NCBI GenBank assembly: GCA_027492635.1
Contig: JAPUEH010000007.1
Span: 1 to 64,000, forward strand
From: Candidatus Saccharimonadota bacterium
Lineage (GTDB): Bacteria > Patescibacteriota > Saccharimonadia > Saccharimonadales > Saccharimonadaceae
Length of the DNA stretch: 64,000 nt
Direction: 5' to 3'
Shown here: positions 1 through 64,000 of the stretch, piece by piece
Position numbering within the stretch: the first letter of the stretch is position 1
Layout: every line of letters begins with the position of its first letter
The notes under the pieces: generated by a model
Database searches by the model: none
Seen by the model: the letters and a program-made list of their open reading frames with translations, nothing else
What the model was told of the DNA's origin: nothing
Translations under genes and position numbers: made by a program

Positions 1-46
1 AGAAGTAGAGCTACTTTTGTCCAAACGGACAAGAAAGGAGTCTACA

Positions 47-193
47 ATGACTCGCTACACCGTCACGACCATCCGTCCCTTCGCCAAGAAGGGACAGCGG
101 ATCGTCAGCCGCATCCCGCGCAAAAGCGGGTACCGCGGACTGAAAGTCCGACGGGTCGGACAGGGGGTGCAGATCACGCACCGCACGTTCTGA
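47..193 (+). CDS. Small basic hypothetical protein, GC-rich
   Basis: A 48-aa, strongly basic ORF (about a quarter Arg/Lys, no Cys, no membrane segment) preceded by an excellent Shine-Dalgarno, AAAGGAG at 34-40. A 6-bp hairpin (TTGTCC-AAAC-GGACAA) lies just upstream in the leader. I do not recognise the family. The charge would suit a nucleic-acid-binding protein, but that is inference. Codons end mostly in C or G, unlike aspS next door and like the genes at 2377 and 11043. Use of a Shine-Dalgarno also departs from the leaderless neighbours. Possibly horizontally acquired. Confidence 0.6.
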   Translation: MTRYTVTTIRPFAKKGQRIVSRIPRKSGYRGLKVRRVGQGVQITHRTF

Positions 194-295
194 CCCGGCC
201 AGACGTCAACCTTGACGACGTCGAAAAACTAAAGCAAGGACGCCTAATTTGAGATTTCAGGCAAATAAGCAGGATCACCTGCAGCAATCTCTCAC

Positions 296-357
296 CCGCC
301 AGAGGCGGAGATGGTCGATGCAGCTCATCATGAGCGCTCCTATCTCCGTCTCGGCGG
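296..357. other. Long imperfect hairpin, possible structured RNA or 3' end
   Basis: Bases 296-300, 302-305 and 306-312 pair with 353-357, 349-352 and 342-348. This gives a 16-bp stem with a single bulged A301 and one G-T pair. Inside it GCTCA (323-327) pairs with TGAGC (331-335). No T-tract follows, so it is not a classical terminator. It lies about 100 nt after the small GC-rich gene at 47-193 and may be its 3' end. A similar bulged-A hairpin follows the other GC-rich gene at 11043. Apart from this hairpin and the aspS promoter I see nothing in 194-525. Confidence 0.4.
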
Positions 358-510
358 CAAACCCTTGAATCTTTATCACTGCGTAGTACAAAACATGCTA
401 TCTATAGATAAGGATTGAAGTAACAAAAACGCCAGCACAAAGGCTAACTTTTACGGAGGTTATTTAATTCAAGAAGTTTGTTCTTTCTGGTGCATCTCTG
501 TTATTCGTGG

Positions 511-516
511 TAAAAT
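511..516 (+). promoter_or_regulatory. -10 box of aspS, leaderless type
   Basis: TAAAAT ends 9 nt before the aspS ATG at 526, placing the expected transcription start at or next to the start codon. No Shine-Dalgarno is present at the right distance. A clear -35 box is not visible. Confidence 0.5.
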
Positions 517-525
517 ATACCCCAT

Positions 526-2301
526 ATGCAACGAATTCTTTCTACTAACACGCCAGAGTATATCGACCAAACTATTTCTGTCAGTGGCTGGGTAAATAGC
601 CGCCGCGACCATGGCGGGCTGATTTTTATTGATTTGCGTGATCACACAGGTATTGTGCAGCTGGTGATTAATCCAGAGCAGCGCGAGGCGTTTGGCTTGG
701 CCGAGCATGTACGCGACGAGTATGTGTTGCGTGCGAATGGCACGGTGAAGAGCCGAGAAGAAGGACTGAAGAATCCAAATATCGCGACAGGTGGCATAGA
801 AATTGTCGTCGACACGCTCGAAGTCCTCAACAAATCCGAACCGTTACCGGTAGCGACGCGCGATGAAGGCCAACAATCTGGCGAGGAGTTGCGACTTAAA
901 TATCGCTATCTTGATTTGCGTCGCCCAAGTATGCAAAACACGCTTCGCAGGCGTTCGGAGTATTATAAAGTACTACGCCAGTATATGGACGAGCATGAGT
1001 TTACAGAAGTGACGACGCCGATTTTGGCAAATTCCAGCCCAGAAGGCGCGCGCGACTTCCTGGTGCCAAGCCGCGTACACCCTGGTAAATTCTACGCCTT
1101 ACCCCAGGCCCCGCAGCAGTTCAAGCAGCTTTTGATGGTAGGTGGCGTGCCACGCTACTACCAAATCGCCACGTGTTTTCGCGACGAAGACCCGCGAGCA
1201 GACCGTCTGTATGGTGACTTCTACCAGCTCGATCTCGAGATGGCGTTTGTCGATGACGGCGAAGTTGTGCGCAGCGAGATGGAGCCGCTCATTAAAAACT
1301 TAGCGACAGATTTTGGTGGCAAAACACTCGTCAGCGAGACGATTCCACGGATTCCGTATCAAGAAGCTATGGATCGCTACGGCAGTGATAAGCCAGATTT
1401 GCGATTTGGCATGGAGCTGATTGATTTGTCTGATGATCTCGGCGGGACTGAGTTTGGTGTATTCAAAGGCACACTCGAGAGCGGCGGCGTGGTCAAGGCA
1501 ATTTGCGTGCCTGGCGGTGCAAGCCTGAGCCGTAAGCAAATCGATGGATTTACGGAAATTGCTAAGCAAGAAGGCGCGGGCGGCTTGGCCTACATCAAAT
1601 ACGAAAACGGCGAGTCTGTATCGCCAATTGCCAAGTTTTTGACGGCCGACGAACTGACGGCTATTCAATTGCAAACAGGTGCAACCGATGGCGATGCAGT
1701 CTTCTTTGGCACTGATAAGCGTGCGGTGGTAAACAAAGTACTGGGTCGTCTGCGTAGCGAATTTGCCGACCATTTTGAGCTCAAGGACCCGAACAAAGTC
1801 GCGCTGGCCTGGATTGTTGATTTCCCGTTTTACGAATACGACGAAACAGCACGCAAAGTCGACTTTGGTCACAATCCATTTAGTATGCCGCGTGGTGGCG
1901 TAGAAGCTTTGCGCGCAGCCGAGACAGACGAGCAAAAATTGGCGTTGGTAGCCGACCAATACGACATGGTGATGAACGGCTACGAAATTTGTAGCGGCGC
2001 GGTGCGCAATCACAATCCAGAAGTTATGTACGAAGCATTCGGACTGCTTGGCTACGCCAGAGAGTATGTCGAAGAAAAGTTCGGCGCCATGCTCACCGCC
2101 TTTAAATTTGGTGCACCGCCACATGCGGGCTGTGCATTTGGTATCGACCGTATCTTTATGGTGCTGACGGGCGAGCACAATATTCGCGAAGTCGTGGCGT
2201 TTCCAAAAAACGGCTCGGGTGTAGATGTGATGATGCAGTCACCGAGCAGTATCGATGGAGCGCAACTGGGTGAATTGTCACTCAAGATTGTCGAGTCATA
2301 A
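526..2301 (+). CDS. aspS: Aspartyl-tRNA synthetase
   Basis: Class II aminoacyl-tRNA synthetase that loads aspartate on its tRNA in the cytoplasm. The 591-aa length is normal for the bacterial type. It shows the N-terminal OB-fold anticodon-binding domain (about residues 1-110, WVNSRRDHGG), the catalytic core with motif 2 (CFRDEDPRADR near 217), a bacterial GAD insertion domain (about 290-410), and motif 3 (FGIDRIFM near 538). Whether it also serves tRNA-Asn cannot be read from the sequence. ATG 526 sits 9 nt after a TAAAAT box, so the mRNA is probably leaderless. Confidence 0.98.
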   Translation: MQRILSTNTPEYIDQTISVSGWVNSRRDHGGLIFIDLRDHTGIVQLVINPEQREAFGLAEHVRDEYVLRANGTVKSREEGLKNPNIATGGIEIVVDTLEVLNKSEPLPVATRDEGQQSGEELRLKYRYLDLRRPSMQNTLRRRSEYYKVLRQYMDEHEFTEVTTPILANSSPEGARDFLVPSRVHPGKFYALPQAPQQFKQLLMVGGVPRYYQIATCFRDEDPRADRLYGDFYQLDLEMAFVDDGEVVRSEMEPLIKNLATDFGGKTLVSETIPRIPYQEAMDRYGSDKPDLRFGMELIDLSDDLGGTEFGVFKGTLESGGVVKAICVPGGASLSRKQIDGFTEIAKQEGAGGLAYIKYENGESVSPIAKFLTADELTAIQLQTGATDGDAVFFGTDKRAVVNKVLGRLRSEFADHFELKDPNKVALAWIVDFPFYEYDETARKVDFGHNPFSMPRGGVEALRAAETDEQKLALVADQYDMVMNGYEICSGAVRNHNPEVMYEAFGLLGYAREYVEEKFGAMLTAFKFGAPPHAGCAFGIDRIFMVLTGEHNIREVVAFPKNGSGVDVMMQSPSSIDGAQLGELSLKIVES

Positions 2302-2304
2302 GTA

Positions 2305-2333
2305 TTGACAAACTGCGCGATAGGCAGTAATAT
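2305..2333 (+). promoter_or_regulatory. Promoter of the secreted protease gene
   Basis: TTGACA (2305-2310), a 17-nt spacer and TAATAT (2328-2333) form a near-consensus sigma-70 promoter directly after the aspS stop. It gives a roughly 40-nt leader ending in a Shine-Dalgarno (GAAAGGG), a layout different from the leaderless genes around it. Confidence 0.75.
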
Positions 2334-2376
2334 AGCGGATGTGCAAATCGCACAGACTACCTACCTGAAAGGGTGA

Positions 2377-3084
2377 ATGATGAAAACCAAGATGAGCGCC
2401 GTTGCAGGCGCCATCCTGATGACAGTAACCGTCGTGCTGGGCATGACGGTGGGTGCGGGCGCAAGCTCAGCGGAGACCGTCGTGTCTCTCGGGGCGGGTG
2501 ATCGCATTGGCTTCCTGGGTGACGGTCTCGATCTGTGTACGGTCGCAGCTGTCGGCTACGACAGCCACGGCAACAAGGTCGCGCTCACCGCTGGCCACTG
2601 TGTGGTCGTGGGTCAGCCCATGACCAAGCTGAAGGGGGTCGGACTGGTCGTCCCCAGCGGCAACCGCGTGTTGATCGGCACGGGTGCCGTCAGCAAGATG
2701 ACGGTGCAGGGGGTCGGTCAGACCAACCGCTTCGACTACGGATTCATCAAGCTGAACGATGACGTTCAGCTGCAAGGTGATTTCTCCGGTGTCGCAGCGC
2801 CTCGACTGGGTCTGCGTCTCGTCCGTGTCGGCAACGACGCTGGTATCCCGACGCGCAACTACGACAGTGTCGTGGGTTTCACTCAGCGTGACTTCACGTT
2901 CACGGGTCTCATCGCCCCTGGTGCATCGGGAGGTCCGCTGTTTGTGGGCACTCAGCTCGTCGGAATCGCCTCACGCGCCGGCGTGTTCTGGGGTGTTCCC
3001 CTGAATGTGGCACAGCGTGTCGATGCGGCTATCGACGACGCCACCGCTGCTGGTGGTGTCGGTGCTGGTTTTCAATCCATCTAG
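2377..3084 (+). CDS. Secreted chymotrypsin-like serine protease (S1 family)
   Basis: The 235-aa protein begins with a signal peptide (hydrophobic residues about 7-28, cleavage probably after SSA). It carries the trypsin-fold triad: His74 in TAGHC, Asp120 in RFDYGFIKL and Ser184 in GASGGPL. Cys54 and Cys75 are placed to form a disulfide. It should be an extracellular or surface endopeptidase with no pro-domain visible. It resembles compact actinobacterial S1 proteases. It has its own consensus promoter, Shine-Dalgarno and strong terminator. Codon use is much GC-richer than in flanking aspS and the CDF gene. Acquisition from an actinobacterial host is an attractive inference, not shown. ATG 2380 is an alternative start. 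Confidence 0.88.
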   Translation: MMKTKMSAVAGAILMTVTVVLGMTVGAGASSAETVVSLGAGDRIGFLGDGLDLCTVAAVGYDSHGNKVALTAGHCVVVGQPMTKLKGVGLVVPSGNRVLIGTGAVSKMTVQGVGQTNRFDYGFIKLNDDVQLQGDFSGVAAPRLGLRLVRVGNDAGIPTRNYDSVVGFTQRDFTFTGLIAPGASGGPLFVGTQLVGIASRAGVFWGVPLNVAQRVDAAIDDATAAGGVGAGFQSI

Positions 3085-3119
3085 CTCGCTGCTTCGACAG
3101 TGAAGAGATAGGTAGTCTT

Positions 3120-3158
3120 CCCCCTCCTGGCGTATGCCGGGAGGGGGATTGACTTTTT
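3120..3158 (+). terminator. Rho-independent terminator after the protease gene
   Basis: A 12-bp stem (3120-3131 with 3136-3147, one G-T pair) closes a GTAT loop and is followed within a few bases by TTTTT (3154-3158). Confidence 0.9.
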
Positions 3159-3241
3159 AGGGAATCTTTGTGGCGAGAAATAGACACGCTATAAAGTGTG
3201 CCGCATATATAGAGACGGCATATGATACAATCATAAGAACA

Positions 3242-4195
3242 ATGGCAAAACTTTCCGACGTAAAAGTTGTGGCAACATCGGCAATCGTAAGTATTTCAGA
3301 TGTGGTATTAAATTTAGTAGTGGCATTGGTAACGGGCAGTACTGTTATGCTCTCTCAGGCATTACAAGGACTGTCTGATCTTGTGACGGGCGGGTTGTTG
3401 TTTGTTGGTGTGAGGCGTTCAAAGCGTAAGGCTGACGAGCGGTTTCATTTTGGCTATGGGCGCGAGTTGTTTTTTTGGGTACTTATTGCAAGTATTATTA
3501 TGTTTGTCGGCACGGGCGGCATGTCGCTTTATTTTGGCTGGCAGCAGATTACCGGCCCGTCGAGTATTGATAAGATATGGTTGGCGCTGGGTATGCTGGT
3601 GTTTGGATTTTGTACCAACTTCTACGCGTTTCGACTAAGTTTTTTGCGGATGCGTACAGAGGGAAAGAAGCGCGGACGTACGTGGTGGCAACACTTTAAA
3701 CATTCAAGCATTGTCGAAACAAAAGCCACATTTGTGATAGATTTTCTGGGCACATCTGCTGCCGTACTGGGCATGGGCGCACTCTTGCTCTATGTACTAA
3801 CGGGTGATGCTCGGTTTGATGGAGTGGGAAGTATTGTGATTGGCGCTAGCATGATGGCAGCAGCCTTTTTTCTCATGCTTGATATTCGTGATTTGATTGT
3901 AGGTAAGGCAGTGGACGAAAAGACGCTCGCGGCAATCTCTCGTGCGGCACTATCAATTCGCGAGGTTCAATCCGTGCTTGATTTGCGCACTATGTACCTA
4001 GGCTCGTCGAAGTTATTTGTGGTGATAGAAGTACATTTGCGAGATCATCTCACGACAGATCAGATTGAGCATGTAACAGACGAAATCAAACGTACAATCA
4101 GTCGCCGTGTTGCTATCGTAAAACATGTGCAAGTAGAGATCGAAACGCCAGACGAAGAAATTGCCGCACGTCGCAAGACTAATCGCAAAAAATAA
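3242..4195 (+). CDS. Cation diffusion facilitator family transporter with atypical metal site
   Basis: Six-helix inner-membrane metal/proton antiporter of the CDF family with a cytoplasmic C-terminal domain (about residues 210-300). The family HFGYGRE loop follows helix 2. In family members such as YiiP, helices 2 and 5 supply Asp-x3-Asp and His-x3-Asp. Here the same places read Q42-G-L-S-D46 and T163-F-V-I-D167, so two of four ligands are replaced and the substrate cannot be assumed to be zinc. The reading frame opens at GTG 3170, but ATG 3242 follows an extended -10 (TGATACAAT, ending at 3231) by 10 nt and fits the family N-terminus, so I choose it (317 aa). Confidence 0.85.
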   Translation: MAKLSDVKVVATSAIVSISDVVLNLVVALVTGSTVMLSQALQGLSDLVTGGLLFVGVRRSKRKADERFHFGYGRELFFWVLIASIIMFVGTGGMSLYFGWQQITGPSSIDKIWLALGMLVFGFCTNFYAFRLSFLRMRTEGKKRGRTWWQHFKHSSIVETKATFVIDFLGTSAAVLGMGALLLYVLTGDARFDGVGSIVIGASMMAAAFFLMLDIRDLIVGKAVDEKTLAAISRAALSIREVQSVLDLRTMYLGSSKLFVVIEVHLRDHLTTDQIEHVTDEIKRTISRRVAIVKHVQVEIETPDEEIAARRKTNRKK

Positions 4196-4257
4196 CGACC
4201 TTTGTCGACGGCACCTCTGAATGATGGTACTATAGTAGTGTAACTAAAGGAGCGACC

Positions 4258-4482
4258 ATGGAACAAATTGAACTCGCGATTATATTACTGACAGTTTTAG
4301 TCACAATACTGACAGTTGTGCTCATCATGCTTATTGTTTTAGTTGTGGTGGTGCTTAACAAGATCAATAAAGTTGTTGCAGATACTCAGCAGATTACCGA
4401 GAATCTATCGTCGGCTACCGCGTGGTTGTCGCCAACGACAGTGTTTTCTGCGGCTGTACGCGCTTTTCGTAACAACAAATAA
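4258..4482 (+). CDS. Small single-pass membrane protein, DUF948-like
   Basis: A 74-aa protein with one long hydrophobic helix (residues about 8-35) and a short polar tail (KINKVVADTQQITENLSS) that looks like the start of a coiled coil. The pattern resembles DUF948-type envelope proteins. Shine-Dalgarno AAAGGAG precedes the ATG, and a TACTAT -10 box lies near 4228. It is 9 bp upstream of a YtxH-like gene, and this pair often occurs together in Gram-positive-type genomes as stress-related envelope proteins. Exact function unknown. Confidence 0.7.
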   Translation: MEQIELAIILLTVLVTILTVVLIMLIVLVVVVLNKINKVVADTQQITENLSSATAWLSPTTVFSAAVRAFRNNK

Positions 4483-4491
4483 AGGAGGAAG

Positions 4492-4872
4492 ATGATGAAA
4501 AAAGTATTTGGACTGGTTATTGGAGCAGCAGCTGGCTATATAGCAGGTGTATTAATGGCGCCAAAAAGCGGCAAAGAGACTCGTGACGACCTAAAGGCAA
4601 AAAAAGATGAGCTGGAGCAAAAAGCGGCCGATAAAAAAGAGACTGCTAAAGAAGTACTTGATGAAAGTACGCGTACTGTAAAAAAAGGTGCCGAGGAAAT
4701 CTCGCACGAAGCAGCTGATCTGAGCAAAAAAGCTCGAGGGTCTGCCGATAAGATCGGTAAAGAAGCTTCAAAGCTTGGCACACAGACCAAACGTAGCCTT
4801 GGCCGTGCGGCAGATACTGCGGCAAAAACAGGCAAAGATGTCGGGCAGAGCGTTAATAAGCTTCGCTCATAG
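4492..4872 (+). CDS. YtxH-like protein
   Basis: 126 aa. The N-terminal glycine-rich hydrophobic segment ending in APKSGKETR is the hallmark of the YtxH family. It is followed by a long Lys/Glu/Ala-rich helix (about 30-126) with LEA-like, amphipathic repeats. It is probably membrane-anchored with the helix on the cytoplasmic side. The start follows AAAGGAGG. ATG 4495 is equally possible. The stop codon shares its last base with the GTG of the glycosylase gene, implying one transcript. Role inferred as envelope or general stress only by family. Confidence 0.75.
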   Translation: MMKKVFGLVIGAAAGYIAGVLMAPKSGKETRDDLKAKKDELEQKAADKKETAKEVLDESTRTVKKGAEEISHEAADLSKKARGSADKIGKEASKLGTQTKRSLGRAADTAAKTGKDVGQSVNKLRS

Positions 4873-5678
4873 TGAATCTCGAAGATTTTTCTAGGTATAT
4901 TCAAGAGAAAGGTCGGGCGCTCTATCGCGACATGCCATGGCGACATGATACGCGCGGCTATTATGTGTTGGTGAGCGAACTAATGCTCCAACAGACACAG
5001 GTTGAGCGAGTTATACCAAAATTTGAACAGTTTATCATGCGATATCCTGATTTTCCTACTCTTGCAAATGCAAGTTTGGCGGATGTGCTAACTCTTTGGA
5101 GCGGGTTGGGATATAATCGCCGTGCCAAATATTTGCATGATGCTGCCAAGATGGTGGTGACGAGGCATAATGGGCTGCTACCAGTAGCTCAAGATGAGCT
5201 TATGAAATTACCAGGCGTAGGTATTAACACGGCGGGGGCTATCCTTGCCTATACCTATAATGAACCGGTAGTGTTTATTGAGACGAATGTACGGACTGTC
5301 TATTTCTATCATTTTTTCAAGAATCAGCAGGACGTAGCAGATGCGGCTATTCGTGAAAAGTTGGAGCAAACGATTGACAGGGAGCATCCACGCGAATTTT
5401 ATTGGGCGTTGATGGACTATGGCTCGTATCTTAAAAAATCGGGTGTAAAGAACGTTGCTGCGAGTCGGCATTATCGCAAGCAGTCGCCACTCAAAGGTAG
5501 TGTGCGTGAAATACGCGGACATATTATCCGTGAACTTACGCAAGGAGAGCGATCATATACTACGCTACGCAAAAAGCTTGATCCAGGTGATGGTCGTTTT
5601 GATGATGCGTATACACAGCTACTTCAGGATAGCCTAGTCGAGCAGCGTGGCGGTATAGTGAGTTTGACTAGAGAGTAA
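4872..5678 (+). CDS. mutY: MutY/endonuclease III-type DNA glycosylase without Fe-S cysteines
   Basis: A HhH-GPD base-excision glycosylase. Residues 34-44 (VSELMLQQTQV) carry the MutY-specific glutamate E36, and LPGVGINTAGAIL (113-125) is the helix-hairpin-helix, so A/G-mismatch adenine removal is likely. Two departures: the catalytic aspartate expected in the DGNV-type motif is Glu137 (IETNVRT), and the protein contains no cysteine at all, so the usual 4Fe-4S cluster loop (expected after about 182) is absent. At 268 aa it also lacks the MutT-like 8-oxoG domain of full-length MutY (about 350 aa). The tail (210-268) looks like a small winged-helix region. The start is GTG 4872, overlapping the previous stop. 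Confidence 0.82.
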   Translation: MNLEDFSRYIQEKGRALYRDMPWRHDTRGYYVLVSELMLQQTQVERVIPKFEQFIMRYPDFPTLANASLADVLTLWSGLGYNRRAKYLHDAAKMVVTRHNGLLPVAQDELMKLPGVGINTAGAILAYTYNEPVVFIETNVRTVYFYHFFKNQQDVADAAIREKLEQTIDREHPREFYWALMDYGSYLKKSGVKNVAASRHYRKQSPLKGSVREIRGHIIRELTQGERSYTTLRKKLDPGDGRFDDAYTQLLQDSLVEQRGGIVSLTRE

Positions 5679-5699
5679 ATGGTTGCGATAATAGTTTAG

Positions 5700-6281
5700 A
5701 TGAGACGAATACTCGCGATACTACTGATTGGCACAGCTTTGGGGGTTGGTTTATTGGCAATTGAGACACAGACTGCTCGTGCTGTTGAGGCGGGTGAGCA
5801 AGGAAGGCTTAAGCCAAGTGATTTGTCGATTTATAATTCAGTGACAATGGATTGCCTAGCGGTCAAGTTCAAGCTAGGTAAAGTGCATCAACAAGATGGG
5901 TTGCTTCGTGTGACGCTTGGCCAGTCTTATGAAACGATATCAACGAAATTGATGGCTCGACTCAATGCTCGGGTGGTGGAAAACAAGCTGGATGGTTCAA
6001 CCCTTATCAAGACGGCAGCCGAGTTTGAAAAAACGCTCGGCACATTTCGAGACGACTATAGACGTTATGAAGTTGCGATGAATAATCTGATGAAGATGGA
6101 CTGCCAATCCCAAATGCAGGCATACTATACAGCACTTCAGTCTACGCGTGAGCTGCGCGAAGCGGTTAATACTGATGTTAGGAAGCTCTCTAGTCTTGTG
6201 AGTCAATACGACCGAGAGTTTCGTGAGTTCCGTGAGCAATTGAATGCAAAAGAAGGTGATCGCGATGCAGCAACAGAATAG
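5700..6281 (+). CDS. Secreted helical protein, unknown
   Basis: 193 aa. A signal peptide with an Ala-Arg-Ala cleavage site near residue 28 is followed by a mostly alpha-helical mature part. Two Asp-Cys pairs (about residues 50 and 140) could form a disulfide, and the C-terminal half has coiled-coil character (LREAVNTDVRKLSSLVSQ). No family recognised. GATAAT (5687-5692) ends 7 nt before the ATG, so the gene is probably leaderless. It overlaps the next gene and probably shares a transcript with it. Confidence 0.65.
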   Translation: MRRILAILLIGTALGVGLLAIETQTARAVEAGEQGRLKPSDLSIYNSVTMDCLAVKFKLGKVHQQDGLLRVTLGQSYETISTKLMARLNARVVENKLDGSTLIKTAAEFEKTLGTFRDDYRRYEVAMNNLMKMDCQSQMQAYYTALQSTRELREAVNTDVRKLSSLVSQYDREFREFREQLNAKEGDRDAATE

Positions 6282-6630
6282 TCATGACGAAACATCGGCT
6301 CGAGGTGCTCGCCAAAAGCCGTTACTTGCATGGATGATTACGGGTTCGGTGATTGTCTCGCTACTCCTCGTTATTTTGAGTATGTGGCTCTACAATTTGA
6401 GTGGTGCGGCCCAGTTGGATCTGAGCCGGCCTGGTTATCAAGATGTACGAGCCAAAGCACAGCAGTCGCAGCCATTTGAGGGATTTGACTCGACGGGTGC
6501 GCTGGATAGTACTTCGCTGGATGCATTTGAAAATCTGTATCGCAAGCAGCAGCAAGATATCAATCAAAAAGACAAGAGGTTTGATGCGGCGTCGCTTGAC
6601 GATGCACACCTGGAGATACACGTCGAGTAA
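6265..6630 (+). CDS. Single-pass membrane protein, unknown
   Basis: 121 aa from ATG 6265. One transmembrane helix (about residues 22-45) is followed by a polar, probably extracytoplasmic tail. The frame is open from 6244, but 6265 has AAGAAGGTGAT just upstream and lies inside the preceding gene, typical of coupling. Its stop TAA overlaps the trmB start (TAATG). It may form a complex with the secreted protein encoded before it. That is inference from gene order. Confidence 0.6.
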   Translation: MQQQNSHDETSARGARQKPLLAWMITGSVIVSLLLVILSMWLYNLSGAAQLDLSRPGYQDVRAKAQQSQPFEGFDSTGALDSTSLDAFENLYRKQQQDINQKDKRFDAASLDDAHLEIHVE

Positions 6631-7268
6631 TGGTAAATCCTGACGATTTTGTGATAGCGCGCAAACGCAAAAAATATAAATTTGCACTGTTTGCAAATTC
6701 CTCGTTGTGTTTTGAGTTTGACGAATGGCAACACCAATCAGCGGATGTTGTCGAGATCGGCGCGGGCAACGGGCTGTTTGTGGTGGAGCTGGCGACGCGC
6801 CACCCAGGGCAACAGTTTGTCGCGCTTGACGTCAAAGGCGATCGCTTGCAGCGTGGTGCCCGTGAGGCAGAGGCACGCGGCCTCGCAAATGTACGATTTG
6901 TGCGTGCCAGAGCAGACCAAGTAAGTGAATTGTTTTCTCACGGCTCGTTGCAGCAGCTCTGGCTGACGTTTTCTGATCCTTTTCCCCGCAAGCACTCGGC
7001 GGGACGGCGACTCACAAACCCACGGTTTCTCGCCATGTACCGCGAGCTACTGGCGGACGAAGGCGCACTGTATATCAAACATGACAATCGGGATTTTTTC
7101 CACTGGAGTCTGGAGCGGCTGGTGGAGGTGAAGTGGCGTGTTGATGAGCTGAGTTTTAATCTACACGAATCGTCGCTGGATGATGATTACAAGATCCTTA
7201 CAAGCTATGAACAGCGCTGGCTCGAAGAAGGGTTGGTGACTAATTTTGCGCGTGCTCGCAAGCAGTAG
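6630..7268 (+). CDS. trmB: tRNA (guanine-N7-)-methyltransferase
   Basis: SAM-dependent methyltransferase making m7G46 in tRNA. The 212-aa sequence has the SAM-binding VEIGAGNGLF motif (about 47-56), the acidic end of beta-2 (ALDVKGDRL), and the family signature FSDPFPRKHSAGRR (about 116-130) for tRNA and catalysis, then TNPRFL. It starts in a TAATG overlap with the upstream membrane-protein gene, so it is translated by coupling. Confidence 0.95.
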   Translation: MVNPDDFVIARKRKKYKFALFANSSLCFEFDEWQHQSADVVEIGAGNGLFVVELATRHPGQQFVALDVKGDRLQRGAREAEARGLANVRFVRARADQVSELFSHGSLQQLWLTFSDPFPRKHSAGRRLTNPRFLAMYRELLADEGALYIKHDNRDFFHWSLERLVEVKWRVDELSFNLHESSLDDDYKILTSYEQRWLEEGLVTNFARARKQ

Positions 7269-7345
7269 CATTTTATGCTACAATAAGTAGGTCAACGGAC
7301 AACACAAACAAATCCTACTCGGTGAGAGAGTGGGGCGGAGAAAAA

Positions 7346-7891
7346 ATGGGATATATTCATGACAAGCCTGGTCAAGTAGACCAGACAGTGACGGCGTATA
7401 TTGTGCGCCGTGATGGAGATGACGTGTATGTCATGCTCCATAAACATAAAAAACTTGGTATGTTGCTGCCCGTAGGTGGTCATGTCGAGCTCAGCGAAAC
7501 CCCGTGGGGCGCGATGGCGCACGAGTTGCAGGAGGAATCGGGCTATACGCTTGATGAGTTGCAGATCTTGCAGCCACCACTTCGTATTGAGGTACTTGAT
7601 AAGGTCGCGCTGCACCCGCAGCCGATTGCCGTGCAAACGCATGATATCACGCCAGAACATTTTCATACTGATATGAGCTACCTATTTGTTGCCGAGACAC
7701 ATCCGCGCGGCGAGCGTGCCGAAGGCGAGTCGCGTGATATTCGCTGGTTGACGCGCGACGGGATCGAGCGACTGTCGGATGATGAAATCTATGATAATAC
7801 GAAGCAGATGTGTTTTGCGATTTTTGACTCGTTTCTTGATGCGTGGCAGCCAGTTCGGGCGACAAAATTTATGACTCGATTGCCGCTATAG
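7346..7891 (+). CDS. NUDIX hydrolase
   Basis: 181 aa from ATG 7346. The NUDIX box (GGHVELSETPWGAMAHELQE then ESG) is complete apart from His in place of the usual Arg in the REUxEE core. Both metal-binding glutamates of that core are present. It should hydrolyse a nucleoside diphosphate derivative. The substrate cannot be told. GTG 7322 is in frame, but GCGGAG before 7346 decides the start. A TACAAT box near 7279 probably supplies the promoter. Confidence 0.85.
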   Translation: MGYIHDKPGQVDQTVTAYIVRRDGDDVYVMLHKHKKLGMLLPVGGHVELSETPWGAMAHELQEESGYTLDELQILQPPLRIEVLDKVALHPQPIAVQTHDITPEHFHTDMSYLFVAETHPRGERAEGESRDIRWLTRDGIERLSDDEIYDNTKQMCFAIFDSFLDAWQPVRATKFMTRLPL

Positions 7892-7953
7892 ACGAGTATA
7901 GCAATATGGATTATTGAAACATTTCCGAGACTCCCCGATGTTATAATAAGACT

Positions 7954-8484
7954 ATGAAGATAATTGTCGCCTCCAAAAACCCTGTCAAAATAGCCGCCGT
8001 TCGGAGTGGATTTGCACAGCTTTTTCCTGAGTTTGAATCGTTTGAAATCGAAGGCGTGTCGGTGCCATCTGGCGTGCGCGACCAGCCAATGACGTTTGAG
8101 GAAACACTCGAAGGCGCAAAAAATAGAGTTGCCAACGCACGGGTGGAATATCCTGATGCCGATTTTTGGGTTGGGCTCGAAGGCGGGGTGGATTTGCATG
8201 GCAATGAGATGGCGGTGAGTGGCTGGGTTGTGGCCGAAGACGCATCTGGTCGCGTCGGCAAATCCATGACGAATACAATCTACTTGCCACCACGTGTTGC
8301 CGAGCTGGTGGCTGGCGGTATGGAGCTAGGCGAGGCTGATGATGTGGTGTTTGGTACGCACAACTCCAAACAATCTAATGGTGCAGCTGGTATATTGACA
8401 CGCGATGTCTTGAAGCGCGAAGAAGGATTTATGATGGGTGTGGTGGGTGCACTAGTGCCGCATCGCAACCCGGATTTGTATTAG
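7954..8484 (+). CDS. yjjX: Non-canonical purine NTP phosphatase, YjjX type
   Basis: 176 aa. It matches the YjjX (DUF84) inosine/xanthosine triphosphatase family: N-terminal VASKNPVKIAAV, WVGLEGGVD in the middle and SNGAAGILT towards the end. It cleans the nucleotide pool of deaminated purines. TATAAT (7942-7947) ends 6 nt before the ATG, a textbook leaderless start. It is 2 bp from tsaC, so the two are co-transcribed. Confidence 0.9.
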   Translation: MKIIVASKNPVKIAAVRSGFAQLFPEFESFEIEGVSVPSGVRDQPMTFEETLEGAKNRVANARVEYPDADFWVGLEGGVDLHGNEMAVSGWVVAEDASGRVGKSMTNTIYLPPRVAELVAGGMELGEADDVVFGTHNSKQSNGAAGILTRDVLKREEGFMMGVVGALVPHRNPDLY

Positions 8485-8486
8485 AT

Positions 8487-9023
8487 ATGGCGGGTTATGA
8501 CGCAGTACTCAACATTTTGTTGGGCGGCGGTATAGCCGTCCTGCGTACTGACACACTGTACGGTATTGTCGCGCGGGCGGATGACGAGCATGCAGTGGCG
8601 CGGGTGTTTGACGTGAAACAGCGTGATATGGACAAGCCGTTAATTGTGCTATTGGCACACTCGCACGATGCCTGGGATGGCGGCGATGTGCTGGAAAGAT
8701 TTTCGCATGGCGAGCGTCCTACGAGCGTAATTATTGACTCGCCGCACGCCCCCTCGTGGCTGCGCCATCATGATGGAACGGTCGCATATCGGGTCCCGAA
8801 ATCACCAGAACTGCGCGCCCTGCTTGCCGAGACCGAGCCGCTCGTGGCACCAAGTGCCAATCCTCAGGGGCTGCCGCCAGCACGTACTGTACAGGCGGCA
8901 AAAGCATATTTTGGCGATGCGGTCGACTATTATGCCGACGGCGGCGAAGTGTCGGCAGATAGTCCAGCGTCGCGTATTATTCGTGTTGCGTCAGATGGCA
9001 CGATTGACGTGATTCGTGATTAG
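8487..9023 (+). CDS. tsaC: Threonylcarbamoyl-AMP synthase (YrdC/Sua5 family)
   Basis: 178 aa, the single YrdC domain without the Sua5 extension. It forms threonylcarbamoyl-AMP for the t6A modification of tRNAs reading ANN codons. The PTDTLYG-type motif appears as LRTDTLYGIVARA (about 19-31), then KQRDMDKPL (about 44-52) and APSANPQGLPPA (about 131-142). It lies directly behind yjjX. Its 3' end overlaps the convergent CYTH-kinase gene by 4 bp. Confidence 0.93.
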   Translation: MAGYDAVLNILLGGGIAVLRTDTLYGIVARADDEHAVARVFDVKQRDMDKPLIVLLAHSHDAWDGGDVLERFSHGERPTSVIIDSPHAPSWLRHHDGTVAYRVPKSPELRALLAETEPLVAPSANPQGLPPARTVQAAKAYFGDAVDYYADGGEVSADSPASRIIRVASDGTIDVIRD

Positions 9024-10174
9024 GCTTCGCGGTAGGTTGGCTCGGCGTGCTCGAGGTAGTAGCCAAGGTTTTCTTCTGGGTCGGCAAATTCTGGCCGCCC
9101 TACGAGGTCGCGAGTGATGCGCTGCCCGATGGCGGTGGCGACAGGGGTTTGGATTTCAAAGGTGAGGTCTGCCATATCAAATCTTTGATCTCGTGCCCAC
9201 AGACCTTCGACGAACACTACTCCGTTTGCCGGAGCTTCGATTTCGCTGCTGATGACAGGCTCGTTGGTCTCGTAATCAAATCCTCTCGCACGAATTGGCT
9301 CTCCATTGAGCCAGTGCTGCATGTCGGCCTGTGCACCAGATAAGTCGTAGATGTCGGCTGCGTCGAGATTTTTTGGGCGCTCACCTCCGTGTAACTGCGC
9401 CAAGCGCGACATACCAATATTGTAGTCGTCGGTAGAAAGTACGGCCGTGCTGACGCCATGTTCGGTAAGTCCCGCACGCAGTTGATCAAGCAGATGTGAT
9501 TTGCCCGAACCAGAGCGCCCATAGAGCCGTACGACAGGCAGGCGGCCGCGCGAAAGTTGAGTGGAGCTTTTGGCGTACTGCAAGATAGCGTCGATTGCGA
9601 TGTCGGTTTCAAATTCTCGGTGCGGTGCGAACGCTTCGCGGCCACCGTGTTCTTGACGATAGGCGTGATGTGCCCGCCATTCGTTGTCGGTGAAGATTTC
9701 TCCCGTCACGTCGATGAAGTCTTCTTGGTTCAATGCGTACTCATCAAGAAATCGCTGCCATGCCGCTGGATCTTCGCTCTCGACGTGCGAGTAGCCGTCT
9801 GGGTAGAAGTCTATGTCGATCGATTCGAGCGGGCTGCTGCGTGTTTTGCGAACGGTCGGCAAATCTTCGGCGGTGTAGTACTCGTAGCGCTCTCGGTTGA
9901 TCGGCGCGGTAAACTCACTGCGCGATAGCCCATCGTCGACTATTTCGCCGCGGCTCTTCAGCGTGGCGTCTATTTTCTCGCCTTTGGCACTCGTCGTATG
10001 GCGCAGCCGCAAGCTGTAGGGTTCGCTCGGATGGCTCAGGTAGGGCTGTTCGATTGTTTTGGCGGATTGGGCGAGAAATTGCCGTAGGATTTCGGGGTTG
10101 CGTGGCACATAGGTTTTTTCTGTTTCGTTGTAGTTTTGCTCAATACTATTTGTACGTGATAATTTTTCTGCCAT
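9020..10174 (-). CDS. CYTH domain fused to uridine kinase-like P-loop kinase
   Basis: 384 aa with two domains. Residues about 14-175 look like a CYTH/triphosphate-tunnel domain: ETEK near the start, SLRLRHT (54-60), DATLKSRGEI (69-78), RSEFTAPI (85-92), TVRKTRSS (107-114), SIDIDFY (118-124), VESE (131-134). Residues about 210-384 are a uridine kinase-like fold with Walker A GRSGSGKS (219-226), STDDYN (247-252) and a C-terminal RD-containing lid. Plant TTM1/2 proteins have the same two domains in the opposite order. The start follows AAAGGAGG. Activity on a nucleotide or polyphosphate is likely, but the substrate is unknown. Confidence 0.75.
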   Translation of the reverse strand: MAEKLSRTNSIEQNYNETEKTYVPRNPEILRQFLAQSAKTIEQPYLSHPSEPYSLRLRHTTSAKGEKIDATLKSRGEIVDDGLSRSEFTAPINRERYEYYTAEDLPTVRKTRSSPLESIDIDFYPDGYSHVESEDPAAWQRFLDEYALNQEDFIDVTGEIFTDNEWRAHHAYRQEHGGREAFAPHREFETDIAIDAILQYAKSSTQLSRGRLPVVRLYGRSGSGKSHLLDQLRAGLTEHGVSTAVLSTDDYNIGMSRLAQLHGGERPKNLDAADIYDLSGAQADMQHWLNGEPIRARGFDYETNEPVISSEIEAPANGVVFVEGLWARDQRFDMADLTFEIQTPVATAIGQRITRDLVGRPEFADPEENLGYYLEHAEPTYREA

Positions 10175-10268
10175 GTGGATAGTCCTCCTTTTCTTTGTAC
10201 TAACAGATGACTTTTTGATAATAACGCGCTATGATAGACAAAACTAGTAAGTATAATTTGACTCAAAT

Positions 10269-10952
10269 ATGATTGACCTACGACACGAACCAACGCACCA
10301 CATCCAGCAACACATCTTGGGTGTGCTGCGCTATAGCGAATATGTACGTTTTCGCGATATGCGGCCGCCTGGTGTAGATAGCAACCTCTATAGCTACCAT
10401 CTAGGGCGACTTATGGCGCATAAATTTGTCACTAAAACAAAGCAGGGATATTCCCTCTCGGTCAAAGGCGTGGCATATATAGACAGAGTGTCGCCCAGTA
10501 CTCAAAAACCGCGCGAACAGCCAAAGGTTATGACTATGGTTATCATCATGGACGAGCATAGAGAGGTGCTGGTGCGACGCAAGAAATCACAGCCAATGAT
10601 TAACAAGGTGACGTTTGTTACGGGTGGATTTTATATGAACGATGTGAGTCTGGAGCAATCGGCACTAGATAAAGTACGGCAGCAGGCTGGCTTGGTACTT
10701 GATACGCTCGAGCATATTGGTGATTGTTACACTCGCATCACACACGAAGGTGAGGTGGCGATGAACACGTTGATTCATGTGTTTTTTACCAGAGTGCGAC
10801 GTGCAGATATTGAACCAAAAGATGTAATGTTTTGGCGGGCACTGAATGATTTTGACGATGCAGCTCCAGCATCACAGCGACTGGCTTATGAATTACCAGA
10901 ACTGCTAGAAGTTGGACGATTTTTTAGAGAATATAGCGATACATTACAGTAA
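10269..10952 (+). CDS. Winged-helix protein with degenerate NUDIX domain
   Basis: 227 aa. Residues about 8-75 look like a winged helix (LGVLRYSEYVRFRDMRP then SVKGVAYIDR). Residues about 85-220 have NUDIX topology, but the box reads GGFYMNDVSLEQSALDKVRQ, with Gln in place of catalytic Glu. The protein is therefore more probably a ligand-sensing transcription factor than a hydrolase. NrtR-type regulators have the reverse domain order. TATAAT (10252-10257) lies 11 nt before the ATG. It is divergent from the CYTH-kinase gene, whose promoter it might control. Confidence 0.7.
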   Translation: MIDLRHEPTHHIQQHILGVLRYSEYVRFRDMRPPGVDSNLYSYHLGRLMAHKFVTKTKQGYSLSVKGVAYIDRVSPSTQKPREQPKVMTMVIIMDEHREVLVRRKKSQPMINKVTFVTGGFYMNDVSLEQSALDKVRQQAGLVLDTLEHIGDCYTRITHEGEVAMNTLIHVFFTRVRRADIEPKDVMFWRALNDFDDAAPASQRLAYELPELLEVGRFFREYSDTLQ

Positions 10953-10996
10953 CCAGAGCTCACAATACGCGTTGTGAAATCTGGGAACTGCCGAAT

Positions 10997-11026
10997 GGTA
11001 GCGGAGACGGGTTGTCTCACGCTGCC
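10997..11026 (-). other. Hairpin downstream of the zinc-ribbon gene
   Basis: A 12-bp stem (10997-11003 plus 11004-11008 with 11020-11026 plus 11014-11018, bulged A11019) and a 5-nt loop lie 16 nt after the stop of the minus-strand gene. There is no T-tract. It resembles the bulged-A stem at 296-357, also near a GC-rich gene. It may define the mRNA 3' end. Confidence 0.45.
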
Positions 11027-11042
11027 ACTCGGACTTCCGGCC

Positions 11043-11456
11043 CTACAGGCGTGCTGCGTGGCGCAGCAAGTCAATCGTCGAGCGCGACGGCAACTTGATG
11101 TGCCCGCTCTTTTCGATGTGGTTGAGCGCCCGCTGGTCGGCAAGACTGAGCGGCACATCCTGCGGTGGCTGATGGTCGGTCAACGCCGTGTCGAAAGCAG
11201 GCGGCTGATCCCAGTCGTCATCGAAGGCCGTCTCATCGTCATACCACGCTTGTGCCTCGGCACAGCGCTGGCAGTAGTTGAGATAGGGGTCGTTCTCGTC
11301 GTCTTCACGGGGAAGACGCGTGCACGGATACTTGCAGTTGGTGCAGACGAAGCTGATAACCCCGTGGGCTTCCGGACAGAGGTCGTAGTCCCAGTTGTCC
11401 AGGGAGTCACAATAGTCGTCGAAGTAAATCCCCGGATCAATGTCGATGTCGGTCAT
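11043..11456 (-). CDS. Acidic zinc-ribbon-like hypothetical protein, GC-rich
   Basis: 137 aa from ATG 11456. Very acidic, with four cysteines in two pairs (CTNCKYPC and YCQRC, about residues 38-43 and 62-65) that could bind zinc. A C-terminal segment, ADQRALNHIEKSGHIKLPSR, resembles a small helical DNA- or protein-binding tail. No family recognised. The frame continues upstream to 11492, but the acidic MTDIDIDPG start looks better. Codons end mostly in C/G, as in the genes at 47 and 2377. Confidence 0.6.
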   Translation of the reverse strand: MTDIDIDPGIYFDDYCDSLDNWDYDLCPEAHGVISFVCTNCKYPCTRLPREDDENDPYLNYCQRCAEAQAWYDDETAFDDDWDQPPAFDTALTDHQPPQDVPLSLADQRALNHIEKSGHIKLPSRSTIDLLRHAARL

Positions 11457-11574
11457 ACGAAAGCTCACTTTCGGATTGTAGGGTCGATACACAAGCAGGA
11501 TTAGCTAGCGTATCTTTTTATTATACACGAAATATATATTTATGTCAATAATATATAGAGGTAGCTTTGAGATA

Positions 11575-11982
11575 TTATGCCAAAAAGTCATCGATAATCT
11601 CATCGAGATTGTCACCATTTGTCTCGTACACAGTATTGTATGGATTACCAGCTACCATACCCGAAAGTTTGCGGCTTGAATCGGGATTAAATAGGCAGAG
11701 GATTGGTTTGCCGAGCTGTTCGGCATACGCCAGCTCATAGCCGACACCGAGTGACGGATTGGTGACCTCGGCAATGACGGCATCGCAGGCTTGAATCATC
11801 GCGATGTCTCGCCTGTATATTTGATCGACGGGCAACGGACTGCCGCCCAGGTGAATCGCATCGTGCACAAATATTTCGCTGAGCACTTCGCCGCCTGCCT
11901 GTTTGATTGCGCCAATGATTTTTTCGTACAGCGACGTGTCGCCACCGCCGCGTATAGAGCACGCGAAATAGACTTTTGTCAT
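11575..11982 (-). CDS. 2'-deoxynucleoside 5'-monophosphate N-glycosidase-like (DNPH1 type)
   Basis: 135 aa of the nucleoside 2-deoxyribosyltransferase superfamily. The N-terminal VYFACSIRGG and the EVTNPSLGVGYELAYAE segment closely follow DNPH1/Rcl, where a glutamate of this region forms the glycosyl intermediate. A hydrolase that removes (damaged) bases from dNMPs is thus more likely than a base-exchange transferase. It overlaps the 3' end of murC by 4 bp and is translated with it. Sanitation genes (yjjX, two NUDIX-type proteins) are nearby. Confidence 0.82.
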   Translation of the reverse strand: MTKVYFACSIRGGGDTSLYEKIIGAIKQAGGEVLSEIFVHDAIHLGGSPLPVDQIYRRDIAMIQACDAVIAEVTNPSLGVGYELAYAEQLGKPILCLFNPDSSRKLSGMVAGNPYNTVYETNGDNLDEIIDDFLA

Positions 11983-13331
11983 GACAAGTTCTTCCGCAGC
12001 CAGCTGTCGATCGACCCTGCGCCCATGCCAAGCACGAGATGTCCGGCATCGCGATGACGAGTGATGTCGCTCCAGAGCGTGTCGTCGAATTCGGTGAAAT
12101 GGAGGCTTTGTGGTGTGAGCTGGGCTGTGAGTTGGGCGGGAGTGAGGATTTCGAGATGTGGGTCTTCACGTGAGAGGTAGGTGGGCAGCCAGTAGATTTC
12201 ATCGGCATTTTTGAATATCTCATCGGTATATTGTTGCCTGATTTCGTGCTGGCGAATGTTTTGATGCGGCTGGTAGACGAGCACGACGTGGTTGGAGAGT
12301 TCGCGGGCGAGCTGCAGGGTGGCGGCGATTTCGGCGGGGTGGTGGCCGTAGTCGCTGTAGAGGTTGTCGGCGAGACGTTCGAAGCGGCGGATGGTGCCGG
12401 GGAAGTTTTCTATGATTTCTGTCAGTAATCGCAAATCAGCGGCAGCGATTTTTTCCGAAGGCCCGCTCGCCGCTAACTGATTATTTTTGTCTTGGCTCGC
12501 TCCTGCGGGAAACGCAGAGCCTTCAGAAAAAACACTGCCGCTGATTCGCTCGACTGCTTTGAGAGCGAGCGTGGCATTGCGGCGATTATGTTCGCCAGCG
12601 ATTTTGAGCGGCAAGACCTCGCTTGCCTGCAAAATCCATGCACTGTCACCGCCTGCAAAGTCGATATAGTCAGCGTCATGCTGCCAGAGAATCGTGTGGT
12701 CGGACTGCTGAATAAACTGTCGAAAAGCAGATTTATAATCGCCCTCTGCTGGGTAAGTATCAGGATGGTCGTAGTCGACCGACACAATGACGCTGAGGTG
12801 TGGGTGAAACTTGAGGAAATTACGATCGAATTCATCACATTCGTAGACAAAGTATTGTGCGTTTGGATCAAATTTGCCGCTTGGTCCGAAGCTAATCTGG
12901 CTGCCAATACTATAGCTCACAGGCACGCCAAGCTGCTCAAGCGTCCAGACGAGCATCCCAGTAACGGTGGTTTTGCCATGAGTGCCGGCAACAGCGATGA
13001 GTTTTTGCCCGCTATCACGGATAAGTTGTTCGAGCAGGCCATCGCGTTTGGTGGTACGAATACCGAGTTCACGCGCGGCCACAAGCTCCGGATGATCTAC
13101 TGGCAACGCGGCGGTGTAGACAAACCAGTTGATAGGCGCGGTGGCGTGCGTTGTGCGTAGAGAGTCGCCCGTCTGTTCACCGAGATGGAGTTGCACGCCC
13201 TGTTTGGATAGTTCGTGCGTCGTCAGGCTTTCGTGCAGGTCGGAGCCAGCGACAGTGTGTCCGGCGTCGATTGCCATTTGGGCGAGCGGACCAAGTCCGA
13301 CACCACCAATCCCAGAAAAATAAATATTCAT
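11979..13331 (-). CDS. murC: UDP-N-acetylmuramate--L-alanine ligase
   Basis: Adds the first amino acid of the peptidoglycan stem peptide. It has N-terminal GIGGVGLGPLAQ (UDP-sugar site), ATP loop AVAGTHGKTTVTG, YECDEFDRNFLKFHP and a C-terminal Mur ligase domain. About 450 aa, normal. Between SVF and LLTEIIENFPGTIRRFE it has roughly 37 extra residues rich in Ser/Ala/Gly. They correspond to a 113-bp palindromic insertion (12434-12546) that keeps the frame. TATACT (13339-13344 on the minus strand) ends 7 nt before ATG 13331, so the mRNA is leaderless. The longer frame to 13358 is not needed. Confidence 0.93.
   Translation of the reverse strand: MNIYFSGIGGVGLGPLAQMAIDAGHTVAGSDLHESLTTHELSKQGVQLHLGEQTGDSLRTTHATAPINWFVYTAALPVDHPELVAARELGIRTTKRDGLLEQLIRDSGQKLIAVAGTHGKTTVTGMLVWTLEQLGVPVSYSIGSQISFGPSGKFDPNAQYFVYECDEFDRNFLKFHPHLSVIVSVDYDHPDTYPAEGDYKSAFRQFIQQSDHTILWQHDADYIDFAGGDSAWILQASEVLPLKIAGEHNRRNATLALKAVERISGSVFSEGSAFPAGASQDKNNQLAASGPSEKIAAADLRLLTEIIENFPGTIRRFERLADNLYSDYGHHPAEIAATLQLARELSNHVVLVYQPHQNIRQHEIRQQYTDEIFKNADEIYWLPTYLSREDPHLEILTPAQLTAQLTPQSLHFTEFDDTLWSDITRHRDAGHLVLGMGAGSIDSWLRKNLS
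12434..12546. repeat. Palindromic element inserted in frame in murC
   Basis: Left arm 12434-12463 and right arm 12518-12546 are inverted copies of about 29 nt differing by two transitions and one indel. They share AATCAGCGGCAG, a run of six T and GAAGGC. Between them CTGCG-GGAAA-CGCAG forms a further hairpin. The whole falls where MurC homologues have a short loop and codes for about 37 low-complexity residues without breaking the frame. It is reminiscent of the Rickettsia palindromic elements. No second copy is seen in this window. Confidence 0.6.
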
Positions 13332-13409
13332 TGTCTCTAGTATATCACTTGGCAACAAGAGGCGAGTGTGGTGTAATGGAAGGTGAACAGGAAACCATAA
13401 AACAAAAAA

Positions 13410-14633
13410 ATGTTTAAGTCATTTGTGTACCGCATACTGCAGCGCCGACATTTCTGGCGCCATGCTACGTTTGGGCAAGTTGCCGAGCTATATACCGCGC
13501 GATTACTTCGTATGACAGGTAATGCGATGATTTCTACTTTTGTAGCGATTTACATGTACAAAAACGGGTACGACCTGCACTACATCGCTGTATATTACGC
13601 TGTGTATTTTACGTTTAAAATCGCTATTTGTTGGCCAAGCGCTATGTTTGTGGCAAAGTACGGTCCAAAGCATGCTATGCTAGTGGCGAATATTATTAGT
13701 ATCCCATCCCTGATAGCCTTTTCGTTCCTAGATGATATAGGACTCTGGGCGCTGATTATTTACACACTGTGTCAGGGCACGTCAATGACCTTGTATGGTA
13801 TTGCCCATCTTACAGGCTTCTCAAAGGTGAAGAGCGACGCAAATGCAGGCAAAGAGATTGGCTATATGAATATTATGGACAAAATCGCAGCAGGTATCAG
13901 TCCTCTTATTGGCGGTGCTATTGCTTGGCTTGTGAGTCCAGAAGTCACGATGTGGATTGCGTCTGGCTTGCTGCTTGTAGCAGCGATTCCACTATTTCGT
14001 ACGGCTGAGCCTGTTATGCAGGGGCAAAAGCTTGATTTTGCAGGGTTTCCTTGGGGACAGACTTGGCGAAGTGTGCGTGCTGAGGTTGCTATTGGTGTTG
14101 ACACGGCTTCGATTATGATTGTATGGCCGCTTTTTTTGGCAACTGTTGTGTTTGCAAATTCTGCATCGGCCGTATATGTAAAAATCGGTGCGCTTTCGGC
14201 GATAACGATTTTTGTCGGCTTATTTGCTTCACGCGCATATGGAGTGATGATAGATCGCAAAAAAGGTAGAGAATTATTGGGCTATTCGACGATAGCAAAA
14301 AGCGCTATACATCTTGTGCGTCCTTTTGTTGCCACGCCTCTGGCAGCATTGCTCACAAACGTGCTCAATGAGATGGCTGCTGCTGGCTACTCGATGGCAT
14401 TTATGCGTGGTATGTTTGACTTGGCGGATCGTACCGGGCATCGTATTGTTTACCTAATGCTTATAGAGATGGCGCTCAATGTCGGTGGATTTTTGATATG
14501 CATAGTGATGGCTATCGTAGTGATGTTTGTGCCGGATATACGCGTAGCACTTTGTATCGTGTTTGGTGTGTCTGCCGCCATGGTCCTTATGATAGCATCG
14601 GCACGCTTCCCGCTCTATCGCCGTAGCATCTAA
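13410..14633 (+). CDS. Major facilitator superfamily transporter
   Basis: 407 aa with about 12 predicted membrane helices in the MFS arrangement. The loop after helix 2 (MFVAKYGPKHAMLV) fits the family GxLaDrxGrk position, and a second such loop is MIDRKKGRELLG. Substrate unknown. Gene divergent from murC. Its upstream region (13332-13409) has no strong Shine-Dalgarno. Confidence 0.85.
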   Translation: MFKSFVYRILQRRHFWRHATFGQVAELYTARLLRMTGNAMISTFVAIYMYKNGYDLHYIAVYYAVYFTFKIAICWPSAMFVAKYGPKHAMLVANIISIPSLIAFSFLDDIGLWALIIYTLCQGTSMTLYGIAHLTGFSKVKSDANAGKEIGYMNIMDKIAAGISPLIGGAIAWLVSPEVTMWIASGLLLVAAIPLFRTAEPVMQGQKLDFAGFPWGQTWRSVRAEVAIGVDTASIMIVWPLFLATVVFANSASAVYVKIGALSAITIFVGLFASRAYGVMIDRKKGRELLGYSTIAKSAIHLVRPFVATPLAALLTNVLNEMAAAGYSMAFMRGMFDLADRTGHRIVYLMLIEMALNVGGFLICIVMAIVVMFVPDIRVALCIVFGVSAAMVLMIASARFPLYRRSI

Positions 14634-14669
14634 TTCTGCTATACTAAACGTAAGAAATTAGGTGGGTAA

Positions 14670-15299
14670 ATGGTAGAACGTCGCAAGGTCCGCAAAACAA
14701 TCAAAAGTCTACAGCGAGTCAAAACATGGCAGCTGATTATTTTGCTTGTGTTGATGGGATTTGTCTCGGCAACGTTTCTCCGTCTCAATAATGTTGGGAT
14801 GGTGCAGCGACGAAACGCGGTAATCAGTGCCGATAAGCAAGGCGAAGAAGACACGACACGCTCACGGCTTCTCGAACTCCAACATTATGTGGCAGCCCAT
14901 ATGAACACTGGCAAAAATGATGTTTATTTAGCATCACAGTACGAGCGGGATAAAGCTGCATTGATTCAGCAGGCATCTCAGGGCAACGAGAGCGGTGAGG
15001 TGATTAACGCAAAAGTTGACGCCATATGTAAGCCGCAGTTTTCTGGCTACAACCAGGGATACGTGGATTGTTTTGCGCGCGAATACGCCAAATACGCCCC
15101 TGGTAGCGACCCCATATCGCAAGTGAAGATGCCCGACCCCGACCGTTATCGTTTTGTCTTCGCGCCGCCACTCTGGTCGCCAGACTTTGCAGGCTTTTCG
15201 CTGCTTGCGTGCGCACTTGTATTGCTCATGATTATCACGCGTCTTATTAGCCTGTTGGTACTCAGGATTTTGCTCAAGTTTAAATACCGTGACGCCTAA
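14670..15299 (+). CDS. Two-helix membrane protein with extracytoplasmic domain, unknown
   Basis: 209 aa. A basic N-terminus and helix (about 20-40), about 125 mostly helical residues outside with two cysteines (IC and DC), then a second helix (about 170-198) and a basic end. No family recognised. A TATACT box near 14638 and AGGTGGG before the ATG give promoter and ribosome site. Confidence 0.6.
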   Translation: MVERRKVRKTIKSLQRVKTWQLIILLVLMGFVSATFLRLNNVGMVQRRNAVISADKQGEEDTTRSRLLELQHYVAAHMNTGKNDVYLASQYERDKAALIQQASQGNESGEVINAKVDAICKPQFSGYNQGYVDCFAREYAKYAPGSDPISQVKMPDPDRYRFVFAPPLWSPDFAGFSLLACALVLLMIITRLISLLVLRILLKFKYRDA

Positions 15300-15373
15300 G
15301 TGTTGACAATAGAGGTGGCCTAGAGGTACGCTAGCTAATGTAAGAAGTTCTTAAATAGGAGGTATACATTCTT

Positions 15374-15580
15374 ATGGCGTATAGTCACACAAACTCAAAA
15401 GGCGTTACTTACTACTTGCACAAATCAGAAGTAACTCTTCGCGGTGGAAAAACGCAAACGATCTATTTCTTTGCGAAAAGTGAAAAAAACGAAAAGGGTG
15501 AGCCTGTAGATCTTCCAGAAGATCGTGTTGTCAAAGAAAACCCACGCAACGGTTTCTTGACTGTTTCTAAGAAAAAATAA
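15374..15580 (+). CDS. Small conserved-looking hypothetical protein
   Basis: 68 aa, basic and soluble, with a beta-rich pattern (GVTYYLHKSEVTLRGGKTQT) and Lys-rich end. It has its own promoter (TTGACA at 15303 and TACGCT about 18 nt later), a strong AGGAGGT 9 nt before the ATG and its own terminator. It is therefore probably a well-expressed monocistronic gene. Function unknown. Confidence 0.7.
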   Translation: MAYSHTNSKGVTYYLHKSEVTLRGGKTQTIYFFAKSEKNEKGEPVDLPEDRVVKENPRNGFLTVSKKK

Positions 15581-15641
15581 GCTTGAACGTTTTGCCTGAA
15601 AAGTGCTATAGTAATAGCAAACAAACAGGTGCCAAACAATC

Positions 15642-15668
15642 CCCCTGCCTCCCGCGGCAGGGGTTTTT
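15642..15668 (+). terminator. Rho-independent terminator
   Basis: Stem CCCCTGCC (15642-15649) with GGCAGGGG (15656-15663), loop TCCCGC, then TTTTT. It ends the small gene at 15374-15580. Confidence 0.9.
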
Positions 15669-15710
15669 GGTTGGATTGATTTTTGTGCATAAGTGTGATA
15701 TAATAAAAGT

Positions 15711-16256
15711 ATGAACGAACTGCTATCGTACTCGGATATTGATGTTCCACGTGATGAGATTAATGATGATGGGGATATTGTTCCGATGGATGTTGAGCCG
15801 TCGTATATAGCTCCTCCAACTAATATATTTGATAATCAATTAATTGGGTCTATGGAGACCACTGAATCTGGACCAAGTGTGACGCTTACCGACAGGGCTG
15901 TAGCATTGGCTACGATTATGGCGTACTACAATAAGCGCAATATGACACGGGGCAGTAAGAAACAATTATCTATTCCAGATAGTGGATTTAATACTCAGTA
16001 TAAGAACCCTAAAGACGTGCAGGCTGGTGCAGAGCGTAAGGTAAGGGCTTTGTACCCTGCATACCTGCAGGGGATTGCAATACTAGAGGGGGTTGATAGC
16101 CCGTATGAGTTTGATAGTAATGGCACGAGGAATCTTCGTCCAGATGTTGTGAATATGAAGCATGAGATTAACGAGGCTTTTCTTGACGAGAATTCCAATG
16201 CCACAGAGCGTCACAAGGTTGTGGCGACTGCGCGTCGTGTCACAAAGATAAAATAG
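15711..16256 (+). CDS. Soluble hypothetical protein
   Basis: 181 aa, no signal peptide or membrane helix. The acidic, disordered-looking first 60 residues precede a helical part with TDRAVALATIMAYYNKRNMTRG. No family recognised. TATAAT (15699-15704) ends 6 nt before the ATG, so it is leaderless. A weak hairpin GCCAG...CTGGC (about 16271-16284) follows the gene. Confidence 0.6.
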   Translation: MNELLSYSDIDVPRDEINDDGDIVPMDVEPSYIAPPTNIFDNQLIGSMETTESGPSVTLTDRAVALATIMAYYNKRNMTRGSKKQLSIPDSGFNTQYKNPKDVQAGAERKVRALYPAYLQGIAILEGVDSPYEFDSNGTRNLRPDVVNMKHEINEAFLDENSNATERHKVVATARRVTKIK

Positions 16257-16352
16257 GTCGATAGGAAATCGCCAGCGGGCTGGCTCCTTCATTCATTCAC
16301 GAAAATATGTAAACACATTTTCGTTTCATTCTTTTCGACCTACTCAATCTCA

Positions 16353-16395
16353 ACCACGAAAAAATCAGGCGCTAAAGGCCTGATTTTTTCGTGGT
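16353..16395. terminator. Bidirectional terminator that includes the tRNA-Ile2 CCA end
   Basis: A perfect 18-bp stem (16353-16370 with 16378-16395), 7-nt loop, six A on one side and six T on the other, works in both directions. Bases 16392-16395 are the CCA and discriminator of the minus-strand tRNA, so the hairpin begins inside the mature tRNA. Confidence 0.85.
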
Positions 16396-16467
16396 GGGGC
16401 TGGTAGGAATCGAACCTACTACCAAGTGGTTATGAGCCGCCTGCTCTAACCGATGAGCTACAGCCCC
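16392..16467 (-). tRNA. tRNA-Ile (anticodon CAU, lysidine type)
   Basis: 76 nt with encoded CCA. Acceptor GGGGCTG/CAGCCCC, D-arm GCTC/GAGC, loop CTCATAA, T-arm GTAGG/CCTAC. The AGGCG...CTCATAA...CACTTGGT core matches the E. coli ileX tRNA rather than either methionine tRNA, so I read it as tRNA-Ile2, whose C34 is changed to lysidine by TilS (gene at 49274). The anticodon stem has a C29-A41 mismatch. Confidence 0.88.
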
Positions 16468-16525
16468 ACATACTTCGTACATTATAGCGTAGGCCAGCGT
16501 TTTAGGCTATAATAAGCACTATAAA

Positions 16526-16963
16526 ATGTCTATAGAAACAAAAATCCGCCGCACCATCTATCATATCCGCTACCACTACCCAACGCGGGAGATTATTACC
16601 GTGCTGCTGGTGGGTCTTGCGATTGTATGGTTTATCTGGGGCTCTGTGCAGGCTATGCAAAAAAACTACGAGCTCCGCAAAGTTGTCGAAGACAAACGTC
16701 GCACCGCACAGCTCACCGAGCTGGAGATGAAGACGCTTGAGTACGAACAGCGCTATTTGCAGAGCGAGGAATATAAGAAGCTGGCTGTGCGTGAGCGTCT
16801 TGGCTACGGCGACCCAGGCGAAAAAATACTCGTCTTGCCTGCCAATTCACCCGCGGCCACCGCAGCCGATCAGACGACGTCTACGCAGGCCAAAGAACAA
16901 CCCGAGCCAAGCAACTTGAGCCAGTGGGGGAACTTTCTTTTTGGGGGAAATGTACGGGAGTAA
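16526..16963 (+). CDS. FtsB/DivIC-like septum formation initiator
   Basis: 145 aa. A cytoplasmic basic N-terminus, one membrane helix (about 25-44), an extracytoplasmic coiled coil (about 48-88) and the family motif YKKLAVRERLGYGDPGEKI (about 88-106), then a Pro/Thr-rich tail. Expected partner of the division septum proteins. TATAAT (16508-16513) precedes the ATG by 12 nt. Confidence 0.85.
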   Translation: MSIETKIRRTIYHIRYHYPTREIITVLLVGLAIVWFIWGSVQAMQKNYELRKVVEDKRRTAQLTELEMKTLEYEQRYLQSEEYKKLAVRERLGYGDPGEKILVLPANSPAATAADQTTSTQAKEQPEPSNLSQWGNFLFGGNVRE

Positions 16964-17007
16964 TATGATACACTAAGTGCATAAAGCGAAGCTTAAGGGG
17001 GTGATTG

Positions 17008-19998
17008 GTGAAGAAGATTGGCTTAGCGATACTATTTAGTGTAATGTTTGCGACAATACCTTTGGACTTGTATGCAGCTGATCCTGCAGGCTGGTTGGGA
17101 TCTGGTGTTACGACGAAATGGAATGAGGTGCACGATGGAAGGCGCGTCAGTACGAATGGATACGAGTGTGAATATAACCCCGCTCTTCCTGTGCGCGATA
17201 GAGCGGGATATATGTCAACAATAGTTGAAGACATTACTATCAAGGCATGTGTAACACGAGGTAAGTATGTAAACATCGCATATGCGATGGATCAGGGTCA
17301 ATATAGTGGAGGAGCTGCATATAAATACGCGTCCTTTGCAGGAGATACGCGCATGTACCCTTTGGAGATACCCGGCGAACCAACATATTCCTACTATGAT
17401 TTTAGACTTGTCAAAGGTCAGGACTCTCTTATTATTGAAAGCTCAGGCTATGGCGGGTGGTTTATTTACGACAATCTCTCCAGTAGATTGGTTAAATCTA
17501 CAACGCCAGGTACAAGCAATACAATATACACCTTAGACAGGAGTAATACGACACATCGTTTCTCTTTGCCTGTTGCGCCACAATCGCCGGAGCACTATTT
17601 GTATCAGCGGGGTGTGGGTTATTCAAAGAATGGCCGCTATTTTGCTTTTGCTGCAAATAGTAATTCTTGGTCTCATGCTTCACAGATGAGGTATTATCTA
17701 CTAGACTCAACGACTGGAGAAGCGAAGCTGTTCAGCGTGGCCGAAAAAGATACAACAAATTCAGTCCAGGAGCAAAAGAGGTTTACTGTGTCCGACGATG
17801 GTAAATATGTGGCAGGTGGCACTATGCTTACGTTCTCGATATGGAATACTGACGGGTGCGGTGTTGCAATGTCGTCCTCGCATGACGGTATTACTGCGGA
17901 TCCATGTCCTTCTGTGGTTATTGGCAAGCCTCAGCCGAGCAACCCTCGATATACGGATTATGGAGGGGATTTGTATAGTTGGTGGCGAACGTCGCTTTTT
18001 GAATTTACGGACAACGATAGGTCGATATCTTTTGCTGCGTTTCAGCAAGGATACAGCTCTACGAGGTATTCAATTGCTGCTCCGGGCTATACACCGGACC
18101 GTCTTGGTTATCTTGCTCTTGGTGACTCCTACTCTAGTGGCGAGGGAGATACTTATATAGATCCGCATACAAACTCAAAACGGTACCGTGAGCATACGAA
18201 TGTCGAGGAAGATGCAATAAATCCGCGTGAAAAATGTCATCTCAGCACTCAATCATATCCGTATAAGCTTGCGAGTAGTTTTTCCTGGAATCTTGCAGAT
18301 CAAAACAATATAGCAGGCAGGTGGCAATCGGTGGCTTGTTCTGGCGCGCAAAAATACGACGCCAACGAATATAATAGTGCATACTATATGGGGCAGGGCA
18401 AGGGTGCTGCTAAGCAGCTTATTGTGAATGAGCGTAAACCGAGGCTTCAGGGCTATGCAAACGCCGCACAGCTTAAAGTAGATGCCCTCAACGAATTTAT
18501 CCCTGGTCGCCAGAAACAGATTGAATTTGTAAAGAAGTACAAGCCAAAGGTTATTACGCTGACGATGGGTGGGAATGATGTAGGGTTTGGTGACAAAATT
18601 AGTATGTGTATCTTTCTGAGTACAACTTGTTCAACGGCTACCGAGGAAGAAAGAAAGCTACTTGGACATGACATAAAAGGACAGTTTTCTAAGCTGACAA
18701 GCTTTTATCGTGAACTGCAATTAGCCTCGCCTGGAGTGCGCATATATGTACTTGGATATCCTCAAGCTATCACTGATGGAGAAAATGATATTTGTCCCTC
18801 GAATGCCGATAAGCTTAATTACCTGGAAAGAAAAATGATAGTAGCGGGTTATTGGTATATGAATCAAGTCATACACACGGCAGCTCGCGCACAAGGAGTG
18901 CACTATGTAGACACCCAATGGGCGTTGACTGGCCATAGGCTTTGTGAGGCGGGTAATAACCCATATGTGATAGGGCTTGTGGCTTTTAATAATAAAACTA
19001 AAGACGAAGTGCAGGAGACATTCCATCCAAATGCTGATGGCCACTCCCTTATAGCTAATAAATTCTACGAAGCACTGAACTATAAAAACCCATTAACCTA
19101 CAATGGCTACGCTAGTGATGCCAATGCCAGTCTCACTGAGGCGGATATTCCTCATTCTCTATATTTACAGACGGACACCACGGCTACACGGAATGTGGAG
19201 CACAAAGCTTCTACGGACTCTGAGCAAGTTCGATCAAGTAGCATGAGTATAACATTTGACAGCTTTACATTTCTCGCAGGTAGCACTGTACAGATGACAT
19301 TACACTCTGACCCTGTGGATCTTGGAACTATGATTGCGAGCAGTAATGGTGCGGCGAGCGCCACGCCAACAATCCCAAGCACTGTTCCGCCGGGTTATCA
19401 CACTCTTGTCGTATCCGGCCAAACCCCCTCTGGTGAGGATATAGAGTACGAACAGATCATTCTTGTCAAAGGCGAAGATCCTGATGATATAGATGACAAC
19501 AATGTGCCAGATGACCAACAGGTTTGCGGTCCGTTTATTACGCCGTCCAGTGAAGATGAAGATTATGACGGCATAGATGATGCCTGTGACCCAGAGGTAA
19601 CCGACCCAATTCTCTATATTGCCCGCAATGGTGCTACAGAAAAAGGCGAAGACTCCTCAAAACTCTATGTCTACCGTAATACTCGCGCCAGCGGCATAAC
19701 TGGTATTACTACCGACTATGTGGATATTTCTACAGATGCAGACAACAAAGAAGCCCTTGTTGCATCATCCCTCGACACCTCCACTTCTGCCACGTACAAT
19801 AGATTTATAATGCTACAAGATACCAACAATCCAAACATAAAAATCCCCATCATCTTCGCAAAAGACATCAACAGCACCTGTATAGCCCTCCAGCCTACCG
19901 ACTACCTTTCACCAGTACTCAACCCCACCGACTCAAACTACGCCCTAAGAGGATTTACAAAACTAACACAACTGCCAGCAGGAGAAAATTGTGAGTAA
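17008..19998 (+). CDS. Large secreted SGNH/GDSL hydrolase
   Basis: 996 aa from GTG 17008 (AAGGGGG just upstream; TTG 17005 also possible). A signal peptide ends near residue 23. Residues about 25-365 form a beta-rich region unlike known lipases. Residues about 367-700 are the SGNH hydrolase: block I GDSYSSGEGD (Ser374), block III GGND (G521-D524), and a DGH triad end (Asp677, His679). It should act as an extracellular esterase or lipase. A Thr/Pro-rich linker and an Asp-rich calcium-type stretch (about 823-860, like thrombospondin type-3 repeats) precede a C-terminal domain. Its last 30 codons are duplicated twice downstream. Confidence 0.88.
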   Translation: MKKIGLAILFSVMFATIPLDLYAADPAGWLGSGVTTKWNEVHDGRRVSTNGYECEYNPALPVRDRAGYMSTIVEDITIKACVTRGKYVNIAYAMDQGQYSGGAAYKYASFAGDTRMYPLEIPGEPTYSYYDFRLVKGQDSLIIESSGYGGWFIYDNLSSRLVKSTTPGTSNTIYTLDRSNTTHRFSLPVAPQSPEHYLYQRGVGYSKNGRYFAFAANSNSWSHASQMRYYLLDSTTGEAKLFSVAEKDTTNSVQEQKRFTVSDDGKYVAGGTMLTFSIWNTDGCGVAMSSSHDGITADPCPSVVIGKPQPSNPRYTDYGGDLYSWWRTSLFEFTDNDRSISFAAFQQGYSSTRYSIAAPGYTPDRLGYLALGDSYSSGEGDTYIDPHTNSKRYREHTNVEEDAINPREKCHLSTQSYPYKLASSFSWNLADQNNIAGRWQSVACSGAQKYDANEYNSAYYMGQGKGAAKQLIVNERKPRLQGYANAAQLKVDALNEFIPGRQKQIEFVKKYKPKVITLTMGGNDVGFGDKISMCIFLSTTCSTATEEERKLLGHDIKGQFSKLTSFYRELQLASPGVRIYVLGYPQAITDGENDICPSNADKLNYLERKMIVAGYWYMNQVIHTAARAQGVHYVDTQWALTGHRLCEAGNNPYVIGLVAFNNKTKDEVQETFHPNADGHSLIANKFYEALNYKNPLTYNGYASDANASLTEADIPHSLYLQTDTTATRNVEHKASTDSEQVRSSSMSITFDSFTFLAGSTVQMTLHSDPVDLGTMIASSNGAASATPTIPSTVPPGYHTLVVSGQTPSGEDIEYEQIILVKGEDPDDIDDNNVPDDQQVCGPFITPSSEDEDYDGIDDACDPEVTDPILYIARNGATEKGEDSSKLYVYRNTRASGITGITTDYVDISTDADNKEALVASSLDTSTSATYNRFIMLQDTNNPNIKIPIIFAKDINSTCIALQPTDYLSPVLNPTDSNYALRGFTKLTQLPAGENCE

Positions 19999-20341
19999 AA
20001 TTACTAACAGCAAAAAGACAACAGCAACTAACATTACCAAGAATATTGAACTAATAGGTATTGTTGGTCTTGCGGCGTCTGTTATGGCATATGTTGCAGT
20101 GGATATTATACGGAGTAACCTTGCTTCGTTTAGGGACTTTATTTCCATCTTCCAGTTTATATATTTATTACTCGCAGGCATCTCCCTCGCGGGATTTATA
20201 ATGACTGTTTTTGCTGCAATAAAGTCCGTAGATACACCCAAACGAGTAGCGTTTGTAGTTGGTGCTATAGGGACTTTCTTTTTGACTAAATGGCTTGTCA
20301 CTATAGACGGTGTGCTGGGAGCCACACTCAACAGCTTTTAA
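19991..20341 (+). CDS. Small three-helix membrane protein, copy 1
   Basis: 116 aa: polar N-terminus, then hydrophobic segments about 22-42, 50-78 and 88-110. Its GTG lies within the hydrolase stop region (GTGAGTAA overlap), with AGGAG upstream, so translation is coupled to the hydrolase. It is identical to the next gene up to RVAFVVG and then differs in the last 25 residues. No family recognised. Its tight linkage to a secreted hydrolase allows an immunity-type or chaperone role, which is speculation. Confidence 0.7.
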   Translation: MSKITNSKKTTATNITKNIELIGIVGLAASVMAYVAVDIIRSNLASFRDFISIFQFIYLLLAGISLAGFIMTVFAAIKSVDTPKRVAFVVGAIGTFFLTKWLVTIDGVLGATLNSF

Positions 20342-20425
20342 TTGAGAAGACACTCAACCCCACCGACTCAAACTACGCCCTAAGAGGATTTACAAAACTA
20401 ACACAACTGCCAGCAGGAGAAAATT

Positions 20426-20773
20426 GTGAGTAAAATTACTAACAGCAAAAAGACAACAGCAACTAACATTACCAAGAATATTGAACTAATAGGTATTGTT
20501 GGTCTTGCGGCGTCTGTTATGGCATATGTTGCAGTGGATATTATACGGAGTAACCTTGCTTCGTTTAGGGACTTTATTTCCATCTTCCAGTTTATATATT
20601 TATTACTCGCAGGCATCTCCCTCGCGGGATTTATAATGACTGTTTTTGCTGCAATAAAGTCCGTAGATACACCCAAACGAGTAGCGTTTGTAGTTGGGGG
20701 GATGGGCATTTTGTCCCTGACCTGGGAGCTTGTTGTCACAGGTGTGTTTGTCGGTGCACTTACTAACTTTTAG
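20426..20773 (+). CDS. Small three-helix membrane protein, copy 2
   Basis: 115 aa. Residues 1-90 are identical to those of the preceding gene, and the last 25 (after VVG) are unrelated in detail but still hydrophobic. It has the same GTG start and AGGAG, carried along by the duplicated piece of hydrolase coding sequence. The near-perfect DNA identity shows a recent duplication. The abrupt change after 20697 shows where the copies recombined or diverged. Confidence 0.7.
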   Translation: MSKITNSKKTTATNITKNIELIGIVGLAASVMAYVAVDIIRSNLASFRDFISIFQFIYLLLAGISLAGFIMTVFAAIKSVDTPKRVAFVVGGMGILSLTWELVVTGVFVGALTNF

Positions 20774-20879
20774 GATAATCCTGATCCCGACTACCTTTCA
20801 CCAGTACTCAACCCCACCGACTCAAACTACGCCCTAAGAGGATTTACAAAACTAACCACACTACCAATAGGAGAGAATT

Positions 20880-21647
20880 GTGAGTAAGAAGCAGCTAGTC
20901 AGCCACCCTGAGAAGTCGTCAGATAAATTACAGCGATGGAGGGGATTCATACTGGTCTGCATATCACTTATCGGCATATACGTCGTTAAGGCAATATTTG
21001 ATGGCGCGACACCTCCGAGTGTTTTGATGATACTGTTGATTATTTCTGGTTGTTCGGTAATAGGCTTTTTGTACGCTTGTCGTGTGCTCCTCCATCAATC
21101 TTTTTCAACCAAGGAATATGCGACAGTAGTGTTATGGGTAGCACTGCCTGTAGTATTTTTTGTATGGACCGATATGATGTCGTATAGTCCAGTGATACCT
21201 TATATTTTTCATCCCAACACATCTTTTTATGTAGGTATAGGATTAGTGTTAGCTGCTGCTGCGACATACTCTTTCTCTTTTGCTGTGCTCTGGCGTGAGA
21301 GAAGTCGTAGAGTGCTGCATGCGGATGTATCTTGGAGGGAAAGTTTAATAGATAAGCCGTATTACAGGCCGGGGCTGGCCGTTACTCTGACGGTAGTAAG
21401 CTATTTAGTTCTCTTCTATCAACCCGGTGTTCCGACTGATGTATCGGCTGAGCGCTACACGGCTATAGCTCAGACGGTCGGATTAATCAATCTTGTCTTT
21501 GCATGTACGGCGGTAGTGCTATCCATTATGTCGGCATTTAGTGTAAAAGGTGGATGGAAAATAATTTTTATGATAAGTGCATTGGTAGGGTTGTGGGTTG
21601 CGGCATATCAGATTTTAGGAATAGCGTTGAGTGGTGGTATATACTAA
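20880..21647 (+). CDS. Polytopic membrane protein, unknown
   Basis: 255 aa with about seven hydrophobic helices. It begins GTG AGT AAG after a third, partial copy of the hydrolase tail, so its initiation region comes from the same duplication although the protein body is different from the two small genes. No family recognised. Confidence 0.65.
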   Translation: MSKKQLVSHPEKSSDKLQRWRGFILVCISLIGIYVVKAIFDGATPPSVLMILLIISGCSVIGFLYACRVLLHQSFSTKEYATVVLWVALPVVFFVWTDMMSYSPVIPYIFHPNTSFYVGIGLVLAAAATYSFSFAVLWRERSRRVLHADVSWRESLIDKPYYRPGLAVTLTVVSYLVLFYQPGVPTDVSAERYTAIAQTVGLINLVFACTAVVLSIMSAFSVKGGWKIIFMISALVGLWVAAYQILGIALSGGIY

Positions 21648-21722
21648 TTATCCAAAAGAAACTGGCTATGGGGTATGATTATAAGATTGAACCCCGCAAA
21701 ATAACAAAAGATTAGCTAATAG

Positions 21723-22706
21723 CTACTTAAAATACCTCTTATGAATACTCGAAGCCGCAGCCGCCGATCCAAGCAGTCCGAGCGTAGCGAGTACAAGGCT
21801 GGTGCTCACGCCAAAGCCAGAGAAGTATTTGAACGAAATGGTGATGATACTGACGACGAGGAAAAAGGAGGCGCTGCCGAGCAGGTGTTTGTTTTGCATA
21901 ATCACACTGGCGTAGAATACACCGAGTATGCTTGCAACGAGGAGAATAAACCAGATAAATGAGTAGTCGCCATAGGTACTCACATACATGGCACCGAACC
22001 CCACGAGGGCGGCAAATGAGTCAAAAGCACTGGGGGAATTGCGTGTGCCAGCGTAGAGCCGGCTCACGACTCGGGTCGCATAGACGAGGAGACCAGCGGA
22101 AAGCACCAAAATGGCAGACCATACGTCAGCGGACAGGTCTGTGTCTTTGATGATGCCAAATAGCGCCGCAGGCACCGACATTACGCAGAGTAGTATGCCG
22201 ATCAGCAACACGATATTTTTGCGTACGACTCTGTCGAATGCGATGTGGACGGCACCTGTCACGAGGAGTGCTGCCGCGCCAGCAAAGAAATTGACATCGC
22301 CATAACCGCCAATCATTTCGTTGATGACGATGTAAGCGCCGGTGATACTCGCGAGCGAGCCGGTGAGTAGTAGTGCATTGGTGAGGCCTTTGCGGATGTC
22401 GGACTGTGCACCATAGGCGATGAGATAGTAGGCAAAAGCCCATAGGCCGCTCGCCATGCCGACGCTGAGGATAATGCGAAGCGCGGGTGAATTATCGCTC
22501 CATGTTTGAGCGATGACCGAAAGCAATGCCGCATATAGCATAATACCTGCGATATAAAACATAACGTCAACGGCCGAGAGGCGGGATTTTGCTGGCGTAT
22601 CATCAGGTTGTTTTGTATCAAACAGCGCGTCGATGTCGCGTCGTGTGACGATGCCATCGGCAATAGCACGACGAAGTGTGGCGAGAAGTTCGGTTTTTTC
22701 TGTCAT
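21723..22706 (-). CDS. DUF2157-like polytopic membrane protein
   Basis: 327 aa from ATG 22706. A cytoplasmic start (TELLATLRRAIADGIVTRRDIDALF) is followed by about nine membrane helices, the arrangement of DUF2157-type proteins. The start overlaps the stop of the preceding gene as TAATG, so the two are coupled. Function unknown. The 976-aa protein at 23944 has a comparable repeated-helix character. Confidence 0.7.
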   Translation of the reverse strand: MTEKTELLATLRRAIADGIVTRRDIDALFDTKQPDDTPAKSRLSAVDVMFYIAGIMLYAALLSVIAQTWSDNSPALRIILSVGMASGLWAFAYYLIAYGAQSDIRKGLTNALLLTGSLASITGAYIVINEMIGGYGDVNFFAGAAALLVTGAVHIAFDRVVRKNIVLLIGILLCVMSVPAALFGIIKDTDLSADVWSAILVLSAGLLVYATRVVSRLYAGTRNSPSAFDSFAALVGFGAMYVSTYGDYSFIWFILLVASILGVFYASVIMQNKHLLGSASFFLVVSIITISFKYFSGFGVSTSLVLATLGLLGSAAAASSIHKRYFK

Positions 22707-23227
22707 TATTTTTCTACCCATCCTATGAAATTAACCGAGCCGCTGTATTCTTCGGGCAGGTTGATTTGCTTTTTCTTGAGTCCATCAGCAAGATACCACG
22801 ACGAGTCCGAAGAGCTCCCTCCCCAAAACAAAAAGCTGCCACTGCCGTTTTCGGACTTCAGTTGGTAGTTGTCTGGTGATTTGGCCGAGGCTGATAGCGA
22901 GTAATTCAGCACGTTGGCATAATCTATGCGCGTGCTCGTATTGGCTGAAGCGTCATAGTAGTAGAGCGTGCTGGAAGATGAGTCGTCGCTGAGGTTGGAT
23001 GTATTAATGGTAATCTTGCCGTCCGCATCGATGCTATATCGATCGGCACAGCCATAGCTATAGCGACCGCACGAGCTGTAGATGAAGTCGTAGGTAGGAT
23101 TGGCAAACAGCCGTGGCAAATATACGAGCGCGATAGCAAGTAGTATCATGGCGACAGGAGCTGCAAAAAGTAGGAGCAGATCTTTTTTGGGATTTGGTTT
23201 TTTGTGAGTTTTGGACGGTGTATTCAT
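22706..23227 (-). CDS. Membrane-anchored extracytoplasmic protein, unknown
   Basis: 173 aa from ATG 23227. A basic N-terminus, one membrane helix (about 17-38), and an extracytoplasmic domain rich in Ser/Tyr/Asp with two cysteines (SSCGRYSYGC) that may form a disulfide. TACACT (23237-23242 on the minus strand) ends 9 nt before the ATG, indicating a leaderless start. The longer frame to 23275 is not needed. Divergent from the gene at 23311. Confidence 0.62.
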   Translation of the reverse strand: MNTPSKTHKKPNPKKDLLLLFAAPVAMILLAIALVYLPRLFANPTYDFIYSSCGRYSYGCADRYSIDADGKITINTSNLSDDSSSSTLYYYDASANTSTRIDYANVLNYSLSASAKSPDNYQLKSENGSGSFLFWGGSSSDSSWYLADGLKKKQINLPEEYSGSVNFIGWVEK

Positions 23228-23310
23228 AGTACTTGCAGTGTAGCATGTTTTTAAGCATAAGGCAGCTAGCGGCAAGTGTCGGCATATCTACTAAATGATA
23301 TACTAAAGCT

Positions 23311-23913
23311 ATGATAGCGATTTTTTCTTTTGCAGCTGCGTTACTAGTGGCGATAGGTATACTATATGTAATCATTGTCGTCATGATGCCGACGGTATGT
23401 TTGTATGCTGGCAACAAAGCTGCGGCCGCTACATGGCTACGGCGCTATTTTCGGCACGACATGGCGTTGTATGACCCATTTGACTTAGTGTATCTCTATA
23501 TTGCGACAGGCCGTGCTGACGAAGTACAAGCAATGTACCGCAAGTACAGCCGAAAAGGCAATATCGGGAGTGAGTATTTTGTTGATGTGTGGGTGGCGGT
23601 ACATCAGGGGGAGTGGCAGGCGGCGAGCAGGGCGCTTGAAGAGTTGCGCAAATATACGATTATGAATGATGTGGATATCGATAAGCTCGCCGCTGCTGTT
23701 GCGCACAAAAGCGCCAAAGAAGTTGATGATATCTATCTCATTGATATGAATGGACGCGCGGCAGTGCAACCATCTTTCTTTCGCTTGGCGTGGGTTGTGC
23801 TGGCGTGCGGGCTGATAATAGGCTTGGTATGGGCGGCGCTTGTGTATTTTGTGCTGAACGATACGGCATTGCTTGGCTTGTCGGCTAGTCATTTGCAAGG
23901 AGATACGCTATGA
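23311..23913 (+). CDS. Two-helix membrane protein with helical-repeat middle
   Basis: 200 aa. Membrane helices at both ends (about 3-28 and 160-183) enclose a soluble helical region (about 38-145) with alternating aromatic and Ala residues reminiscent of TPR-like repeats. TATACT (23299-23304) ends 6 nt before the ATG, so it is leaderless. It lies 30 bp upstream of the giant membrane-protein gene and is probably in the same transcript. Confidence 0.6.
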   Translation: MIAIFSFAAALLVAIGILYVIIVVMMPTVCLYAGNKAAAATWLRRYFRHDMALYDPFDLVYLYIATGRADEVQAMYRKYSRKGNIGSEYFVDVWVAVHQGEWQAASRALEELRKYTIMNDVDIDKLAAAVAHKSAKEVDDIYLIDMNGRAAVQPSFFRLAWVVLACGLIIGLVWAALVYFVLNDTALLGLSASHLQGDTL

Positions 23914-23943
23914 TAAGGCGTAACAGGAGCAAAAGGGGGATAG

Positions 23944-26874
23944 ATGAGCTTTTTGTGGTTTTTGGCAGCGGTGACGTTTTTTATCTTATGGATGAATGCG
24001 CGCTCAAAAGAGAATCGGTCTGGTACGACTTCGGGGTATAGTCAGGGGTATTGGGATGGCTACCGTGCATTTGGCGAAAAAGTAGCAGCGCTACTGCGTA
24101 GTGACACGGTAAATGCAAAAAGTCTCCAGGATCTGATTGACGAGGGCAATGGCGGCGTCGCGGCGCCGTCGGCACAACGGGAACGGCCAGAAGAGCTTGG
24201 TATTATACCGGATAATGTCGATGACTATGATGATGAGCCGACCGAAGCATCTCGCGTGTATGCGGAAGAAGCAGTCGCACCACCACCGATTCTCTCTGAA
24301 GAAGAATTGGCTGCGCAAAAAGAGCGACAGACAATGAAAAACCTCAATATTTTGCTGTATGTGGGCAGCTTTTTGATTGTGGCTGCAGCGGCGGTATTTG
24401 TGACGCTCGTGATGCCTGCGGCAGTGAAGCTGTTTGCATTAATCTTGGTCACACTCGCATTTTATGTATCCGGGCTAGTCCTTCACGCTCGGTCGGAACG
24501 ACTAAAATCCGCAGGCGTGGCGTTTGTGGGCACTGGCCTCGCGATCTTGCCCTTTGTCGGGTTTGCACTTACGTCTCTTGGCGGCATGTCGGGCGAGGCG
24601 GCGTGGTTTGCGACATCACTTGTTGGCTTGATTGCCTATGCAATTGCCGCTGTGCGATTGCAGAGCCAGCTGGTGTCATATCTCACGATGGCATTTGTGC
24701 TATCGCTATCGCTTTCGGCGGTGTCGACACTTGGTCTTGGTATGGTGTGGTATTTCATCGTGGTGATCGGCGTATCGCTTGTATGCAATAGCCTATGTAT
24801 TTTGTGGCCGACAAAGGTGCCGAAGATTTTTGCGCAGCCCGTCGAGCAGACTGGGCAGGTTGCAACGCCTGTCGCGCTTGTAGCAAGTTTGTTTGTGATT
24901 GGCGACATGGATTTGTTTATGTACGAGGTGCTGTATGCGGTGGCGACAGCACATTATCTCGTGGTGTGGCTCGAAAAACGCTCTTTGGCGTATGAGGCGG
25001 TGGTGCGAGTATTGGCGCATATTACGTTGTTGATTGTTGCGGTGGACGTATCACACTTTTCGTTAGGCGCGGCAGAGAGTCGAGTGCAGCTTGGTTTGTG
25101 GGTGCTTGTGCTTGCAGTGCTTCAGACGAGCTATAGCTTAGTCCGTGTGCGGCGATCTGACGCGACAAGTCGAGCCGTCGAGCAGGCATTTGTAGGTGTG
25201 ATGATTGGCTGTATGGTGCTCGGTATGTCGTATTGGGCTGGGGCGGAGTATGTGGGCCGATGGGCGTCGATCAGTTTAGTGGCAGTAGGACTTGTGTCGC
25301 TTGGGGCAACCCTGCGGTTTCGTCAAGCTGGTTGGACGTACGTTGGCGTAGCGGCGTCCGTAGCGCTGCCGTATGTGTTGGCACGGCATGTTGCGACTCC
25401 AGCGGTATCATACGAGGTACTTGCGGGAGGATTTACTATTCTCGCGTTGTTTGCGCTGATGGGGCTGGATCGTGTGCAGACGCTCGGCCGCTCTCAGGCT
25501 GTACGGGCAGTTATGGCAGTAGCGGCAGCGGTGTATGCAACCTGTACTGCGCTAAGCGGATTTTTGGCAGAGAGTAGTGTGACAGTGGGCTGGTCGGTGT
25601 TGCTCGCAGGCGGTATCTTCGTTGCACTTTCTTATCTTTTGCGAGCGGCGGCACTTGAGCTTGTAGGTGCGGTCGCGGGGCTTGTGTCTGTGGCGGCGTG
25701 GGTCGATGCTTCATCGCTTGAAACTGCCTGGCATCTGCCTGTTGTTGTCGTTGTGACAGCCGTACTTGCCGTCGCGGTGGCTTGTGTTCACCACTTCCAG
25801 CGGGAAGTGGTGCGACGTGACATGCTTGTTGGCTTCGGCGGACTTGTATTTGGCGGACTTGTAGTGACGATTGGCGGCACCGAAGAGGTGGTGCGCACGG
25901 CAACGATACTGCTGCTTCTGGCTGGTATAGGGGCGATGATGCTACGATTGATGCGCCGCCGGGCTGTCGGGTCGCTGACGCAAATATCCCAGATTTCGTA
26001 TGCGATTTTTCCGCTGCTAGCGTTGTTTGTCGCATTTGACGCAGGACAGGGTTGGGTGACGCTGGTTCTGGCTGTCGCGACATTACTGTTATGGCTGGTG
26101 TCGTATATCGAGAAGCTACCATTTATGATTTTGGCGGGCAATATCGCGCTTGTGTGTACGCTGTCGGCACTATGGCTATGGCTTGAATTTGCTAGCGATT
26201 GGATGCTCTATGGCGTGGCATGGATTGCCGCCGCAGTGTTTTATGCCACGTACTGGTTTATGCGCGACAAGGGTGATGAGTGGCGCCAATGGGCATCACT
26301 TGGTTCGACATGGGCTGTGCTCGCAGTAGCGGCATGGGTGAATATTTGGTTTGGCGAGGCGATGTGGGTGATGGTTTCTGCTGCGTCGCTATTTGCTATT
26401 GCGGCTACGCTTGGCATTCACGGCTATGTATCTCGCGACAAAAACTTTGTCGAAACCGCCGTCTATATTGCGACATTGAGTGTGCAGCGCATGGTCGAGA
26501 TTCTTATCCCAGAAACAAATCTTGTCGTGTATGGCCATTGGTGGGCAGCGACAATTGGCGTGATGGCCTGGTGGCGTGCAGGTGATGTGCGAGTGCGTAG
26601 CATGATTGCACTCGGATTTGTGACGGCATCGACAGGTCTGTATGCACTCGACGGGCAAGAGGGGTACTCGCTTGTCTTCTTGATCGAACATATCCTGGTG
26701 CTTATAGTCGGTGCAATGCTGCGCAAACAGTGGGCAATGTGGTGGGGAATTATCGCCACGGTGCTCGCTGTGCTCTACTTCCTGCGCGGTTACACATTCC
26801 TCGTGCTACTTTTCCTTGGTTTCTTGTTGATCTTGTTTGTGATTTGGCGGCTAGGGAAGATGGGGAAGAAGTAG
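23944..26874 (+). CDS. Giant polytopic membrane protein (DUF2157/DUF2339-like)
   Basis: 976 aa. A first helix, a cytoplasmic acidic stretch (about 25-135, including DNVDDYDDEP), then about 28 closely packed membrane helices to the C-terminus. No catalytic motif is seen. The layout (soluble head plus many short helices) is that of DUF2339/DUF2157 proteins, whose role is unknown. AAAAGGGGG precedes the ATG. It is remarkable that about 3 kb of a compact genome is spent on it. Confidence 0.72.
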   Translation: MSFLWFLAAVTFFILWMNARSKENRSGTTSGYSQGYWDGYRAFGEKVAALLRSDTVNAKSLQDLIDEGNGGVAAPSAQRERPEELGIIPDNVDDYDDEPTEASRVYAEEAVAPPPILSEEELAAQKERQTMKNLNILLYVGSFLIVAAAAVFVTLVMPAAVKLFALILVTLAFYVSGLVLHARSERLKSAGVAFVGTGLAILPFVGFALTSLGGMSGEAAWFATSLVGLIAYAIAAVRLQSQLVSYLTMAFVLSLSLSAVSTLGLGMVWYFIVVIGVSLVCNSLCILWPTKVPKIFAQPVEQTGQVATPVALVASLFVIGDMDLFMYEVLYAVATAHYLVVWLEKRSLAYEAVVRVLAHITLLIVAVDVSHFSLGAAESRVQLGLWVLVLAVLQTSYSLVRVRRSDATSRAVEQAFVGVMIGCMVLGMSYWAGAEYVGRWASISLVAVGLVSLGATLRFRQAGWTYVGVAASVALPYVLARHVATPAVSYEVLAGGFTILALFALMGLDRVQTLGRSQAVRAVMAVAAAVYATCTALSGFLAESSVTVGWSVLLAGGIFVALSYLLRAAALELVGAVAGLVSVAAWVDASSLETAWHLPVVVVVTAVLAVAVACVHHFQREVVRRDMLVGFGGLVFGGLVVTIGGTEEVVRTATILLLLAGIGAMMLRLMRRRAVGSLTQISQISYAIFPLLALFVAFDAGQGWVTLVLAVATLLLWLVSYIEKLPFMILAGNIALVCTLSALWLWLEFASDWMLYGVAWIAAAVFYATYWFMRDKGDEWRQWASLGSTWAVLAVAAWVNIWFGEAMWVMVSAASLFAIAATLGIHGYVSRDKNFVETAVYIATLSVQRMVEILIPETNLVVYGHWWAATIGVMAWWRAGDVRVRSMIALGFVTASTGLYALDGQEGYSLVFLIEHILVLIVGAMLRKQWAMWWGIIATVLAVLYFLRGYTFLVLLFLGFLLILFVIWRLGKMGKK

Positions 26875-26891
26875 CGCTTGTTTTGCTACTA

Positions 26892-26933
26892 ACCAAGAAA
26901 AATACAGGTCATATGACCTGTATTTTTCTTGGT
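26892..26933. terminator. Bidirectional terminator, perfect 42-bp palindrome, overlapping the tRNA-fMet end
   Basis: The 42 bases form a perfect inverted repeat centred at 26912/26913, with A-runs at one end and T-runs at the other. The last four bases (26930-26933) are the complement of the tRNA's discriminator and CCA. It serves both the giant membrane-protein gene and the tRNA. Confidence 0.9.
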
Positions 26934-27006
26934 AGCGGGGGTTGGATTTGAACCAACGACCTTTGGGTTATGAGCCCAACGAGATACCAGACTTCTCCAC
27001 CCCGCG
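26930..27006 (-). tRNA. Initiator tRNA-fMet (CAU)
   Basis: 77 nt with encoded CCA. Three G-C pairs close the anticodon stem (TTGGG-CTCATAA-CCCAA), the initiator signature. The first acceptor pair is unpaired as in initiators, but it is C1-U72 instead of the usual C1-A72. T-arm GTTGG-TTCAAAT-CCAAC. Confidence 0.95.
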
Positions 27007-27066
27007 GCAATTCATTGTTTATTGTACCAAAAAACAATAACATTGACAAGAGATGGAAATACTACG

Positions 27067-28449
27067 TTATTTTGTATGTATACGTGAGGCCGCAACGCGA
27101 ACTGCTTCGCTCCAACTCAGGAATGCGTGTGGTGTATTGGCAACCTCGGCGGCTGTAAGTTCGTATTTGACGGCAAGCGCAAGCTCATGGATAATCTCTG
27201 CGGCATGAGGAGCGACAACGGTAGCTCCAATGATTGTGCCTTTTTTGTCGGCGATAATTTTGACAAATCCGTCACGGAAATCGCTAGTATTACTACGAGC
27301 GATAATATTGAGAGGGCTGAGGCCTGTCTGTACTTGCAAATCGCGTTTGATACATTCATTTTCCGACAGACCTACAGAAGCGATGCCGGGAAATGTAAAT
27401 GTAAGGCGAGGCGATGCGGTATAGTCTGGTGTCAGCTTGTTTTTGTGTAGGATATTGTGTGCTGCGATGCGGCTTTCGAGCAATGCGGTATGCGTGAAAC
27501 TATTGCTTCGACCAAGCACATCGCCAGCGGCATAGATATGTTTAGCAGTTGTTTGCAAGAATTCATTTACTTCGATGCCTTTGGGTGTGTAGTCGATACC
27601 AGCGTTCTCAAGACCTAGATCAACCTCTGGCTGGCGTCCGGCGGCCACCAACACCTCGTCAACACGTACTGAGTGTTCAACGCCGCCACGTGTGTAGGTG
27701 ACGCGTTTGGCAATGTTTTCTTTTTCGACTGCAAGCGTACGCGTTTGCGTAAGAATGGTGGCACCTTTTTGCGATGAGAGTAGGTGCTCCATGAGTTGAC
27801 CGACGTCTTCATCTTCATGCGGCAAGAGTCGTCCTGCGATGTCGGCAATGTAGACACGCGTGCCAAAAATAGCCATGAGTTGAGCTATTTCAACGCCTAT
27901 CGATCCTCCGCCAATGATATAAAGTGTTTTTGGCGGGCGAAGCGCTTCGAGGATAGTGCGTGGTGTGAGGTAATTGATGAGATCAAGACCCTGAATGTCG
28001 GGAAGGGTCCAATTGGAACCGGTGGCAATGAGGAACTCTGCGGCAGAGAGGCGTCGTCGATTGATGCTGATTTCATGCGGCGACACAAAATGGGCTCGGG
28101 AGTGAAAAGTAGCAATACCTTCGTTTTCGTAGTATTTACGATTGCCGCCTGCACCCGTGCGGCGCACCGCAAGATCTTTCCAATTACGAATACTAGGGTA
28201 ATTGTAGCCGATGGTGCTAGAGCGCAATCCGAAACGTGCGCCATGCCGTGCCTCCTCGTAGAGCTGAGCGGCATGAAGGAGCGCTTTTGTAGGCACGTCA
28301 CTCCAGTTTGGTGAATCGCCGCCAAAAGTATCGGCTTCGACAACAGCAACTTTTTTACCTGCTCGTGCTGCAATTGTGGCTGCAGCACTTCCGCCAGCCC
28401 CAGTACCTATGACGATGAGGTCGAAATCATATGTTGGTTTTTTTGCCAT
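27067..28449 (-). CDS. FAD/NAD(P) pyridine-nucleotide oxidoreductase lacking the redox disulfide
   Basis: 460 aa with the overall layout of dihydrolipoamide dehydrogenase and mercuric reductase: FAD motif GTGAGGSAAA (about 15-24), NAD(P) motif IIGGGSIGVEIA, the second FAD motif IYAAGD and the dimerisation domain. The CxxxxC active site is gone: GGDSPNWSDVPTK (43-55) has Ser46 and Asp51 in the cysteine positions. In the C-terminal HAHPTxSE-like motif the catalytic His is Phe443 (HAFLSWSE). So it cannot do thiol-disulfide chemistry. Another electron acceptor is expected. It lies 15 bp behind an ATP-cone gene and a membrane-protein gene. Confidence 0.85.
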   Translation of the reverse strand: MAKKPTYDFDLIVIGTGAGGSAAATIAARAGKKVAVVEADTFGGDSPNWSDVPTKALLHAAQLYEEARHGARFGLRSSTIGYNYPSIRNWKDLAVRRTGAGGNRKYYENEGIATFHSRAHFVSPHEISINRRRLSAAEFLIATGSNWTLPDIQGLDLINYLTPRTILEALRPPKTLYIIGGGSIGVEIAQLMAIFGTRVYIADIAGRLLPHEDEDVGQLMEHLLSSQKGATILTQTRTLAVEKENIAKRVTYTRGGVEHSVRVDEVLVAAGRQPEVDLGLENAGIDYTPKGIEVNEFLQTTAKHIYAAGDVLGRSNSFTHTALLESRIAAHNILHKNKLTPDYTASPRLTFTFPGIASVGLSENECIKRDLQVQTGLSPLNIIARSNTSDFRDGFVKIIADKKGTIIGATVVAPHAAEIIHELALAVKYELTAAEVANTPHAFLSWSEAVRVAASRIHTK

Positions 28450-28464
28450 TGTGTTGAGTCCCCT

Positions 28465-28752
28465 TTATATTGTGTGTCTATAATTCGTATACATGTAGGC
28501 CGCGTCTGGATGATAGCGTGCAAGGTGCTTGCCTGCGATACGGCGAATATCGTCGCTTGTAACTTCCGGGCGAATGTCAAGCCACCGCATGACAGCCGCG
28601 CACACTTTGTCAGCTGCATCTGAGGCATCTCCGTCTCTGCTTCGTACGCTTAGGCACGCGGCTTTGATGCTGTGATGGAGCTTTGCTTGGTCGAATGATT
28701 CGGTTTTGCGTGTGCCGTGCGACTTGATGATGTCGATTGACTTGTGTGTCAT
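28465..28752 (-). CDS. Stand-alone ATP-cone protein
   Basis: 95 aa consisting of little more than one ATP-cone domain: IIKSHGTRKTESFDQAKLHHSI, then DAADKVCAAVMRWL and VTSDDIRRIAGKHL. In ribonucleotide reductases and NrdR the domain binds ATP/dATP as an allosteric switch. Here there is neither catalytic domain nor zinc ribbon. Its start overlaps the upstream membrane gene by 4 bp, and the flavin oxidoreductase follows, so it may be a nucleotide sensor for that operon. The last is inference. Confidence 0.8.
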   Translation of the reverse strand: MTHKSIDIIKSHGTRKTESFDQAKLHHSIKAACLSVRSRDGDASDAADKVCAAVMRWLDIRPEVTSDDIRRIAGKHLARYHPDAAYMYTNYRHTI

Positions 28753-29474
28753 GAGATACCTCCTGCGACAAGTGGTACAGTAAGTACCTCATTAACATAG
28801 AGATAGATACCGAGAATGAGAAGTGCTGAGCCTGCAGAGAATTGCAAGAAGCGTTTGTTTTCTTCGCGCCAGCGTTGAATGCTACTGAGTCTGTGCCCGC
28901 CACTCACGAGCACCGCGATAGTGACAAGCGAAAGCGATGAGATTCCTATATAGAGTGCGATTGCAAGTAGCTGTTTGTCCTGCGAGAGAGGTAGGATCAC
29001 GAGAACCGATACAAGGAGCGGTGCGCTAATAAAGAGGAGTTCGGCAAATACACTTGCGAGGCCCAGAGCAAATGCTTCGCCTGTGTTTTTGGTCTTTTTG
29101 CTACGTTCTATTAAAAAATCAGCGCTTCGACGCGGTAGCCAGAGCATTGTGCCACGCCCTTTTTTGTAGTAAAAGAGCCATACGGCAATACCAACACCAA
29201 AAAGTAAGCCGCATACGGCCGCCCAGAGTATGTCGGGCACACTTCCGCCATTAAGTGTGTAGCTAAGAAGAAGGCCTAGTGAACAGATAAGGAGTAGGGT
29301 CATGGTGATTGCGCCTGCCAAAAAGCTGCCTAGTAAATCTACAAGGCGAAGATGCGATTGTTTTCTCCCTAGAGCATGGCCGCTCATAAGAGTGAGCGTG
29401 CTAACGCTGAGTTGAAAACTGGCGTGGATGAGTGCGGCAAGGCATATCACCGAAAACGCAACTATATCTGTCAT
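28749..29474 (-). CDS. Six-helix membrane protein, LysE/CcdA-like layout
   Basis: 241 aa with about six membrane helices arranged as two groups of three around a basic cytoplasmic loop (FLIERSKKTKNTGEAFALG). This is the general layout of LysE, CcdA and NicO-type transporters. No cysteine pair typical of CcdA is present. It is the first gene of the operon with the ATP-cone and flavin oxidoreductase genes, suggesting transport or electron transfer, but the substrate is unknown. Confidence 0.62.
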   Translation of the reverse strand: MTDIVAFSVICLAALIHASFQLSVSTLTLMSGHALGRKQSHLRLVDLLGSFLAGAITMTLLLICSLGLLLSYTLNGGSVPDILWAAVCGLLFGVGIAVWLFYYKKGRGTMLWLPRRSADFLIERSKKTKNTGEAFALGLASVFAELLFISAPLLVSVLVILPLSQDKQLLAIALYIGISSLSLVTIAVLVSGGHRLSSIQRWREENKRFLQFSAGSALLILGIYLYVNEVLTVPLVAGGIS

Positions 29475-29627
29475 GAATGTCTATTTTTATAAATCCTCAT
29501 GTTTATTTATAGCATAAGCGCCCGACAGTAGTCAAAATTACGGCAAGTAGAAGGCATATTGGTATTGATTTTTTATCATGTTTATGCTAATATAAATATA
29601 TTAGAACATAACACAAACAAAGGAAAA

Positions 29628-29828
29628 ATGATGACATTTGAGGAAACAGAAGTCCGGCTTGACGGACAGTTGACACACGTCAACGACTTGGTAGAAACAG
29701 ATCGACTGGAAGCTCGTCGTCGTTTGGAGTTCATTTCTGCAAAACTTGGCAGCAGTGCACTACAGGATGTAAAGCTCGGAGGCGATTTTGATGCAATGAG
29801 CCAGAGTGATTTTGATCTTGCCGCATAG
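29628..29828 (+). CDS. Small acidic hypothetical protein
   Basis: 66 aa, helical and acidic, no membrane part. ATG 29628 follows AAAGGAAAA. An in-frame start at 29559 exists but lacks a ribosome site. An AT-rich promoter-like region lies just upstream (about 29590-29605). No family recognised. It is followed within 50 bp by the tRNA-Met leader. Confidence 0.5.
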   Translation: MMTFEETEVRLDGQLTHVNDLVETDRLEARRRLEFISAKLGSSALQDVKLGGDFDAMSQSDFDLAA

Positions 29829-29870
29829 ACTGGAAAAATCTACCTACATTTGCTACAATACGTGGAGTAT

Positions 29871-29892
29871 TGTGGCAGCGTAGCTCAGTTGG
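29871..29892 (+). repeat. Direct copy of the tRNA-Met 5' end
   Basis: 22 bases identical to 29976-29997, that is, the tRNA's acceptor 5' strand, D-stem and part of the D-loop with 3 preceding bases. The copy is 105 bp upstream of the real gene and lies downstream of a TACAAT box near 29854, so it is probably transcribed as part of the tRNA leader. Confidence 0.85.
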
Positions 29893-29923
29893 CCAAGCCG
29901 AAGGCGGTAAGAATCCGCGAAAG

Positions 29924-29939
29924 GCGCTCTAACCAACTG
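29924..29939 (-). repeat. Inverted copy of the tRNA-Met D-arm
   Basis: The 16 bases are the exact reverse complement of 29991-30006 (D-loop and D-stem of the tRNA). In a transcript they could pair with the tRNA itself, or through 29933-29939 with the direct copy at 29886-29892. Between them GCGG-TAAGAAT-CCGC makes a small hairpin. Confidence 0.85.
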
Positions 29940-29978
29940 TGTATCCAATGCCCATACGTTTCATTTAACGATGAGTGT

Positions 29979-30055
29979 GGCAGCGTAGCTCAGTTGGTTA
30001 GAGCGCAGGACTCATAAGCCTGAGGTCACAGGTTCAATCCCCGTCGCTGCTACCA
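29979..30055 (+). tRNA. Elongator tRNA-Met (CAU)
   Basis: 77 nt with encoded CCA. Acceptor GGCAGCG/CGCTGCT (G1-U72 wobble), D-arm GCTC/GAGC, loop CTCATAA, T-arm ACAGG/CCCGT with the A51-C63 mismatch also known from E. coli elongator tRNA-Met. The top pair of the anticodon stem (A31-G39) does not pair. A promoter directly before the gene is not visible. The nearest one lies before the rearranged leader copy. Confidence 0.93.
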
Positions 30056-30092
30056 TAGAAAAACGGTCACTGGTGTGGCCGTTTTTCTATGG
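30053..30092 (+). terminator. Terminator hairpin beginning with the tRNA-Met CCA
   Basis: An 18-bp stem (one G-T pair) with a TGGT loop, five A in the first strand and five T in the second. The first three bases are the CCA of the tRNA. Confidence 0.88.
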
Positions 30093-30129
30093 GGAGCTTA
30101 CAGATGCTCCATGGATAAGAGATATAGTG

Positions 30130-30852
30130 TTATTCACTTTCGCTGTTGTGCAACGAGTCCACTTCGTGCAAGAACGCCTCACGTAAGCTGCGCTTCGACA
30201 GGCTTGAGATGGCGCGCTCTCGACTTGAGGTGAGCTGTTTTTCGGTGTGTCTTTGGTCGCGATCTTCCTCTATGACATGCGGCTCGCGAGCGCGAGTGTC
30301 GAGTTTGTCTGCTGTGGCCTGCATGGCGTCGACAAGATCAATATCGTTGTCGATGGCTAGACTCTGAAGTGAAGCAAAGGCTGATTCGATGGTGTGCTGC
30401 ATTGTCGGCCGGTCGTCGGGTGCTACCGTATTGCCATGCTCATCTTTCCAAAGACGTTCCATGTGTGGATTCATTTTATCGCAAACGCGTAACATCCCGA
30501 TGAGCGTTTTATCCATTGGGTCGTGAATCGGCGTAAGAGCGCCGTTGTCTATGGAGTAGACGGGGATTTCCTGCGCGTTATCTACATTGATTTCTAGATC
30601 ACCGCTGATTTTTGCTATATGTGACAAGTAGAAAAGACTGTCACCAATTTCTCCGGTTAAATGTTTCTTGTCGAAGTGATCGCTTGCTTTTTCCATAGCG
30701 ATCTCGCGTGCTTCTTCGATAAGTCCACGACGCAAAAGCAGCTCGGGATCGGCAGCAAAAGTATATTGACTGAATTTAGCAATTCGCTCGCGAAAGGTAT
30801 TCCACTCGTCTGTAAGTGGTTTTTGTGAGTTGAACGTATGTTCAAAGGCCAT
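30130..30852 (-). CDS. MazG-like nucleotide pyrophosphohydrolase
   Basis: 240 aa. Residues about 40-85 contain the all-alpha NTP-pyrophosphatase pattern: GLIEEAREIAME followed by TGEIGDSLFYLSHIAK, giving the ExxE and ExxD metal ligands. The remainder (about 90-240) is helical and charged, longer than simple MazG proteins. House-cleaning of modified dNTPs is the likely role. TATAAT (30860-30865 on the minus strand) ends 7 nt before the ATG and has an extended TG. The original -35 box is now 14 kb away because a transposon inserted between the two boxes. Confidence 0.78.
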   Translation of the reverse strand: MAFEHTFNSQKPLTDEWNTFRERIAKFSQYTFAADPELLLRRGLIEEAREIAMEKASDHFDKKHLTGEIGDSLFYLSHIAKISGDLEINVDNAQEIPVYSIDNGALTPIHDPMDKTLIGMLRVCDKMNPHMERLWKDEHGNTVAPDDRPTMQHTIESAFASLQSLAIDNDIDLVDAMQATADKLDTRAREPHVIEEDRDQRHTEKQLTSSRERAISSLSKRSLREAFLHEVDSLHNSESE

Positions 30853-30859
30853 TAAGTAT

Positions 30860-30865
30860 ATTATA
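30860..30865 (-). promoter_or_regulatory. Severed -10 box of the MazG-like gene
   Basis: TGATATAAT reads towards the gene. Its partner TTGACT is at 45310-45315 on the other side of the transposon. With the insert and one target copy removed, the two boxes are exactly 17 nt apart. The extended -10 may still allow some transcription. Confidence 0.75.
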
Positions 30866-30868
30866 TCA

Positions 30869-30876
30869 ATTTATAA
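30869..30876. repeat. Target site duplication, left copy
   Basis: ATTTATAA, identical to 45297-45304. Eight base pairs is the length produced by IS1595-family transposases. Confidence 0.93.
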
Positions 30877-30902
30877 GGCAATTATATACTTGACGTTACC
30901 AA
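30877..30902 (+). repeat. Left terminal inverted repeat
   Basis: It pairs with 45271-45296 with a single G/A difference at position 19 of the repeat. It contains TTGACG, which serves as the -35 box of the transposase promoter. Confidence 0.93.
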
Positions 30903-30918
30903 TCACCCCTGATACAAT
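30890..30918 (+). promoter_or_regulatory. Transposase promoter overlapping the terminal repeat
   Basis: TTGACG (30890-30895) in the repeat, 17-nt spacer, TACAAT (30913-30918), then 6 nt to the ATG. The transcript should be leaderless. Binding of transposase to the repeat would block its own promoter, a plausible feedback (inference). Confidence 0.8.
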
Positions 30919-30924
30919 AGAGGT

Positions 30925-31869
30925 ATGGAAGCATTCAACCTCATTCAATTCTACAACTCATTTGCCACAGAAGAACAGTGTCAAAAGTTCTTGTTTGAGC
31001 AGCGCTGGTCAAACGGCGTTACATGCCCAAAATGTGGCGAAATAGGCGTCAAAGTATACAAACTAAAAACAGGCCGTCTAAAATGCGCAAGCTGCCGTAG
31101 TCCGTTTACGGTGCGTATAGGCAGTATCTTTGAAGATAGCCCCGTGCCACTACAAAAATGGTTCTTGGCTATCTACCTATGTACAAGCCTCAAAAAAGGT
31201 ATATCGTCGCTTCAGCTTAGTCGGTATATTGGCGTTACCCAAAAGACCGCGTGGTTTATGCTCCAGCGTATACGACATGTATTTGAAACAGGCAGCTTTG
31301 AAAAGCTCACTGGCGAGGTTGAAATGGATGAGGCGTATATAGGCGGCTCTGATAAGAACAAACACCATAGTAAGAAGCTCAAGACCCTCACCGGCAAGGG
31401 CGCACAAGGTCACGGCAGCAAGAATAGTAAAGCGCCCGTTGTTGGTATGGTTGAACGCGGCGGCAGACTACGCGCGATTGCTACAAAAGATACTGGCAGC
31501 AATACGCTCATGAACTTGGCACGCAAAAACATCGACATTGACGCGACGATCTACACAGACGAACACATGCCATATCGCACGTTGCCTAAACTTGGTTTCA
31601 AGCACGAAAGCGTCAATCACGGCGTCAAAGAGTTTGTAAACGGTATGGCTAGTACGAACACCGCAGAGAGTTTTTGGTCGCACTTAAAGCGCGGTATCAA
31701 TGGCATTTACCACCATGTCAGCGCCAAGCATTTGCAGCTTTATTGTGACGAGTATAGTTTCCGCTGGAACACACGTGAACTGACTGACGGCGAGCGTTTT
31801 GAGGCTTGGTTTGATAACATCTACGGCAAGCGCCTCATGTATAAAAACCTCACTCGCAAGCGTTCTTAA
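30925..31869 (+). CDS. IS1595-family (ISXO2-like) transposase
   Basis: 314 aa, complete. An N-terminal zinc ribbon (Cys34, Cys37, Cys54, Cys57), a helix-turn-helix region (about 90-115, LQLSRYIGVTQKTAW) and the ISXO2-like catalytic domain with Asp135 (MDEAYIGG), Asp212 (YTDEHMPY), Asn245/Glu248 (NTAESFWSHLKRG) and Lys255. All hallmark residues are present, so it is likely active. It moves the whole 30877-45296 element. ATG 30925 follows the -10 by 6 nt. Confidence 0.95.
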   Translation: MEAFNLIQFYNSFATEEQCQKFLFEQRWSNGVTCPKCGEIGVKVYKLKTGRLKCASCRSPFTVRIGSIFEDSPVPLQKWFLAIYLCTSLKKGISSLQLSRYIGVTQKTAWFMLQRIRHVFETGSFEKLTGEVEMDEAYIGGSDKNKHHSKKLKTLTGKGAQGHGSKNSKAPVVGMVERGGRLRAIATKDTGSNTLMNLARKNIDIDATIYTDEHMPYRTLPKLGFKHESVNHGVKEFVNGMASTNTAESFWSHLKRGINGIYHHVSAKHLQLYCDEYSFRWNTRELTDGERFEAWFDNIYGKRLMYKNLTRKRS

Positions 31870-31969
31870 AAATTAGTTACCGATACCCAAGCTATAAAAC
31901 TCTTTTCTATCTGTTTTTTTCTCTTTCTTTTTCCTCTCTTTTTATATATAAATATAAAGAAGAAAGTGA

Positions 31970-32797
31970 TTGACGATTAGTATGACTGTAGCCAAATACC
32001 ATAGACCCTTAAACTCCGAACAATTAGCAGTATTAAATTGGCTCTATAAATCTCGATTCAGTACCAGTAAACAAATAGCTAAGCATCTAGGTAAACCGAG
32101 CCATAAAGCTATACAAAACAAGCTGCAAATACTGGAAGAACAAGGCTATATTAGCAAGCGTTACCAGCCATCATACAAGCTTGCAGGACGTGCCGCAGAA
32201 TACTTTTTGACACCCAAAGGAGCTAGGACATTACCACCCGATAGTACGAACGAGTGGGCTATAAAAGCCCTCTACAAAAACAAAACCGTGTCGCCGGACT
32301 TTATCGCACATTGTCTGAACGTGGCTGATATAGCGTTGCAGTTACAAGCCCTATATGGCGACAAGCTCCGTCTATTTACCAAAAGCTCCATGGTAGCCTA
32401 TAGCTACTTTCCAACCTGGAAGCCTGATCTCTTCCTGAGCTTCAAGCCCAAAACAAGGCAAGAAGCGCCTCGTCGCTACTTTCTTGATATCTGGGATGAC
32501 ACGACGCCCTTCTTTGTGAGTGTGCGAAAAGCCCGTAATTATATCACTTACGCTGAAGAGGGAGAGTGGCCAACCGATGAGTATGCTTTACCAACTGTTC
32601 TCGCCGTGTGTCAGGACGCCAAGACGCAGAAGAAACTCATGGGACAGATCAAAAGAGCGCTCGACGAAAAATATATTACTGACGAGGTAACATTTGCGAC
32701 AGTGACGAGGGAGCAGCTCGATAAAACCACTGGCACAGCTAAACTATGGCAGAAGATAGATGATGACGATGAAGATTCTGGGCGTATGAGCCTGTGA
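31970..32797 (+). CDS. Replication-relaxation-like protein
   Basis: 275 aa. An N-terminal winged helix (about 15-75, QLAVLNWLYKSRFSTSKQIA then LTPKGAR) plus a C-terminal domain (about 110-260, FIAHCLNVADIALQL and WKPDLFL). This is the layout of the replication-relaxation (Replic_Relax) family often carried by plasmids and integrated elements. It may help replication or transposition of the element. The start is TTG 31970 or ATG 31982. Neither has a good ribosome site, and an AT-rich region with pyrimidine runs precedes it. Confidence 0.75.
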   Translation: MTISMTVAKYHRPLNSEQLAVLNWLYKSRFSTSKQIAKHLGKPSHKAIQNKLQILEEQGYISKRYQPSYKLAGRAAEYFLTPKGARTLPPDSTNEWAIKALYKNKTVSPDFIAHCLNVADIALQLQALYGDKLRLFTKSSMVAYSYFPTWKPDLFLSFKPKTRQEAPRRYFLDIWDDTTPFFVSVRKARNYITYAEEGEWPTDEYALPTVLAVCQDAKTQKKLMGQIKRALDEKYITDEVTFATVTREQLDKTTGTAKLWQKIDDDDEDSGRMSL

Positions 32798-32840
32798 CTA
32801 TTTACCTAACTCCGTAAACGGCTTGCCGTTTGGGGAGTTG

Positions 32841-32865
32841 GCTATTTTTCTGAAAGAAAAATAGC
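32841..32865. terminator. Bidirectional terminator between converging cargo genes
   Basis: An 11-bp perfect stem (32841-32851 with 32855-32865) rich in T/A runs separates the convergent genes at 31970 and 32874. A further long hairpin (32808-32839, AACTCC...GGAGTT with CCGTTT core) stands directly before it. Confidence 0.8.
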
Positions 32866-32873
32866 ATTGCTTC

Positions 32874-33866
32874 CTACAGTACAAAACTAATCTCGATTGT
32901 ATGCTCGCCAAGTGTGCGTGCTTCAATCTGCCCGCCATGTGCTTCAACGATTTGCTGGGCAATCGCCAGTCCTAGACCAAAACCTTCGCCACCTTGATGT
33001 TCGTCGCTTTGGTAGAACCGATCAAACAGGTGCGTGAGTTTGCTTGCATCAAACTCGTCGGCGGTATTGCGGACAGTCACGCGGGCTTTTTTGCCTGCCG
33101 TTTCGCTGCTAATCTCAACGGTCGTGCGTTCATTGGCATACTTCACTGCATTATCGACAAGGTTGCGCAGAACAATACCAATAAGTTCGGTGTCACCTCC
33201 TATTTCATCGGTTTCAAGTGCTGTTTTGAACGAAATGTGCCGCGCCTGTGCTGCGTGGTCGTAGTACTTTATGGCGCTTAGTACCGCATCACTGAGTGAC
33301 ACGGCTTGTTTCTTGATCGTCATCGTGTCATTGAGTCGCGCCAGTAGCAAAAGACTGGTGACGAGCGTGGTCATTTGTTTCACTTCTTCGCGGGTATTGT
33401 AGATTGTGGTTTTGTATTCGTCGGCACTGCGCGGCTTCTTGGCCGCCCAATCAAGATCAGCCAGCATCACCGCCAGCGGTGTGCGGAGTTCGTGCGAGGC
33501 ATTGGCAACAAAACGTTGCTGCGATTTCTGACTCTCGACAAGAGGTTTTAGCGTGCGACGCGAGATGTAGTATGCGGCAAGTGGGATAACTACCAAGGCG
33601 ACCGTGTTGACCGTGATGAGTATGTCACGGAGCTTGTCGAGCGTAATATCTGCCGCCACTGCCGCATCACTATCGGACAACTCGACCGGGTGTTTTGTGG
33701 TGCTATGCTGCTGCTCAAGCGCGTTGTTGATGCGATTGACATAGCCCTCGCCAAGTGAATTATTTACCCAAAGATAGATACCACCACTGAATAACCATAC
33801 AAAGGCAAAAAAGATCAACGAGTATTGGATGGTCAATCGGAGAGTGGTTTGCTTGAGTCCGTTCAT
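32874..33866 (-). CDS. Sensor histidine kinase, system 1
   Basis: 330 aa. Two membrane helices (about 12-32 and 83-103) enclose a short extracytoplasmic sensor loop of about 50 residues. Then come the HisKA phospho-acceptor (FVANASHELRTPLAV) and an HATPase_c domain with the N box (LRNLVDNAVKYA), GEGFGLGLAI (G2 box). The start overlaps the stop of its response regulator (4 bp), so the pair is coupled. The stimulus is unknown. Position in the redox cluster suggests a redox or metal cue (inference). Confidence 0.92.
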   Translation of the reverse strand: MNGLKQTTLRLTIQYSLIFFAFVWLFSGGIYLWVNNSLGEGYVNRINNALEQQHSTTKHPVELSDSDAAVAADITLDKLRDILITVNTVALVVIPLAAYYISRRTLKPLVESQKSQQRFVANASHELRTPLAVMLADLDWAAKKPRSADEYKTTIYNTREEVKQMTTLVTSLLLLARLNDTMTIKKQAVSLSDAVLSAIKYYDHAAQARHISFKTALETDEIGGDTELIGIVLRNLVDNAVKYANERTTVEISSETAGKKARVTVRNTADEFDASKLTHLFDRFYQSDEHQGGEGFGLGLAIAQQIVEAHGGQIEARTLGEHTIEISFVL

Positions 33867-34534
33867 GCGTCTAACCTGTAGCCCAGATTGCGGACGGTTG
33901 TGATAAGTTCCTTGCTACTATCAACATCACGCAGGCGTTTACGGAGATATCGTACATAGGTTTCTACCACGTTCGACAAGCCATCATAATTCATATCCCA
34001 GACATGCTCTAAGAGATCGTTCTTTGAAAGCAATTCGCCCGCATGATACATGAAGTAGCTTAGCAGCGTATATTCTTTGGCGGTTAGCGGCAACAGAGTG
34101 CCTTTGTATGTCACGCTCTTTGTCGCTGGATTTAACACCAGCTCGCCAATAATCAGGATAGTCGGGCGACCGTTACCACTACGTCGGAGGAGCGCCCGCA
34201 CCCGTGCCGACAATTCACCGTCTGAAAATGGCTTAACGAGATAATCGTCAGCACCGCTATCCAGCCCTTTGATGCGATCATCAACACCATCGAGTGCGGT
34301 CAGCATGAGAATTGGAATGTCCGTATTGGAACGTCGTATTTCTTGGCAAACCTCTATGCCGTCTTTGATTGGCAACATTATATCTAAAATGATGAGATCG
34401 TAATTGTTGATATCAAACTTGTCGATTGCTTCTTGACCGTCTGAGGCGATATCTACCGCATAGCCATCTTCGATGAGCGAGCGCTTGAGCAGCCCTGCCA
34501 GACGTTTCTGATCTTCAACCAATAATAATTGCAT
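33863..34534 (-). CDS. OmpR-family response regulator, system 1
   Basis: 223 aa. The receiver domain (1-118) has the phospho-acceptor Asp in LIILDIMLP and Lys in LVKPF. A C-terminal winged-helix Trans_reg_C domain follows (about 128-223, EYTLLSYFMYHAGELLSK). TACAAT (34541-34546 on the minus strand) ends 6 nt before the ATG, and the gap AGGAGT can also act as a ribosome site, so this pair has its own promoter inside the element. Confidence 0.94.
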   Translation of the reverse strand: MQLLLVEDQKRLAGLLKRSLIEDGYAVDIASDGQEAIDKFDINNYDLIILDIMLPIKDGIEVCQEIRRSNTDIPILMLTALDGVDDRIKGLDSGADDYLVKPFSDGELSARVRALLRRSGNGRPTILIIGELVLNPATKSVTYKGTLLPLTAKEYTLLSYFMYHAGELLSKNDLLEHVWDMNYDGLSNVVETYVRYLRKRLRDVDSSKELITTVRNLGYRLDA

Positions 34535-34627
34535 ACTCCTATTGTACTCAATGAAAGATGAGAGGTGCGTGATAAGTTCCTATTTTAATCTCACGTTTGT
34601 TTCATACAGGGCTTTTTATACTAATAT

Positions 34628-36154
34628 CTATACATCATATCCAGGGAAGTAATCCGTCTTAATATGGCCACGGGGTACGCCAAGACCTAGCAAAGCGCCT
34701 TGCACGCTGACAACCATTTGATGACTGCCTGAAATGTAGAATATGCGGCTGCGATAATCGGGTACGGTCGCTTGGATTGCGGCTGCGTCCACATATCCGA
34801 CACGTGTATTTGGTGCTGGATTTTGGCTCTGATCAGGCTTCGCCAGCACATAGGTCGTTGCAATATTCAGTTGTTGTCTTGCTTGCTCAAAGACATCACC
34901 GTAGGCAATGTCCTGTAAGTTATTGGCGGCGTACAGCACCTTTACATCGCGTTGTTCATTTTTATCGATCAGGTATTTCACCATGCTACGGAATGGTGTG
35001 ACCCCAATACCACCGGCGATAAAAACTAGCTTCTGTTTTTTGCTAAGCGGTAGGACAAAATCACCGGCAACTTGGGCGGCCACGATTTGCGTCTTGTCAG
35101 TCATATCGAGCATTGCTTTCTTGTAGCTGCTACTTGGTTCGTAGAACTTAATGCCGAGCCGTAGTGTTGCTTCCGTTGGTGATGATGCCAGTGTGAAGTA
35201 ACGGCGATTACCACGGCTATCGATGCCAGTATGCGGCAACGTCCACTCCATGTATTGCCCCGGCCGATATGAGAGTTTCTTGTCAGAATTAAAGACAAAA
35301 TCGACACTATTGGCTGCAATCCTAAGTTTTTGCGTCAGTACTGGGAAAACTCGAACGCGTGGATTCACGATATAGGCGAATACGTTGCCGATGACTAAGG
35401 CAATTTCTGGTGATGTATAGAAGCTAAAAATATGTACTTGCGGTGGTACGAGGAGGCCGACTAATATGCCGAACCACGTTTGTTTGTCTTTCGTACCTGG
35501 CGAAGTTAGTGGCTCGGTTAGCATCACGAACGCTAAGAAGAACACTGGCGAAGTCAGGGCTGCTTGTTTGAGTGCTGTTAGCGCATCACCGTGGCTCAGT
35601 ATGGTAAAGACTGCTGTTGCAATAAATGTTGATAGCAGAAAACCAATTACCATTGCTTCGCGCCTGATCTTGCGTACTACCAAGAAGCCGCCGACTAAAA
35701 CGAATGGTAGCATGGTAGCCGTGCCGACCCACCAACTTGCATCTTGCCGTGGCCCGATCGCGGTGAGGACGACAGCAATTGCCGCTGGATTGAAGATATG
35801 CACATCACGTATGGTCAGGACGTACTTCGATGCCATAGCAAGGCCAGAGGCAGCGAGTAAGAACAAGAGGTCATACTGGCCAAGTTTTGGCGTAATGAGC
35901 AGCGCCAAAATGAGTGCCGTAATGATCGATGACTCGTGGTTCATCGGTACATGAAACACATATGCAAAGACGCGGTTGATGCCCCAACAGGCGGCTAGTA
36001 GAATCGCGGTGGATACCAATAGAGCAACCGGACTGAATCCGAGATTTCCAAATAGACTGACGACAAATGCGATGCCCAGCAGTCCACCTAGGTAGTAAAT
36101 AAGCAGACGATACATGGTCGTCTTATTGAGAAAATCATCAATGCTTTTAAGCAT
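34628..36154 (-). CDS. NqrB/RnfD-like membrane domain fused to a ferredoxin reductase-type domain
   Basis: 508 aa from ATG 36154. Residues about 10-275 hold around nine membrane helices with NqrB/RnfD features (HIFNPAAIAVVL and FVMLTEPLTSPGTKD). Residues about 280-508 are an FNR-type FAD/NAD(P)H domain with RRYFTLASSP (FAD) and GGIGVTPFRSM (nucleotide), ending YISGSHQMV. The protein could take electrons from cytoplasmic NAD(P)H across the membrane. With ApbE and an FMN-binding protein alongside, the acceptor is probably the external flavoprotein. The start overlaps apbE by 8 bp. Confidence 0.88.
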   Translation of the reverse strand: MLKSIDDFLNKTTMYRLLIYYLGGLLGIAFVVSLFGNLGFSPVALLVSTAILLAACWGINRVFAYVFHVPMNHESSIITALILALLITPKLGQYDLLFLLAASGLAMASKYVLTIRDVHIFNPAAIAVVLTAIGPRQDASWWVGTATMLPFVLVGGFLVVRKIRREAMVIGFLLSTFIATAVFTILSHGDALTALKQAALTSPVFFLAFVMLTEPLTSPGTKDKQTWFGILVGLLVPPQVHIFSFYTSPEIALVIGNVFAYIVNPRVRVFPVLTQKLRIAANSVDFVFNSDKKLSYRPGQYMEWTLPHTGIDSRGNRRYFTLASSPTEATLRLGIKFYEPSSSYKKAMLDMTDKTQIVAAQVAGDFVLPLSKKQKLVFIAGGIGVTPFRSMVKYLIDKNEQRDVKVLYAANNLQDIAYGDVFEQARQQLNIATTYVLAKPDQSQNPAPNTRVGYVDAAAIQATVPDYRSRIFYISGSHQMVVSVQGALLGLGVPRGHIKTDYFPGYDV

Positions 36155-36884
36155 GTACGTACTCCTTGAAGCCGCTCGTATAGGTGGCCATGCCATTGTT
36201 ATCTACGAGGTAACCCTCAAGCCCGTCGCGCTGCTCGATGAACGCTATGCCGTTCATGCCCATTGCAAATGCAGCCGTGGCAAAGCGATCGGCTTCGTAG
36301 ACATTTGCCGCAACAACCGTGAGGCTCTGCACGCCGTGTGGGGCTTCTTCTGGCTGGTGTGGATTATAGATATGCTGTCCACGAATGTACGTGCCTGATG
36401 TTGCAACACCACAGTTATGCATATGCAGTGTCTTGATAATCTCATCTGTATTAAACGGATTGCGAATGCCGACAGTCCATGGCTCATGCTCACTATTCAC
36501 GCCTTGGGCTTGAATATCGCCCCCGGCTTCAATGTAAAAGTTGCGGAGGCCACGCTTTTCTAACTGCTTGGCTGCTTCCCAAATAGACCAGCCCTTGACG
36601 AGGCCAGACGGGTCAAGTTTGCCGTCATGTTTGATATCAAAATAGCCGTCAGTTTCTTGCTTTGTTTCCTCACAGAGCTGCATGATTTCCTGCATTTCAG
36701 GACTCCAATCGCTGCGCGGCATACCGTTATTGATCTGAGTAATTTCACTGTCATCTTTGTAGGTACTGTAGCGACGATCTACCTTATTGAAAAAAGCAAA
36801 GGTGTCAGCAAGTAGCTGTGTATCTTCCGAGTCCGTAATCTCAACAGTAATTGGCATGCCCATGATGATTTTTGTTTGTTTCAT
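36147..36884 (-). CDS. apbE: FAD:protein FMN transferase
   Basis: 245 aa. The ApbE family transfers FMN from FAD to a Ser/Thr of extracytoplasmic proteins. Recognisable segments: MGMPITVEI at the start, DPSGLVKGWSI (about 91-101), YIEAGGDIQAQG, SGTYIRGQHIYNPH and ADRFATAAFAMG. No signal peptide is seen. Bacterial ApbE is often exported as a lipoprotein, so where this one acts is uncertain. It lies 6 bp after its likely substrate (FMN_bind protein) and overlaps the NqrB-FNR gene. Confidence 0.94.
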   Translation of the reverse strand: MKQTKIIMGMPITVEITDSEDTQLLADTFAFFNKVDRRYSTYKDDSEITQINNGMPRSDWSPEMQEIMQLCEETKQETDGYFDIKHDGKLDPSGLVKGWSIWEAAKQLEKRGLRNFYIEAGGDIQAQGVNSEHEPWTVGIRNPFNTDEIIKTLHMHNCGVATSGTYIRGQHIYNPHQPEEAPHGVQSLTVVAANVYEADRFATAAFAMGMNGIAFIEQRDGLEGYLVDNNGMATYTSGFKEYVHA

Positions 36885-36890
36885 GAGGCC

Positions 36891-37445
36891 TTACGATGCC
36901 TGAGACAGTGCATTGCTGAGTGACTGTATGAATGCCTGACTGGTGTACGTTGCACCACTTATGATATTGACGTTTGCACTCTGCGCTTTAATAGCCTCTT
37001 GCTGGAGGTATGGCATAGCCTGTTGGTTAATGTAGACCGATGTTGAGTGTGTGTGAGGGTAATCTAAGAACGCGACACTGGTAAGCTTGCCACCTGAAAT
37101 CGTAGCTTTTACTTGTACGTTGCCGTAGTAAGCATCTTCGGTGCTACCTGTGTATGAGCCGTCCTTGTACGCTCCTGTACTCGTGCTGGACTGGCTTGAA
37201 CCTTGGCTGCTACTTGACGATGAAGATGATGGCGAGTTGCCGCTTGAGGTAGTATCATCGCCACCACTACCGCTACTTGTACTCTCCTCACTAGGAGGCG
37301 TGCTGGTGGTATTCGACTTGTTATTATTCGAGGTATCCGCTGTTAATGATGAGGGTGCGCTAATCTTTGGTTGTTCGTGACGGACGAATAGGCTATAACC
37401 AACAAGTGTTACAAGTACAGCCAGTCCAATAGATGCTTTCTTCAT
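36891..37445 (-). CDS. Membrane-anchored FMN-binding (flavinylated) protein
   Basis: 184 aa from ATG 37445. One N-terminal membrane helix (about 5-24), a long Ser/Thr-rich flexible linker (about 30-95) and an FMN_bind domain (about 98-184) ending with the flavinylation motif SGATYTS, where ApbE attaches FMN to a Thr. It should be a surface electron carrier on a tether. TATAGT followed 7 nt later by the ATG gives a possible internal leaderless promoter. The frame extending to 37502 overlaps the kinase and is less likely. Confidence 0.9.
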   Translation of the reverse strand: MKKASIGLAVLVTLVGYSLFVRHEQPKISAPSSLTADTSNNNKSNTTSTPPSEESTSSGSGGDDTTSSGNSPSSSSSSSSQGSSQSSTSTGAYKDGSYTGSTEDAYYGNVQVKATISGGKLTSVAFLDYPHTHSTSVYINQQAMPYLQQEAIKAQSANVNIISGATYTSQAFIQSLSNALSQAS

Positions 37446-37491
37446 ACCTACAACTATACGAATTAAGCCTGTAGGTTTGCTTACTGGCCGC

Positions 37492-38484
37492 TTATGGCGC
37501 AATCGGCAATGTTACGGTGACAGTTGTGCCATGATTTTCTTGACTCTCGATCTTTGCCTGACCGCGATGCGCCCTGATGATTTCCTGCGCTAATGGCAAG
37601 CCAAGCCCATAGCCTGATGCATGTTTTGTTTTGCTAGTATTTTGCGATCGATAGAAGTACTCAAAGATATGCGGCAGATCATCGGCCGGTATGCCAACGC
37701 CTTTATCTTTAATGGTAAGTACGGCATGTGCCATATCAGCCTTGAGTGAGACAGTAACTGTGGTATTTTCGTGACTGTATTTAATGGCATTATCGATAAA
37801 GATGATGACGAGCTGCTCTAGAGTACGTTGATCGCCCATGACCTGAACCGGCTTAATCGTCGATTTGAGGGTGATGTGCTTCTCGTCTGCTTTATGGGTG
37901 AGTTGCTTAATGGCTTGGCGTGTTAGCTCATCGAAATCAAGCACGCCAAGTTTTGGTGCCGAGCCGTTATGGTAGCGAGCGATATCCAGTAGGTTTGTTG
38001 TCAGTTGTTCGAGCCGCCCAATATCTTGCAAGTTACCCTCCAATGTACGCCTTGCTTTAGCGGTTAAGCCTTTCTCCATGAGCGCAACTTCAGTATCGGC
38101 GCGTATCGCAGCTAGTGGTGTGCGAAGTTCATGGCTGGCCTCGGCGGTAAAACGAATTTGTGCCGTATGCGCCTGTTCAATTGGCCGCAGTGTTCGTCGA
38201 GCTAAAAAGTAACCGAAAACGGATGAACCAGCAATAACAGTGATATTGAACCAGACTAATTCACCGAGCAGATGCTTGCTGTGTTCTTGTATCGCAGCAT
38301 GCGGTGGCGGCACATTATCGTTGTCATGATCATCGGTTGATATGAGGCTGCTGTATTGCCGGTTAAGTGCCTCATCGAGTTCTTCAGTTGAAAGATGATA
38401 CACGACAACACTGTACGCAAGGCAAAGCGTGGCCGCTAATAGCACATACCAAAGGGTAAGTTTGACCGTTGCCGATTTAAACAT
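37492..38484 (-). CDS. Sensor histidine kinase, system 2
   Basis: 330 aa. Two membrane helices (about 8-28 and 75-95), an extracytoplasmic loop of about 45 residues containing several His and Asp (DDHDNDNVPPPHAAIQEHSK), which could bind a metal, then HisKA (FTAEASHELRTPLAA) and HATPase_c (IFIDNAIKYSHENT, GYGLGLPLA). It begins one base after the regulator's stop. System 1 has the same arrangement, so the element encodes two related but distinct sensors. Confidence 0.92.
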   Translation of the reverse strand: MFKSATVKLTLWYVLLAATLCLAYSVVVYHLSTEELDEALNRQYSSLISTDDHDNDNVPPPHAAIQEHSKHLLGELVWFNITVIAGSSVFGYFLARRTLRPIEQAHTAQIRFTAEASHELRTPLAAIRADTEVALMEKGLTAKARRTLEGNLQDIGRLEQLTTNLLDIARYHNGSAPKLGVLDFDELTRQAIKQLTHKADEKHITLKSTIKPVQVMGDQRTLEQLVIIFIDNAIKYSHENTTVTVSLKADMAHAVLTIKDKGVGIPADDLPHIFEYFYRSQNTSKTKHASGYGLGLPLAQEIIRAHRGQAKIESQENHGTTVTVTLPIAP

Positions 38485-39168
38485 TTAGGCGATTACTCCT
38501 AGCTGATAACCAAACCCTCGAACCGTATGTATAAGTGGTGGCCTGTCGGGGAAATTAGCGTCTATCTTTTTGCGAAGATAGCCCATGTATACCTCGACAG
38601 TATTAGGCACGATCAGCGCATCTTCGTCCCAGACATGAGTGATAATCTTGTCTTTGCTTATCACTTGACCCTGATTGTAAAGCATATACTCCAGCAATTT
38701 TATTTCCTTGTTCGAGAGCGACAGCTGCTTACCGCTGCGTGTAGCTTGAAATGTCACAGGGTCATATTGCAGGTCATCGATTTTCAGTGTCGTGCCAAGT
38801 GTGTAGCGAGGTCGACGAAACAGTGTTTGTACGCGAGCAATCAGTTCTTTCATGGCAAACGGCTTCTGCAGATAGTCATCAGCACCGGCTTGCAAGCCGA
38901 CTACCCGATCATCAACTTCACCTAGTGCAGTCAACATAATGATCGGCGTATCGACACCTTGGTTACGTAATTCCTGGGCTATGCCAATACCGTCGTTATT
39001 CCCAGGCAACATGCGATCAAGAATGACCATATCATAGTCTGGATGGGCTGCAGCAGTAAGACCACTATCTGCATCATGCACAATATCGACTGCATAGTGA
39101 TGCAGTTCAAGGGCGCGTTTTATAGCTTCAGCAATACGGGCTTCATCTTCAACGACAAGTAGGCGCAT
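38485..39168 (-). CDS. OmpR-family response regulator, system 2
   Basis: 227 aa. Receiver domain with Asp in MVILDRMLP and Lys in LQKPF, then a winged-helix output domain ending in HTVRGFGYQLGV. It is the first gene of the redox operon. TACAAT (39175-39180 on the minus strand) ends 6 nt before the ATG, so the operon promoter gives a leaderless message. It probably controls the flavin electron-transfer genes that follow. Confidence 0.94.
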   Translation of the reverse strand: MRLLVVEDEARIAEAIKRALELHHYAVDIVHDADSGLTAAAHPDYDMVILDRMLPGNNDGIGIAQELRNQGVDTPIIMLTALGEVDDRVVGLQAGADDYLQKPFAMKELIARVQTLFRRPRYTLGTTLKIDDLQYDPVTFQATRSGKQLSLSNKEIKLLEYMLYNQGQVISKDKIITHVWDEDALIVPNTVEVYMGYLRKKIDANFPDRPPLIHTVRGFGYQLGVIA

Positions 39169-39212
39169 AGTACTATTGTATACTAACTGGCTTGCAGTTT
39201 GCTTACAATCAG

Positions 39213-39390
39213 CTAGACATTTGCGCCAATAAAGTAAGTAATTACCATAGCTGTCGTACCACCAAAAAATACCCGTAGAGCAGCTATGATCTTATGACCA
39301 CCGCAAATGACAGCTCCCACTGCACCCGAAATGGTCAAAATAGACAGAATGGCAAGGCGGTCAAAAAGACGCCGAAACAAACGACTAACA
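39213..39390 (-). pseudogene. Remnant of a VIT/CCC1-type metal transporter
   Basis: On the minus strand the frame ending with TAG at 39213-39215 reads AVGAVICGGHKIIAAL then RVFFGGTTAMVITYFIGANV. It resembles the last two helices of VIT-family iron/manganese transporters (conserved GG...TYxIG end). No start codon or upstream domain is left. The fragment stops near a terminator at 39418. It suggests that the element once carried a metal transporter beside the redox operon. Confidence 0.5.
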
Positions 39391-39417
39391 AAACTATAGT
39401 TATAGTGCTGTATACAG

Positions 39418-39454
39418 ATACGGCTTGGCCTGCGAGACCAAGCCGTATTATTTT
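39418..39454 (+). terminator. Terminator-like hairpin, first of a pair
   Basis: Stem ATACGGCTTGG with CCAAGCCGTAT (11 bp), 9-nt loop, then TATTTT. The region 39545-39600 repeats the same arrangement (GGCTTG...CAAGCC, T-run, CTCACGTTC), so the two hairpins look like a diverged tandem duplication. Confidence 0.75.
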
Positions 39455-39538
39455 GCTCTCACGTTCGTATCACATTTGGAGGTTCATACTAGAGAGTGTA
39501 TACATTCGTATACTCCTAGAAAGGAGGGTCAAATAAAC

Positions 39539-39610
39539 ATGCGAGTATGGCTTGGCAAGGAGCGGCAAGCCATATTTTTTATGTCACATTCTCACGTTCA
39601 TCCCATCTAG
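39539..39610 (+). CDS. Possible 23-codon leader peptide overlapping a terminator
   Basis: ATG 39539 follows AAAGGAGGG by about 11 nt, and the frame runs 23 codons to TAG (start MRVWLGKERQ, His-rich end). Its codons 3-14 form the second terminator hairpin, as in attenuators where leader translation decides termination. DedA follows 56 bp later. No homologue recognised. It may be a chance ORF. Confidence 0.3.
   Translation: MRVWLGKERQAIFFMSHSHVHPI
39546..39580 (+). terminator. Terminator-like hairpin, second of a pair, before dedA
   Basis: Stem TATGGCTTG with CAAGCCATA (9 bp) followed by TTTTTT. It is located between an AGGAGGG site and the dedA gene, and may attenuate the downstream operon. 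A CTCCT/AGGAG pairing just upstream (39513-39527) could hide the ribosome site. Confidence 0.7.
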
Positions 39611-39666
39611 CATCAGGCATACTAACCACATGAACAATCTGCTATCAAGAAAACGGAGTATTTGCT

Positions 39667-40287
39667 GTGCTGCATAATTTACTCGACCCGGTGTACTGGC
39701 TGACATTTGGCTATGTTGGGCTTGCCGTGATTGTGTTTGCCGAATCGGGGTTACTAGCTGGTTTTTTCTTGCCGGGTGATACACTACTGATTACTGCTGG
39801 CATACTTGCGTCGCAAGGACATCTCAATATCTTTCTGACGCTAGTGATCGTTGTTGTCGCGGCAATCGTTGGTGATAGCGTCGGCTATTTTATCGGCTCA
39901 AAAGTTGGACCGAAACTGTTTACGCGACCGGACTCACGCTTTTTCTCGCAAAAGAACCTGCACGAAGCCCATGCGTTCTTTGAAAAGTACGGTGCGCAGT
40001 CGATTATCTTTGCGCGGTTTGTGCCGATCGTGCGTACGTTCATACCGACAATCGCTGGTGTGAGCAAACTGTCATACAAAAAGTTCCTGACCTATAACGT
40101 GCTTGGCGGTACGCTGTGGGGCTTGGTGGTGACACTGCTTGGCTATACGCTTGGCCGTATCATTCCGAATATGGATCACTATATTTTGCCAGTTGTGATT
40201 GTCGTTATGGTCGTGTCCTTTATTCCAGCCGTCGTCCATTTGCAAAAACGCAAACACGCAAAGACAACGGAGGTGACTAATGATTGA
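39667..40287 (+). CDS. DedA-family membrane protein
   Basis: 206 aa with the DedA/VTT pattern: FAESGLLAGFFLPGDTLL (about 24-41), GDSVGYFIGSKVG (re-entrant loop) and FARFVPIVRTFIPTIAGVSK (about 116-135). Members move lipids such as undecaprenyl phosphate or phospholipids across the membrane and depend on proton-motive force. The start is GTG 39667 with CGGAG upstream. It overlaps the PAP2 phosphatase gene by 8 bp, and together they could recycle undecaprenyl phosphate. Confidence 0.92.
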   Translation: MLHNLLDPVYWLTFGYVGLAVIVFAESGLLAGFFLPGDTLLITAGILASQGHLNIFLTLVIVVVAAIVGDSVGYFIGSKVGPKLFTRPDSRFFSQKNLHEAHAFFEKYGAQSIIFARFVPIVRTFIPTIAGVSKLSYKKFLTYNVLGGTLWGLVVTLLGYTLGRIIPNMDHYILPVVIVVMVVSFIPAVVHLQKRKHAKTTEVTND

Positions 40288-40780
40288 TGGGCTGATCGTT
40301 TTTGTAGCGCAGTATCTCTTTTTTGTGCTGCCACTCCTCGCTGCGATCATCTTTTTTCGCTTGCCAAGCGGTGAGCGCAAAAAGTATTTCATATCACTAG
40401 CGATCGGTGGCATCTGCGCGTTTATCCTCGCCAAGCTTGCGGGGCTAGTAATTACCGACCCACGCCCATTTGTGAGTGAGCATCTTGTGCCACTGTTTTC
40501 GCACGCACCGGACAACGGCTTTCCATCAGATCATACGACGTTTGGTACGACGCTGGCGTTCATCAGCTTTTTCTATGCTCGTAAGTGGGGGCTAGTGATG
40601 ATTCCAGTAGCTATTCTGATCGGTGCTGCCCGCGTATTTGCTCATGTCCATCACTGGTCTGACATTCTTGGTGGTATTGCCGTCGGGCTGATTGCTGCAA
40701 CGATAGCCGTATCTCTCACTATCATAGTAGCCAAAAATCTGTCTCGACGACACAATGGAGGAGAAGTTCATGCCTTATAG
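40280..40780 (+). CDS. PAP2-family membrane phosphatase
   Basis: 166 aa with five or six helices and the three phosphatase motifs: KLAGLVITDPRPF (motif 1), FPSDHTTF (motif 2, catalytic His) and ARVFAHVHHWSDILGG (motif 3). It probably removes phosphate from undecaprenyl pyrophosphate or another lipid phosphate on the outer membrane face. Coupled to dedA by overlap. Confidence 0.9.
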   Translation: MIDGLIVFVAQYLFFVLPLLAAIIFFRLPSGERKKYFISLAIGGICAFILAKLAGLVITDPRPFVSEHLVPLFSHAPDNGFPSDHTTFGTTLAFISFFYARKWGLVMIPVAILIGAARVFAHVHHWSDILGGIAVGLIAATIAVSLTIIVAKNLSRRHNGGEVHAL

Positions 40781-40831
40781 CGCAGGTACCTCATCATGTT
40801 ATCATATTCACGCTGCTACAATGAAATGTAT

Positions 40832-41629
40832 ATGGCTGTAGAGCATCACCGTACCGCTCATCGCGTTGCCTGGCAAACTGTCACGAAAGTACCGCAGATC
40901 GCGGCGATCTTTTGGGTAGTCAAACTGCTCACAACTGCGCTTGGCGAGGCTGCCGCAGATTATTCGGTGCTAGTTATCAATCCGTATGTTGCCGTGATTG
41001 GTGGCTTTTTGTTGCTACTGGTAGCACTGACACTTCAGTTCAGGGCGAAAGAATATAAACCGGCGACTTACTGGTTTGCCGTCGCTATGGTAGCGGTATT
41101 TGGCACGATGGCGGCCGACGTACTACATATTCAATTTGGGGTATCGTACCTCGCTTCGACGATCTTTTTTGCAGTGAGTATGCTCGTGATGTTCGGATTG
41201 TGGTACAAGGTTGAGGGAACGCTCTCAATCCATAGTATTCATACCCCACGCCGCGAGGCATTCTACTGGCTAACGATCATGGCAACCTTTGCGCTCGGTA
41301 CGGCTGCTGGTGATATGACGGCGATGACGCTCAACCTTGGCTACTTCGATTCTATCCTCCTGTTCGGTGTGCTGATCGCTATTCCGGCGGTCGCATACTG
41401 GCTATTCAATGCTAACGCTATCCTCACATTTTGGTGCGCCTATGTGCTAACACGGCCACTTGGCGCATCGGTGGCTGATTGGCTCGGCAAGCCGCATAGC
41501 ATCGGTGGTATGGGCTACGGTGATGGTCTAGTGACATTGGTACTGACGACCCTGCTTGTCATCGCGGTCGGCTATTTGGCGGTGTCGCACGGAGATAGCC
41601 AGCGACGCATAGCAAGTAAATCGCACTAG
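40832..41629 (+). CDS. COG4705-like membrane protein with internal repeats
   Basis: 265 aa from ATG 40832. About eight helices, with a repeated TTALGEAAADY / GTMAADV / GTAAGDMTAM / RPLGASVADW pattern, so the fold is built from four similar units each with a conserved small-residue/Asp motif. This matches the uncharacterised COG4705 family. TACAAT (40817-40822) ends 9 nt before the ATG (leaderless). In-frame starts at 40796 and 40826 are less likely. Confidence 0.78.
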   Translation: MAVEHHRTAHRVAWQTVTKVPQIAAIFWVVKLLTTALGEAAADYSVLVINPYVAVIGGFLLLLVALTLQFRAKEYKPATYWFAVAMVAVFGTMAADVLHIQFGVSYLASTIFFAVSMLVMFGLWYKVEGTLSIHSIHTPRREAFYWLTIMATFALGTAAGDMTAMTLNLGYFDSILLFGVLIAIPAVAYWLFNANAILTFWCAYVLTRPLGASVADWLGKPHSIGGMGYGDGLVTLVLTTLLVIAVGYLAVSHGDSQRRIASKSH

Positions 41630-41676
41630 CATTTCTCACGCTGGTCTCATATATAGATGACTATACTCGGCAGTAG

Positions 41677-42414
41677 ATGAAAGCTATTGCCATCGAAACC
41701 CACGATCTCAGCCTTGTATACGGGGCTAAGCCTGCCGTCAAAAGTCTCAACCTCACCGTAAAGACTGGCGAGATATTCGGCTTGCTCGGACATAATGGTG
41801 CGGGTAAAACAACCACCGTGAGTCTCCTCACGACATTACTGACACCGACCAGCGGCACGGCGTCGGTGCTTGGGCATGACATCGTAAAGCAATCACGCGC
41901 TGTCCAGCAGTCAATCGGCTACTTGCCCGAGAACGTCCAGTTTTACGACAATATGACGCTCTATGAAAATCTTGAGTATTTCGGCAAGTTATCGGGCTTG
42001 AAAAACCCGCGTAAACGCATCGCTGAGGTACTTGAACTGCTTGATTTCACCGGACACGATAACGAACGACTGGCAACATTCAGTAAGGGTATGCGCCAGC
42101 GCGTCGGTATCGCACAGGCGATCTTGCATAAGCCAAAGTTATTATTCCTCGACGAGCCGACATCCGGCCTCGACCCGCAAGGTGTCAAAAGCTTGCGTGA
42201 TCTTATTTTGAAGCTCAATAAGGAGCTTGGCATCACCATTTTTATGAATACACACTTACTATCAGAGGTGACGCAGACCTGTACGAGTATCGGTATTTTG
42301 AGATCGGGTGTGCTGATTTACCAGAACTCGCTGGCTGATACGCTCAAACGATTTGCAGGCAACGGGTCGCTTGAAGATATCTACCTACAAATCGACACGA
42401 CGACGGAGCGGTAA
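41677..42414 (+). CDS. ABC transporter ATP-binding protein (ABC-2 exporter)
   Basis: 245 aa. Walker A GHNGAGKTTT (about 39-48), Q-loop region YLPENVQFYD, signature FSKGMRQRVGIAQ (LSGGQ variant), Walker B LLFLDEPTSGLD and switch His in NTHLLSE. It powers the two permeases that follow. The set resembles NosF/NosY-type ABC-2 systems. TATACT (41662-41667) ends 9 nt before the ATG, giving a leaderless operon start. Confidence 0.94.
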   Translation: MKAIAIETHDLSLVYGAKPAVKSLNLTVKTGEIFGLLGHNGAGKTTTVSLLTTLLTPTSGTASVLGHDIVKQSRAVQQSIGYLPENVQFYDNMTLYENLEYFGKLSGLKNPRKRIAEVLELLDFTGHDNERLATFSKGMRQRVGIAQAILHKPKLLFLDEPTSGLDPQGVKSLRDLILKLNKELGITIFMNTHLLSEVTQTCTSIGILRSGVLIYQNSLADTLKRFAGNGSLEDIYLQIDTTTER

Positions 42415-42416
42415 CG

Positions 42417-43313
42417 ATGTTCGCGGCGACGATACGACACGAGATAAAAGCAGCCAGGCGGGAGCGGCTACCGCAACTTATCTTGATCGTATTTCTGTTC
42501 ATGGTCGCAGCCGCTAGTTTTATCGGCTGGCTGACGCATGAAACGGTTACGAGTGTTTACAATGAAGCCTTGCGCCAAGGCGCGACGACCCAGCCAAATC
42601 CGTTTCTCCAAATCCCGCAGCTCGACCCGGTAAAAAATGTCGTTATCTATATGGCGCTGATCGGGGCGTTGTTCGCGGTACTGATCGGGGTACGTTCCAG
42701 TGTGCGTGACCGAAAATCACGCGTGCTTGACTTGGTATTTAGTCGGCCAGTAAGTAAACGGCAATATGTCGCGGCTCGCTTTATTGGCATGGCGATCTGG
42801 TTGGGGGTAATTACGGTTATTGCTGCGGTACTGACATGGCTTAGTCTATGGATTGTCCAAGGTCACGCTACCTCTCTCGGGAATACCGGACGACTTCTGG
42901 CATTTTTTGCCTTGAGCTGGCTGTTTCTGTTGCCGTTTATGGCACTTGGCATGATGAGCGGTATGCGTGCCAAGGGCGAGACGACGGCGCTGCTCGTGCC
43001 AATTCTGGTGTGGGCGCTTGTGACCTTTGTTGTGCCGCAGTTTGGCACTGCCGAAGAACCGATCTCGTTTCTCAACCCTGTACCGGCACAACCCGCCTCT
43101 GAGGGTGCTTTCTTTCAAATAAACCACCAAGTGCTTCAACCGTTTTCGTTTACCGATCACTACAAAGAATTGAGCGCGGCATCACTCCATTTTACCGACG
43201 ATCACGACACTACAAGACAAATGCTTGAGTTTGCATTGATCGTTGGCGTGACAGTCGTACCGTTGCTTGTCTGTGCGCCGCAACTGATGCGCAAGGGAGA
43301 ACTCTATGAGTAG
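42417..43313 (+). CDS. ABC-2 permease, subunit 1
   Basis: 298 aa, six helices with a large extracytoplasmic loop between helices 1 and 2 (about 40-75). The coupling segment RDRKSRVLDLVFSRPVSKRQYVAARF is typical of NosY-like ABC-2 permeases. It starts 2 bp after the ATPase stop and overlaps the next permease by 8 bp. Confidence 0.88.
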   Translation: MFAATIRHEIKAARRERLPQLILIVFLFMVAAASFIGWLTHETVTSVYNEALRQGATTQPNPFLQIPQLDPVKNVVIYMALIGALFAVLIGVRSSVRDRKSRVLDLVFSRPVSKRQYVAARFIGMAIWLGVITVIAAVLTWLSLWIVQGHATSLGNTGRLLAFFALSWLFLLPFMALGMMSGMRAKGETTALLVPILVWALVTFVVPQFGTAEEPISFLNPVPAQPASEGAFFQINHQVLQPFSFTDHYKELSAASLHFTDDHDTTRQMLEFALIVGVTVVPLLVCAPQLMRKGELYE

Positions 43314-44289
43314 TATGGCATGGTGGGTTATCGGCAAAAAGGACTTGCGTGATATGCGCCGCAGCGGGCTATTTGTGGCGCTGCTGGCTGGGTTGTGCGC
43401 CCTGATCTTAGCCTCGATTGTCGTGTCGGCAGTTGCGTTTCATGCGCAGGTGGCAGATTACCAGCACTATCTTGACGCGCTCAAACAGGCCGGTAGCACC
43501 GCGACGCCCGCCAATGCGCCAGAGTTTTACCCGCTACAACAGTTGATCGGCGGCATCGAATACCTTGAGATTATCGGTGCGCTGCTGGCTATCGTGATCG
43601 GTTATGGGATTATCACCAAGGAAAAATCGAGGGGTACACTTTTGCTCCTCTTGAGCCGTCCGCTACGCAGTAAAGATATTGCGATCGGTAAGCTGACCGC
43701 ATTGGCGATTACGTGGGCAGTCTTTAGTTGTTGTATCGGGTTTGGCATGGTGGCTATCTTGCTGTTGATCGGCGGTGCGCATATCTCAGGGATTGATTAT
43801 GTTCGCATCATTGAAACTGCCGCACTCGCAGCTGTCTACTTGTTCTTTTGGAGCGCGGTAGGGCTGGGGTTGGCAGCATGGGCAAAGCAACCATCGACCG
43901 CCCTGATCGTCGGGTTGATGTTGTGGTTGGTCGTCGTGCTAGTTTTGCCGCAAATTGGCGACACGATGGATCCGGATAACCAAGTGCCAGGCGGTTTATT
44001 CAACAGTTTGCAAATCGCTCGACCGCAGCAGCACGACATCATGGCACATTTTAGCGGCTATGAGAACGGGCGCAACTATGTCGAAAGTGCCTCTGTCGAA
44101 AAGCATTTTGAGCGGTCAACGTTCGGGTTTACCGGCATCAAACCAATCTATAATCAGCAATCGCTCGGGTATGTCTTCGCGCACCTGTGGGGCAATATCG
44201 TGACGGTGTGTGCATGGGCGCTTGGCGGCACGCTCTGGGCGATCTGGCAATGTAATAAGAAACGACTACTTAGAAAGGAGTCAATATGA
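43306..44289 (+). CDS. ABC-2 permease, subunit 2
   Basis: 327 aa, six helices plus an extracytoplasmic loop (about 40-75) and another late loop. The segment KEKSRGTLLLLLSRPLRSKDIAIGKL is the same coupling helix as in subunit 1. The two permeases probably form a heterodimer with a homodimeric ATPase. The GGGAG before ATG 43306 supports the start. It overlaps the next gene by 4 bp. Confidence 0.88.
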   Translation: MSSMAWWVIGKKDLRDMRRSGLFVALLAGLCALILASIVVSAVAFHAQVADYQHYLDALKQAGSTATPANAPEFYPLQQLIGGIEYLEIIGALLAIVIGYGIITKEKSRGTLLLLLSRPLRSKDIAIGKLTALAITWAVFSCCIGFGMVAILLLIGGAHISGIDYVRIIETAALAAVYLFFWSAVGLGLAAWAKQPSTALIVGLMLWLVVVLVLPQIGDTMDPDNQVPGGLFNSLQIARPQQHDIMAHFSGYENGRNYVESASVEKHFERSTFGFTGIKPIYNQQSLGYVFAHLWGNIVTVCAWALGGTLWAIWQCNKKRLLRKESI

Positions 44290-44867
44290 AAAAGAACACT
44301 ATAGGCATCATTATCGGGGCGGTTATCGTCGTAGGCGGAGGCGCAGCGTACCTCTACTACACGAATAGTGGTAGTAATCCGTCGCAAACAAACACCACGA
44401 ACACAACATCTCAGAATCAAACACCGACAGTTTTGCCGGTAAAAGATAATCCGATTAAAAACACCTCAACACAGGCCGGTTTGACCATTACTAATGCGCA
44501 GGTTGAAAACAATACCGACCCAGCGACAGGCGCGGCAGTTAATGATCGCATCCAGTTTACGATTCAAAATAGCAGCAGCCAGCCAGCGCAAAACCTTGAA
44601 GCCTACTACACCATGACCGACGCCAAGACGAAACAAAGTGAAAGCTACTACCAAAAACTTGATGGCGTGACAATCGAACCTGGCAAGAGTATGACCGTCT
44701 TCTTTGATAACGGCACGGGTACTGGTCACTACCCAGACAACAAGTACAGTATTTACCATACCTCACAAAACGCGGTAGACTTTTCAATCGAAGTCAGCGC
44801 GACCGGTCTGAAGCCAGCAACTGCTCAAGCACAAAAAGGTAGCGGCTCTGGCGATACGAAAGACTAG
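44286..44867 (+). CDS. Membrane-anchored beta-rich protein of the ABC operon
   Basis: 193 aa. An N-terminal membrane helix (about 6-27), an Asn/Thr/Gln-rich linker (about 28-55) and a beta-sandwich-like domain (about 60-165, LTITNAQVEN, RIQFTIQNSSS). There is no lipobox cysteine, so it is anchored by the helix. AGAAAGGAG before ATG and overlap with the permease gene show it belongs to the exporter, perhaps as a substrate-delivery or receptor part (inference). Confidence 0.7.
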   Translation: MKKNTIGIIIGAVIVVGGGAAYLYYTNSGSNPSQTNTTNTTSQNQTPTVLPVKDNPIKNTSTQAGLTITNAQVENNTDPATGAAVNDRIQFTIQNSSSQPAQNLEAYYTMTDAKTKQSESYYQKLDGVTIEPGKSMTVFFDNGTGTGHYPDNKYSIYHTSQNAVDFSIEVSATGLKPATAQAQKGSGSGDTKD

Positions 44868-45006
44868 CACGCTATGCCAAAAAAAGGTGGGAATTAAAAT
44901 CACCATGAATCAACAATTCTACTCAAACGCAAGATAAAAAAGCGAAAAGCAACCAAAGTTCTTGGCGACTAAAACCAGCCACACTACTTTTTGCTATAAT
45001 CAAGAT

Positions 45007-45234
45007 ATGGCAACAGATGATAAGCCAAACGAAGAAGAAATCAAAGCTCTCGAAGCTCAAATTAAACACGACCAAGAAAAGCCGGTAGCCGAGCACGAGC
45101 GACGTGTACGGATTGGCGGCACTTTTGATGATGCAGTGAAGACAATGGCCAAAACACCACCTATGACCAACGATGAAGTAGCAAAGTGGGTCAAAGACCA
45201 GCGTAAGGAGATTGAGGATTTAGAAAATCATTAG
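45007..45234 (+). CDS. Small charged soluble protein, last cargo gene
   Basis: 75 aa, highly charged and helical, no membrane part or cysteine. TATAAT (44995-45000) ends 6 nt before ATG 45007, an ideal leaderless start. The frame extending to 44962 is therefore not used. It lies just inside the right terminal repeat. No family recognised. It might be an accessory of the transposon. Confidence 0.6.
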   Translation: MATDDKPNEEEIKALEAQIKHDQEKPVAEHERRVRIGGTFDDAVKTMAKTPPMTNDEVAKWVKDQRKEIEDLENH

Positions 45235-45270
45235 ATAATTTCTTTTTAGAGAATCTCACCTCTGTATAAT

Positions 45271-45296
45271 TTGGTAATGTCAAGTATATAATTGCC
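45271..45296 (-). repeat. Right terminal inverted repeat
   Basis: Inverted copy of 30877-30902 with one difference (TTGACA here, TTGACG at the left end). It also contains TATAAT directed outwards, which might act on neighbours. Confidence 0.93.
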
Positions 45297-45304
45297 ATTT
45301 ATAA
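45297..45304. repeat. Target site duplication, right copy
   Basis: ATTTATAA, identical to 30869-30876. Confidence 0.93.
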
Positions 45305-45309
45305 TATAA

Positions 45310-45315
45310 AAGTCA
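45310..45315 (-). promoter_or_regulatory. Severed -35 box of the MazG-like gene
   Basis: TTGACT on the minus strand, 5 bp beyond the right target duplication. In the empty site it stands 17 nt before the TATAAT that now lies at 30860-30865. Confidence 0.7.
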
Positions 45316-45430
45316 ACCGTTAATAGTTAACTGAAACACTCTCTTTCAGCAAATTCTCAAAAACATCCGTTATAGTCTATACATGCTACAGAAGTAGCAA
45401 TTCATCTCCACCTACATACCCACCAAATAT

Positions 45431-45450
45431 GACCACCGCCCCTGGTGGTC
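45431..45450 (-). terminator. Hairpin after the YggT-like gene
   Basis: GACCACC/GGTGGTC, 7-bp stem and 6-nt loop, 18 nt downstream of the minus-strand stop and followed on that strand by ATATTT. A modest terminator. Confidence 0.55.
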
Positions 45451-45467
45451 GTTTGGGTTCCCGAGGA

Positions 45468-45821
45468 TTAGCGAGTAAGGTTAACAAGCTTGGTGAGGCC
45501 CACGGCGATGAGCCAGTAGACGATGACGGCTACAATACTGCTGGTGTCGACGTAGAAGCGTGTGTAATCTGGCTGCTCAAATATACCATAAAACGGTACA
45601 ACAAATATTCCGCTTACGGCATAGACAAATGCTACAAATGGCGTCTCTGGGTTGGCACTAAGCATCAATAGAACGATTCGTAGGGCTAGTACAGCTGTGA
45701 TAACACCAAAAAGATACCAGATGGCACGTGTGAGAATTACTCGATTGGTTTTGACGACAGGTTTTCTGGGTTTGTAGCCGCCGCGCGGGTCTGGTGTGGA
45801 GGTTTCTGTGGGTGTGTTCAT
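45468..45821 (-). CDS. YggT-like small membrane protein
   Basis: 117 aa from ATG 45821. A Pro/Thr-rich cytoplasmic start, then helices at about 32-52, 62-80 and 92-112. The ALRIVLLMLSANPETPFVAFVYAVSG segment resembles the YggT family. An extended TGATACGCT box ends 10 nt before the ATG. Before the transposon inserted, this gene lay directly upstream of the MazG-like gene on the same strand. Confidence 0.65.
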   Translation of the reverse strand: MNTPTETSTPDPRGGYKPRKPVVKTNRVILTRAIWYLFGVITAVLALRIVLLMLSANPETPFVAFVYAVSGIFVVPFYGIFEQPDYTRFYVDTSSIVAVIVYWLIAVGLTKLVNLTR

Positions 45822-45909
45822 AGTTAGCATTAGCGTATCATAGACTGTGTTTTTTGTCAGGAGTCTGTATAGTAGATGTATAACAATAAGCAGTATTGGT
45901 GAGGGATGT

Positions 45910-46353
45910 ATGGTTAAAACGCGTAAATCACAAGAGCAACACGAGTTTATTATCTATGGGTTTGTGGTGACAGTAGTTGCGGCGTGGATTGCGCATCTAG
46001 TGCCTTCGATTGTAGCTATTTTTCGACAGATATCGACCAATCCAAATCTTAGCGCGTATTATACGACGCTTCTCTATGATCTGTTTTTGCCGTTGGTTGT
46101 GTTTGGGGTACTTCTTGTCTATAGACGAGGTAAAGAGGGCATACCTCTTTTGGTAGAGAATGTATTCCTGACACTGATCGTGTGGCTGGTGGCAACGAGT
46201 GTCTGGGCTATAAGCCAGTCTATACTTGGATTAACACAGGTTGCACTCAAAGGTGATTTGGGTTGGTGGTATCTGACGATAGTGACATGTGTGGTATCTG
46301 TGGCGGCTGCAGCTGCGGTACTAGGCTATGCACGCAAACTCGGTAAGTGGTAA
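45910..46353 (+). CDS. Four-helix membrane protein, unknown
   Basis: 147 aa from ATG 45910 (GAGGG just upstream). Helices at about 15-35, 55-75, 88-108 and 122-141. No motif recognised. The open frame back to 45847 includes an AT-rich region that looks like promoter rather than coding sequence. Confidence 0.6.
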   Translation: MVKTRKSQEQHEFIIYGFVVTVVAAWIAHLVPSIVAIFRQISTNPNLSAYYTTLLYDLFLPLVVFGVLLVYRRGKEGIPLLVENVFLTLIVWLVATSVWAISQSILGLTQVALKGDLGWWYLTIVTCVVSVAAAAAVLGYARKLGKW

Positions 46354-46523
46354 AATAGAATAAGATAGCATCACGATACACACTGGCTCGCACCCGAGTG
46401 AAGCGTCCCTCTGGTAGCAAATATCATTCATCGTCTTCGGATTTTTGGCTAAGAACGGGCAAAAAAGACGGGCGAAATCTGCACCAATCGTTCTCTAAAA
46501 CTATAATTTGGAGATTGCTACTT

Positions 46524-46787
46524 ATGAATGATGAACTTTTTTTGAACGAGCGTGTCGAGGTTGTGGCGACGTTTGCCACGGGCCTTAATCCTTGTTATCC
46601 ACACAAGTTTCGACGAGCCAACGGGCGTGTCGTCACTATCGCAGAGATTGGGTTGCGACACCCTACGACTGCTGGTAAACGTACGGTGCACGTGTTTGAT
46701 GTGACAGACGGTGGGGCGGATTATCGGCTGGAATTTGACAGCGAGCGATTGACATGGCATCTGACACGCGAAGGAGACAGAATGTGA
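46524..46787 (+). CDS. Small partner protein of the Y-family polymerase
   Basis: 87 aa from ATG 46524 (GGAG at about 46510). Beta-rich: NERVEVVATF, FRRANGRVVTIAEIG, TVHVFDVTDGG, YRLEFDSERLTWHL. The pattern recalls the small DUF6504-type proteins encoded beside DinB-like polymerases in Actinobacteria, but the match is by eye. The last codon ATG and stop TGA overlap the polymerase GTG start (ATGTGA). Tight coupling supports joint function in translesion synthesis. Confidence 0.62.
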   Translation: MNDELFLNERVEVVATFATGLNPCYPHKFRRANGRVVTIAEIGLRHPTTAGKRTVHVFDVTDGGADYRLEFDSERLTWHLTREGDRM

Positions 46788-48061
46788 GATTGCGGGAAGA
46801 TTACAACACGGAAACGCCGCTTGTGATGCATATAGACCTCAATAGTTGTTTTGCGACAGTGGAGCAACAGGCGCGGCCAATGCTACGCGGGCGACCGGTC
46901 GCAATTGTCAATCGGTGTACCGAACATACGATGATTGTAACGGCAAGCTATGAGGCTAAGGCGGCTGGCGTGACACTTGGCATGAAGCTGCGCGACGCAA
47001 AAAAGCTTTGTCCTGAACTTGTCGGGCTAGAAAGTGATCCGCCTAAATATCGCTATGTGTACCACAAGATGATGGGTATCATGCGCGACTATTCGGCGCA
47101 CGTGCGTATGAAAAGCATCGACGAAGGGGTGATAGATTTCACACAGGCACCGCGAGCGATTCGTGAGCGTGGGTTGGAGGTGATTGGGCATGAAATCAAG
47201 CAACGGCTACGCGACGAAATTGGCTGCGCAATGAGATGTAATATAGGAATAGCCACCAATCGGTTTCTTGCCAAGACGGCGGCGAGTTTGCATAAGCCGG
47301 ATGGGATGGATGTGATTACAGCAGGAAATCTGCGCGAGATATATGCAGGCTTGAAGCTGACCGATTTGACAGGAATTGCGTATCGCAACGAAGCGCGGCT
47401 GGGTGCTGTGGGGATTTATACACCTCTAGGGTTCCTTGACGCCGATGCACGGCTATTAAGGACGATGGTATTTAAGAGTATCAATGGCGACCACTGGCAT
47501 CAGCGGTTGCGCGGCTGGGAAGTCGATAAAGTGGACTATGATCTTAAAACGGTCGGGCGGCAGTTTGTGCTGGATGGCTACGATTTGCCGCATGAGCAGA
47601 TTATGAAACGACTCCATCATTTGTGCGAGGCGACGGGTAAAAAACTACGTTCGCAGCACAGGGTGGCTAGAGGCGTACTTGTGTGGGCGACGACACACGC
47701 CGCCAAAAAACGTCAAGGTGGCTGGGAAGAACGGCGTGGTGCAAGCTACTGGCACACTCGTCATATGGCGACTGCACCTTTTTTCTCAGATCAAGCTATA
47801 TATGCGCAGGCGCGCCAGTTATTTGCGCAGGCTCCGCCACTCCTTCGAACTATCGGCGTGACGCTTTATGAGCTGGAGGATGGAGTAGATTCACAACTCA
47901 GTCTTTTTGGTGATGAGCTTGCCCGCGAGAAACATATCGCGAGCGCGATTGATGAAATTAACGGTCGCTATGGTAGGCATGTGATTCATAGTGCCGATAC
48001 GCTCGGTATGTATCAGACGATTGACGAGAAGATTCCTTTTGGGAGCACCAGATATTTGTAA
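46784..48061 (+). CDS. Y-family DNA polymerase (DinB/ImuB-like)
   Basis: 425 aa from GTG 46784 (AAGGAGA upstream). Palm motifs are intact: MHIDLNSCFATVE (first catalytic Asp, steric-gate region), YEAKAAGV (fingers) and SIDEGVID (Ser-Asp-Glu variant with the second acidic pair). The helix-hairpin-helix region and little-finger domain follow, and QLSLFG near the end is a beta-clamp-binding peptide. An error-prone translesion polymerase, probably catalytically active. Confidence 0.9.
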   Translation: MRLREDYNTETPLVMHIDLNSCFATVEQQARPMLRGRPVAIVNRCTEHTMIVTASYEAKAAGVTLGMKLRDAKKLCPELVGLESDPPKYRYVYHKMMGIMRDYSAHVRMKSIDEGVIDFTQAPRAIRERGLEVIGHEIKQRLRDEIGCAMRCNIGIATNRFLAKTAASLHKPDGMDVITAGNLREIYAGLKLTDLTGIAYRNEARLGAVGIYTPLGFLDADARLLRTMVFKSINGDHWHQRLRGWEVDKVDYDLKTVGRQFVLDGYDLPHEQIMKRLHHLCEATGKKLRSQHRVARGVLVWATTHAAKKRQGGWEERRGASYWHTRHMATAPFFSDQAIYAQARQLFAQAPPLLRTIGVTLYELEDGVDSQLSLFGDELAREKHIASAIDEINGRYGRHVIHSADTLGMYQTIDEKIPFGSTRYL

Positions 48062-48065
48062 GTAT

Positions 48066-49055
48066 CTAGAGTTCTTTCGTGGGGTCTCGATTTTCGTAAA
48101 AACTAAGGTAGAGGTTGCTTAGTTGTGCTTGGTGTTTTTTGACGGCTATTTCGTAAGGTCCAACGACATCATGGCCTATGCTAAGCTCAGGCGCGAGTCG
48201 GGTTTGCCGAAACGATGCCTTGTTGTTTTTTGCCAGTGACTGCGGTAGGAGATGCGCTTGGTTGAGGTCGATCTGTGTGTCGTTTGCAGATGTGACAACG
48301 GCAACATGCTTGAGGTTTTTTGCCGTTAAGTCGGGCTTGTAGTTTTCTGCGACGATGAGGTATTTTGCGAGTGCGCGCGTGGAGAAGCCTTGGTTGATTT
48401 GATCCGGTACGAGATTCATGCCATAGAGTGAACGTAGTAGCGGCAATTGCCAGCGAGGTGCAGCCTGCTCGGAGACACTGTAAAAAGGAGATAGTAGAAG
48501 CAATCGCGATACTTCGCTAATATATTGTGCTCCCCATGTAGCCAGTACAGCACCGCCAGAGATACCTACAAACCCTATGCTATCGCCAAGGCCAGTTGCC
48601 TGGCTATAGCTATCAGCGACATAGCGAGTGAGCTGGCTGGTTGTGATTCCGGCAATCGCTTCGGGATTTTTGGTAGTACCATGCTGCGGCGCAAGTGGTA
48701 CATAGACGTTGTAGCCTGCATCGAAAAAAGTTTTTGCAAGTGCGGAGTACTGTTTAGGGCAGGCTGTAATGCCATGGAACATTACGACAGTTCGTGCCAC
48801 TTTTTTGCCATGCGAAAGAAGCTGCGACTCGCAGCCTTTTTCAAAGTGAGGCGCCATGCGTTCGCGTTTTTGCTGCGCTGTGATGTCGTGAATTGCTTTG
48901 TCATATGAGAACTTTGAAACAGTTGCTTGCTGCAGGCTCGTGCTGCGATGAGGGAGAAGGTAGAGTATACAAAACGTAACTAATAGGATAAGTGCGATAG
49001 TGCCAATGCTCCAGAGGATAGAGACGGTGATACGGCGTTTGAGGCTGGTATTCAT
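48066..49055 (-). CDS. Membrane-anchored alpha/beta hydrolase
   Basis: 329 aa from ATG 49055. An N-terminal membrane helix (about 8-30) and an alpha/beta hydrolase domain: oxyanion loop MFHGITACP, nucleophile Ser in GISGGAV, Asp in TSANDTQID and His in IGHDVVGP. It probably acts on an ester outside the membrane. CATAAT on the minus strand ends 7 nt before the ATG (leaderless). Confidence 0.85.
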   Translation of the reverse strand: MNTSLKRRITVSILWSIGTIALILLVTFCILYLLPHRSTSLQQATVSKFSYDKAIHDITAQQKRERMAPHFEKGCESQLLSHGKKVARTVVMFHGITACPKQYSALAKTFFDAGYNVYVPLAPQHGTTKNPEAIAGITTSQLTRYVADSYSQATGLGDSIGFVGISGGAVLATWGAQYISEVSRLLLLSPFYSVSEQAAPRWQLPLLRSLYGMNLVPDQINQGFSTRALAKYLIVAENYKPDLTAKNLKHVAVVTSANDTQIDLNQAHLLPQSLAKNNKASFRQTRLAPELSIGHDVVGPYEIAVKKHQAQLSNLYLSFYENRDPTKEL

Positions 49056-49116
49056 ATCAGCAATTATGCCAGAAAAAGCATAATCATGATAGGTTTTATC
49101 GTAGTATACTATAGGT

Positions 49117-49296
49117 ATGATAAGCAAAAAGACGATTAGCTTTTTTGGTGTGCTGGGTATGACAGTGGGAGGCGCTGTACCGATGCTATTTGGGGATTAT
49201 AATTCTTTCGATGCGTGGGCGGTACTTGGTGGGTTTGTTGGTGGTATTTTGGGTATAGTACTGGGGGTTTGGGTTGGCAAGCGATTCGGAGATTAA
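49117..49296 (+). CDS. Small two-helix membrane protein
   Basis: 59 aa. Two Gly-rich membrane helices (about 7-25 and 33-53) separated by a short acidic loop (FGDYNSFDAW) and ending GKRFGD. TATACT (49105-49110) ends 6 nt before the ATG, strong support for a real leaderless gene. Its last 23 nt overlap the start of tilS, so its promoter probably drives tilS too. Function unknown. Confidence 0.65.
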   Translation: MISKKTISFFGVLGMTVGGAVPMLFGDYNSFDAWAVLGGFVGGILGIVLGVWVGKRFGD

Positions 49297-50122
49297 ACCC
49301 CGCTATGTCGTGGCAGTGAGCGGCGGCGTCGACTCTGTCGTATTGCTTGATTCGCTACATCGCCACCATACACAGGATATTGTAGTGGCGCATGTCGATC
49401 ATGGTATCCGACCCGAAAGTGCCGAAGACGCGGCATTTGTGCGTGAGCTTGCTCATAAATACGATGTTCCGTTTGAGATGGTTACGCTTGAGCTTGGGGT
49501 GGGAGCGAGTGAAGATGTGGCGCGCAGGGCTCGCTATGCATTTCTAAGAGATGTGAGCAGGAAATATCGCGGCCATATCGTGACAGCGCATCATGCGGAC
49601 GATGTTGTCGAAACGGTAGCGATTAATTTGCTACGTGGGACGGGGTGGCGTGGCCTCGCGGTGTTTGGGGCGGATGATGTGTATCGCCCGCTTACGGTGA
49701 TGTTTAAGCAGGAAATTATTGACCGTGCCTCGCAGCAGGGTCTTGAGTGGCGAGAAGATAGTACTAACGCGAGCGATGCGTATTTGCGCAACCGAATTCG
49801 CAAACAAGCCAAAGATTTACCAATGGATATCAAACTGGAAATTTTGGCATTGTGGCAGAGACAGCATGAGCTGAAGCGCGAGATTCATAATGAAACAAAA
49901 CAGCACAACACGTTTCGTAGATATCCATATGTCATGATGGATTCAGCGGTAGCGATAGAGATATTAGCACATACACTCGGACTACCTCTTACGCGGCCTC
50001 AGCTACGGCGAGCACTCTTGGCTATCAAGACAGCCAAGGCTGGCAGCGAGTATCATCTTGCAGGCGCCCACTCGCTTGTATTTGATGTAGATGAATTTCG
50101 GCTTGTAACGCGTAAAAAATGA
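49274..50122 (+). CDS. tilS: tRNA(Ile)-lysidine synthase
   Basis: 282 aa. The N-type ATP-pyrophosphatase P-loop SGGVDS (about 14-19), AHVDHGIRPES, TAHHADDVVET and LLRGTGWRGL mark TilS. It attaches lysine to C34 of tRNA-Ile(CAU), turning it from a Met to an Ile reader. Its substrate gene is in this window (16392-16467). The C-terminal domains are reduced to about 70 residues, shorter than the E. coli enzyme. The start is TTG 49274 (or a nearby rare codon) inside the upstream small gene. Confidence 0.9.
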   Translation: MASDSEIKPRYVVAVSGGVDSVVLLDSLHRHHTQDIVVAHVDHGIRPESAEDAAFVRELAHKYDVPFEMVTLELGVGASEDVARRARYAFLRDVSRKYRGHIVTAHHADDVVETVAINLLRGTGWRGLAVFGADDVYRPLTVMFKQEIIDRASQQGLEWREDSTNASDAYLRNRIRKQAKDLPMDIKLEILALWQRQHELKREIHNETKQHNTFRRYPYVMMDSAVAIEILAHTLGLPLTRPQLRRALLAIKTAKAGSEYHLAGAHSLVFDVDEFRLVTRKK

Positions 50123-50194
50123 CAGAAACTGCTATACTATATACAGTAGTGGGATTACGACATATGATTCTTATTGAACAACCAGAAAGGAATA

Positions 50195-50251
50195 ATGGCT
50201 GATTTATGGCGGCGAAGAAACGTCCAAATCCAAAGAAAAATTCAAATGTAA
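50195..50251 (+). CDS. Possible upstream ORF overlapping the ftsH start
   Basis: 18 codons (start MADLWRRRN) opening 11 nt before the ftsH ATG in another frame and ending inside it. The GAAAGG ribosome site (50185-50190) is closer to this ATG than to that of ftsH. Translation here could compete with or couple to ftsH. No conservation can be checked. Confidence 0.3.
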   Translation: MADLWRRRNVQIQRKIQM

Positions 50252-52089
50252 CAAATTACATTCGGCTATCGCTTTTTTGGGCGATTGTAATTGTAATTGC
50301 AGTTTCCCTCATGGCGCTTTTTTCGCCGAATGAACAGCTCAAAGAGGTGCCTATCTCTGATGTGATTCAGCGAGCTAATAAGGGTGAGATTGCTAAGATT
50401 GAGGGTCAGGGCGGTGAACTCAAAATCACGCCTAAAGGTAAGGATAAGCCAACTGAGCGCTCGTTTGTACAGGGCGGTGTCGGTACTCTACTAAGAGAGA
50501 ATACACTTAGCGATCAAGCAAAATCCAAGGTTATTGATGATAAGGCGCCGTCAAATACAGGCGATACACTCTGGAATATTGCAATTATCATGATTCCAAC
50601 AATCCTCATCATCGGCTTTTTCATGTTTATGATGCGCCAAGCACAGGGGCAAAACAACCAAGCGATGGGCTTCGGCAAGTCAAAAGCAAAGCTGTACGGT
50701 TTAGACAAAGAGAAAGTTGTATTTGCAGACATTGCGGGCAATGATGCCGCCAAGCAAGATCTTGAAGAAGTGGTAGACTTTCTCAAGCACCCCAAAAAAT
50801 ACGAGCAGCTTGGTGCCAAGATTCCAAAAGGTGTACTGCTTGTAGGTAACCCTGGTACAGGTAAGACGATGCTTGCGCGTGCTGTTGCGGGCGAAGCGAA
50901 TGTGCCGTTTTTCTCGATTTCCGGCTCGGAATTTGTCGAAATGTTTGTAGGTGTTGGTGCGAGTCGTGTGCGTGATTTGTTTGCAAAAGCCAAGAAAAAC
51001 GCCCCAGCTATCATCTTTATCGACGAAATCGATGCCGTAGGCCGCAAGCGCGGCTCTGGTATGGGTGGTGGCCACGACGAACGCGAACAAACACTCAACC
51101 AGATTTTGGTAGAGATGGACGGATTTGAGACTGGTACTAATGTGATTGTGCTCGCAGCGACTAACCGTGCCGATGTACTCGATCCTGCGTTGCTTCGTCC
51201 TGGTCGTTTCGATCGTCGTACCAACATTATGTTGCCAGAACGCAAAGATCGCGAAGCAATTCTAAAAGTACACTTCAAAAACAAGCCAACCGAGAGCAAT
51301 GTAAATCTCGATAAGCTTGCTGCCAAAACCGCTGGCTCATCTGGTGCGGACCTCGCAAATATCGCCAACGAAGCAGCTATTATCGCAGCTCGCCGCAACA
51401 GCAAAAAAATTAGCAACGCCGATCTTACTGAAGCATTTGAAAAAGTTGCTATTGGCCCTGAGCGCAAAGCCAAAGTAATGAATGACCGTGAAAAAGAGCT
51501 TACTGCGTATCACGAAGCTGGTCATGCGATTGTTGGCCATGTACTGCCCGACAGTGATCCTGTGCACAAGGTGACGATTATCCCGCGCGGCGGCACTGGT
51601 GGTGTGACGTGGTTTTTGCCGCCAGAAGACAAGAGCTACACGAGCGTATACGAGTTCAAAGATATATTGGCGCGTGCTATGGGTGGCCGTGTAGCAGAAA
51701 AGATTCTCTATGGTGATGACGGTATTACAACCGGTGCGGGTAGCGATCTTCGCAAGGCAACAGAAATTGCTCGTGATATGGTGATTGAGCAAGGTATGGG
51801 GTCCAAGCTTCGAGACCAAGTGTTTCACGAAGACAACGGTGGTATGGTGTTTGACAAAATCACCCATGAACGTCCGTATAGTGATGCAACGGCTAAATTG
51901 ATTGACGAAGAGGTTGAGCAGCTCATCAAGGAGGCATCAAAGCGGGCTGAAGTTGTCATTACAGCCAATCGAGCGAGTCTTGATACGCTTGCGCAGGCAC
52001 TTCTGAAAGACGAGACACTTGAGGAAGTGGCTGTCGAAGAAGCGTTGAAAGACGCCAAGCTACCAAAGGAAGCGATGCTTCACGCATAG
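50206..52089 (+). CDS. ftsH: ATP-dependent zinc metalloprotease FtsH
   Basis: 627 aa. Two N-terminal helices (about 17-37 and 124-144) frame a small extracytoplasmic domain. The AAA module has Walker A GNPGTGKT, Walker [10 protein letters not shown], the SRH with arginine fingers (RPGRFDRR) and pore motif [11 protein letters not shown], and the peptidase domain has HEAGH zinc ligands. It degrades membrane and regulatory proteins. A TATACT box near 50133 gives a leader of about 65 nt, longer than at most genes here. Confidence 0.97.
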
Positions 52090-52098
52090 GCAAAAACA

Positions 52099-53724
52099 AT
52101 GGGGCGAGTTCGAGCAGCAGTCCAAAAAATGAACAAGCGGCTAACTATTCAGTTAGCCGCTACATTGCTTGCCGGTTCAACGCTTCTTTCGAGTGCGCTT
52201 GGATTTTATCGTGACCGTTTACTCAACGGTATGTACTTTGAGAATTACAAAGCAGGTATCGACGCTTATACCGCGGCGTTTACTGTACCGGATTTCATGT
52301 TTTTCATCCTTGTCTCGGGTGCACTTAGTGTGACGTTTATACCTGTGTTTAACCAACGTCTTGCGGCGGGTAACAAAAAATCCGCCTGGCAGTTGAGTTC
52401 TAGCCTTATTAATTTTATGGCACTAATCACATTGGTTGCAAGTGTACTCATTATTATATTTGCCGAGCCAATTTTACGTTATATTATCGCGCCGGGGCTG
52501 AGTGAATCTGGTATGGCGCTTGCGACGAGTATGATGCGCGTGATTGCCGTCAATCCGTTTCTTTTTGCTATTGCGACAGTGATAGCTAGTATGCAACAAG
52601 CAATCGGGCGTTTTGCGTTTTATGCGCTCGCCCCAGCGATTTACAATGTCGGCATTATTATTGGTGCACTGGTTTTTACCAACGGTATTACACTATTCGG
52701 TGTTGAGATATTTGAAGGTGGTATTATGGGTGTCGCGCTGGGTGTGGTACTTGGGTCTATCTTACAGCTGATTGTGAGCTCCATCGGTCTTATTGGTGTT
52801 GGGTTTGATTATGAGTTTAAGATTTTTTGGAAAAACAAAGGTTTCCGCCAGGTGCTGCGACTTTTGCCGCCACGCTCATTTGACCAAGGCATGGATTACG
52901 CAGTGAGCCTTGTCGAGATGAATCTCGCGAGCCGCATGACAGAAGGTACGGTGCGCGCATTTCAGCAAGCCACAACATTGCATCTCGTGCCAATTAACCT
53001 TATCGGCGTTGCCATCAGTACGGCCGCTTTTCCGGGGATGACAGAGCGCCTAGGGCAAGGACGTCCAGATCTCTTTCGAAGTGAGCTTCGTACTATCCTG
53101 AGAGTCATCATCTGGATTGCGCTGCCTGTCAGTGTCATTACATACTTCACGCGTGGCTATCTGGTTAATTTCATCAATAATACGGGTGACACGAGCTTGA
53201 TGGTGTGGCTACTCGGGCCATTGTCGTTTGCGATTCTTTTCCGCTCGATTTACCATATTGCCGCACGAAGCTTTTACGCTCAGCAGGACACGAGGACACC
53301 GCTGTATATTTCCATTTTTGCTATTAGTCTTAATATTATCCTGGCTGTATGGTTTGTTTTTACGCTCAAAATCGGTGCATATGGACTCGCGATGGCGCAA
53401 TCTATTGTTGCTGGGATCGAGGTGGCCATATTGTTCTTTGTTATGTCTCGTCGAACGACCGATTTGTTTAATAAGCATTTTTGGGGGGCAATTATACGCA
53501 TGTCGAGTGCAACGGGTTTGATGATCTTTGTAACATATCCGCTCGTGAAACTTTTTCCCCTCACCGCCAGCGATAGTAGCTTTTTCTCAACATTTCCGAA
53601 GTTTGTGCTCATTGCGACAGTGAGTCTTATTGTCTATGTCTTTTTAAGTCGTTTGATGCGATTGTCGGAGGCAAATCCAGTAATAGATCGTGCGACTCGT
53701 GTGCTTTTTGGTCGTTTTCGCTAG
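52099..53724 (+). CDS. murJ: Lipid II flippase MurJ
   Basis: 541 aa with 14 membrane helices of the MVF/MOP superfamily. Typical segments: LSSALGFYRDRLL near helix 1, FFILVSGALSVTFIPVF (about 70-86), QQAIGRFAFYALAPAIYNVGII. It moves lipid II across the membrane for peptidoglycan synthesis. The ATG at 52099 has no good ribosome site, and ATG 52129 is an alternative. It probably shares the ftsH transcript. Confidence 0.95.
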   Translation: MGRVRAAVQKMNKRLTIQLAATLLAGSTLLSSALGFYRDRLLNGMYFENYKAGIDAYTAAFTVPDFMFFILVSGALSVTFIPVFNQRLAAGNKKSAWQLSSSLINFMALITLVASVLIIIFAEPILRYIIAPGLSESGMALATSMMRVIAVNPFLFAIATVIASMQQAIGRFAFYALAPAIYNVGIIIGALVFTNGITLFGVEIFEGGIMGVALGVVLGSILQLIVSSIGLIGVGFDYEFKIFWKNKGFRQVLRLLPPRSFDQGMDYAVSLVEMNLASRMTEGTVRAFQQATTLHLVPINLIGVAISTAAFPGMTERLGQGRPDLFRSELRTILRVIIWIALPVSVITYFTRGYLVNFINNTGDTSLMVWLLGPLSFAILFRSIYHIAARSFYAQQDTRTPLYISIFAISLNIILAVWFVFTLKIGAYGLAMAQSIVAGIEVAILFFVMSRRTTDLFNKHFWGAIIRMSSATGLMIFVTYPLVKLFPLTASDSSFFSTFPKFVLIATVSLIVYVFLSRLMRLSEANPVIDRATRVLFGRFR

Positions 53725-53763
53725 AATTTACCTCTATAAAGTAGTATACTAGAGCATACAATT

Positions 53764-55542
53764 ATGGATCAGTCACACATACGAAATTTTTGTATCATCG
53801 CACATATTGACCACGGCAAAAGTACCTTGGCTGATCGTATGATGGAAATGACCGGTACTGTCCAAAAACGCGATATGAAAAGCCAACTGCTCGATAGCAT
53901 GGATTTGGAGCGGGAAAAAGGTATTACGATCAAACTTGCGCCAGTACGAATGCAGTATCAGTCGCACGATCTCAACCTCATAGACACGCCGGGACATGTT
54001 GATTTTAGTTATGAAGTGTCGCGCAGTTTGCAGGCGTGTGAAGGCGCAATTTTGGTGGTTGATGCTAGCCAGGGTATACAGGCGCAGACGCTTGCAAATG
54101 TGTATCTGGCACTCGAAGCTGACCTGACGATTATTCCTGTGCTCAACAAAGTGGACTTGCCAGCTGCGGATGTGCCGCGCGTATCCAAAGAGGTGATCAA
54201 TCTTCTGGGTTGTAACGAGTCGGATATTCTCAAGATTAGCGCCAAGACGGGAGAAGGTGTGCCAGCAGTACTTGATGCTGTGGTAGAGCGTATCCAGCCG
54301 CCTGCTGGTCGCCCGGCAGCGGCGCCTCGCGCGCTTATTTTTGACAGTTACTATGATGATTATCGAGGAGTGATTCTCTATACCCGCGTCGTCGACGGCG
54401 CAATCAAGAAAGGTGATACGATTCAGATGATGGCGACAGGTGCTGATGGTTTGGCGCTCGAAGTGGGTGCATTGCAGCCCACTATGACACCAGAAAAAGA
54501 CATCGCAACAGGTGAAATTGGCTATATTGTCACTAACCTCAAGACAACTCGCGATGCACGAGTGGGCGACACGATCACCGTCAAGCGTGCGCCCGCAGAC
54601 AAGGCGCTTCCTGGGTATCAGCATGTCAAACCGTTTGTCTATGCAGGATTCTTTCCTGTGAGTAATGAGGATTATAATGATCTCAAAGACGCTGTCGAAA
54701 AGCTCAGCCTGAGTGATAGTGCATTGCAATTTGAGCCGGAAAATTCACCAGTGCTAGGCTTTGGTGTGCGGATTGGTTTTCTGGGGTTACTCCATATGGA
54801 TATCGTGCGGGAACGGCTAGAGCGCGAGTACAATCTTGATCTTGTCGTGACAAATCCAAGTACGGACTATCAAGTGACACTGACTGGCGGCGAAGAGATC
54901 GACATCAAATCTGCCGCGGAGTTGCCGCCAGTGACAAAAATTACCGAGATTCGCGAGCCATGGATCAACGGCGAGATTGTCGTACCGCAAGATTACATTG
55001 GTGCAGTGATCCAGTTAATCGTGAGTAAGCGCGGACGGCAAAAAAACCTCAGCTATATCGACGAACGTGCGCTGATTAGCTTCGAGGCACCGCTCGCAAA
55101 CCTGCTGACGGATTTTTATGATCAACTCAAAAGTGTCACCAGCGGCTACGGTAGTTTCAACTATGAGCTGAGCGGCTACCACCCAGAAGACTTGGTGCGA
55201 GTGGATTTTTATGTGGCGGGCGAAATGGTGGATGCGCTGAGCGTAATGGCGCATCGGAGCGAAAGCCAGTCGCTTGGTCGGGAGGTGGTAAAAAAACTCA
55301 AGGATGTTGTGCCGCGCCAAAGTTTTCAGGTGAGTTTGCAGGCGGGCATCGGCGGCAAGTTTATCGCGCGCGAAGATATTTCTGCATATCGCAAAGACGT
55401 GACGGCCAAGCTGTATGGCGGTGACGTATCGCGCCGCAAAAAGCTGCTGCAAAAGCAAGCAAAAGGCAAAAAACGTATGAAGAAGTTTGGCAATGTTGAG
55501 ATACCATCAGAGGCATTTACGGTGATGTTAAAAAGGGATTAG
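53764..55542 (+). CDS. lepA: Elongation factor 4
   Basis: 592 aa, full length. GTPase motifs: AHIDHGKST (G1), GITIK (G2), DTPGHVDF (G3), NKVDLP (G4), SAKTGEG (G5). The LepA-specific C-terminal domain ends KQAKGKKRMKKFGNVEIP. It back-translocates stalled ribosomes under stress. TATACT (53746-53751) lies 12 nt before the ATG, giving at most a very short leader. Confidence 0.97.
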   Translation: MDQSHIRNFCIIAHIDHGKSTLADRMMEMTGTVQKRDMKSQLLDSMDLEREKGITIKLAPVRMQYQSHDLNLIDTPGHVDFSYEVSRSLQACEGAILVVDASQGIQAQTLANVYLALEADLTIIPVLNKVDLPAADVPRVSKEVINLLGCNESDILKISAKTGEGVPAVLDAVVERIQPPAGRPAAAPRALIFDSYYDDYRGVILYTRVVDGAIKKGDTIQMMATGADGLALEVGALQPTMTPEKDIATGEIGYIVTNLKTTRDARVGDTITVKRAPADKALPGYQHVKPFVYAGFFPVSNEDYNDLKDAVEKLSLSDSALQFEPENSPVLGFGVRIGFLGLLHMDIVRERLEREYNLDLVVTNPSTDYQVTLTGGEEIDIKSAAELPPVTKITEIREPWINGEIVVPQDYIGAVIQLIVSKRGRQKNLSYIDERALISFEAPLANLLTDFYDQLKSVTSGYGSFNYELSGYHPEDLVRVDFYVAGEMVDALSVMAHRSESQSLGREVVKKLKDVVPRQSFQVSLQAGIGGKFIAREDISAYRKDVTAKLYGGDVSRRKKLLQKQAKGKKRMKKFGNVEIPSEAFTVMLKRD

Positions 55543-55546
55543 AGTG

Positions 55547-56257
55547 ATGACAACAGAGCAATTAGTAGAAGAATATCATATAACAGACGAAGCACGCGCG
55601 GCGATTGAACAGACTAAAATTGCGCTACTTGTTGGTATTTCTGGTGCTGGCAAGGATACGATCAAAAAAGAATTGCTTCAGCGTGAAGCCGGGTTTTGCG
55701 ATATCATCTCGCATACGACACGTGCACCGCGTCAAAACGCTGGTGTGCTTGAACAAGACGGCCAGGATTATCACTTTATTGATGAAACTGAGGCGCGCCG
55801 TATGTTGGAGCACGGTGAGTTTATCGAAGCAAAATATGTCCACGGTACGATTTACGGAACATCTGTGCGAGAAGTTCGCCGCGCAGGCGAGCAGGGTGTG
55901 GCGGTGACGGATATTGATGTTCAGGGTGTTGTGGAGTACAAAGAAGTCTCGCAGGCTGTGATTGCAGTCTTTGTCGTACCCCCAAGCTATGAAGTATGGA
56001 TTGGTCGGTTGCGCCAGCGCTATGCGAGTGAAGAAGAGTTTCTTGATGAATGGCCAAAACGCCGCAATAGTGCAATCAAAGAGCTGACGCATGCGCTCGA
56101 AGTTCCGTATTATCACTTTGTTATCAATGACGACCTGGAGCGGGCTGTACGCGTGGTGGATGAGATCGCGCACCGCCCTGATTCGTTCAATCGCCACGAC
56201 GATGAAGCGAGACTCAAGGCACGTGATTTGTTGGATGCAATTAAGAATCATCAATAA
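55547..56257 (+). CDS. gmk: Guanylate kinase-like protein
   Basis: 236 aa from ATG 55547 (GTG 55544 adjacent). An N-terminal extension of about 25 residues, then the guanylate kinase core: P-loop GISGAGKDT (Asp after Lys, where most have Ser/Thr), SHTTRAPR, GQDYHFID, FIEAKYVHGTIYGTS and TDIDVQGV. It also has a longer C-terminal tail than standard Gmk (about 200 aa). It probably converts GMP to GDP. The odd P-loop deserves a check. Two to four bases after lepA. Confidence 0.85.
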   Translation: MTTEQLVEEYHITDEARAAIEQTKIALLVGISGAGKDTIKKELLQREAGFCDIISHTTRAPRQNAGVLEQDGQDYHFIDETEARRMLEHGEFIEAKYVHGTIYGTSVREVRRAGEQGVAVTDIDVQGVVEYKEVSQAVIAVFVVPPSYEVWIGRLRQRYASEEEFLDEWPKRRNSAIKELTHALEVPYYHFVINDDLERAVRVVDEIAHRPDSFNRHDDEARLKARDLLDAIKNHQ

Positions 56258-56269
56258 AACAGTCCAGCC

Positions 56270-56296
56270 TTGGCACTCGATTTGCCCGAGTGCCAA
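56270..56296 (+). promoter_or_regulatory. CIRCE operator of hrcA
   Basis: TTGGCACTC, 9-nt spacer, GAGTGCCAA: a perfect 9-bp inverted repeat of the CIRCE type. The -35 position (TTGCCC, 56282-56287) falls in it, and the -10 TATACT follows after 18 nt. HrcA bound here would block its own promoter. Confidence 0.93.
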
Positions 56297-56317
56297 AAAA
56301 CATGCTATACTGGCAAT

Positions 56318-57031
56318 ATGACAGAGCGCCAGTTGCAAATACTTATCGCTATCGTGGAGCAATACGCCGAGGTGGCCGCACCAGTGGGCAGCGTGACGCT
56401 GGCCAAGCTATTTAATGTGTCAAGTGCAACAGTTCGCAGCGAAATGGCCCGTCTTGAACAGATGGAACTCATCAAGCAGCCACACACGAGTGCGGGGCGC
56501 ATTCCGACAGACAAAGGCTATCGTTTTTATGTCAATCAGATTACCGAGCAGCATTATACGCCACAGTTGCCAGCATTTGATCGCAGTGCGAGAGCGATCG
56601 AAGCGCGAGTAAATAGCAGCGACAGGGCGGATCAAGCGATTCGTAGTGCCGTCGACAGCCTTGTAGAGCTGACACGTAATCTTGGTATTGCGACGATTGA
56701 CGGCCAGCTTTATATGAGTGGTATTGGCAACTTGTTTAGCCAGCCAGAATTTATGAATGGCGGCACCGCACCGCAAGCTGTTGCTAGGCTGCTTGATAAT
56801 CTTGAGCCATGGCTTCGCGAAGCAGCGCCAGCCGAAGCGCTCAATGTCTATATCGGCGAGGAAAACCCTATTGGCAAGTCTAGTGGTGCGAGCCTGGTGA
56901 TTAGCCGTTTTCGCTCACCCTACAGCGACACGAGCTATATCGGTGTCCTGGGTCCGACGCGACAAAGTTATGCGCGCGTGATACGGCTTGTCAGCCAGAC
57001 GGCGGAGATGCTAGAGGATACATTACAATAA
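56318..57031 (+). CDS. hrcA: Heat-inducible transcription repressor HrcA
   Basis: 237 aa from ATG 56318, 6 nt after TATACT (leaderless). An N-terminal winged helix (about 1-75: GSVTLAKLFNVSSATVRSEMARLEQM, then PHTSAGRIPTDKGYR) binds CIRCE. The C-terminal GAF-like domain (about 100-237) senses GroEL/chaperone status in other bacteria. It is shorter than the usual 340 aa because the dimerisation insert is reduced. The frame extending upstream to 56270 runs through the operator and is rejected. Confidence 0.94.
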   Translation: MTERQLQILIAIVEQYAEVAAPVGSVTLAKLFNVSSATVRSEMARLEQMELIKQPHTSAGRIPTDKGYRFYVNQITEQHYTPQLPAFDRSARAIEARVNSSDRADQAIRSAVDSLVELTRNLGIATIDGQLYMSGIGNLFSQPEFMNGGTAPQAVARLLDNLEPWLREAAPAEALNVYIGEENPIGKSSGASLVISRFRSPYSDTSYIGVLGPTRQSYARVIRLVSQTAEMLEDTLQ

Positions 57032-57075
57032 CACGTGATTCAGAATCCACCACAAAATTACATTCAGGAGGAAAC

Positions 57076-57579
57076 ATGACAGAAAATACTCAAAACGATA
57101 CGCAGCAGCCAGAAGGGACACACGTTGATAATTTTGCTGAGCTACAGGTTCAAATAGCCGATCTCACCGCCGATCTGCAGCGTACTCGTGCCGATTTTGA
57201 AAACTACCGCAAACGTGTCGAGGCCGAAAAACAGGCTGCGCGCGCCAGTGGACAATCGGCAGCGATACTTAAGCTCCTCCCCGTAATTGATACAATCGAT
57301 AGAGCGGTGGCGCACACTCCCGAGGAACTTGCGGATAACGCATGGGTGCAAGGGGTAGGCAAATTGCCAAAAAGCCTAGAAAAATCCCTGACTACACTTG
57401 GCGTAGAGCGTATTGTCGCCACGCCCGGCACAGTTTTTAATCCAGAGCTGCACGAGGCGATTCAGTTTGACGAAGAGGCTGAGGGCGACAAAGAAGTGAT
57501 CATCGAAGAGCTTCAGGCTGGCTATCTCCTACAGGGCGCCCCAATTCGCCATGCGATGGTAAAAGTGACGCGCCAGTAA
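57076..57579 (+). CDS. grpE: Nucleotide exchange factor GrpE
   Basis: 167 aa. An acidic N-terminus, a long coiled coil (about 20-65, LQRTRADFENYRKRVEAEK) and a beta domain with GVERI, FNPELHEAIQ and GYLLQGAPIRHAMVKV. It releases ADP from DnaK. AGGAGG precedes the ATG. It is 44 bp after hrcA, probably in one transcript under CIRCE control. Confidence 0.96.
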   Translation: MTENTQNDTQQPEGTHVDNFAELQVQIADLTADLQRTRADFENYRKRVEAEKQAARASGQSAAILKLLPVIDTIDRAVAHTPEELADNAWVQGVGKLPKSLEKSLTTLGVERIVATPGTVFNPELHEAIQFDEEAEGDKEVIIEELQAGYLLQGAPIRHAMVKVTRQ

Positions 57580-57597
57580 ATCATCTAAAGCAAAAAC

Positions 57598-57627
57598 TTT
57601 AAACCCCTGAATATCCAGGGGTTTAAG
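57598..57627. terminator. Bidirectional terminator after grpE
   Basis: TTAAACCCCTG pairs with CAGGGGTTTAA around a 6-nt loop, with A and T runs at the ends. It separates grpE from the converging hydrolase gene. Confidence 0.8.
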
Positions 57628-57644
57628 CGTTGTAGGGAACCGCG

Positions 57645-59438
57645 CTACTTAACTTTTAGTGCGCTTTTGAGGAATCGGAATGAAGGTGCTTTGGCTTCTG
57701 GGTGGTAGCCAAGGTGACCGACTGATTTGTTGTGCTTCATCACGTAGACTTCCGAGCGAATACCCATACTTCGGAGCTTGTCACGCATTTGGTAGGCGTC
57801 TTGGATGTTGACGAGCTCATCGTGCGCATAAGTGACGAGGTGCATTGGAGGAGTGCGAGGGCTCGCGGTGAGTGCTGGCGAGAGTTGTACGAAGTCGTCC
57901 ATACACTGGGCAATTTTGCTTGCGCTAATTTGCTGCGGGTTGATACCGATGCTAGAGATGTCGCCGCCAGTAATGAGCGACTTGCCGACGTCAGTGAGTG
58001 CGCCGCCGCTCATACTTGCATCTGAAACGATAGTATTGTTGCCGCTGTTGGTTTTTGTCTGTGCTACTGTGTCTTGCGCAGAGATGATGTTGCCAAGACC
58101 TTGGCTGATGACGCTAATTGTATTGAGTGTGCTGTCGTCGCTACCGAGTGCACCGCTGTCTGCCATTCGCTTAAACTCGTAGATGGCTGTACCGAGCTCC
58201 ATTAGCTGTTCAGGATTCAGGTTTGCGAGCTTCTTTTCCAGCTCGTCCTGCGAGAGAGGGGCTTCTGCTTTCGTGTCAGTATCTTTACCGTTGTAAGTGA
58301 CGCCAAAGTCGTTTGCTGCCTTGTCGAGCTTGCCAAATGTAGCTGGCAGATCTGTCAGTACGATGCCGCTGAGCTGGAGTGACTTATTGAGGAGCGCACT
58401 ACTTTCCTGAGGCGAGAGGGCTTTTCCGGATGCGAGTTTATTCAGGCTTGCTTGGTTGCCAACAAAGAAGTTGATGACATCCATAGTAAATGGCGGGAAG
58501 TATTCACCAACACAGCGCGAGTGGAACATGCCGTCTGCAAAGCCTTTCCATGAGTTAAAGAGGTCGCGGAATGCATTTGTTGGTGCAGACCAGCCCACAG
58601 CTGCGGACGCACCTGATTTACCCGTAGCAGCTGCGCGTACCGTAAGGCTACCGCCGGCAGAGTCACCCCAGATAGCAATTTTGTTTGGATCAATGTTGTA
58701 GGCTGCTGCATTTGCTTTTACGTGTCGAACCGCACGCAGTACATCTTGAAGCTGCTCATGTACTCCACCTGGCATCAGGCGATATTTGATACGGAATGAG
58801 GTGAAGCCTTGTTTGGCGGCGGCATCCTGAAATGCTGGGTCGAATGTGCCGCCATCGACAGCCCATCCTCCGCCGTGTACAAATACGATAGCTGGTCGCT
58901 TATCACCCTTGGCTTTTTTGATGCGCATTGACTGTTTGCCGCCAGCATTGTCGATGTAGTAGTTGGTGGCGCCGCTGGCTGTTTCGCTACTTTTTGTAGA
59001 ATTCGCAGATGCTGTGCGCGCTGCTTTTATCGCATCCATAGCTTTTTGGGTGATATAGCATAGCTCACCACCATCGCACGCCGTTCCCTCTTTTGTTGCA
59101 CATTCTTTTGCTTTATCTGTTGCATAGGCCTGATCGCTACATTTTGTATCGGTTAGCTGTACTTTATTTGAGCCTTTGAGCGACTCAAGGTTGAGATCCG
59201 TTTCAGCTACATAACAGTTGTTCGTGCCTGGATCACAAGGCTTATTTGCATCGAATGTCACACAATGCGCGCCATTGTTGGAACGGATTTTATTGTAATT
59301 TTCCATTGTACAAGGGGTGCTAGTGGCGGGGATAGCGCCAACCCGTGCTACCACACCGTAAGTCGGTATCGCAAATGCTAGGAGTACGCCTACTAATGCT
59401 AGGAGCTTTGTCTTTTGAGTCATGTGTTTTATTTTCAT
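57645..59438 (-). CDS. Secreted alpha/beta hydrolase with large insertion
   Basis: 597 aa. Signal peptide (about 10-32), a Cys-rich N-terminal region (about 40-130, eight Cys in pairs such as CDPGTNNC and CDGGELC), then a hormone-sensitive-lipase-type core: HGGGW oxyanion loop, nucleophile Ser in GDSAGG (about residue 265) and His in GHLGYHP near the end. Between the nucleophile and the Asp/His part about 180 mostly helical residues (about 320-500) are inserted as a lid or separate domain. Extracellular esterase is likely, substrate unknown. Confidence 0.83.
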   Translation of the reverse strand: MKIKHMTQKTKLLALVGVLLAFAIPTYGVVARVGAIPATSTPCTMENYNKIRSNNGAHCVTFDANKPCDPGTNNCYVAETDLNLESLKGSNKVQLTDTKCSDQAYATDKAKECATKEGTACDGGELCYITQKAMDAIKAARTASANSTKSSETASGATNYYIDNAGGKQSMRIKKAKGDKRPAIVFVHGGGWAVDGGTFDPAFQDAAAKQGFTSFRIKYRLMPGGVHEQLQDVLRAVRHVKANAAAYNIDPNKIAIWGDSAGGSLTVRAAATGKSGASAAVGWSAPTNAFRDLFNSWKGFADGMFHSRCVGEYFPPFTMDVINFFVGNQASLNKLASGKALSPQESSALLNKSLQLSGIVLTDLPATFGKLDKAANDFGVTYNGKDTDTKAEAPLSQDELEKKLANLNPEQLMELGTAIYEFKRMADSGALGSDDSTLNTISVISQGLGNIISAQDTVAQTKTNSGNNTIVSDASMSGGALTDVGKSLITGGDISSIGINPQQISASKIAQCMDDFVQLSPALTASPRTPPMHLVTYAHDELVNIQDAYQMRDKLRSMGIRSEVYVMKHNKSVGHLGYHPEAKAPSFRFLKSALKVK

Positions 59439-59535
59439 CTTTTTCGCTTCGCTTTTTATGTTTTTAGGAAACTAATACCCGCATAGTACCATAAGCATAT
59501 TTATTTGTGCAAATATTTTGGCCAGAACAGTGTAA

Positions 59536-59562
59536 TTGGCACTCTTGACATACGAGTGCTAA
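59536..59562 (+). promoter_or_regulatory. CIRCE operator 1 of dnaK with embedded -35 box
   Basis: TTGGCACTC, spacer TTGACATAC, GAGTGCTAA. The spacer itself contains the -35 TTGACA (59545-59550). TATACT (59569-59574) follows after 18 nt. Confidence 0.95.
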
Positions 59563-59581
59563 TTTTTATATACTAAAGATA

Positions 59582-59608
59582 TTGGCAATCTACACAATAG
59601 AGTGCTAA
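59582..59608 (+). promoter_or_regulatory. CIRCE operator 2 of dnaK, imperfect
   Basis: TTGGCAATC, 9-nt spacer, GAGTGCTAA: one mismatch from the first operator and 20 bp downstream of it, in the transcribed leader. Two tandem operators would give tighter repression of dnaK. Confidence 0.8.
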
Positions 59609-59661
59609 AATGAATACAGATTTTGATACAAGAAAACAGTAAAGAAAGGAATAGGAATTTT

Positions 59662-61572
59662 ATGGGTAAAATTATAGGAATCGACCTCGGTACAACCAAC
59701 TCGGCATTTGCCTACATGGTAGCAGGCAAGCCAGAAGTGATTGCAAATGCAGAGGGCAACCGCACGACGCCAAGTGTGGTGGCGATCAACAAAAAAGGCG
59801 ATCGTCTTGTCGGCCAAGTGGCGCAGCGCCAGCGCGTGACCAACGCAAAAAACACTATCTATGGTGTCAAACGCCTCATCGGGCGCAAGTTTAGCGACAA
59901 AGAGGTGCAAAAAGACCTCGATATCATGCCATACGAAATCGTGAAGCATTCAAGCGGCGTGGCGGTGAAACTAGGCGACAAAGACTACACGCCAGAAGAA
60001 GTTTCAGCCATGATTTTGAGCAAAATCAAAGCGGACGCAGAGGCGTTCCTCGGCGAAAAAGTCACCGAAGCGGTTATTACCGTTCCTGCGTACTTCGATG
60101 ACTCGCAGAGGCAAGCTACCAAAGATGCTGGTAAGATTGCTGGTCTCGAGGTGAAGCGTATTATCAACGAGCCAACAGCTGCAGCATTGGCATATGGACT
60201 TGAAGGCAAAAAAGACGAAAAAATCGCCGTGTTTGACCTTGGTGGTGGTACATTTGACGTCTCTATCCTCGAACTGGGCGACGGCGTATTTGAAGTTCGT
60301 AGCACCAATGGCGACACACACCTGGGCGGCGAAGACTTTGACAACCGCATCGTGAATCATTTCATCGACGTCTTCCAAAAAGAGGAAGGTATCGACCTCA
60401 AAAACGACAAAGCAGCGATGCAGCGTCTCAAAGACGAAGCCGAAAAAGCGAAAAAGGAGCTCAGTAGCACCAATAGCTACGAAGTAAACTTGCCGTTTAT
60501 CACTGCCGATGCAGATGGTCCAAAACACTTTGAATATACGCTGACTCGTGCCAAGCTCGAAGAACTGGTCAAAGACCTTATCGACCGACTGGCAGAACCT
60601 GTTGAAAAGGCGCTAAAAGATGCTGATATGAAGCCGAGCGACATCGACGAGATCGTACTCGTAGGTGGTATGACTCGTATGCCAGCAGTGGTCGAAAAGG
60701 TGAAAGGTATCTTTGGCAAAGACCCGCTCCAAGGGGTGAACCCAGATGAAGTGGTGGCTATCGGTGCGGCTGTGCAGGGCGGTGTGTTGCAGGGCGACGT
60801 CAAAGACGTATTGCTCCTCGATGTGACGCCGCTGAGCCTCGGTATCGAGACGATGGGTGGCGTGACCACCAAGCTCATCGAGCGCAATAGCACGATTCCG
60901 ACCAGCAAATCAGAAACATTTAGTACCGCTGCCGACAACCAGCCGCAAGTAGAGATTCATGTGCTGCAAGGCGAACGTGAAATGGCGGGCGACAACAAAT
61001 CGCTTGGTCGGTTTATCCTCGACGGTATCGCTCCAGCGCCACGCGGCGTGCCGCAAATCGAAGTGACCTTTAGTCTCGATGCCAACGGTATTTTGAATGT
61101 GACGGCCAAAGATAAAGGCACGGGCAAAGAAAGCTCTGTCACAATCCAAGACAGCGGCAATATGAGCAAAGAAGACATCGAAAAAGCGCAAAAAGAAGCC
61201 GAAGCGCACGCCGATGAAGACAAGAAAAAGCGCGAAGGCGTCGACGCGCGCAACACGCTCGAAAACGCGATCTACCAGGCAGAAAAGATGCCCGACGAGT
61301 TCAAGGACAAAATCTCTGAAGACGATGCCAAGACGATCAAAGCAGCAGCCGAAGAGGCCAAAAAGGTAAAAGACGACGAAAAGGCTGACAAGGATGCACT
61401 CGAAGCAGCAGCCAAAACATTGCAAGATACTATCATGCCGATCGGCGCAAAACTGTATGAAGCAGCGGCTAAAGAAGATGCACCCGCAGACGACGAAAAG
61501 GCCGATGACAAAAAAGATGCCGACAAAGACGAGCCCGTAGAAGGTGAAGTGGTCGACAAAGACGACAAATAA
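59662..61572 (+). CDS. dnaK: Molecular chaperone DnaK
   Basis: 636 aa. The Hsp70 ATPase starts [13 protein letters not shown] and contains [13 protein letters not shown] and [10 protein letters not shown]. The substrate domain follows ([11 protein letters not shown] linker, then beta-sandwich), and an acidic C-terminal tail ends in [13 protein letters not shown] 59662 follows AAAGGA. The frame is open from 59623, but that part is the leader. Expression is controlled by two CIRCE sites and ends at a hairpin after the gene. Confidence 0.98.
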
Positions 61573-61601
61573 TCGGCAGCTTGCGTCAGTCAACAACAAA
61601 C

Positions 61602-61635
61602 ACAGCCTCTTCTGCGCGAGAGGCTGTTTTGTTTT
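61602..61635 (+). terminator. Rho-independent terminator after dnaK
   Basis: ACAGCCTCT pairs with AGAGGCTGT around an 8-nt loop, followed by TTTGTTTT. Confidence 0.88.
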
Positions 61636-61693
61636 GCAGGCAAGTCATGTATACTAGACGCCATAAGCATAATAGGAAAACGAACCTAGCAAT

Positions 61694-62317
61694 ATGAAGA
61701 ACAAAAAAACAATTATCATCATAGCAACAGTAATTGTGGCCGTGGCCGGTATCGCGGCTGTCATCTATATCATTAGCAAAGACAAAGCGAGTGACGGCAA
61801 TCCTGGTGCGTACTATGGTAGCTCGGCAGACGGCTTTACGACATCGGTCAACAAAGATGAGCATCTTGGTACCGTCAAAGTTGCGCCAAAGGATGCGGTT
61901 GTCGCGGCTTTTGGGCAGGGCGCTGAAGTGACTGATCCAGAAGAATCAGGCACGGTACACCTCGGCACGACCAAATCCGAGACAGCAACCTTTGCTGTCA
62001 AGACATCAAAAGGTAACGCAACATTCGAGGTAGATGTGCGCACCTATGCTTCCAAATCTGATCTCACCAAGGCAAATGTATTTGTCGGTGCAGAAGAAGA
62101 AAAAGTCGAAGGAGTGGGCGAAGAAGCACATTATCTCGTACCAGCTCAGCAAGGCATGCTCAAAGAGCAGCAGGTCGCGTTACTGACAGTAAAAGGCAAG
62201 ACCTCCTACAAATTTGCCGTCGTCCAGCAGTCGGACGCTATCGCCTATACTACCGATGAGGCAAAGGCTATTGTGCTTGAAATCGCCAAAAAAGCCAATC
62301 TAAACGAAGTAAAATAG
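61694..62317 (+). CDS. Membrane-anchored extracytoplasmic protein between dnaK and dnaJ
   Basis: 207 aa. A membrane helix (about 6-28), then an acidic, alpha/beta soluble domain outside (about 45-200). No family recognised. A TATACT box near 61649 gives a promoter of its own without CIRCE. It is not obviously part of the heat-shock response despite its position. Confidence 0.65.
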   Translation: MKNKKTIIIIATVIVAVAGIAAVIYIISKDKASDGNPGAYYGSSADGFTTSVNKDEHLGTVKVAPKDAVVAAFGQGAEVTDPEESGTVHLGTTKSETATFAVKTSKGNATFEVDVRTYASKSDLTKANVFVGAEEEKVEGVGEEAHYLVPAQQGMLKEQQVALLTVKGKTSYKFAVVQQSDAIAYTTDEAKAIVLEIAKKANLNEVK

Positions 62318-62337
62318 CAAACAAGACATCTGGATAA

Positions 62338-62364
62338 CTAGCACTCTTTACATTTGAGTGCTAG
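62338..62364 (+). promoter_or_regulatory. CIRCE operator of dnaJ with embedded -35 box
   Basis: CTAGCACTC, spacer TTTACATTT, GAGTGCTAG. The -35 TTTACA is in the spacer, and the -10 TATACT (62371-62376) follows after 18 nt, the same geometry as at dnaK. Confidence 0.93.
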
Positions 62365-62384
62365 TTTTTGTATACTAGATAGTA

Positions 62385-63494
62385 ATGAGTAAGCGAGATT
62401 ATTACGAAGTACTAGGGGTAGCCAAAGACGCCAGCGCCGACGAGATCAAAAAGGCGTTTCGCAAGGCAGCCGTCAAGCACCACCCGGATAAAGAAGGTGG
62501 CGACGAGACAAAGTTCAAAGAGATCAACGAAGCCTACGAAGTGCTCAAAGATCAGCAAAAACGCCAGCGTTATGACCAGTTTGGCCATGCGGGCGTTGGT
62601 GGTGCAGCTGGCGGCGGTGCGGGTTATAGTGGCAATCCGTTTGAAGGTTTTGGCGGATTTGACGGCCAAAATATCCATTTTGATTTTGGCGATGGTGGCC
62701 TTGGTGATATTTTTGGACAGTTTTTTGGTGGCAACGCGGGCGGTGGACGGCGGGCTCAGCGAGGCAATGACGTTGAAACGCGCATTACCCTCGATTTTGA
62801 AGAAGCCGTTTTTGGCGTCGAAAAAACACTTAAACTTGATATGCAAGACCAGTGTTCGCACTGTCATGGCGACGGTGCGGAGCCAGGCTATGGCGTGAAA
62901 ACGTGCGACACCTGCAAAGGCTCCGGCCAGATTCCAAAAGTTATGAACACGATGTTTGGACAAATCCAGCAATCTGTCGTATGCCAGACATGCGAGGGCA
63001 GGGGTAAAGTACCAGAAAAAGTTTGTACTGTGTGCAAAGGCCGCGGTACCGAGCGCCGCACTCAGGAGCTCACCATCAAGATTCCGGCAGGTATCGACGA
63101 CGGTGCGACGATTCGTCTGCGTGAGCGCGGCGAGGCTATTATGGGCGGGGCAAAGGGTGATTTGTATGTACATATTCGTGTCAAAGCACACAAAAAATTC
63201 ACACGCGAAGGTGACTTGGTGCTGAGCGAAGAGCATATAGATATGGTGGATGCGGCGCTCGGTACAGAAATAGACGTCGATACGGTAGACGGTGCGGTGC
63301 GTATGAAAGTGCCTGCTGGCACACAGAGCGGCACGGACTTCAAGTTGAGCGGCCATGGTGTACCTCACGGTAATGGTCGCGGATCGCACATCGTCAGCAT
63401 TGTTGTCGATACGCCGACCAAGCTAACGAAGAAGCAGCGTGACGCACTTGAACAGTTTAAGTCTTCTGGCAAAAAACGCTCGCTGTTTTCATAG
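62385..63494 (+). CDS. dnaJ: Chaperone DnaJ
   Basis: 369 aa. J domain with [10 protein letters not shown] (HPD motif) and NEAYEVLKD, a Gly/Phe-rich linker (about 70-115), four CxxCxG zinc repeats ([32 protein letters not shown]) and the C-terminal substrate domains. The ATG lies 8 nt after TATACT, so it is leaderless. Controlled by the CIRCE operator upstream. Confidence 0.97.
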
Positions 63495-63645
63495 TTTCTG
63501 GACTTAAGCATAAAAATTATATCTTATACTATACTATTGTATATATAGCAAAACAAGCGTATAGTAGTATATGTTCTAGTCATTATGTGTTAATCTTAGC
63601 CATAACCTTGACTTAATTGCTAAAATATGCTAGTATAAAAGAGAT

Positions 63646-64000
63646 ATGTGGGTTGACACCTTGAGACCGCATTTGGGGGGTGTGTCGCTGACGCGATATG
63701 CCCTGAACTTTTTGGCCGTGCTCTGCGCTGCCTTGTTCTGGACAATTCTTTTTTCTCAACATGCTCACGCCGCTGATGCAAGCTGGCAGGGCGGTAGCCT
63801 TGTCTACAATGACAAATCGTATCAGGGGCCGACGAAAGCCGATCGAGCTGCAGCGCAGCGTCTCGGTATTCCAGAAAACTCGCAATACTTTGAGTATATT
63901 GATACGACGAGCGACCCAAAGAAGTCACAAATTATCTACTTTAGTCCAGGCGAAGACCTCAAGGATGCTAGCTCCGCGCAGCTCGCTGAATATACCTATG
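63646..64000 (+). CDS. Secreted hypothetical protein, runs off the window
   Basis: At least 118 codons, no stop before the window ends. A signal peptide (hydrophobic about 20-38, cleavage near HAHAADA) precedes a soluble part with LVYNDKSYQGP and FSPGEDLKD. No family recognised. TATAAA (63634-63639) ends 6 nt before the ATG, and TTGACT (63608-63613) is the probable -35. The AT-rich gap 63495-63607 holds nothing else I can name. Confidence 0.65.
   Translation, partial: MWVDTLRPHLGGVSLTRYALNFLAVLCAALFWTILFSQHAHAADASWQGGSLVYNDKSYQGPTKADRAAAQRLGIPENSQYFEYIDTTSDPKKSQIIYFSPGEDLKDASSAQLAEYTY

Follow-up and report, generated by a model that had tools for sequence, protein, structure and literature searches.

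An IS1595-family cargo transposon carries a putative flavin-based electron-export cassette in Saccharibacteria

Within the 64,000-nucleotide stretch of contig JAPUEH010000007.1 analyzed here (hereafter the window), the genes for a putative flavin-based electron transfer module are, as read from sequence, cargo of a complete 14,420-bp transposon of the IS1595 family at positions 30877–45296. We judge it about 70% probable that this recently active transposon carries an outlet for NAD(P)H electrons to an extracytosolic acceptor under the control of the two-component system RRb-HKb, and that a second system, RRa-HKa, controls the neighboring cassette. The five genes of this kit probably serve to send electrons across the membrane and out of the cell by way of a flavin-tagged protein. 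Respiratory functions are thought to be largely lost in very small episymbiotic bacteria; a transposon that moves an electron-export kit between species would be one concrete route to regain them. Since a near-identical element occurs in another species, these minimal cells apparently gain the trait in one jump.

Boundaries, copies and relatives of the transposon

An intact transposase, 26-bp terminal inverted repeats (TIRs) and an 8-bp target-site duplication (TSD) bound positions 30877–45296. The left TIR (GGCAATTATATACTTGACGTTACCAA; 30877–30902, plus strand) and the right TIR (45271–45296, minus strand) begin with GG and are identical at 25 of 26 positions, and the same eight bases, ATTTATAA, flank the element on both sides (30869–30876 and 45297–45304). 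The 314-residue transposase (30925–31869, plus strand) matches the Pfam families DDE_Tnp_IS1595 (E = 2.7e-46) and Zn_ribbon_IS1595; plasmid homologs with ~43% identity are annotated as IS1595 family transposases. A promoter scan placed its promoter at TTGACG-17-TACAAT, with the -35 box inside the left TIR. The second core gene of the element family follows, encoding a Replic_Relax-like protein, RepRel (31970–32797, plus strand; Pfam Replic_Relax E = 7.7e-18). Toward the right end lie an ORF of 193 residues with no confident family (44286–44867, plus strand) and orf90 (44962–45234, plus strand), a right-end protein that recurs at the ends of the related elements G097 and L003. As conjugative or mobilizable functions, the element of the window showed RepRel only and a sub-threshold MobC-like match (23 bits vs 200). 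An Rfam scan returned three tRNAs and nothing else.

The stretch from 30876 to 45296 is present as one block, at 99.36% nucleotide identity, in G002, a genome of another species in the same genus. The G002 copy occupies a different site with its own 8-bp duplication, TAAGATTA, on both sides, and the sequences that flank the element in the window match G002 elsewhere on its chromosome at only ~67–77% identity (88% for a short tract at a tRNA). At syntenic sites in three other genomes (G000, G001 and G003), the sequences either side of the G002 insertion adjoin without the element. No clean empty site for the window's own insertion point was found among relatives, because these carry other DNA there. 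Near-identical copies at two sites imply recent transposition. It is exceedingly improbable that the genes instead form an ordinary operon of the chromosome that merely adjoins an unrelated IS1595 copy, with the near-identity in G002 due to assembly error or to the two genomes being close relatives. The 14-kb size is unusual in that IS1595 elements usually comprise a single transposase gene (PMC8101967), but the TIRs enclose the whole block, the TSDs differ between the two sites and the flanks are far more divergent than the element; the paired TIR/TSD structure at two sites refutes such an operon. The window contig is 258,602 bp long and G002 is a single contig of 1.08 Mb, which makes mis-assembly unlikely.

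An earlier note on this DNA had called the module mobile without giving proof, and in this it was correct. The coordinates that it gave, 32874–39168, hold the genes but are too narrow for the moving unit. The transposon itself, its other cargo and the lack of a signal peptide on ApbE had escaped it.

Comparison of the copies in the window and in G002 shows 92 differing positions: 51 in the kilobase around the DUF347 gene and 26 near where HKb ends. Outside these two regions the element is ~0.1% divergent, and most single changes in the other genes are silent. This patchy divergence suggests gene conversion with a third version.

The element belongs to a wider family in the order. Across 61 relatives, the same TIR was found as inward-facing pairs in three further genomes, and a reversed control pattern of the pair gave no matches; a transposase search of 295 genomes of the order yielded four more elements. 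Seven further elements, with the same ends, exact 8-bp duplications and other cargo, were thus located in seven more genomes of the order. Including those of the window and G002, nine complete elements span 4.7–16.9 kb, with TIRs starting GG and an exact 8-bp TSD in each (9/9). The transposase is present in all nine (truncated in G016), and a Replic_Relax gene stands beside it in all elements except G016, with a fragment only in G177; a RepRel homolog adjoins the transposase in G029, G018, G097, G114 and G184. Their cargo includes a sortase, a reverse transcriptase and a large surface-like protein (G018), T4SS-like genes with an MFS/TetR pair (G184), Ku and a dehydrogenase (G177), Shedu, methyltransferase and PrnB-like genes (G097), and a sortase (G114); T4SS-like ATPases or TrbL are carried by the G184, G029 and G097 elements. 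The locus L003 is a decayed relative that keeps one TIR, orf90, a Replic_Relax remnant and the five-gene flavin cassette (82% identity in NqrB-FNR), which indicates that elements of this family have transported the cassette repeatedly or over a long period. In viral contigs, the TIR 18-mer often accompanies more distant IS1595 transposases (35–42% identity) without flavin genes, and no NqrB-FNR was confirmed in these contigs. The ends, transposase and target duplication provide a testable vehicle for moving DNA in Saccharibacteria.

The flavin cassette and the neighboring cassette

All seven ORFs that the earlier note had described on the minus strand are present, and their Pfam assignments are concordant. 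Five of them form the flavin cassette: RRb, an OmpR-type response regulator (38485–39168); HKb, the sensor histidine kinase of the cassette (37492–38484); a membrane-tethered FMN_bind protein with the motif SGATYTS (36891–37502; 38.8 bits, cut-off 22); a compact ApbE flavin transferase of 245 residues (36147–36884; Pfam ApbE 147 bits); and an NqrB/RnfD-like membrane domain fused to an FNR (FAD/NAD(P)H) domain (34628–36196). Homologs indicate that the FMN protein probably starts at ATG 37445 (184 residues), not at TTG 37502, and the true start of NqrB-FNR is probably 36154. The order FMN_bind, ApbE, NqrB-FNR is kept in most of 80 loci from Saccharibacteria, other CPR bacteria and Chloroflexi, and is therefore not a chance arrangement. 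In a tree, the NqrB-FNR of the element groups with those of L003 and L004 inside a Saccharibacteria clade; paralogs of the host family, with ~37% identity, fall far outside that clade, and G002 has such a second copy.

Both halves of NqrB-FNR score above the Pfam gathering thresholds (NQR2_RnfD_RnfE 35.4 bits, cut-off 27.7; NAD_binding_1 54.5 bits). The Pfam match of the NqrB half is a modest one, and a PDB sequence search with this half gave no match; both count against our best explanation. Structure prediction of the single NqrB-FNR chain gave a confident AF2 fold (pLDDT 90.3), in which the modeled FNR half resembles NqrF (Z 26.7, rmsd 2.3, 237 aligned) and the modeled membrane half RnfD (Z 24.1, rmsd 3.8, 254 aligned). 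The FAD and NAD(P)H motifs of the FNR domain are invariant in 41 sequences, and the membrane domain, as read from its sequence, lacks an SGAT-type motif, in agreement with the publication on this group. In ApbE, His171 and Asp199/Thr203 are invariant in 44 sequences and align with the conserved His and the EAD..T motif of solved ApbEs. An apparent ApbE-FMN_bind fusion at locus L043 was rejected as an artefact of overlapping frames.

The other two ORFs are HKa, the sensor histidine kinase of the DedA/DUF347 cassette (32874–33866, minus strand; Pfam HisKA and HATPase_c), and RRa, an OmpR-type response regulator (33863–34534, minus strand; Response_reg and Trans_reg_C). The plus-strand genes of that cassette encode a DedA/VTT protein resembling undecaprenyl-phosphate transporters (39667–40287) and a PAP2 phosphatase resembling undecaprenyl-diphosphatases (40280–40780), both below equivalog cut-offs, then a DUF347 membrane protein (40796–41629; Pfam E = 5.6e-46) and an ABC exporter (41677–44289) made up of an ATPase (41677–42414) and two ABC-2 permeases (42417–43313 and 43306–44289).

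The earlier note had regarded the two sensors as surrounding one pathway, a view that the neighborhoods do not support. RRb-HKb lies upstream of FMN_bind in eight other loci (L003–L008, L010 and L013). Homologs of RRa-HKa occur in three places: in G206 they are divergent to DedA-PAP2, and in G026 and at a further site in G002 they stand next to DUF347. None of the three has flavin genes in the adjoining stretches. A distant NqrB-FNR lies 12 kb from RRa-HKa in G026.

A box of TCTCACGTTTGTTTCA...TATACTA (34589–34623, plus strand) is a possible RRa-regulated promoter. The box TCTCAYGTTCGTATCA followed by TATACTA stands upstream of RRa in G026 and G002 (native) and upstream of DedA in the window. 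The upstream region of RRa in the window matches that of G206 (64% over 145 nt, E = 2e-10), and a short match, DAETND* (39371–39388, plus strand), may be a remnant of the end of a small peptide gene found between RRa and DedA in G206. Based on these two matches, the flavin cassette seems to have been inserted between RRa and DedA, and the flavin genes thus appear to split an RRa-HKa/DedA-PAP2-DUF347 cassette. From neighborhood and one sequence box, we infer that RRb-HKb is the sensor pair of the flavin cassette and RRa-HKa that of the DedA-PAP2-DUF347 cassette.

Proposed function and site of flavin attachment

Given the sequence, gene order and fold, we infer electron flow, flavinylation and acceptor as follows. 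The FNR domain would take electrons from NAD(P)H onto FAD, and the NqrB/RnfD-like domain would move them across the membrane. ApbE would flavinylate the tethered FMN protein at SGATYTS, and this protein would hand the electrons to a small extracytosolic acceptor, e.g., ferric iron, quinone or oxygen; the element contains no terminal reductase. Such an outlet would regenerate NAD(P)+ in a fermentative minimal cell. RRb-HKb would control the cassette RRb-HKb-FMN_bind-ApbE-NqrB/FNR, and RRa-HKa the neighboring DedA-PAP2-DUF347-ABC cassette, presumably for envelope or metal stress. The logic that the earlier note had put forward, from NAD(P)H through a membrane flavoprotein to a surface FMN protein, agrees with a published system.

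A serious rival, though in our view a less likely one, is that the transposon as a whole mainly confers resistance to metal or envelope stress. The flavin cassette would then detoxify or precipitate surface metal alongside DUF347 export and undecaprenyl-phosphate recycling, instead of acting as an electron sink. In Frankia, where it is co-expressed with UppP, DUF347 has been put forward as an exporter of lead (PMC4531530). DUF347 lies ~4 kb from flavin genes in G058, but no DUF347 homolog occurs in the flanks read at the 80 flavin-cassette loci. DedA resembles UptA, and PAP2 an undecaprenyl-diphosphatase. The best score of HKa was to the heavy-metal sensor subfamily CztS/SilS/CopS, though below cut-off; against this, the sensor loop of HKb has no conserved metal ligands across nine proteins, and no known metal reductase or metal ATPase is encoded in the element.

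Within the electron-outlet reading, the conserved form of ApbE makes one ask at which site these systems attach flavin. Neither a signal peptide nor a lipobox was found on the ApbE of the window, and a signal peptide is likewise lacking in 43 aligned relatives; all 44 start alike, and the first ATG in the window comes two codons after an in-frame stop. In the AF2 model (pLDDT 94.1), the first core strand is predicted to start at residue 2; the model matches TM1553 over residues 1–245 (Z 29.7) and FmnB (Z ~28), and its residue 1 aligns to residues 42–46 of both. The FMN protein has one N-terminal transmembrane segment or anchor, a linker of 64 residues (83% S/T/N/G/P/Q) and, in 49 of 58 decided cases among FMN proteins, a positive-inside, N-in orientation. 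No TatC was detected in the genome, which is 96% complete, and Tat export of a folded flavoprotein was rejected for this reason. The FMN domain appears extracytosolic, yet ApbE appears cytosolic, and we count this against our best explanation.

Either flavin is attached to the FMN chain ahead of Sec export, or ApbE exits by another route, or the FMN domain is inside. The combination of a signal-less ApbE, an exported-looking FMN protein and no detectable TatC points to flavin attachment before export, which we favor among the three, tentatively and at less than even odds; it would remove the need for FAD export. Just as tentative is the broader proposal that, in CPR bacteria and Chloroflexi, a cytosolic ApbE flavinylates nascent or unfolded FMN_bind chains that are threaded through Sec, with IS1595 cargo transposons spreading the kit among Saccharibacteria. 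An FMN domain that faces the cytosol, forming a membrane-tethered cytosolic NAD(P)H:flavoprotein reductase with ApbE working where it is made, would account for the signal-less ApbE and the missing TatC; we consider it quite improbable given the orientation of the FMN proteins, the long Ser/Thr/Asn/Gly linker, which is typical of exported regions, and the outside position of the FMN domain in the published complex model (PMC11334425). Since Meheust et al. (PMC8238504) asked for a signal peptide on just one of their four target genes, signal-less ApbE may have gone unremarked in that survey.

Comparison with known systems

Some described IS1595 members are said to carry passenger genes. Like IS1595 elements (ISXO2-like), the present family has a DDE_Tnp_IS1595 transposase with a zinc ribbon, ends starting GG and an 8-bp TSD; the IS1595 family or its eukaryotic Merlin relatives are described as having 8-bp duplications, GG at the termini and a zinc ribbon at the N-terminus (PMC8101967). 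It differs in its length of 4.7–16.9 kb, compared to ~1 kb in the literature, in its variable cargo and in the conserved RepRel beside the transposase. A search of the open literature gave no paper that describes flavin cargo on IS1595 elements of Saccharibacteria.

The flavin core has the same architecture as the NQR/RNF-like flavinylation system reported from CPR bacteria and Actinobacteria (Meheust 2021, PMC8238504; mSystems 2024, PMC11334425) in its FMN_bind protein, its ApbE, its NqrB/RnfD domain fused to PF00175, and a membrane domain (PF03116 homology) without an FMN-attachment motif. Unlike the published systems, it rides in a complete transposon and has a two-component system of its own, and the signal-less ApbE seen here goes unremarked in the accessible portions of those two publications. 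The flavin core is thus of an already published type, and the transposon vehicle with its family and the conserved signal-less ApbE are new; the open literature searched contained no report of either.

In Listeria, the ApbE-type enzyme FmnB flavinylates a surface protein fed by NADH. This flavin-based extracellular electron transfer system (FmnB, PplA, Ndh2) shares with the present cassette an ApbE-type enzyme and a surface flavoprotein. In contrast, NADH oxidation and membrane crossing would here be combined in one NqrB-FNR protein, and ApbE, with no signal peptide, begins at the point where the solved domain of FmnB does (residue 42).

Insertion site and a residual terminal repeat

A tRNA-Met gene lies near the insertion of the window element (window 29979-30868). 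This region looks like an insertion hotspot, because the corresponding place is filled by other DNA in the related genomes G001 and G002 (about 5 and 10 kb). In G016, a single terminal repeat with two mismatches (L129, G016:C4:99693-99718) has no partner within 12 kb and is the leftover of a decayed element.

Native flavin genes and a peptide gene beside a two-component system

G002, the species carrying the near-identical flavin cassette, contains a native second NqrB-FNR (L106, G002:C1:710275-711774; 37% identity). It is accompanied by an ApbE-like gene, and here too the product appears to have no signal peptide. Separately, a gene for a small exported acidic peptide of about 68-80 aa with ETND adjoins an RRa-HKa-type two-component system at three places (L180, L178, and L176); this peptide may act on the sensor as a signal, or bind metal as its partner.

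Related elements with other cargo

The window-family element of G184 (L154, G184:C1, 5464-19421) carries VirB4/TraG-like ATPases, TrbL, a T4SS pilin domain, an MFS transporter, and a TetR regulator, and is possibly a conjugative or self-transmissible version of the family. Elements of both G029 (L126) and G097 (L152) encode a TrwB/TraG-like ATPase (about 890 aa) and RadC; the former additionally encodes an AAA_13 ATPase, and the latter a Shedu SduA protein, a possible defence cargo. The IS1595-type element of G018, from the same family (L128, G018:C1:818269-826433), carries a reverse transcriptase, a sortase, and a 667-aa surface-like protein with the C-terminal sequence GGSGFRVVQSRF. This cargo is suggestive of a diversity-generating retroelement riding on the transposon.
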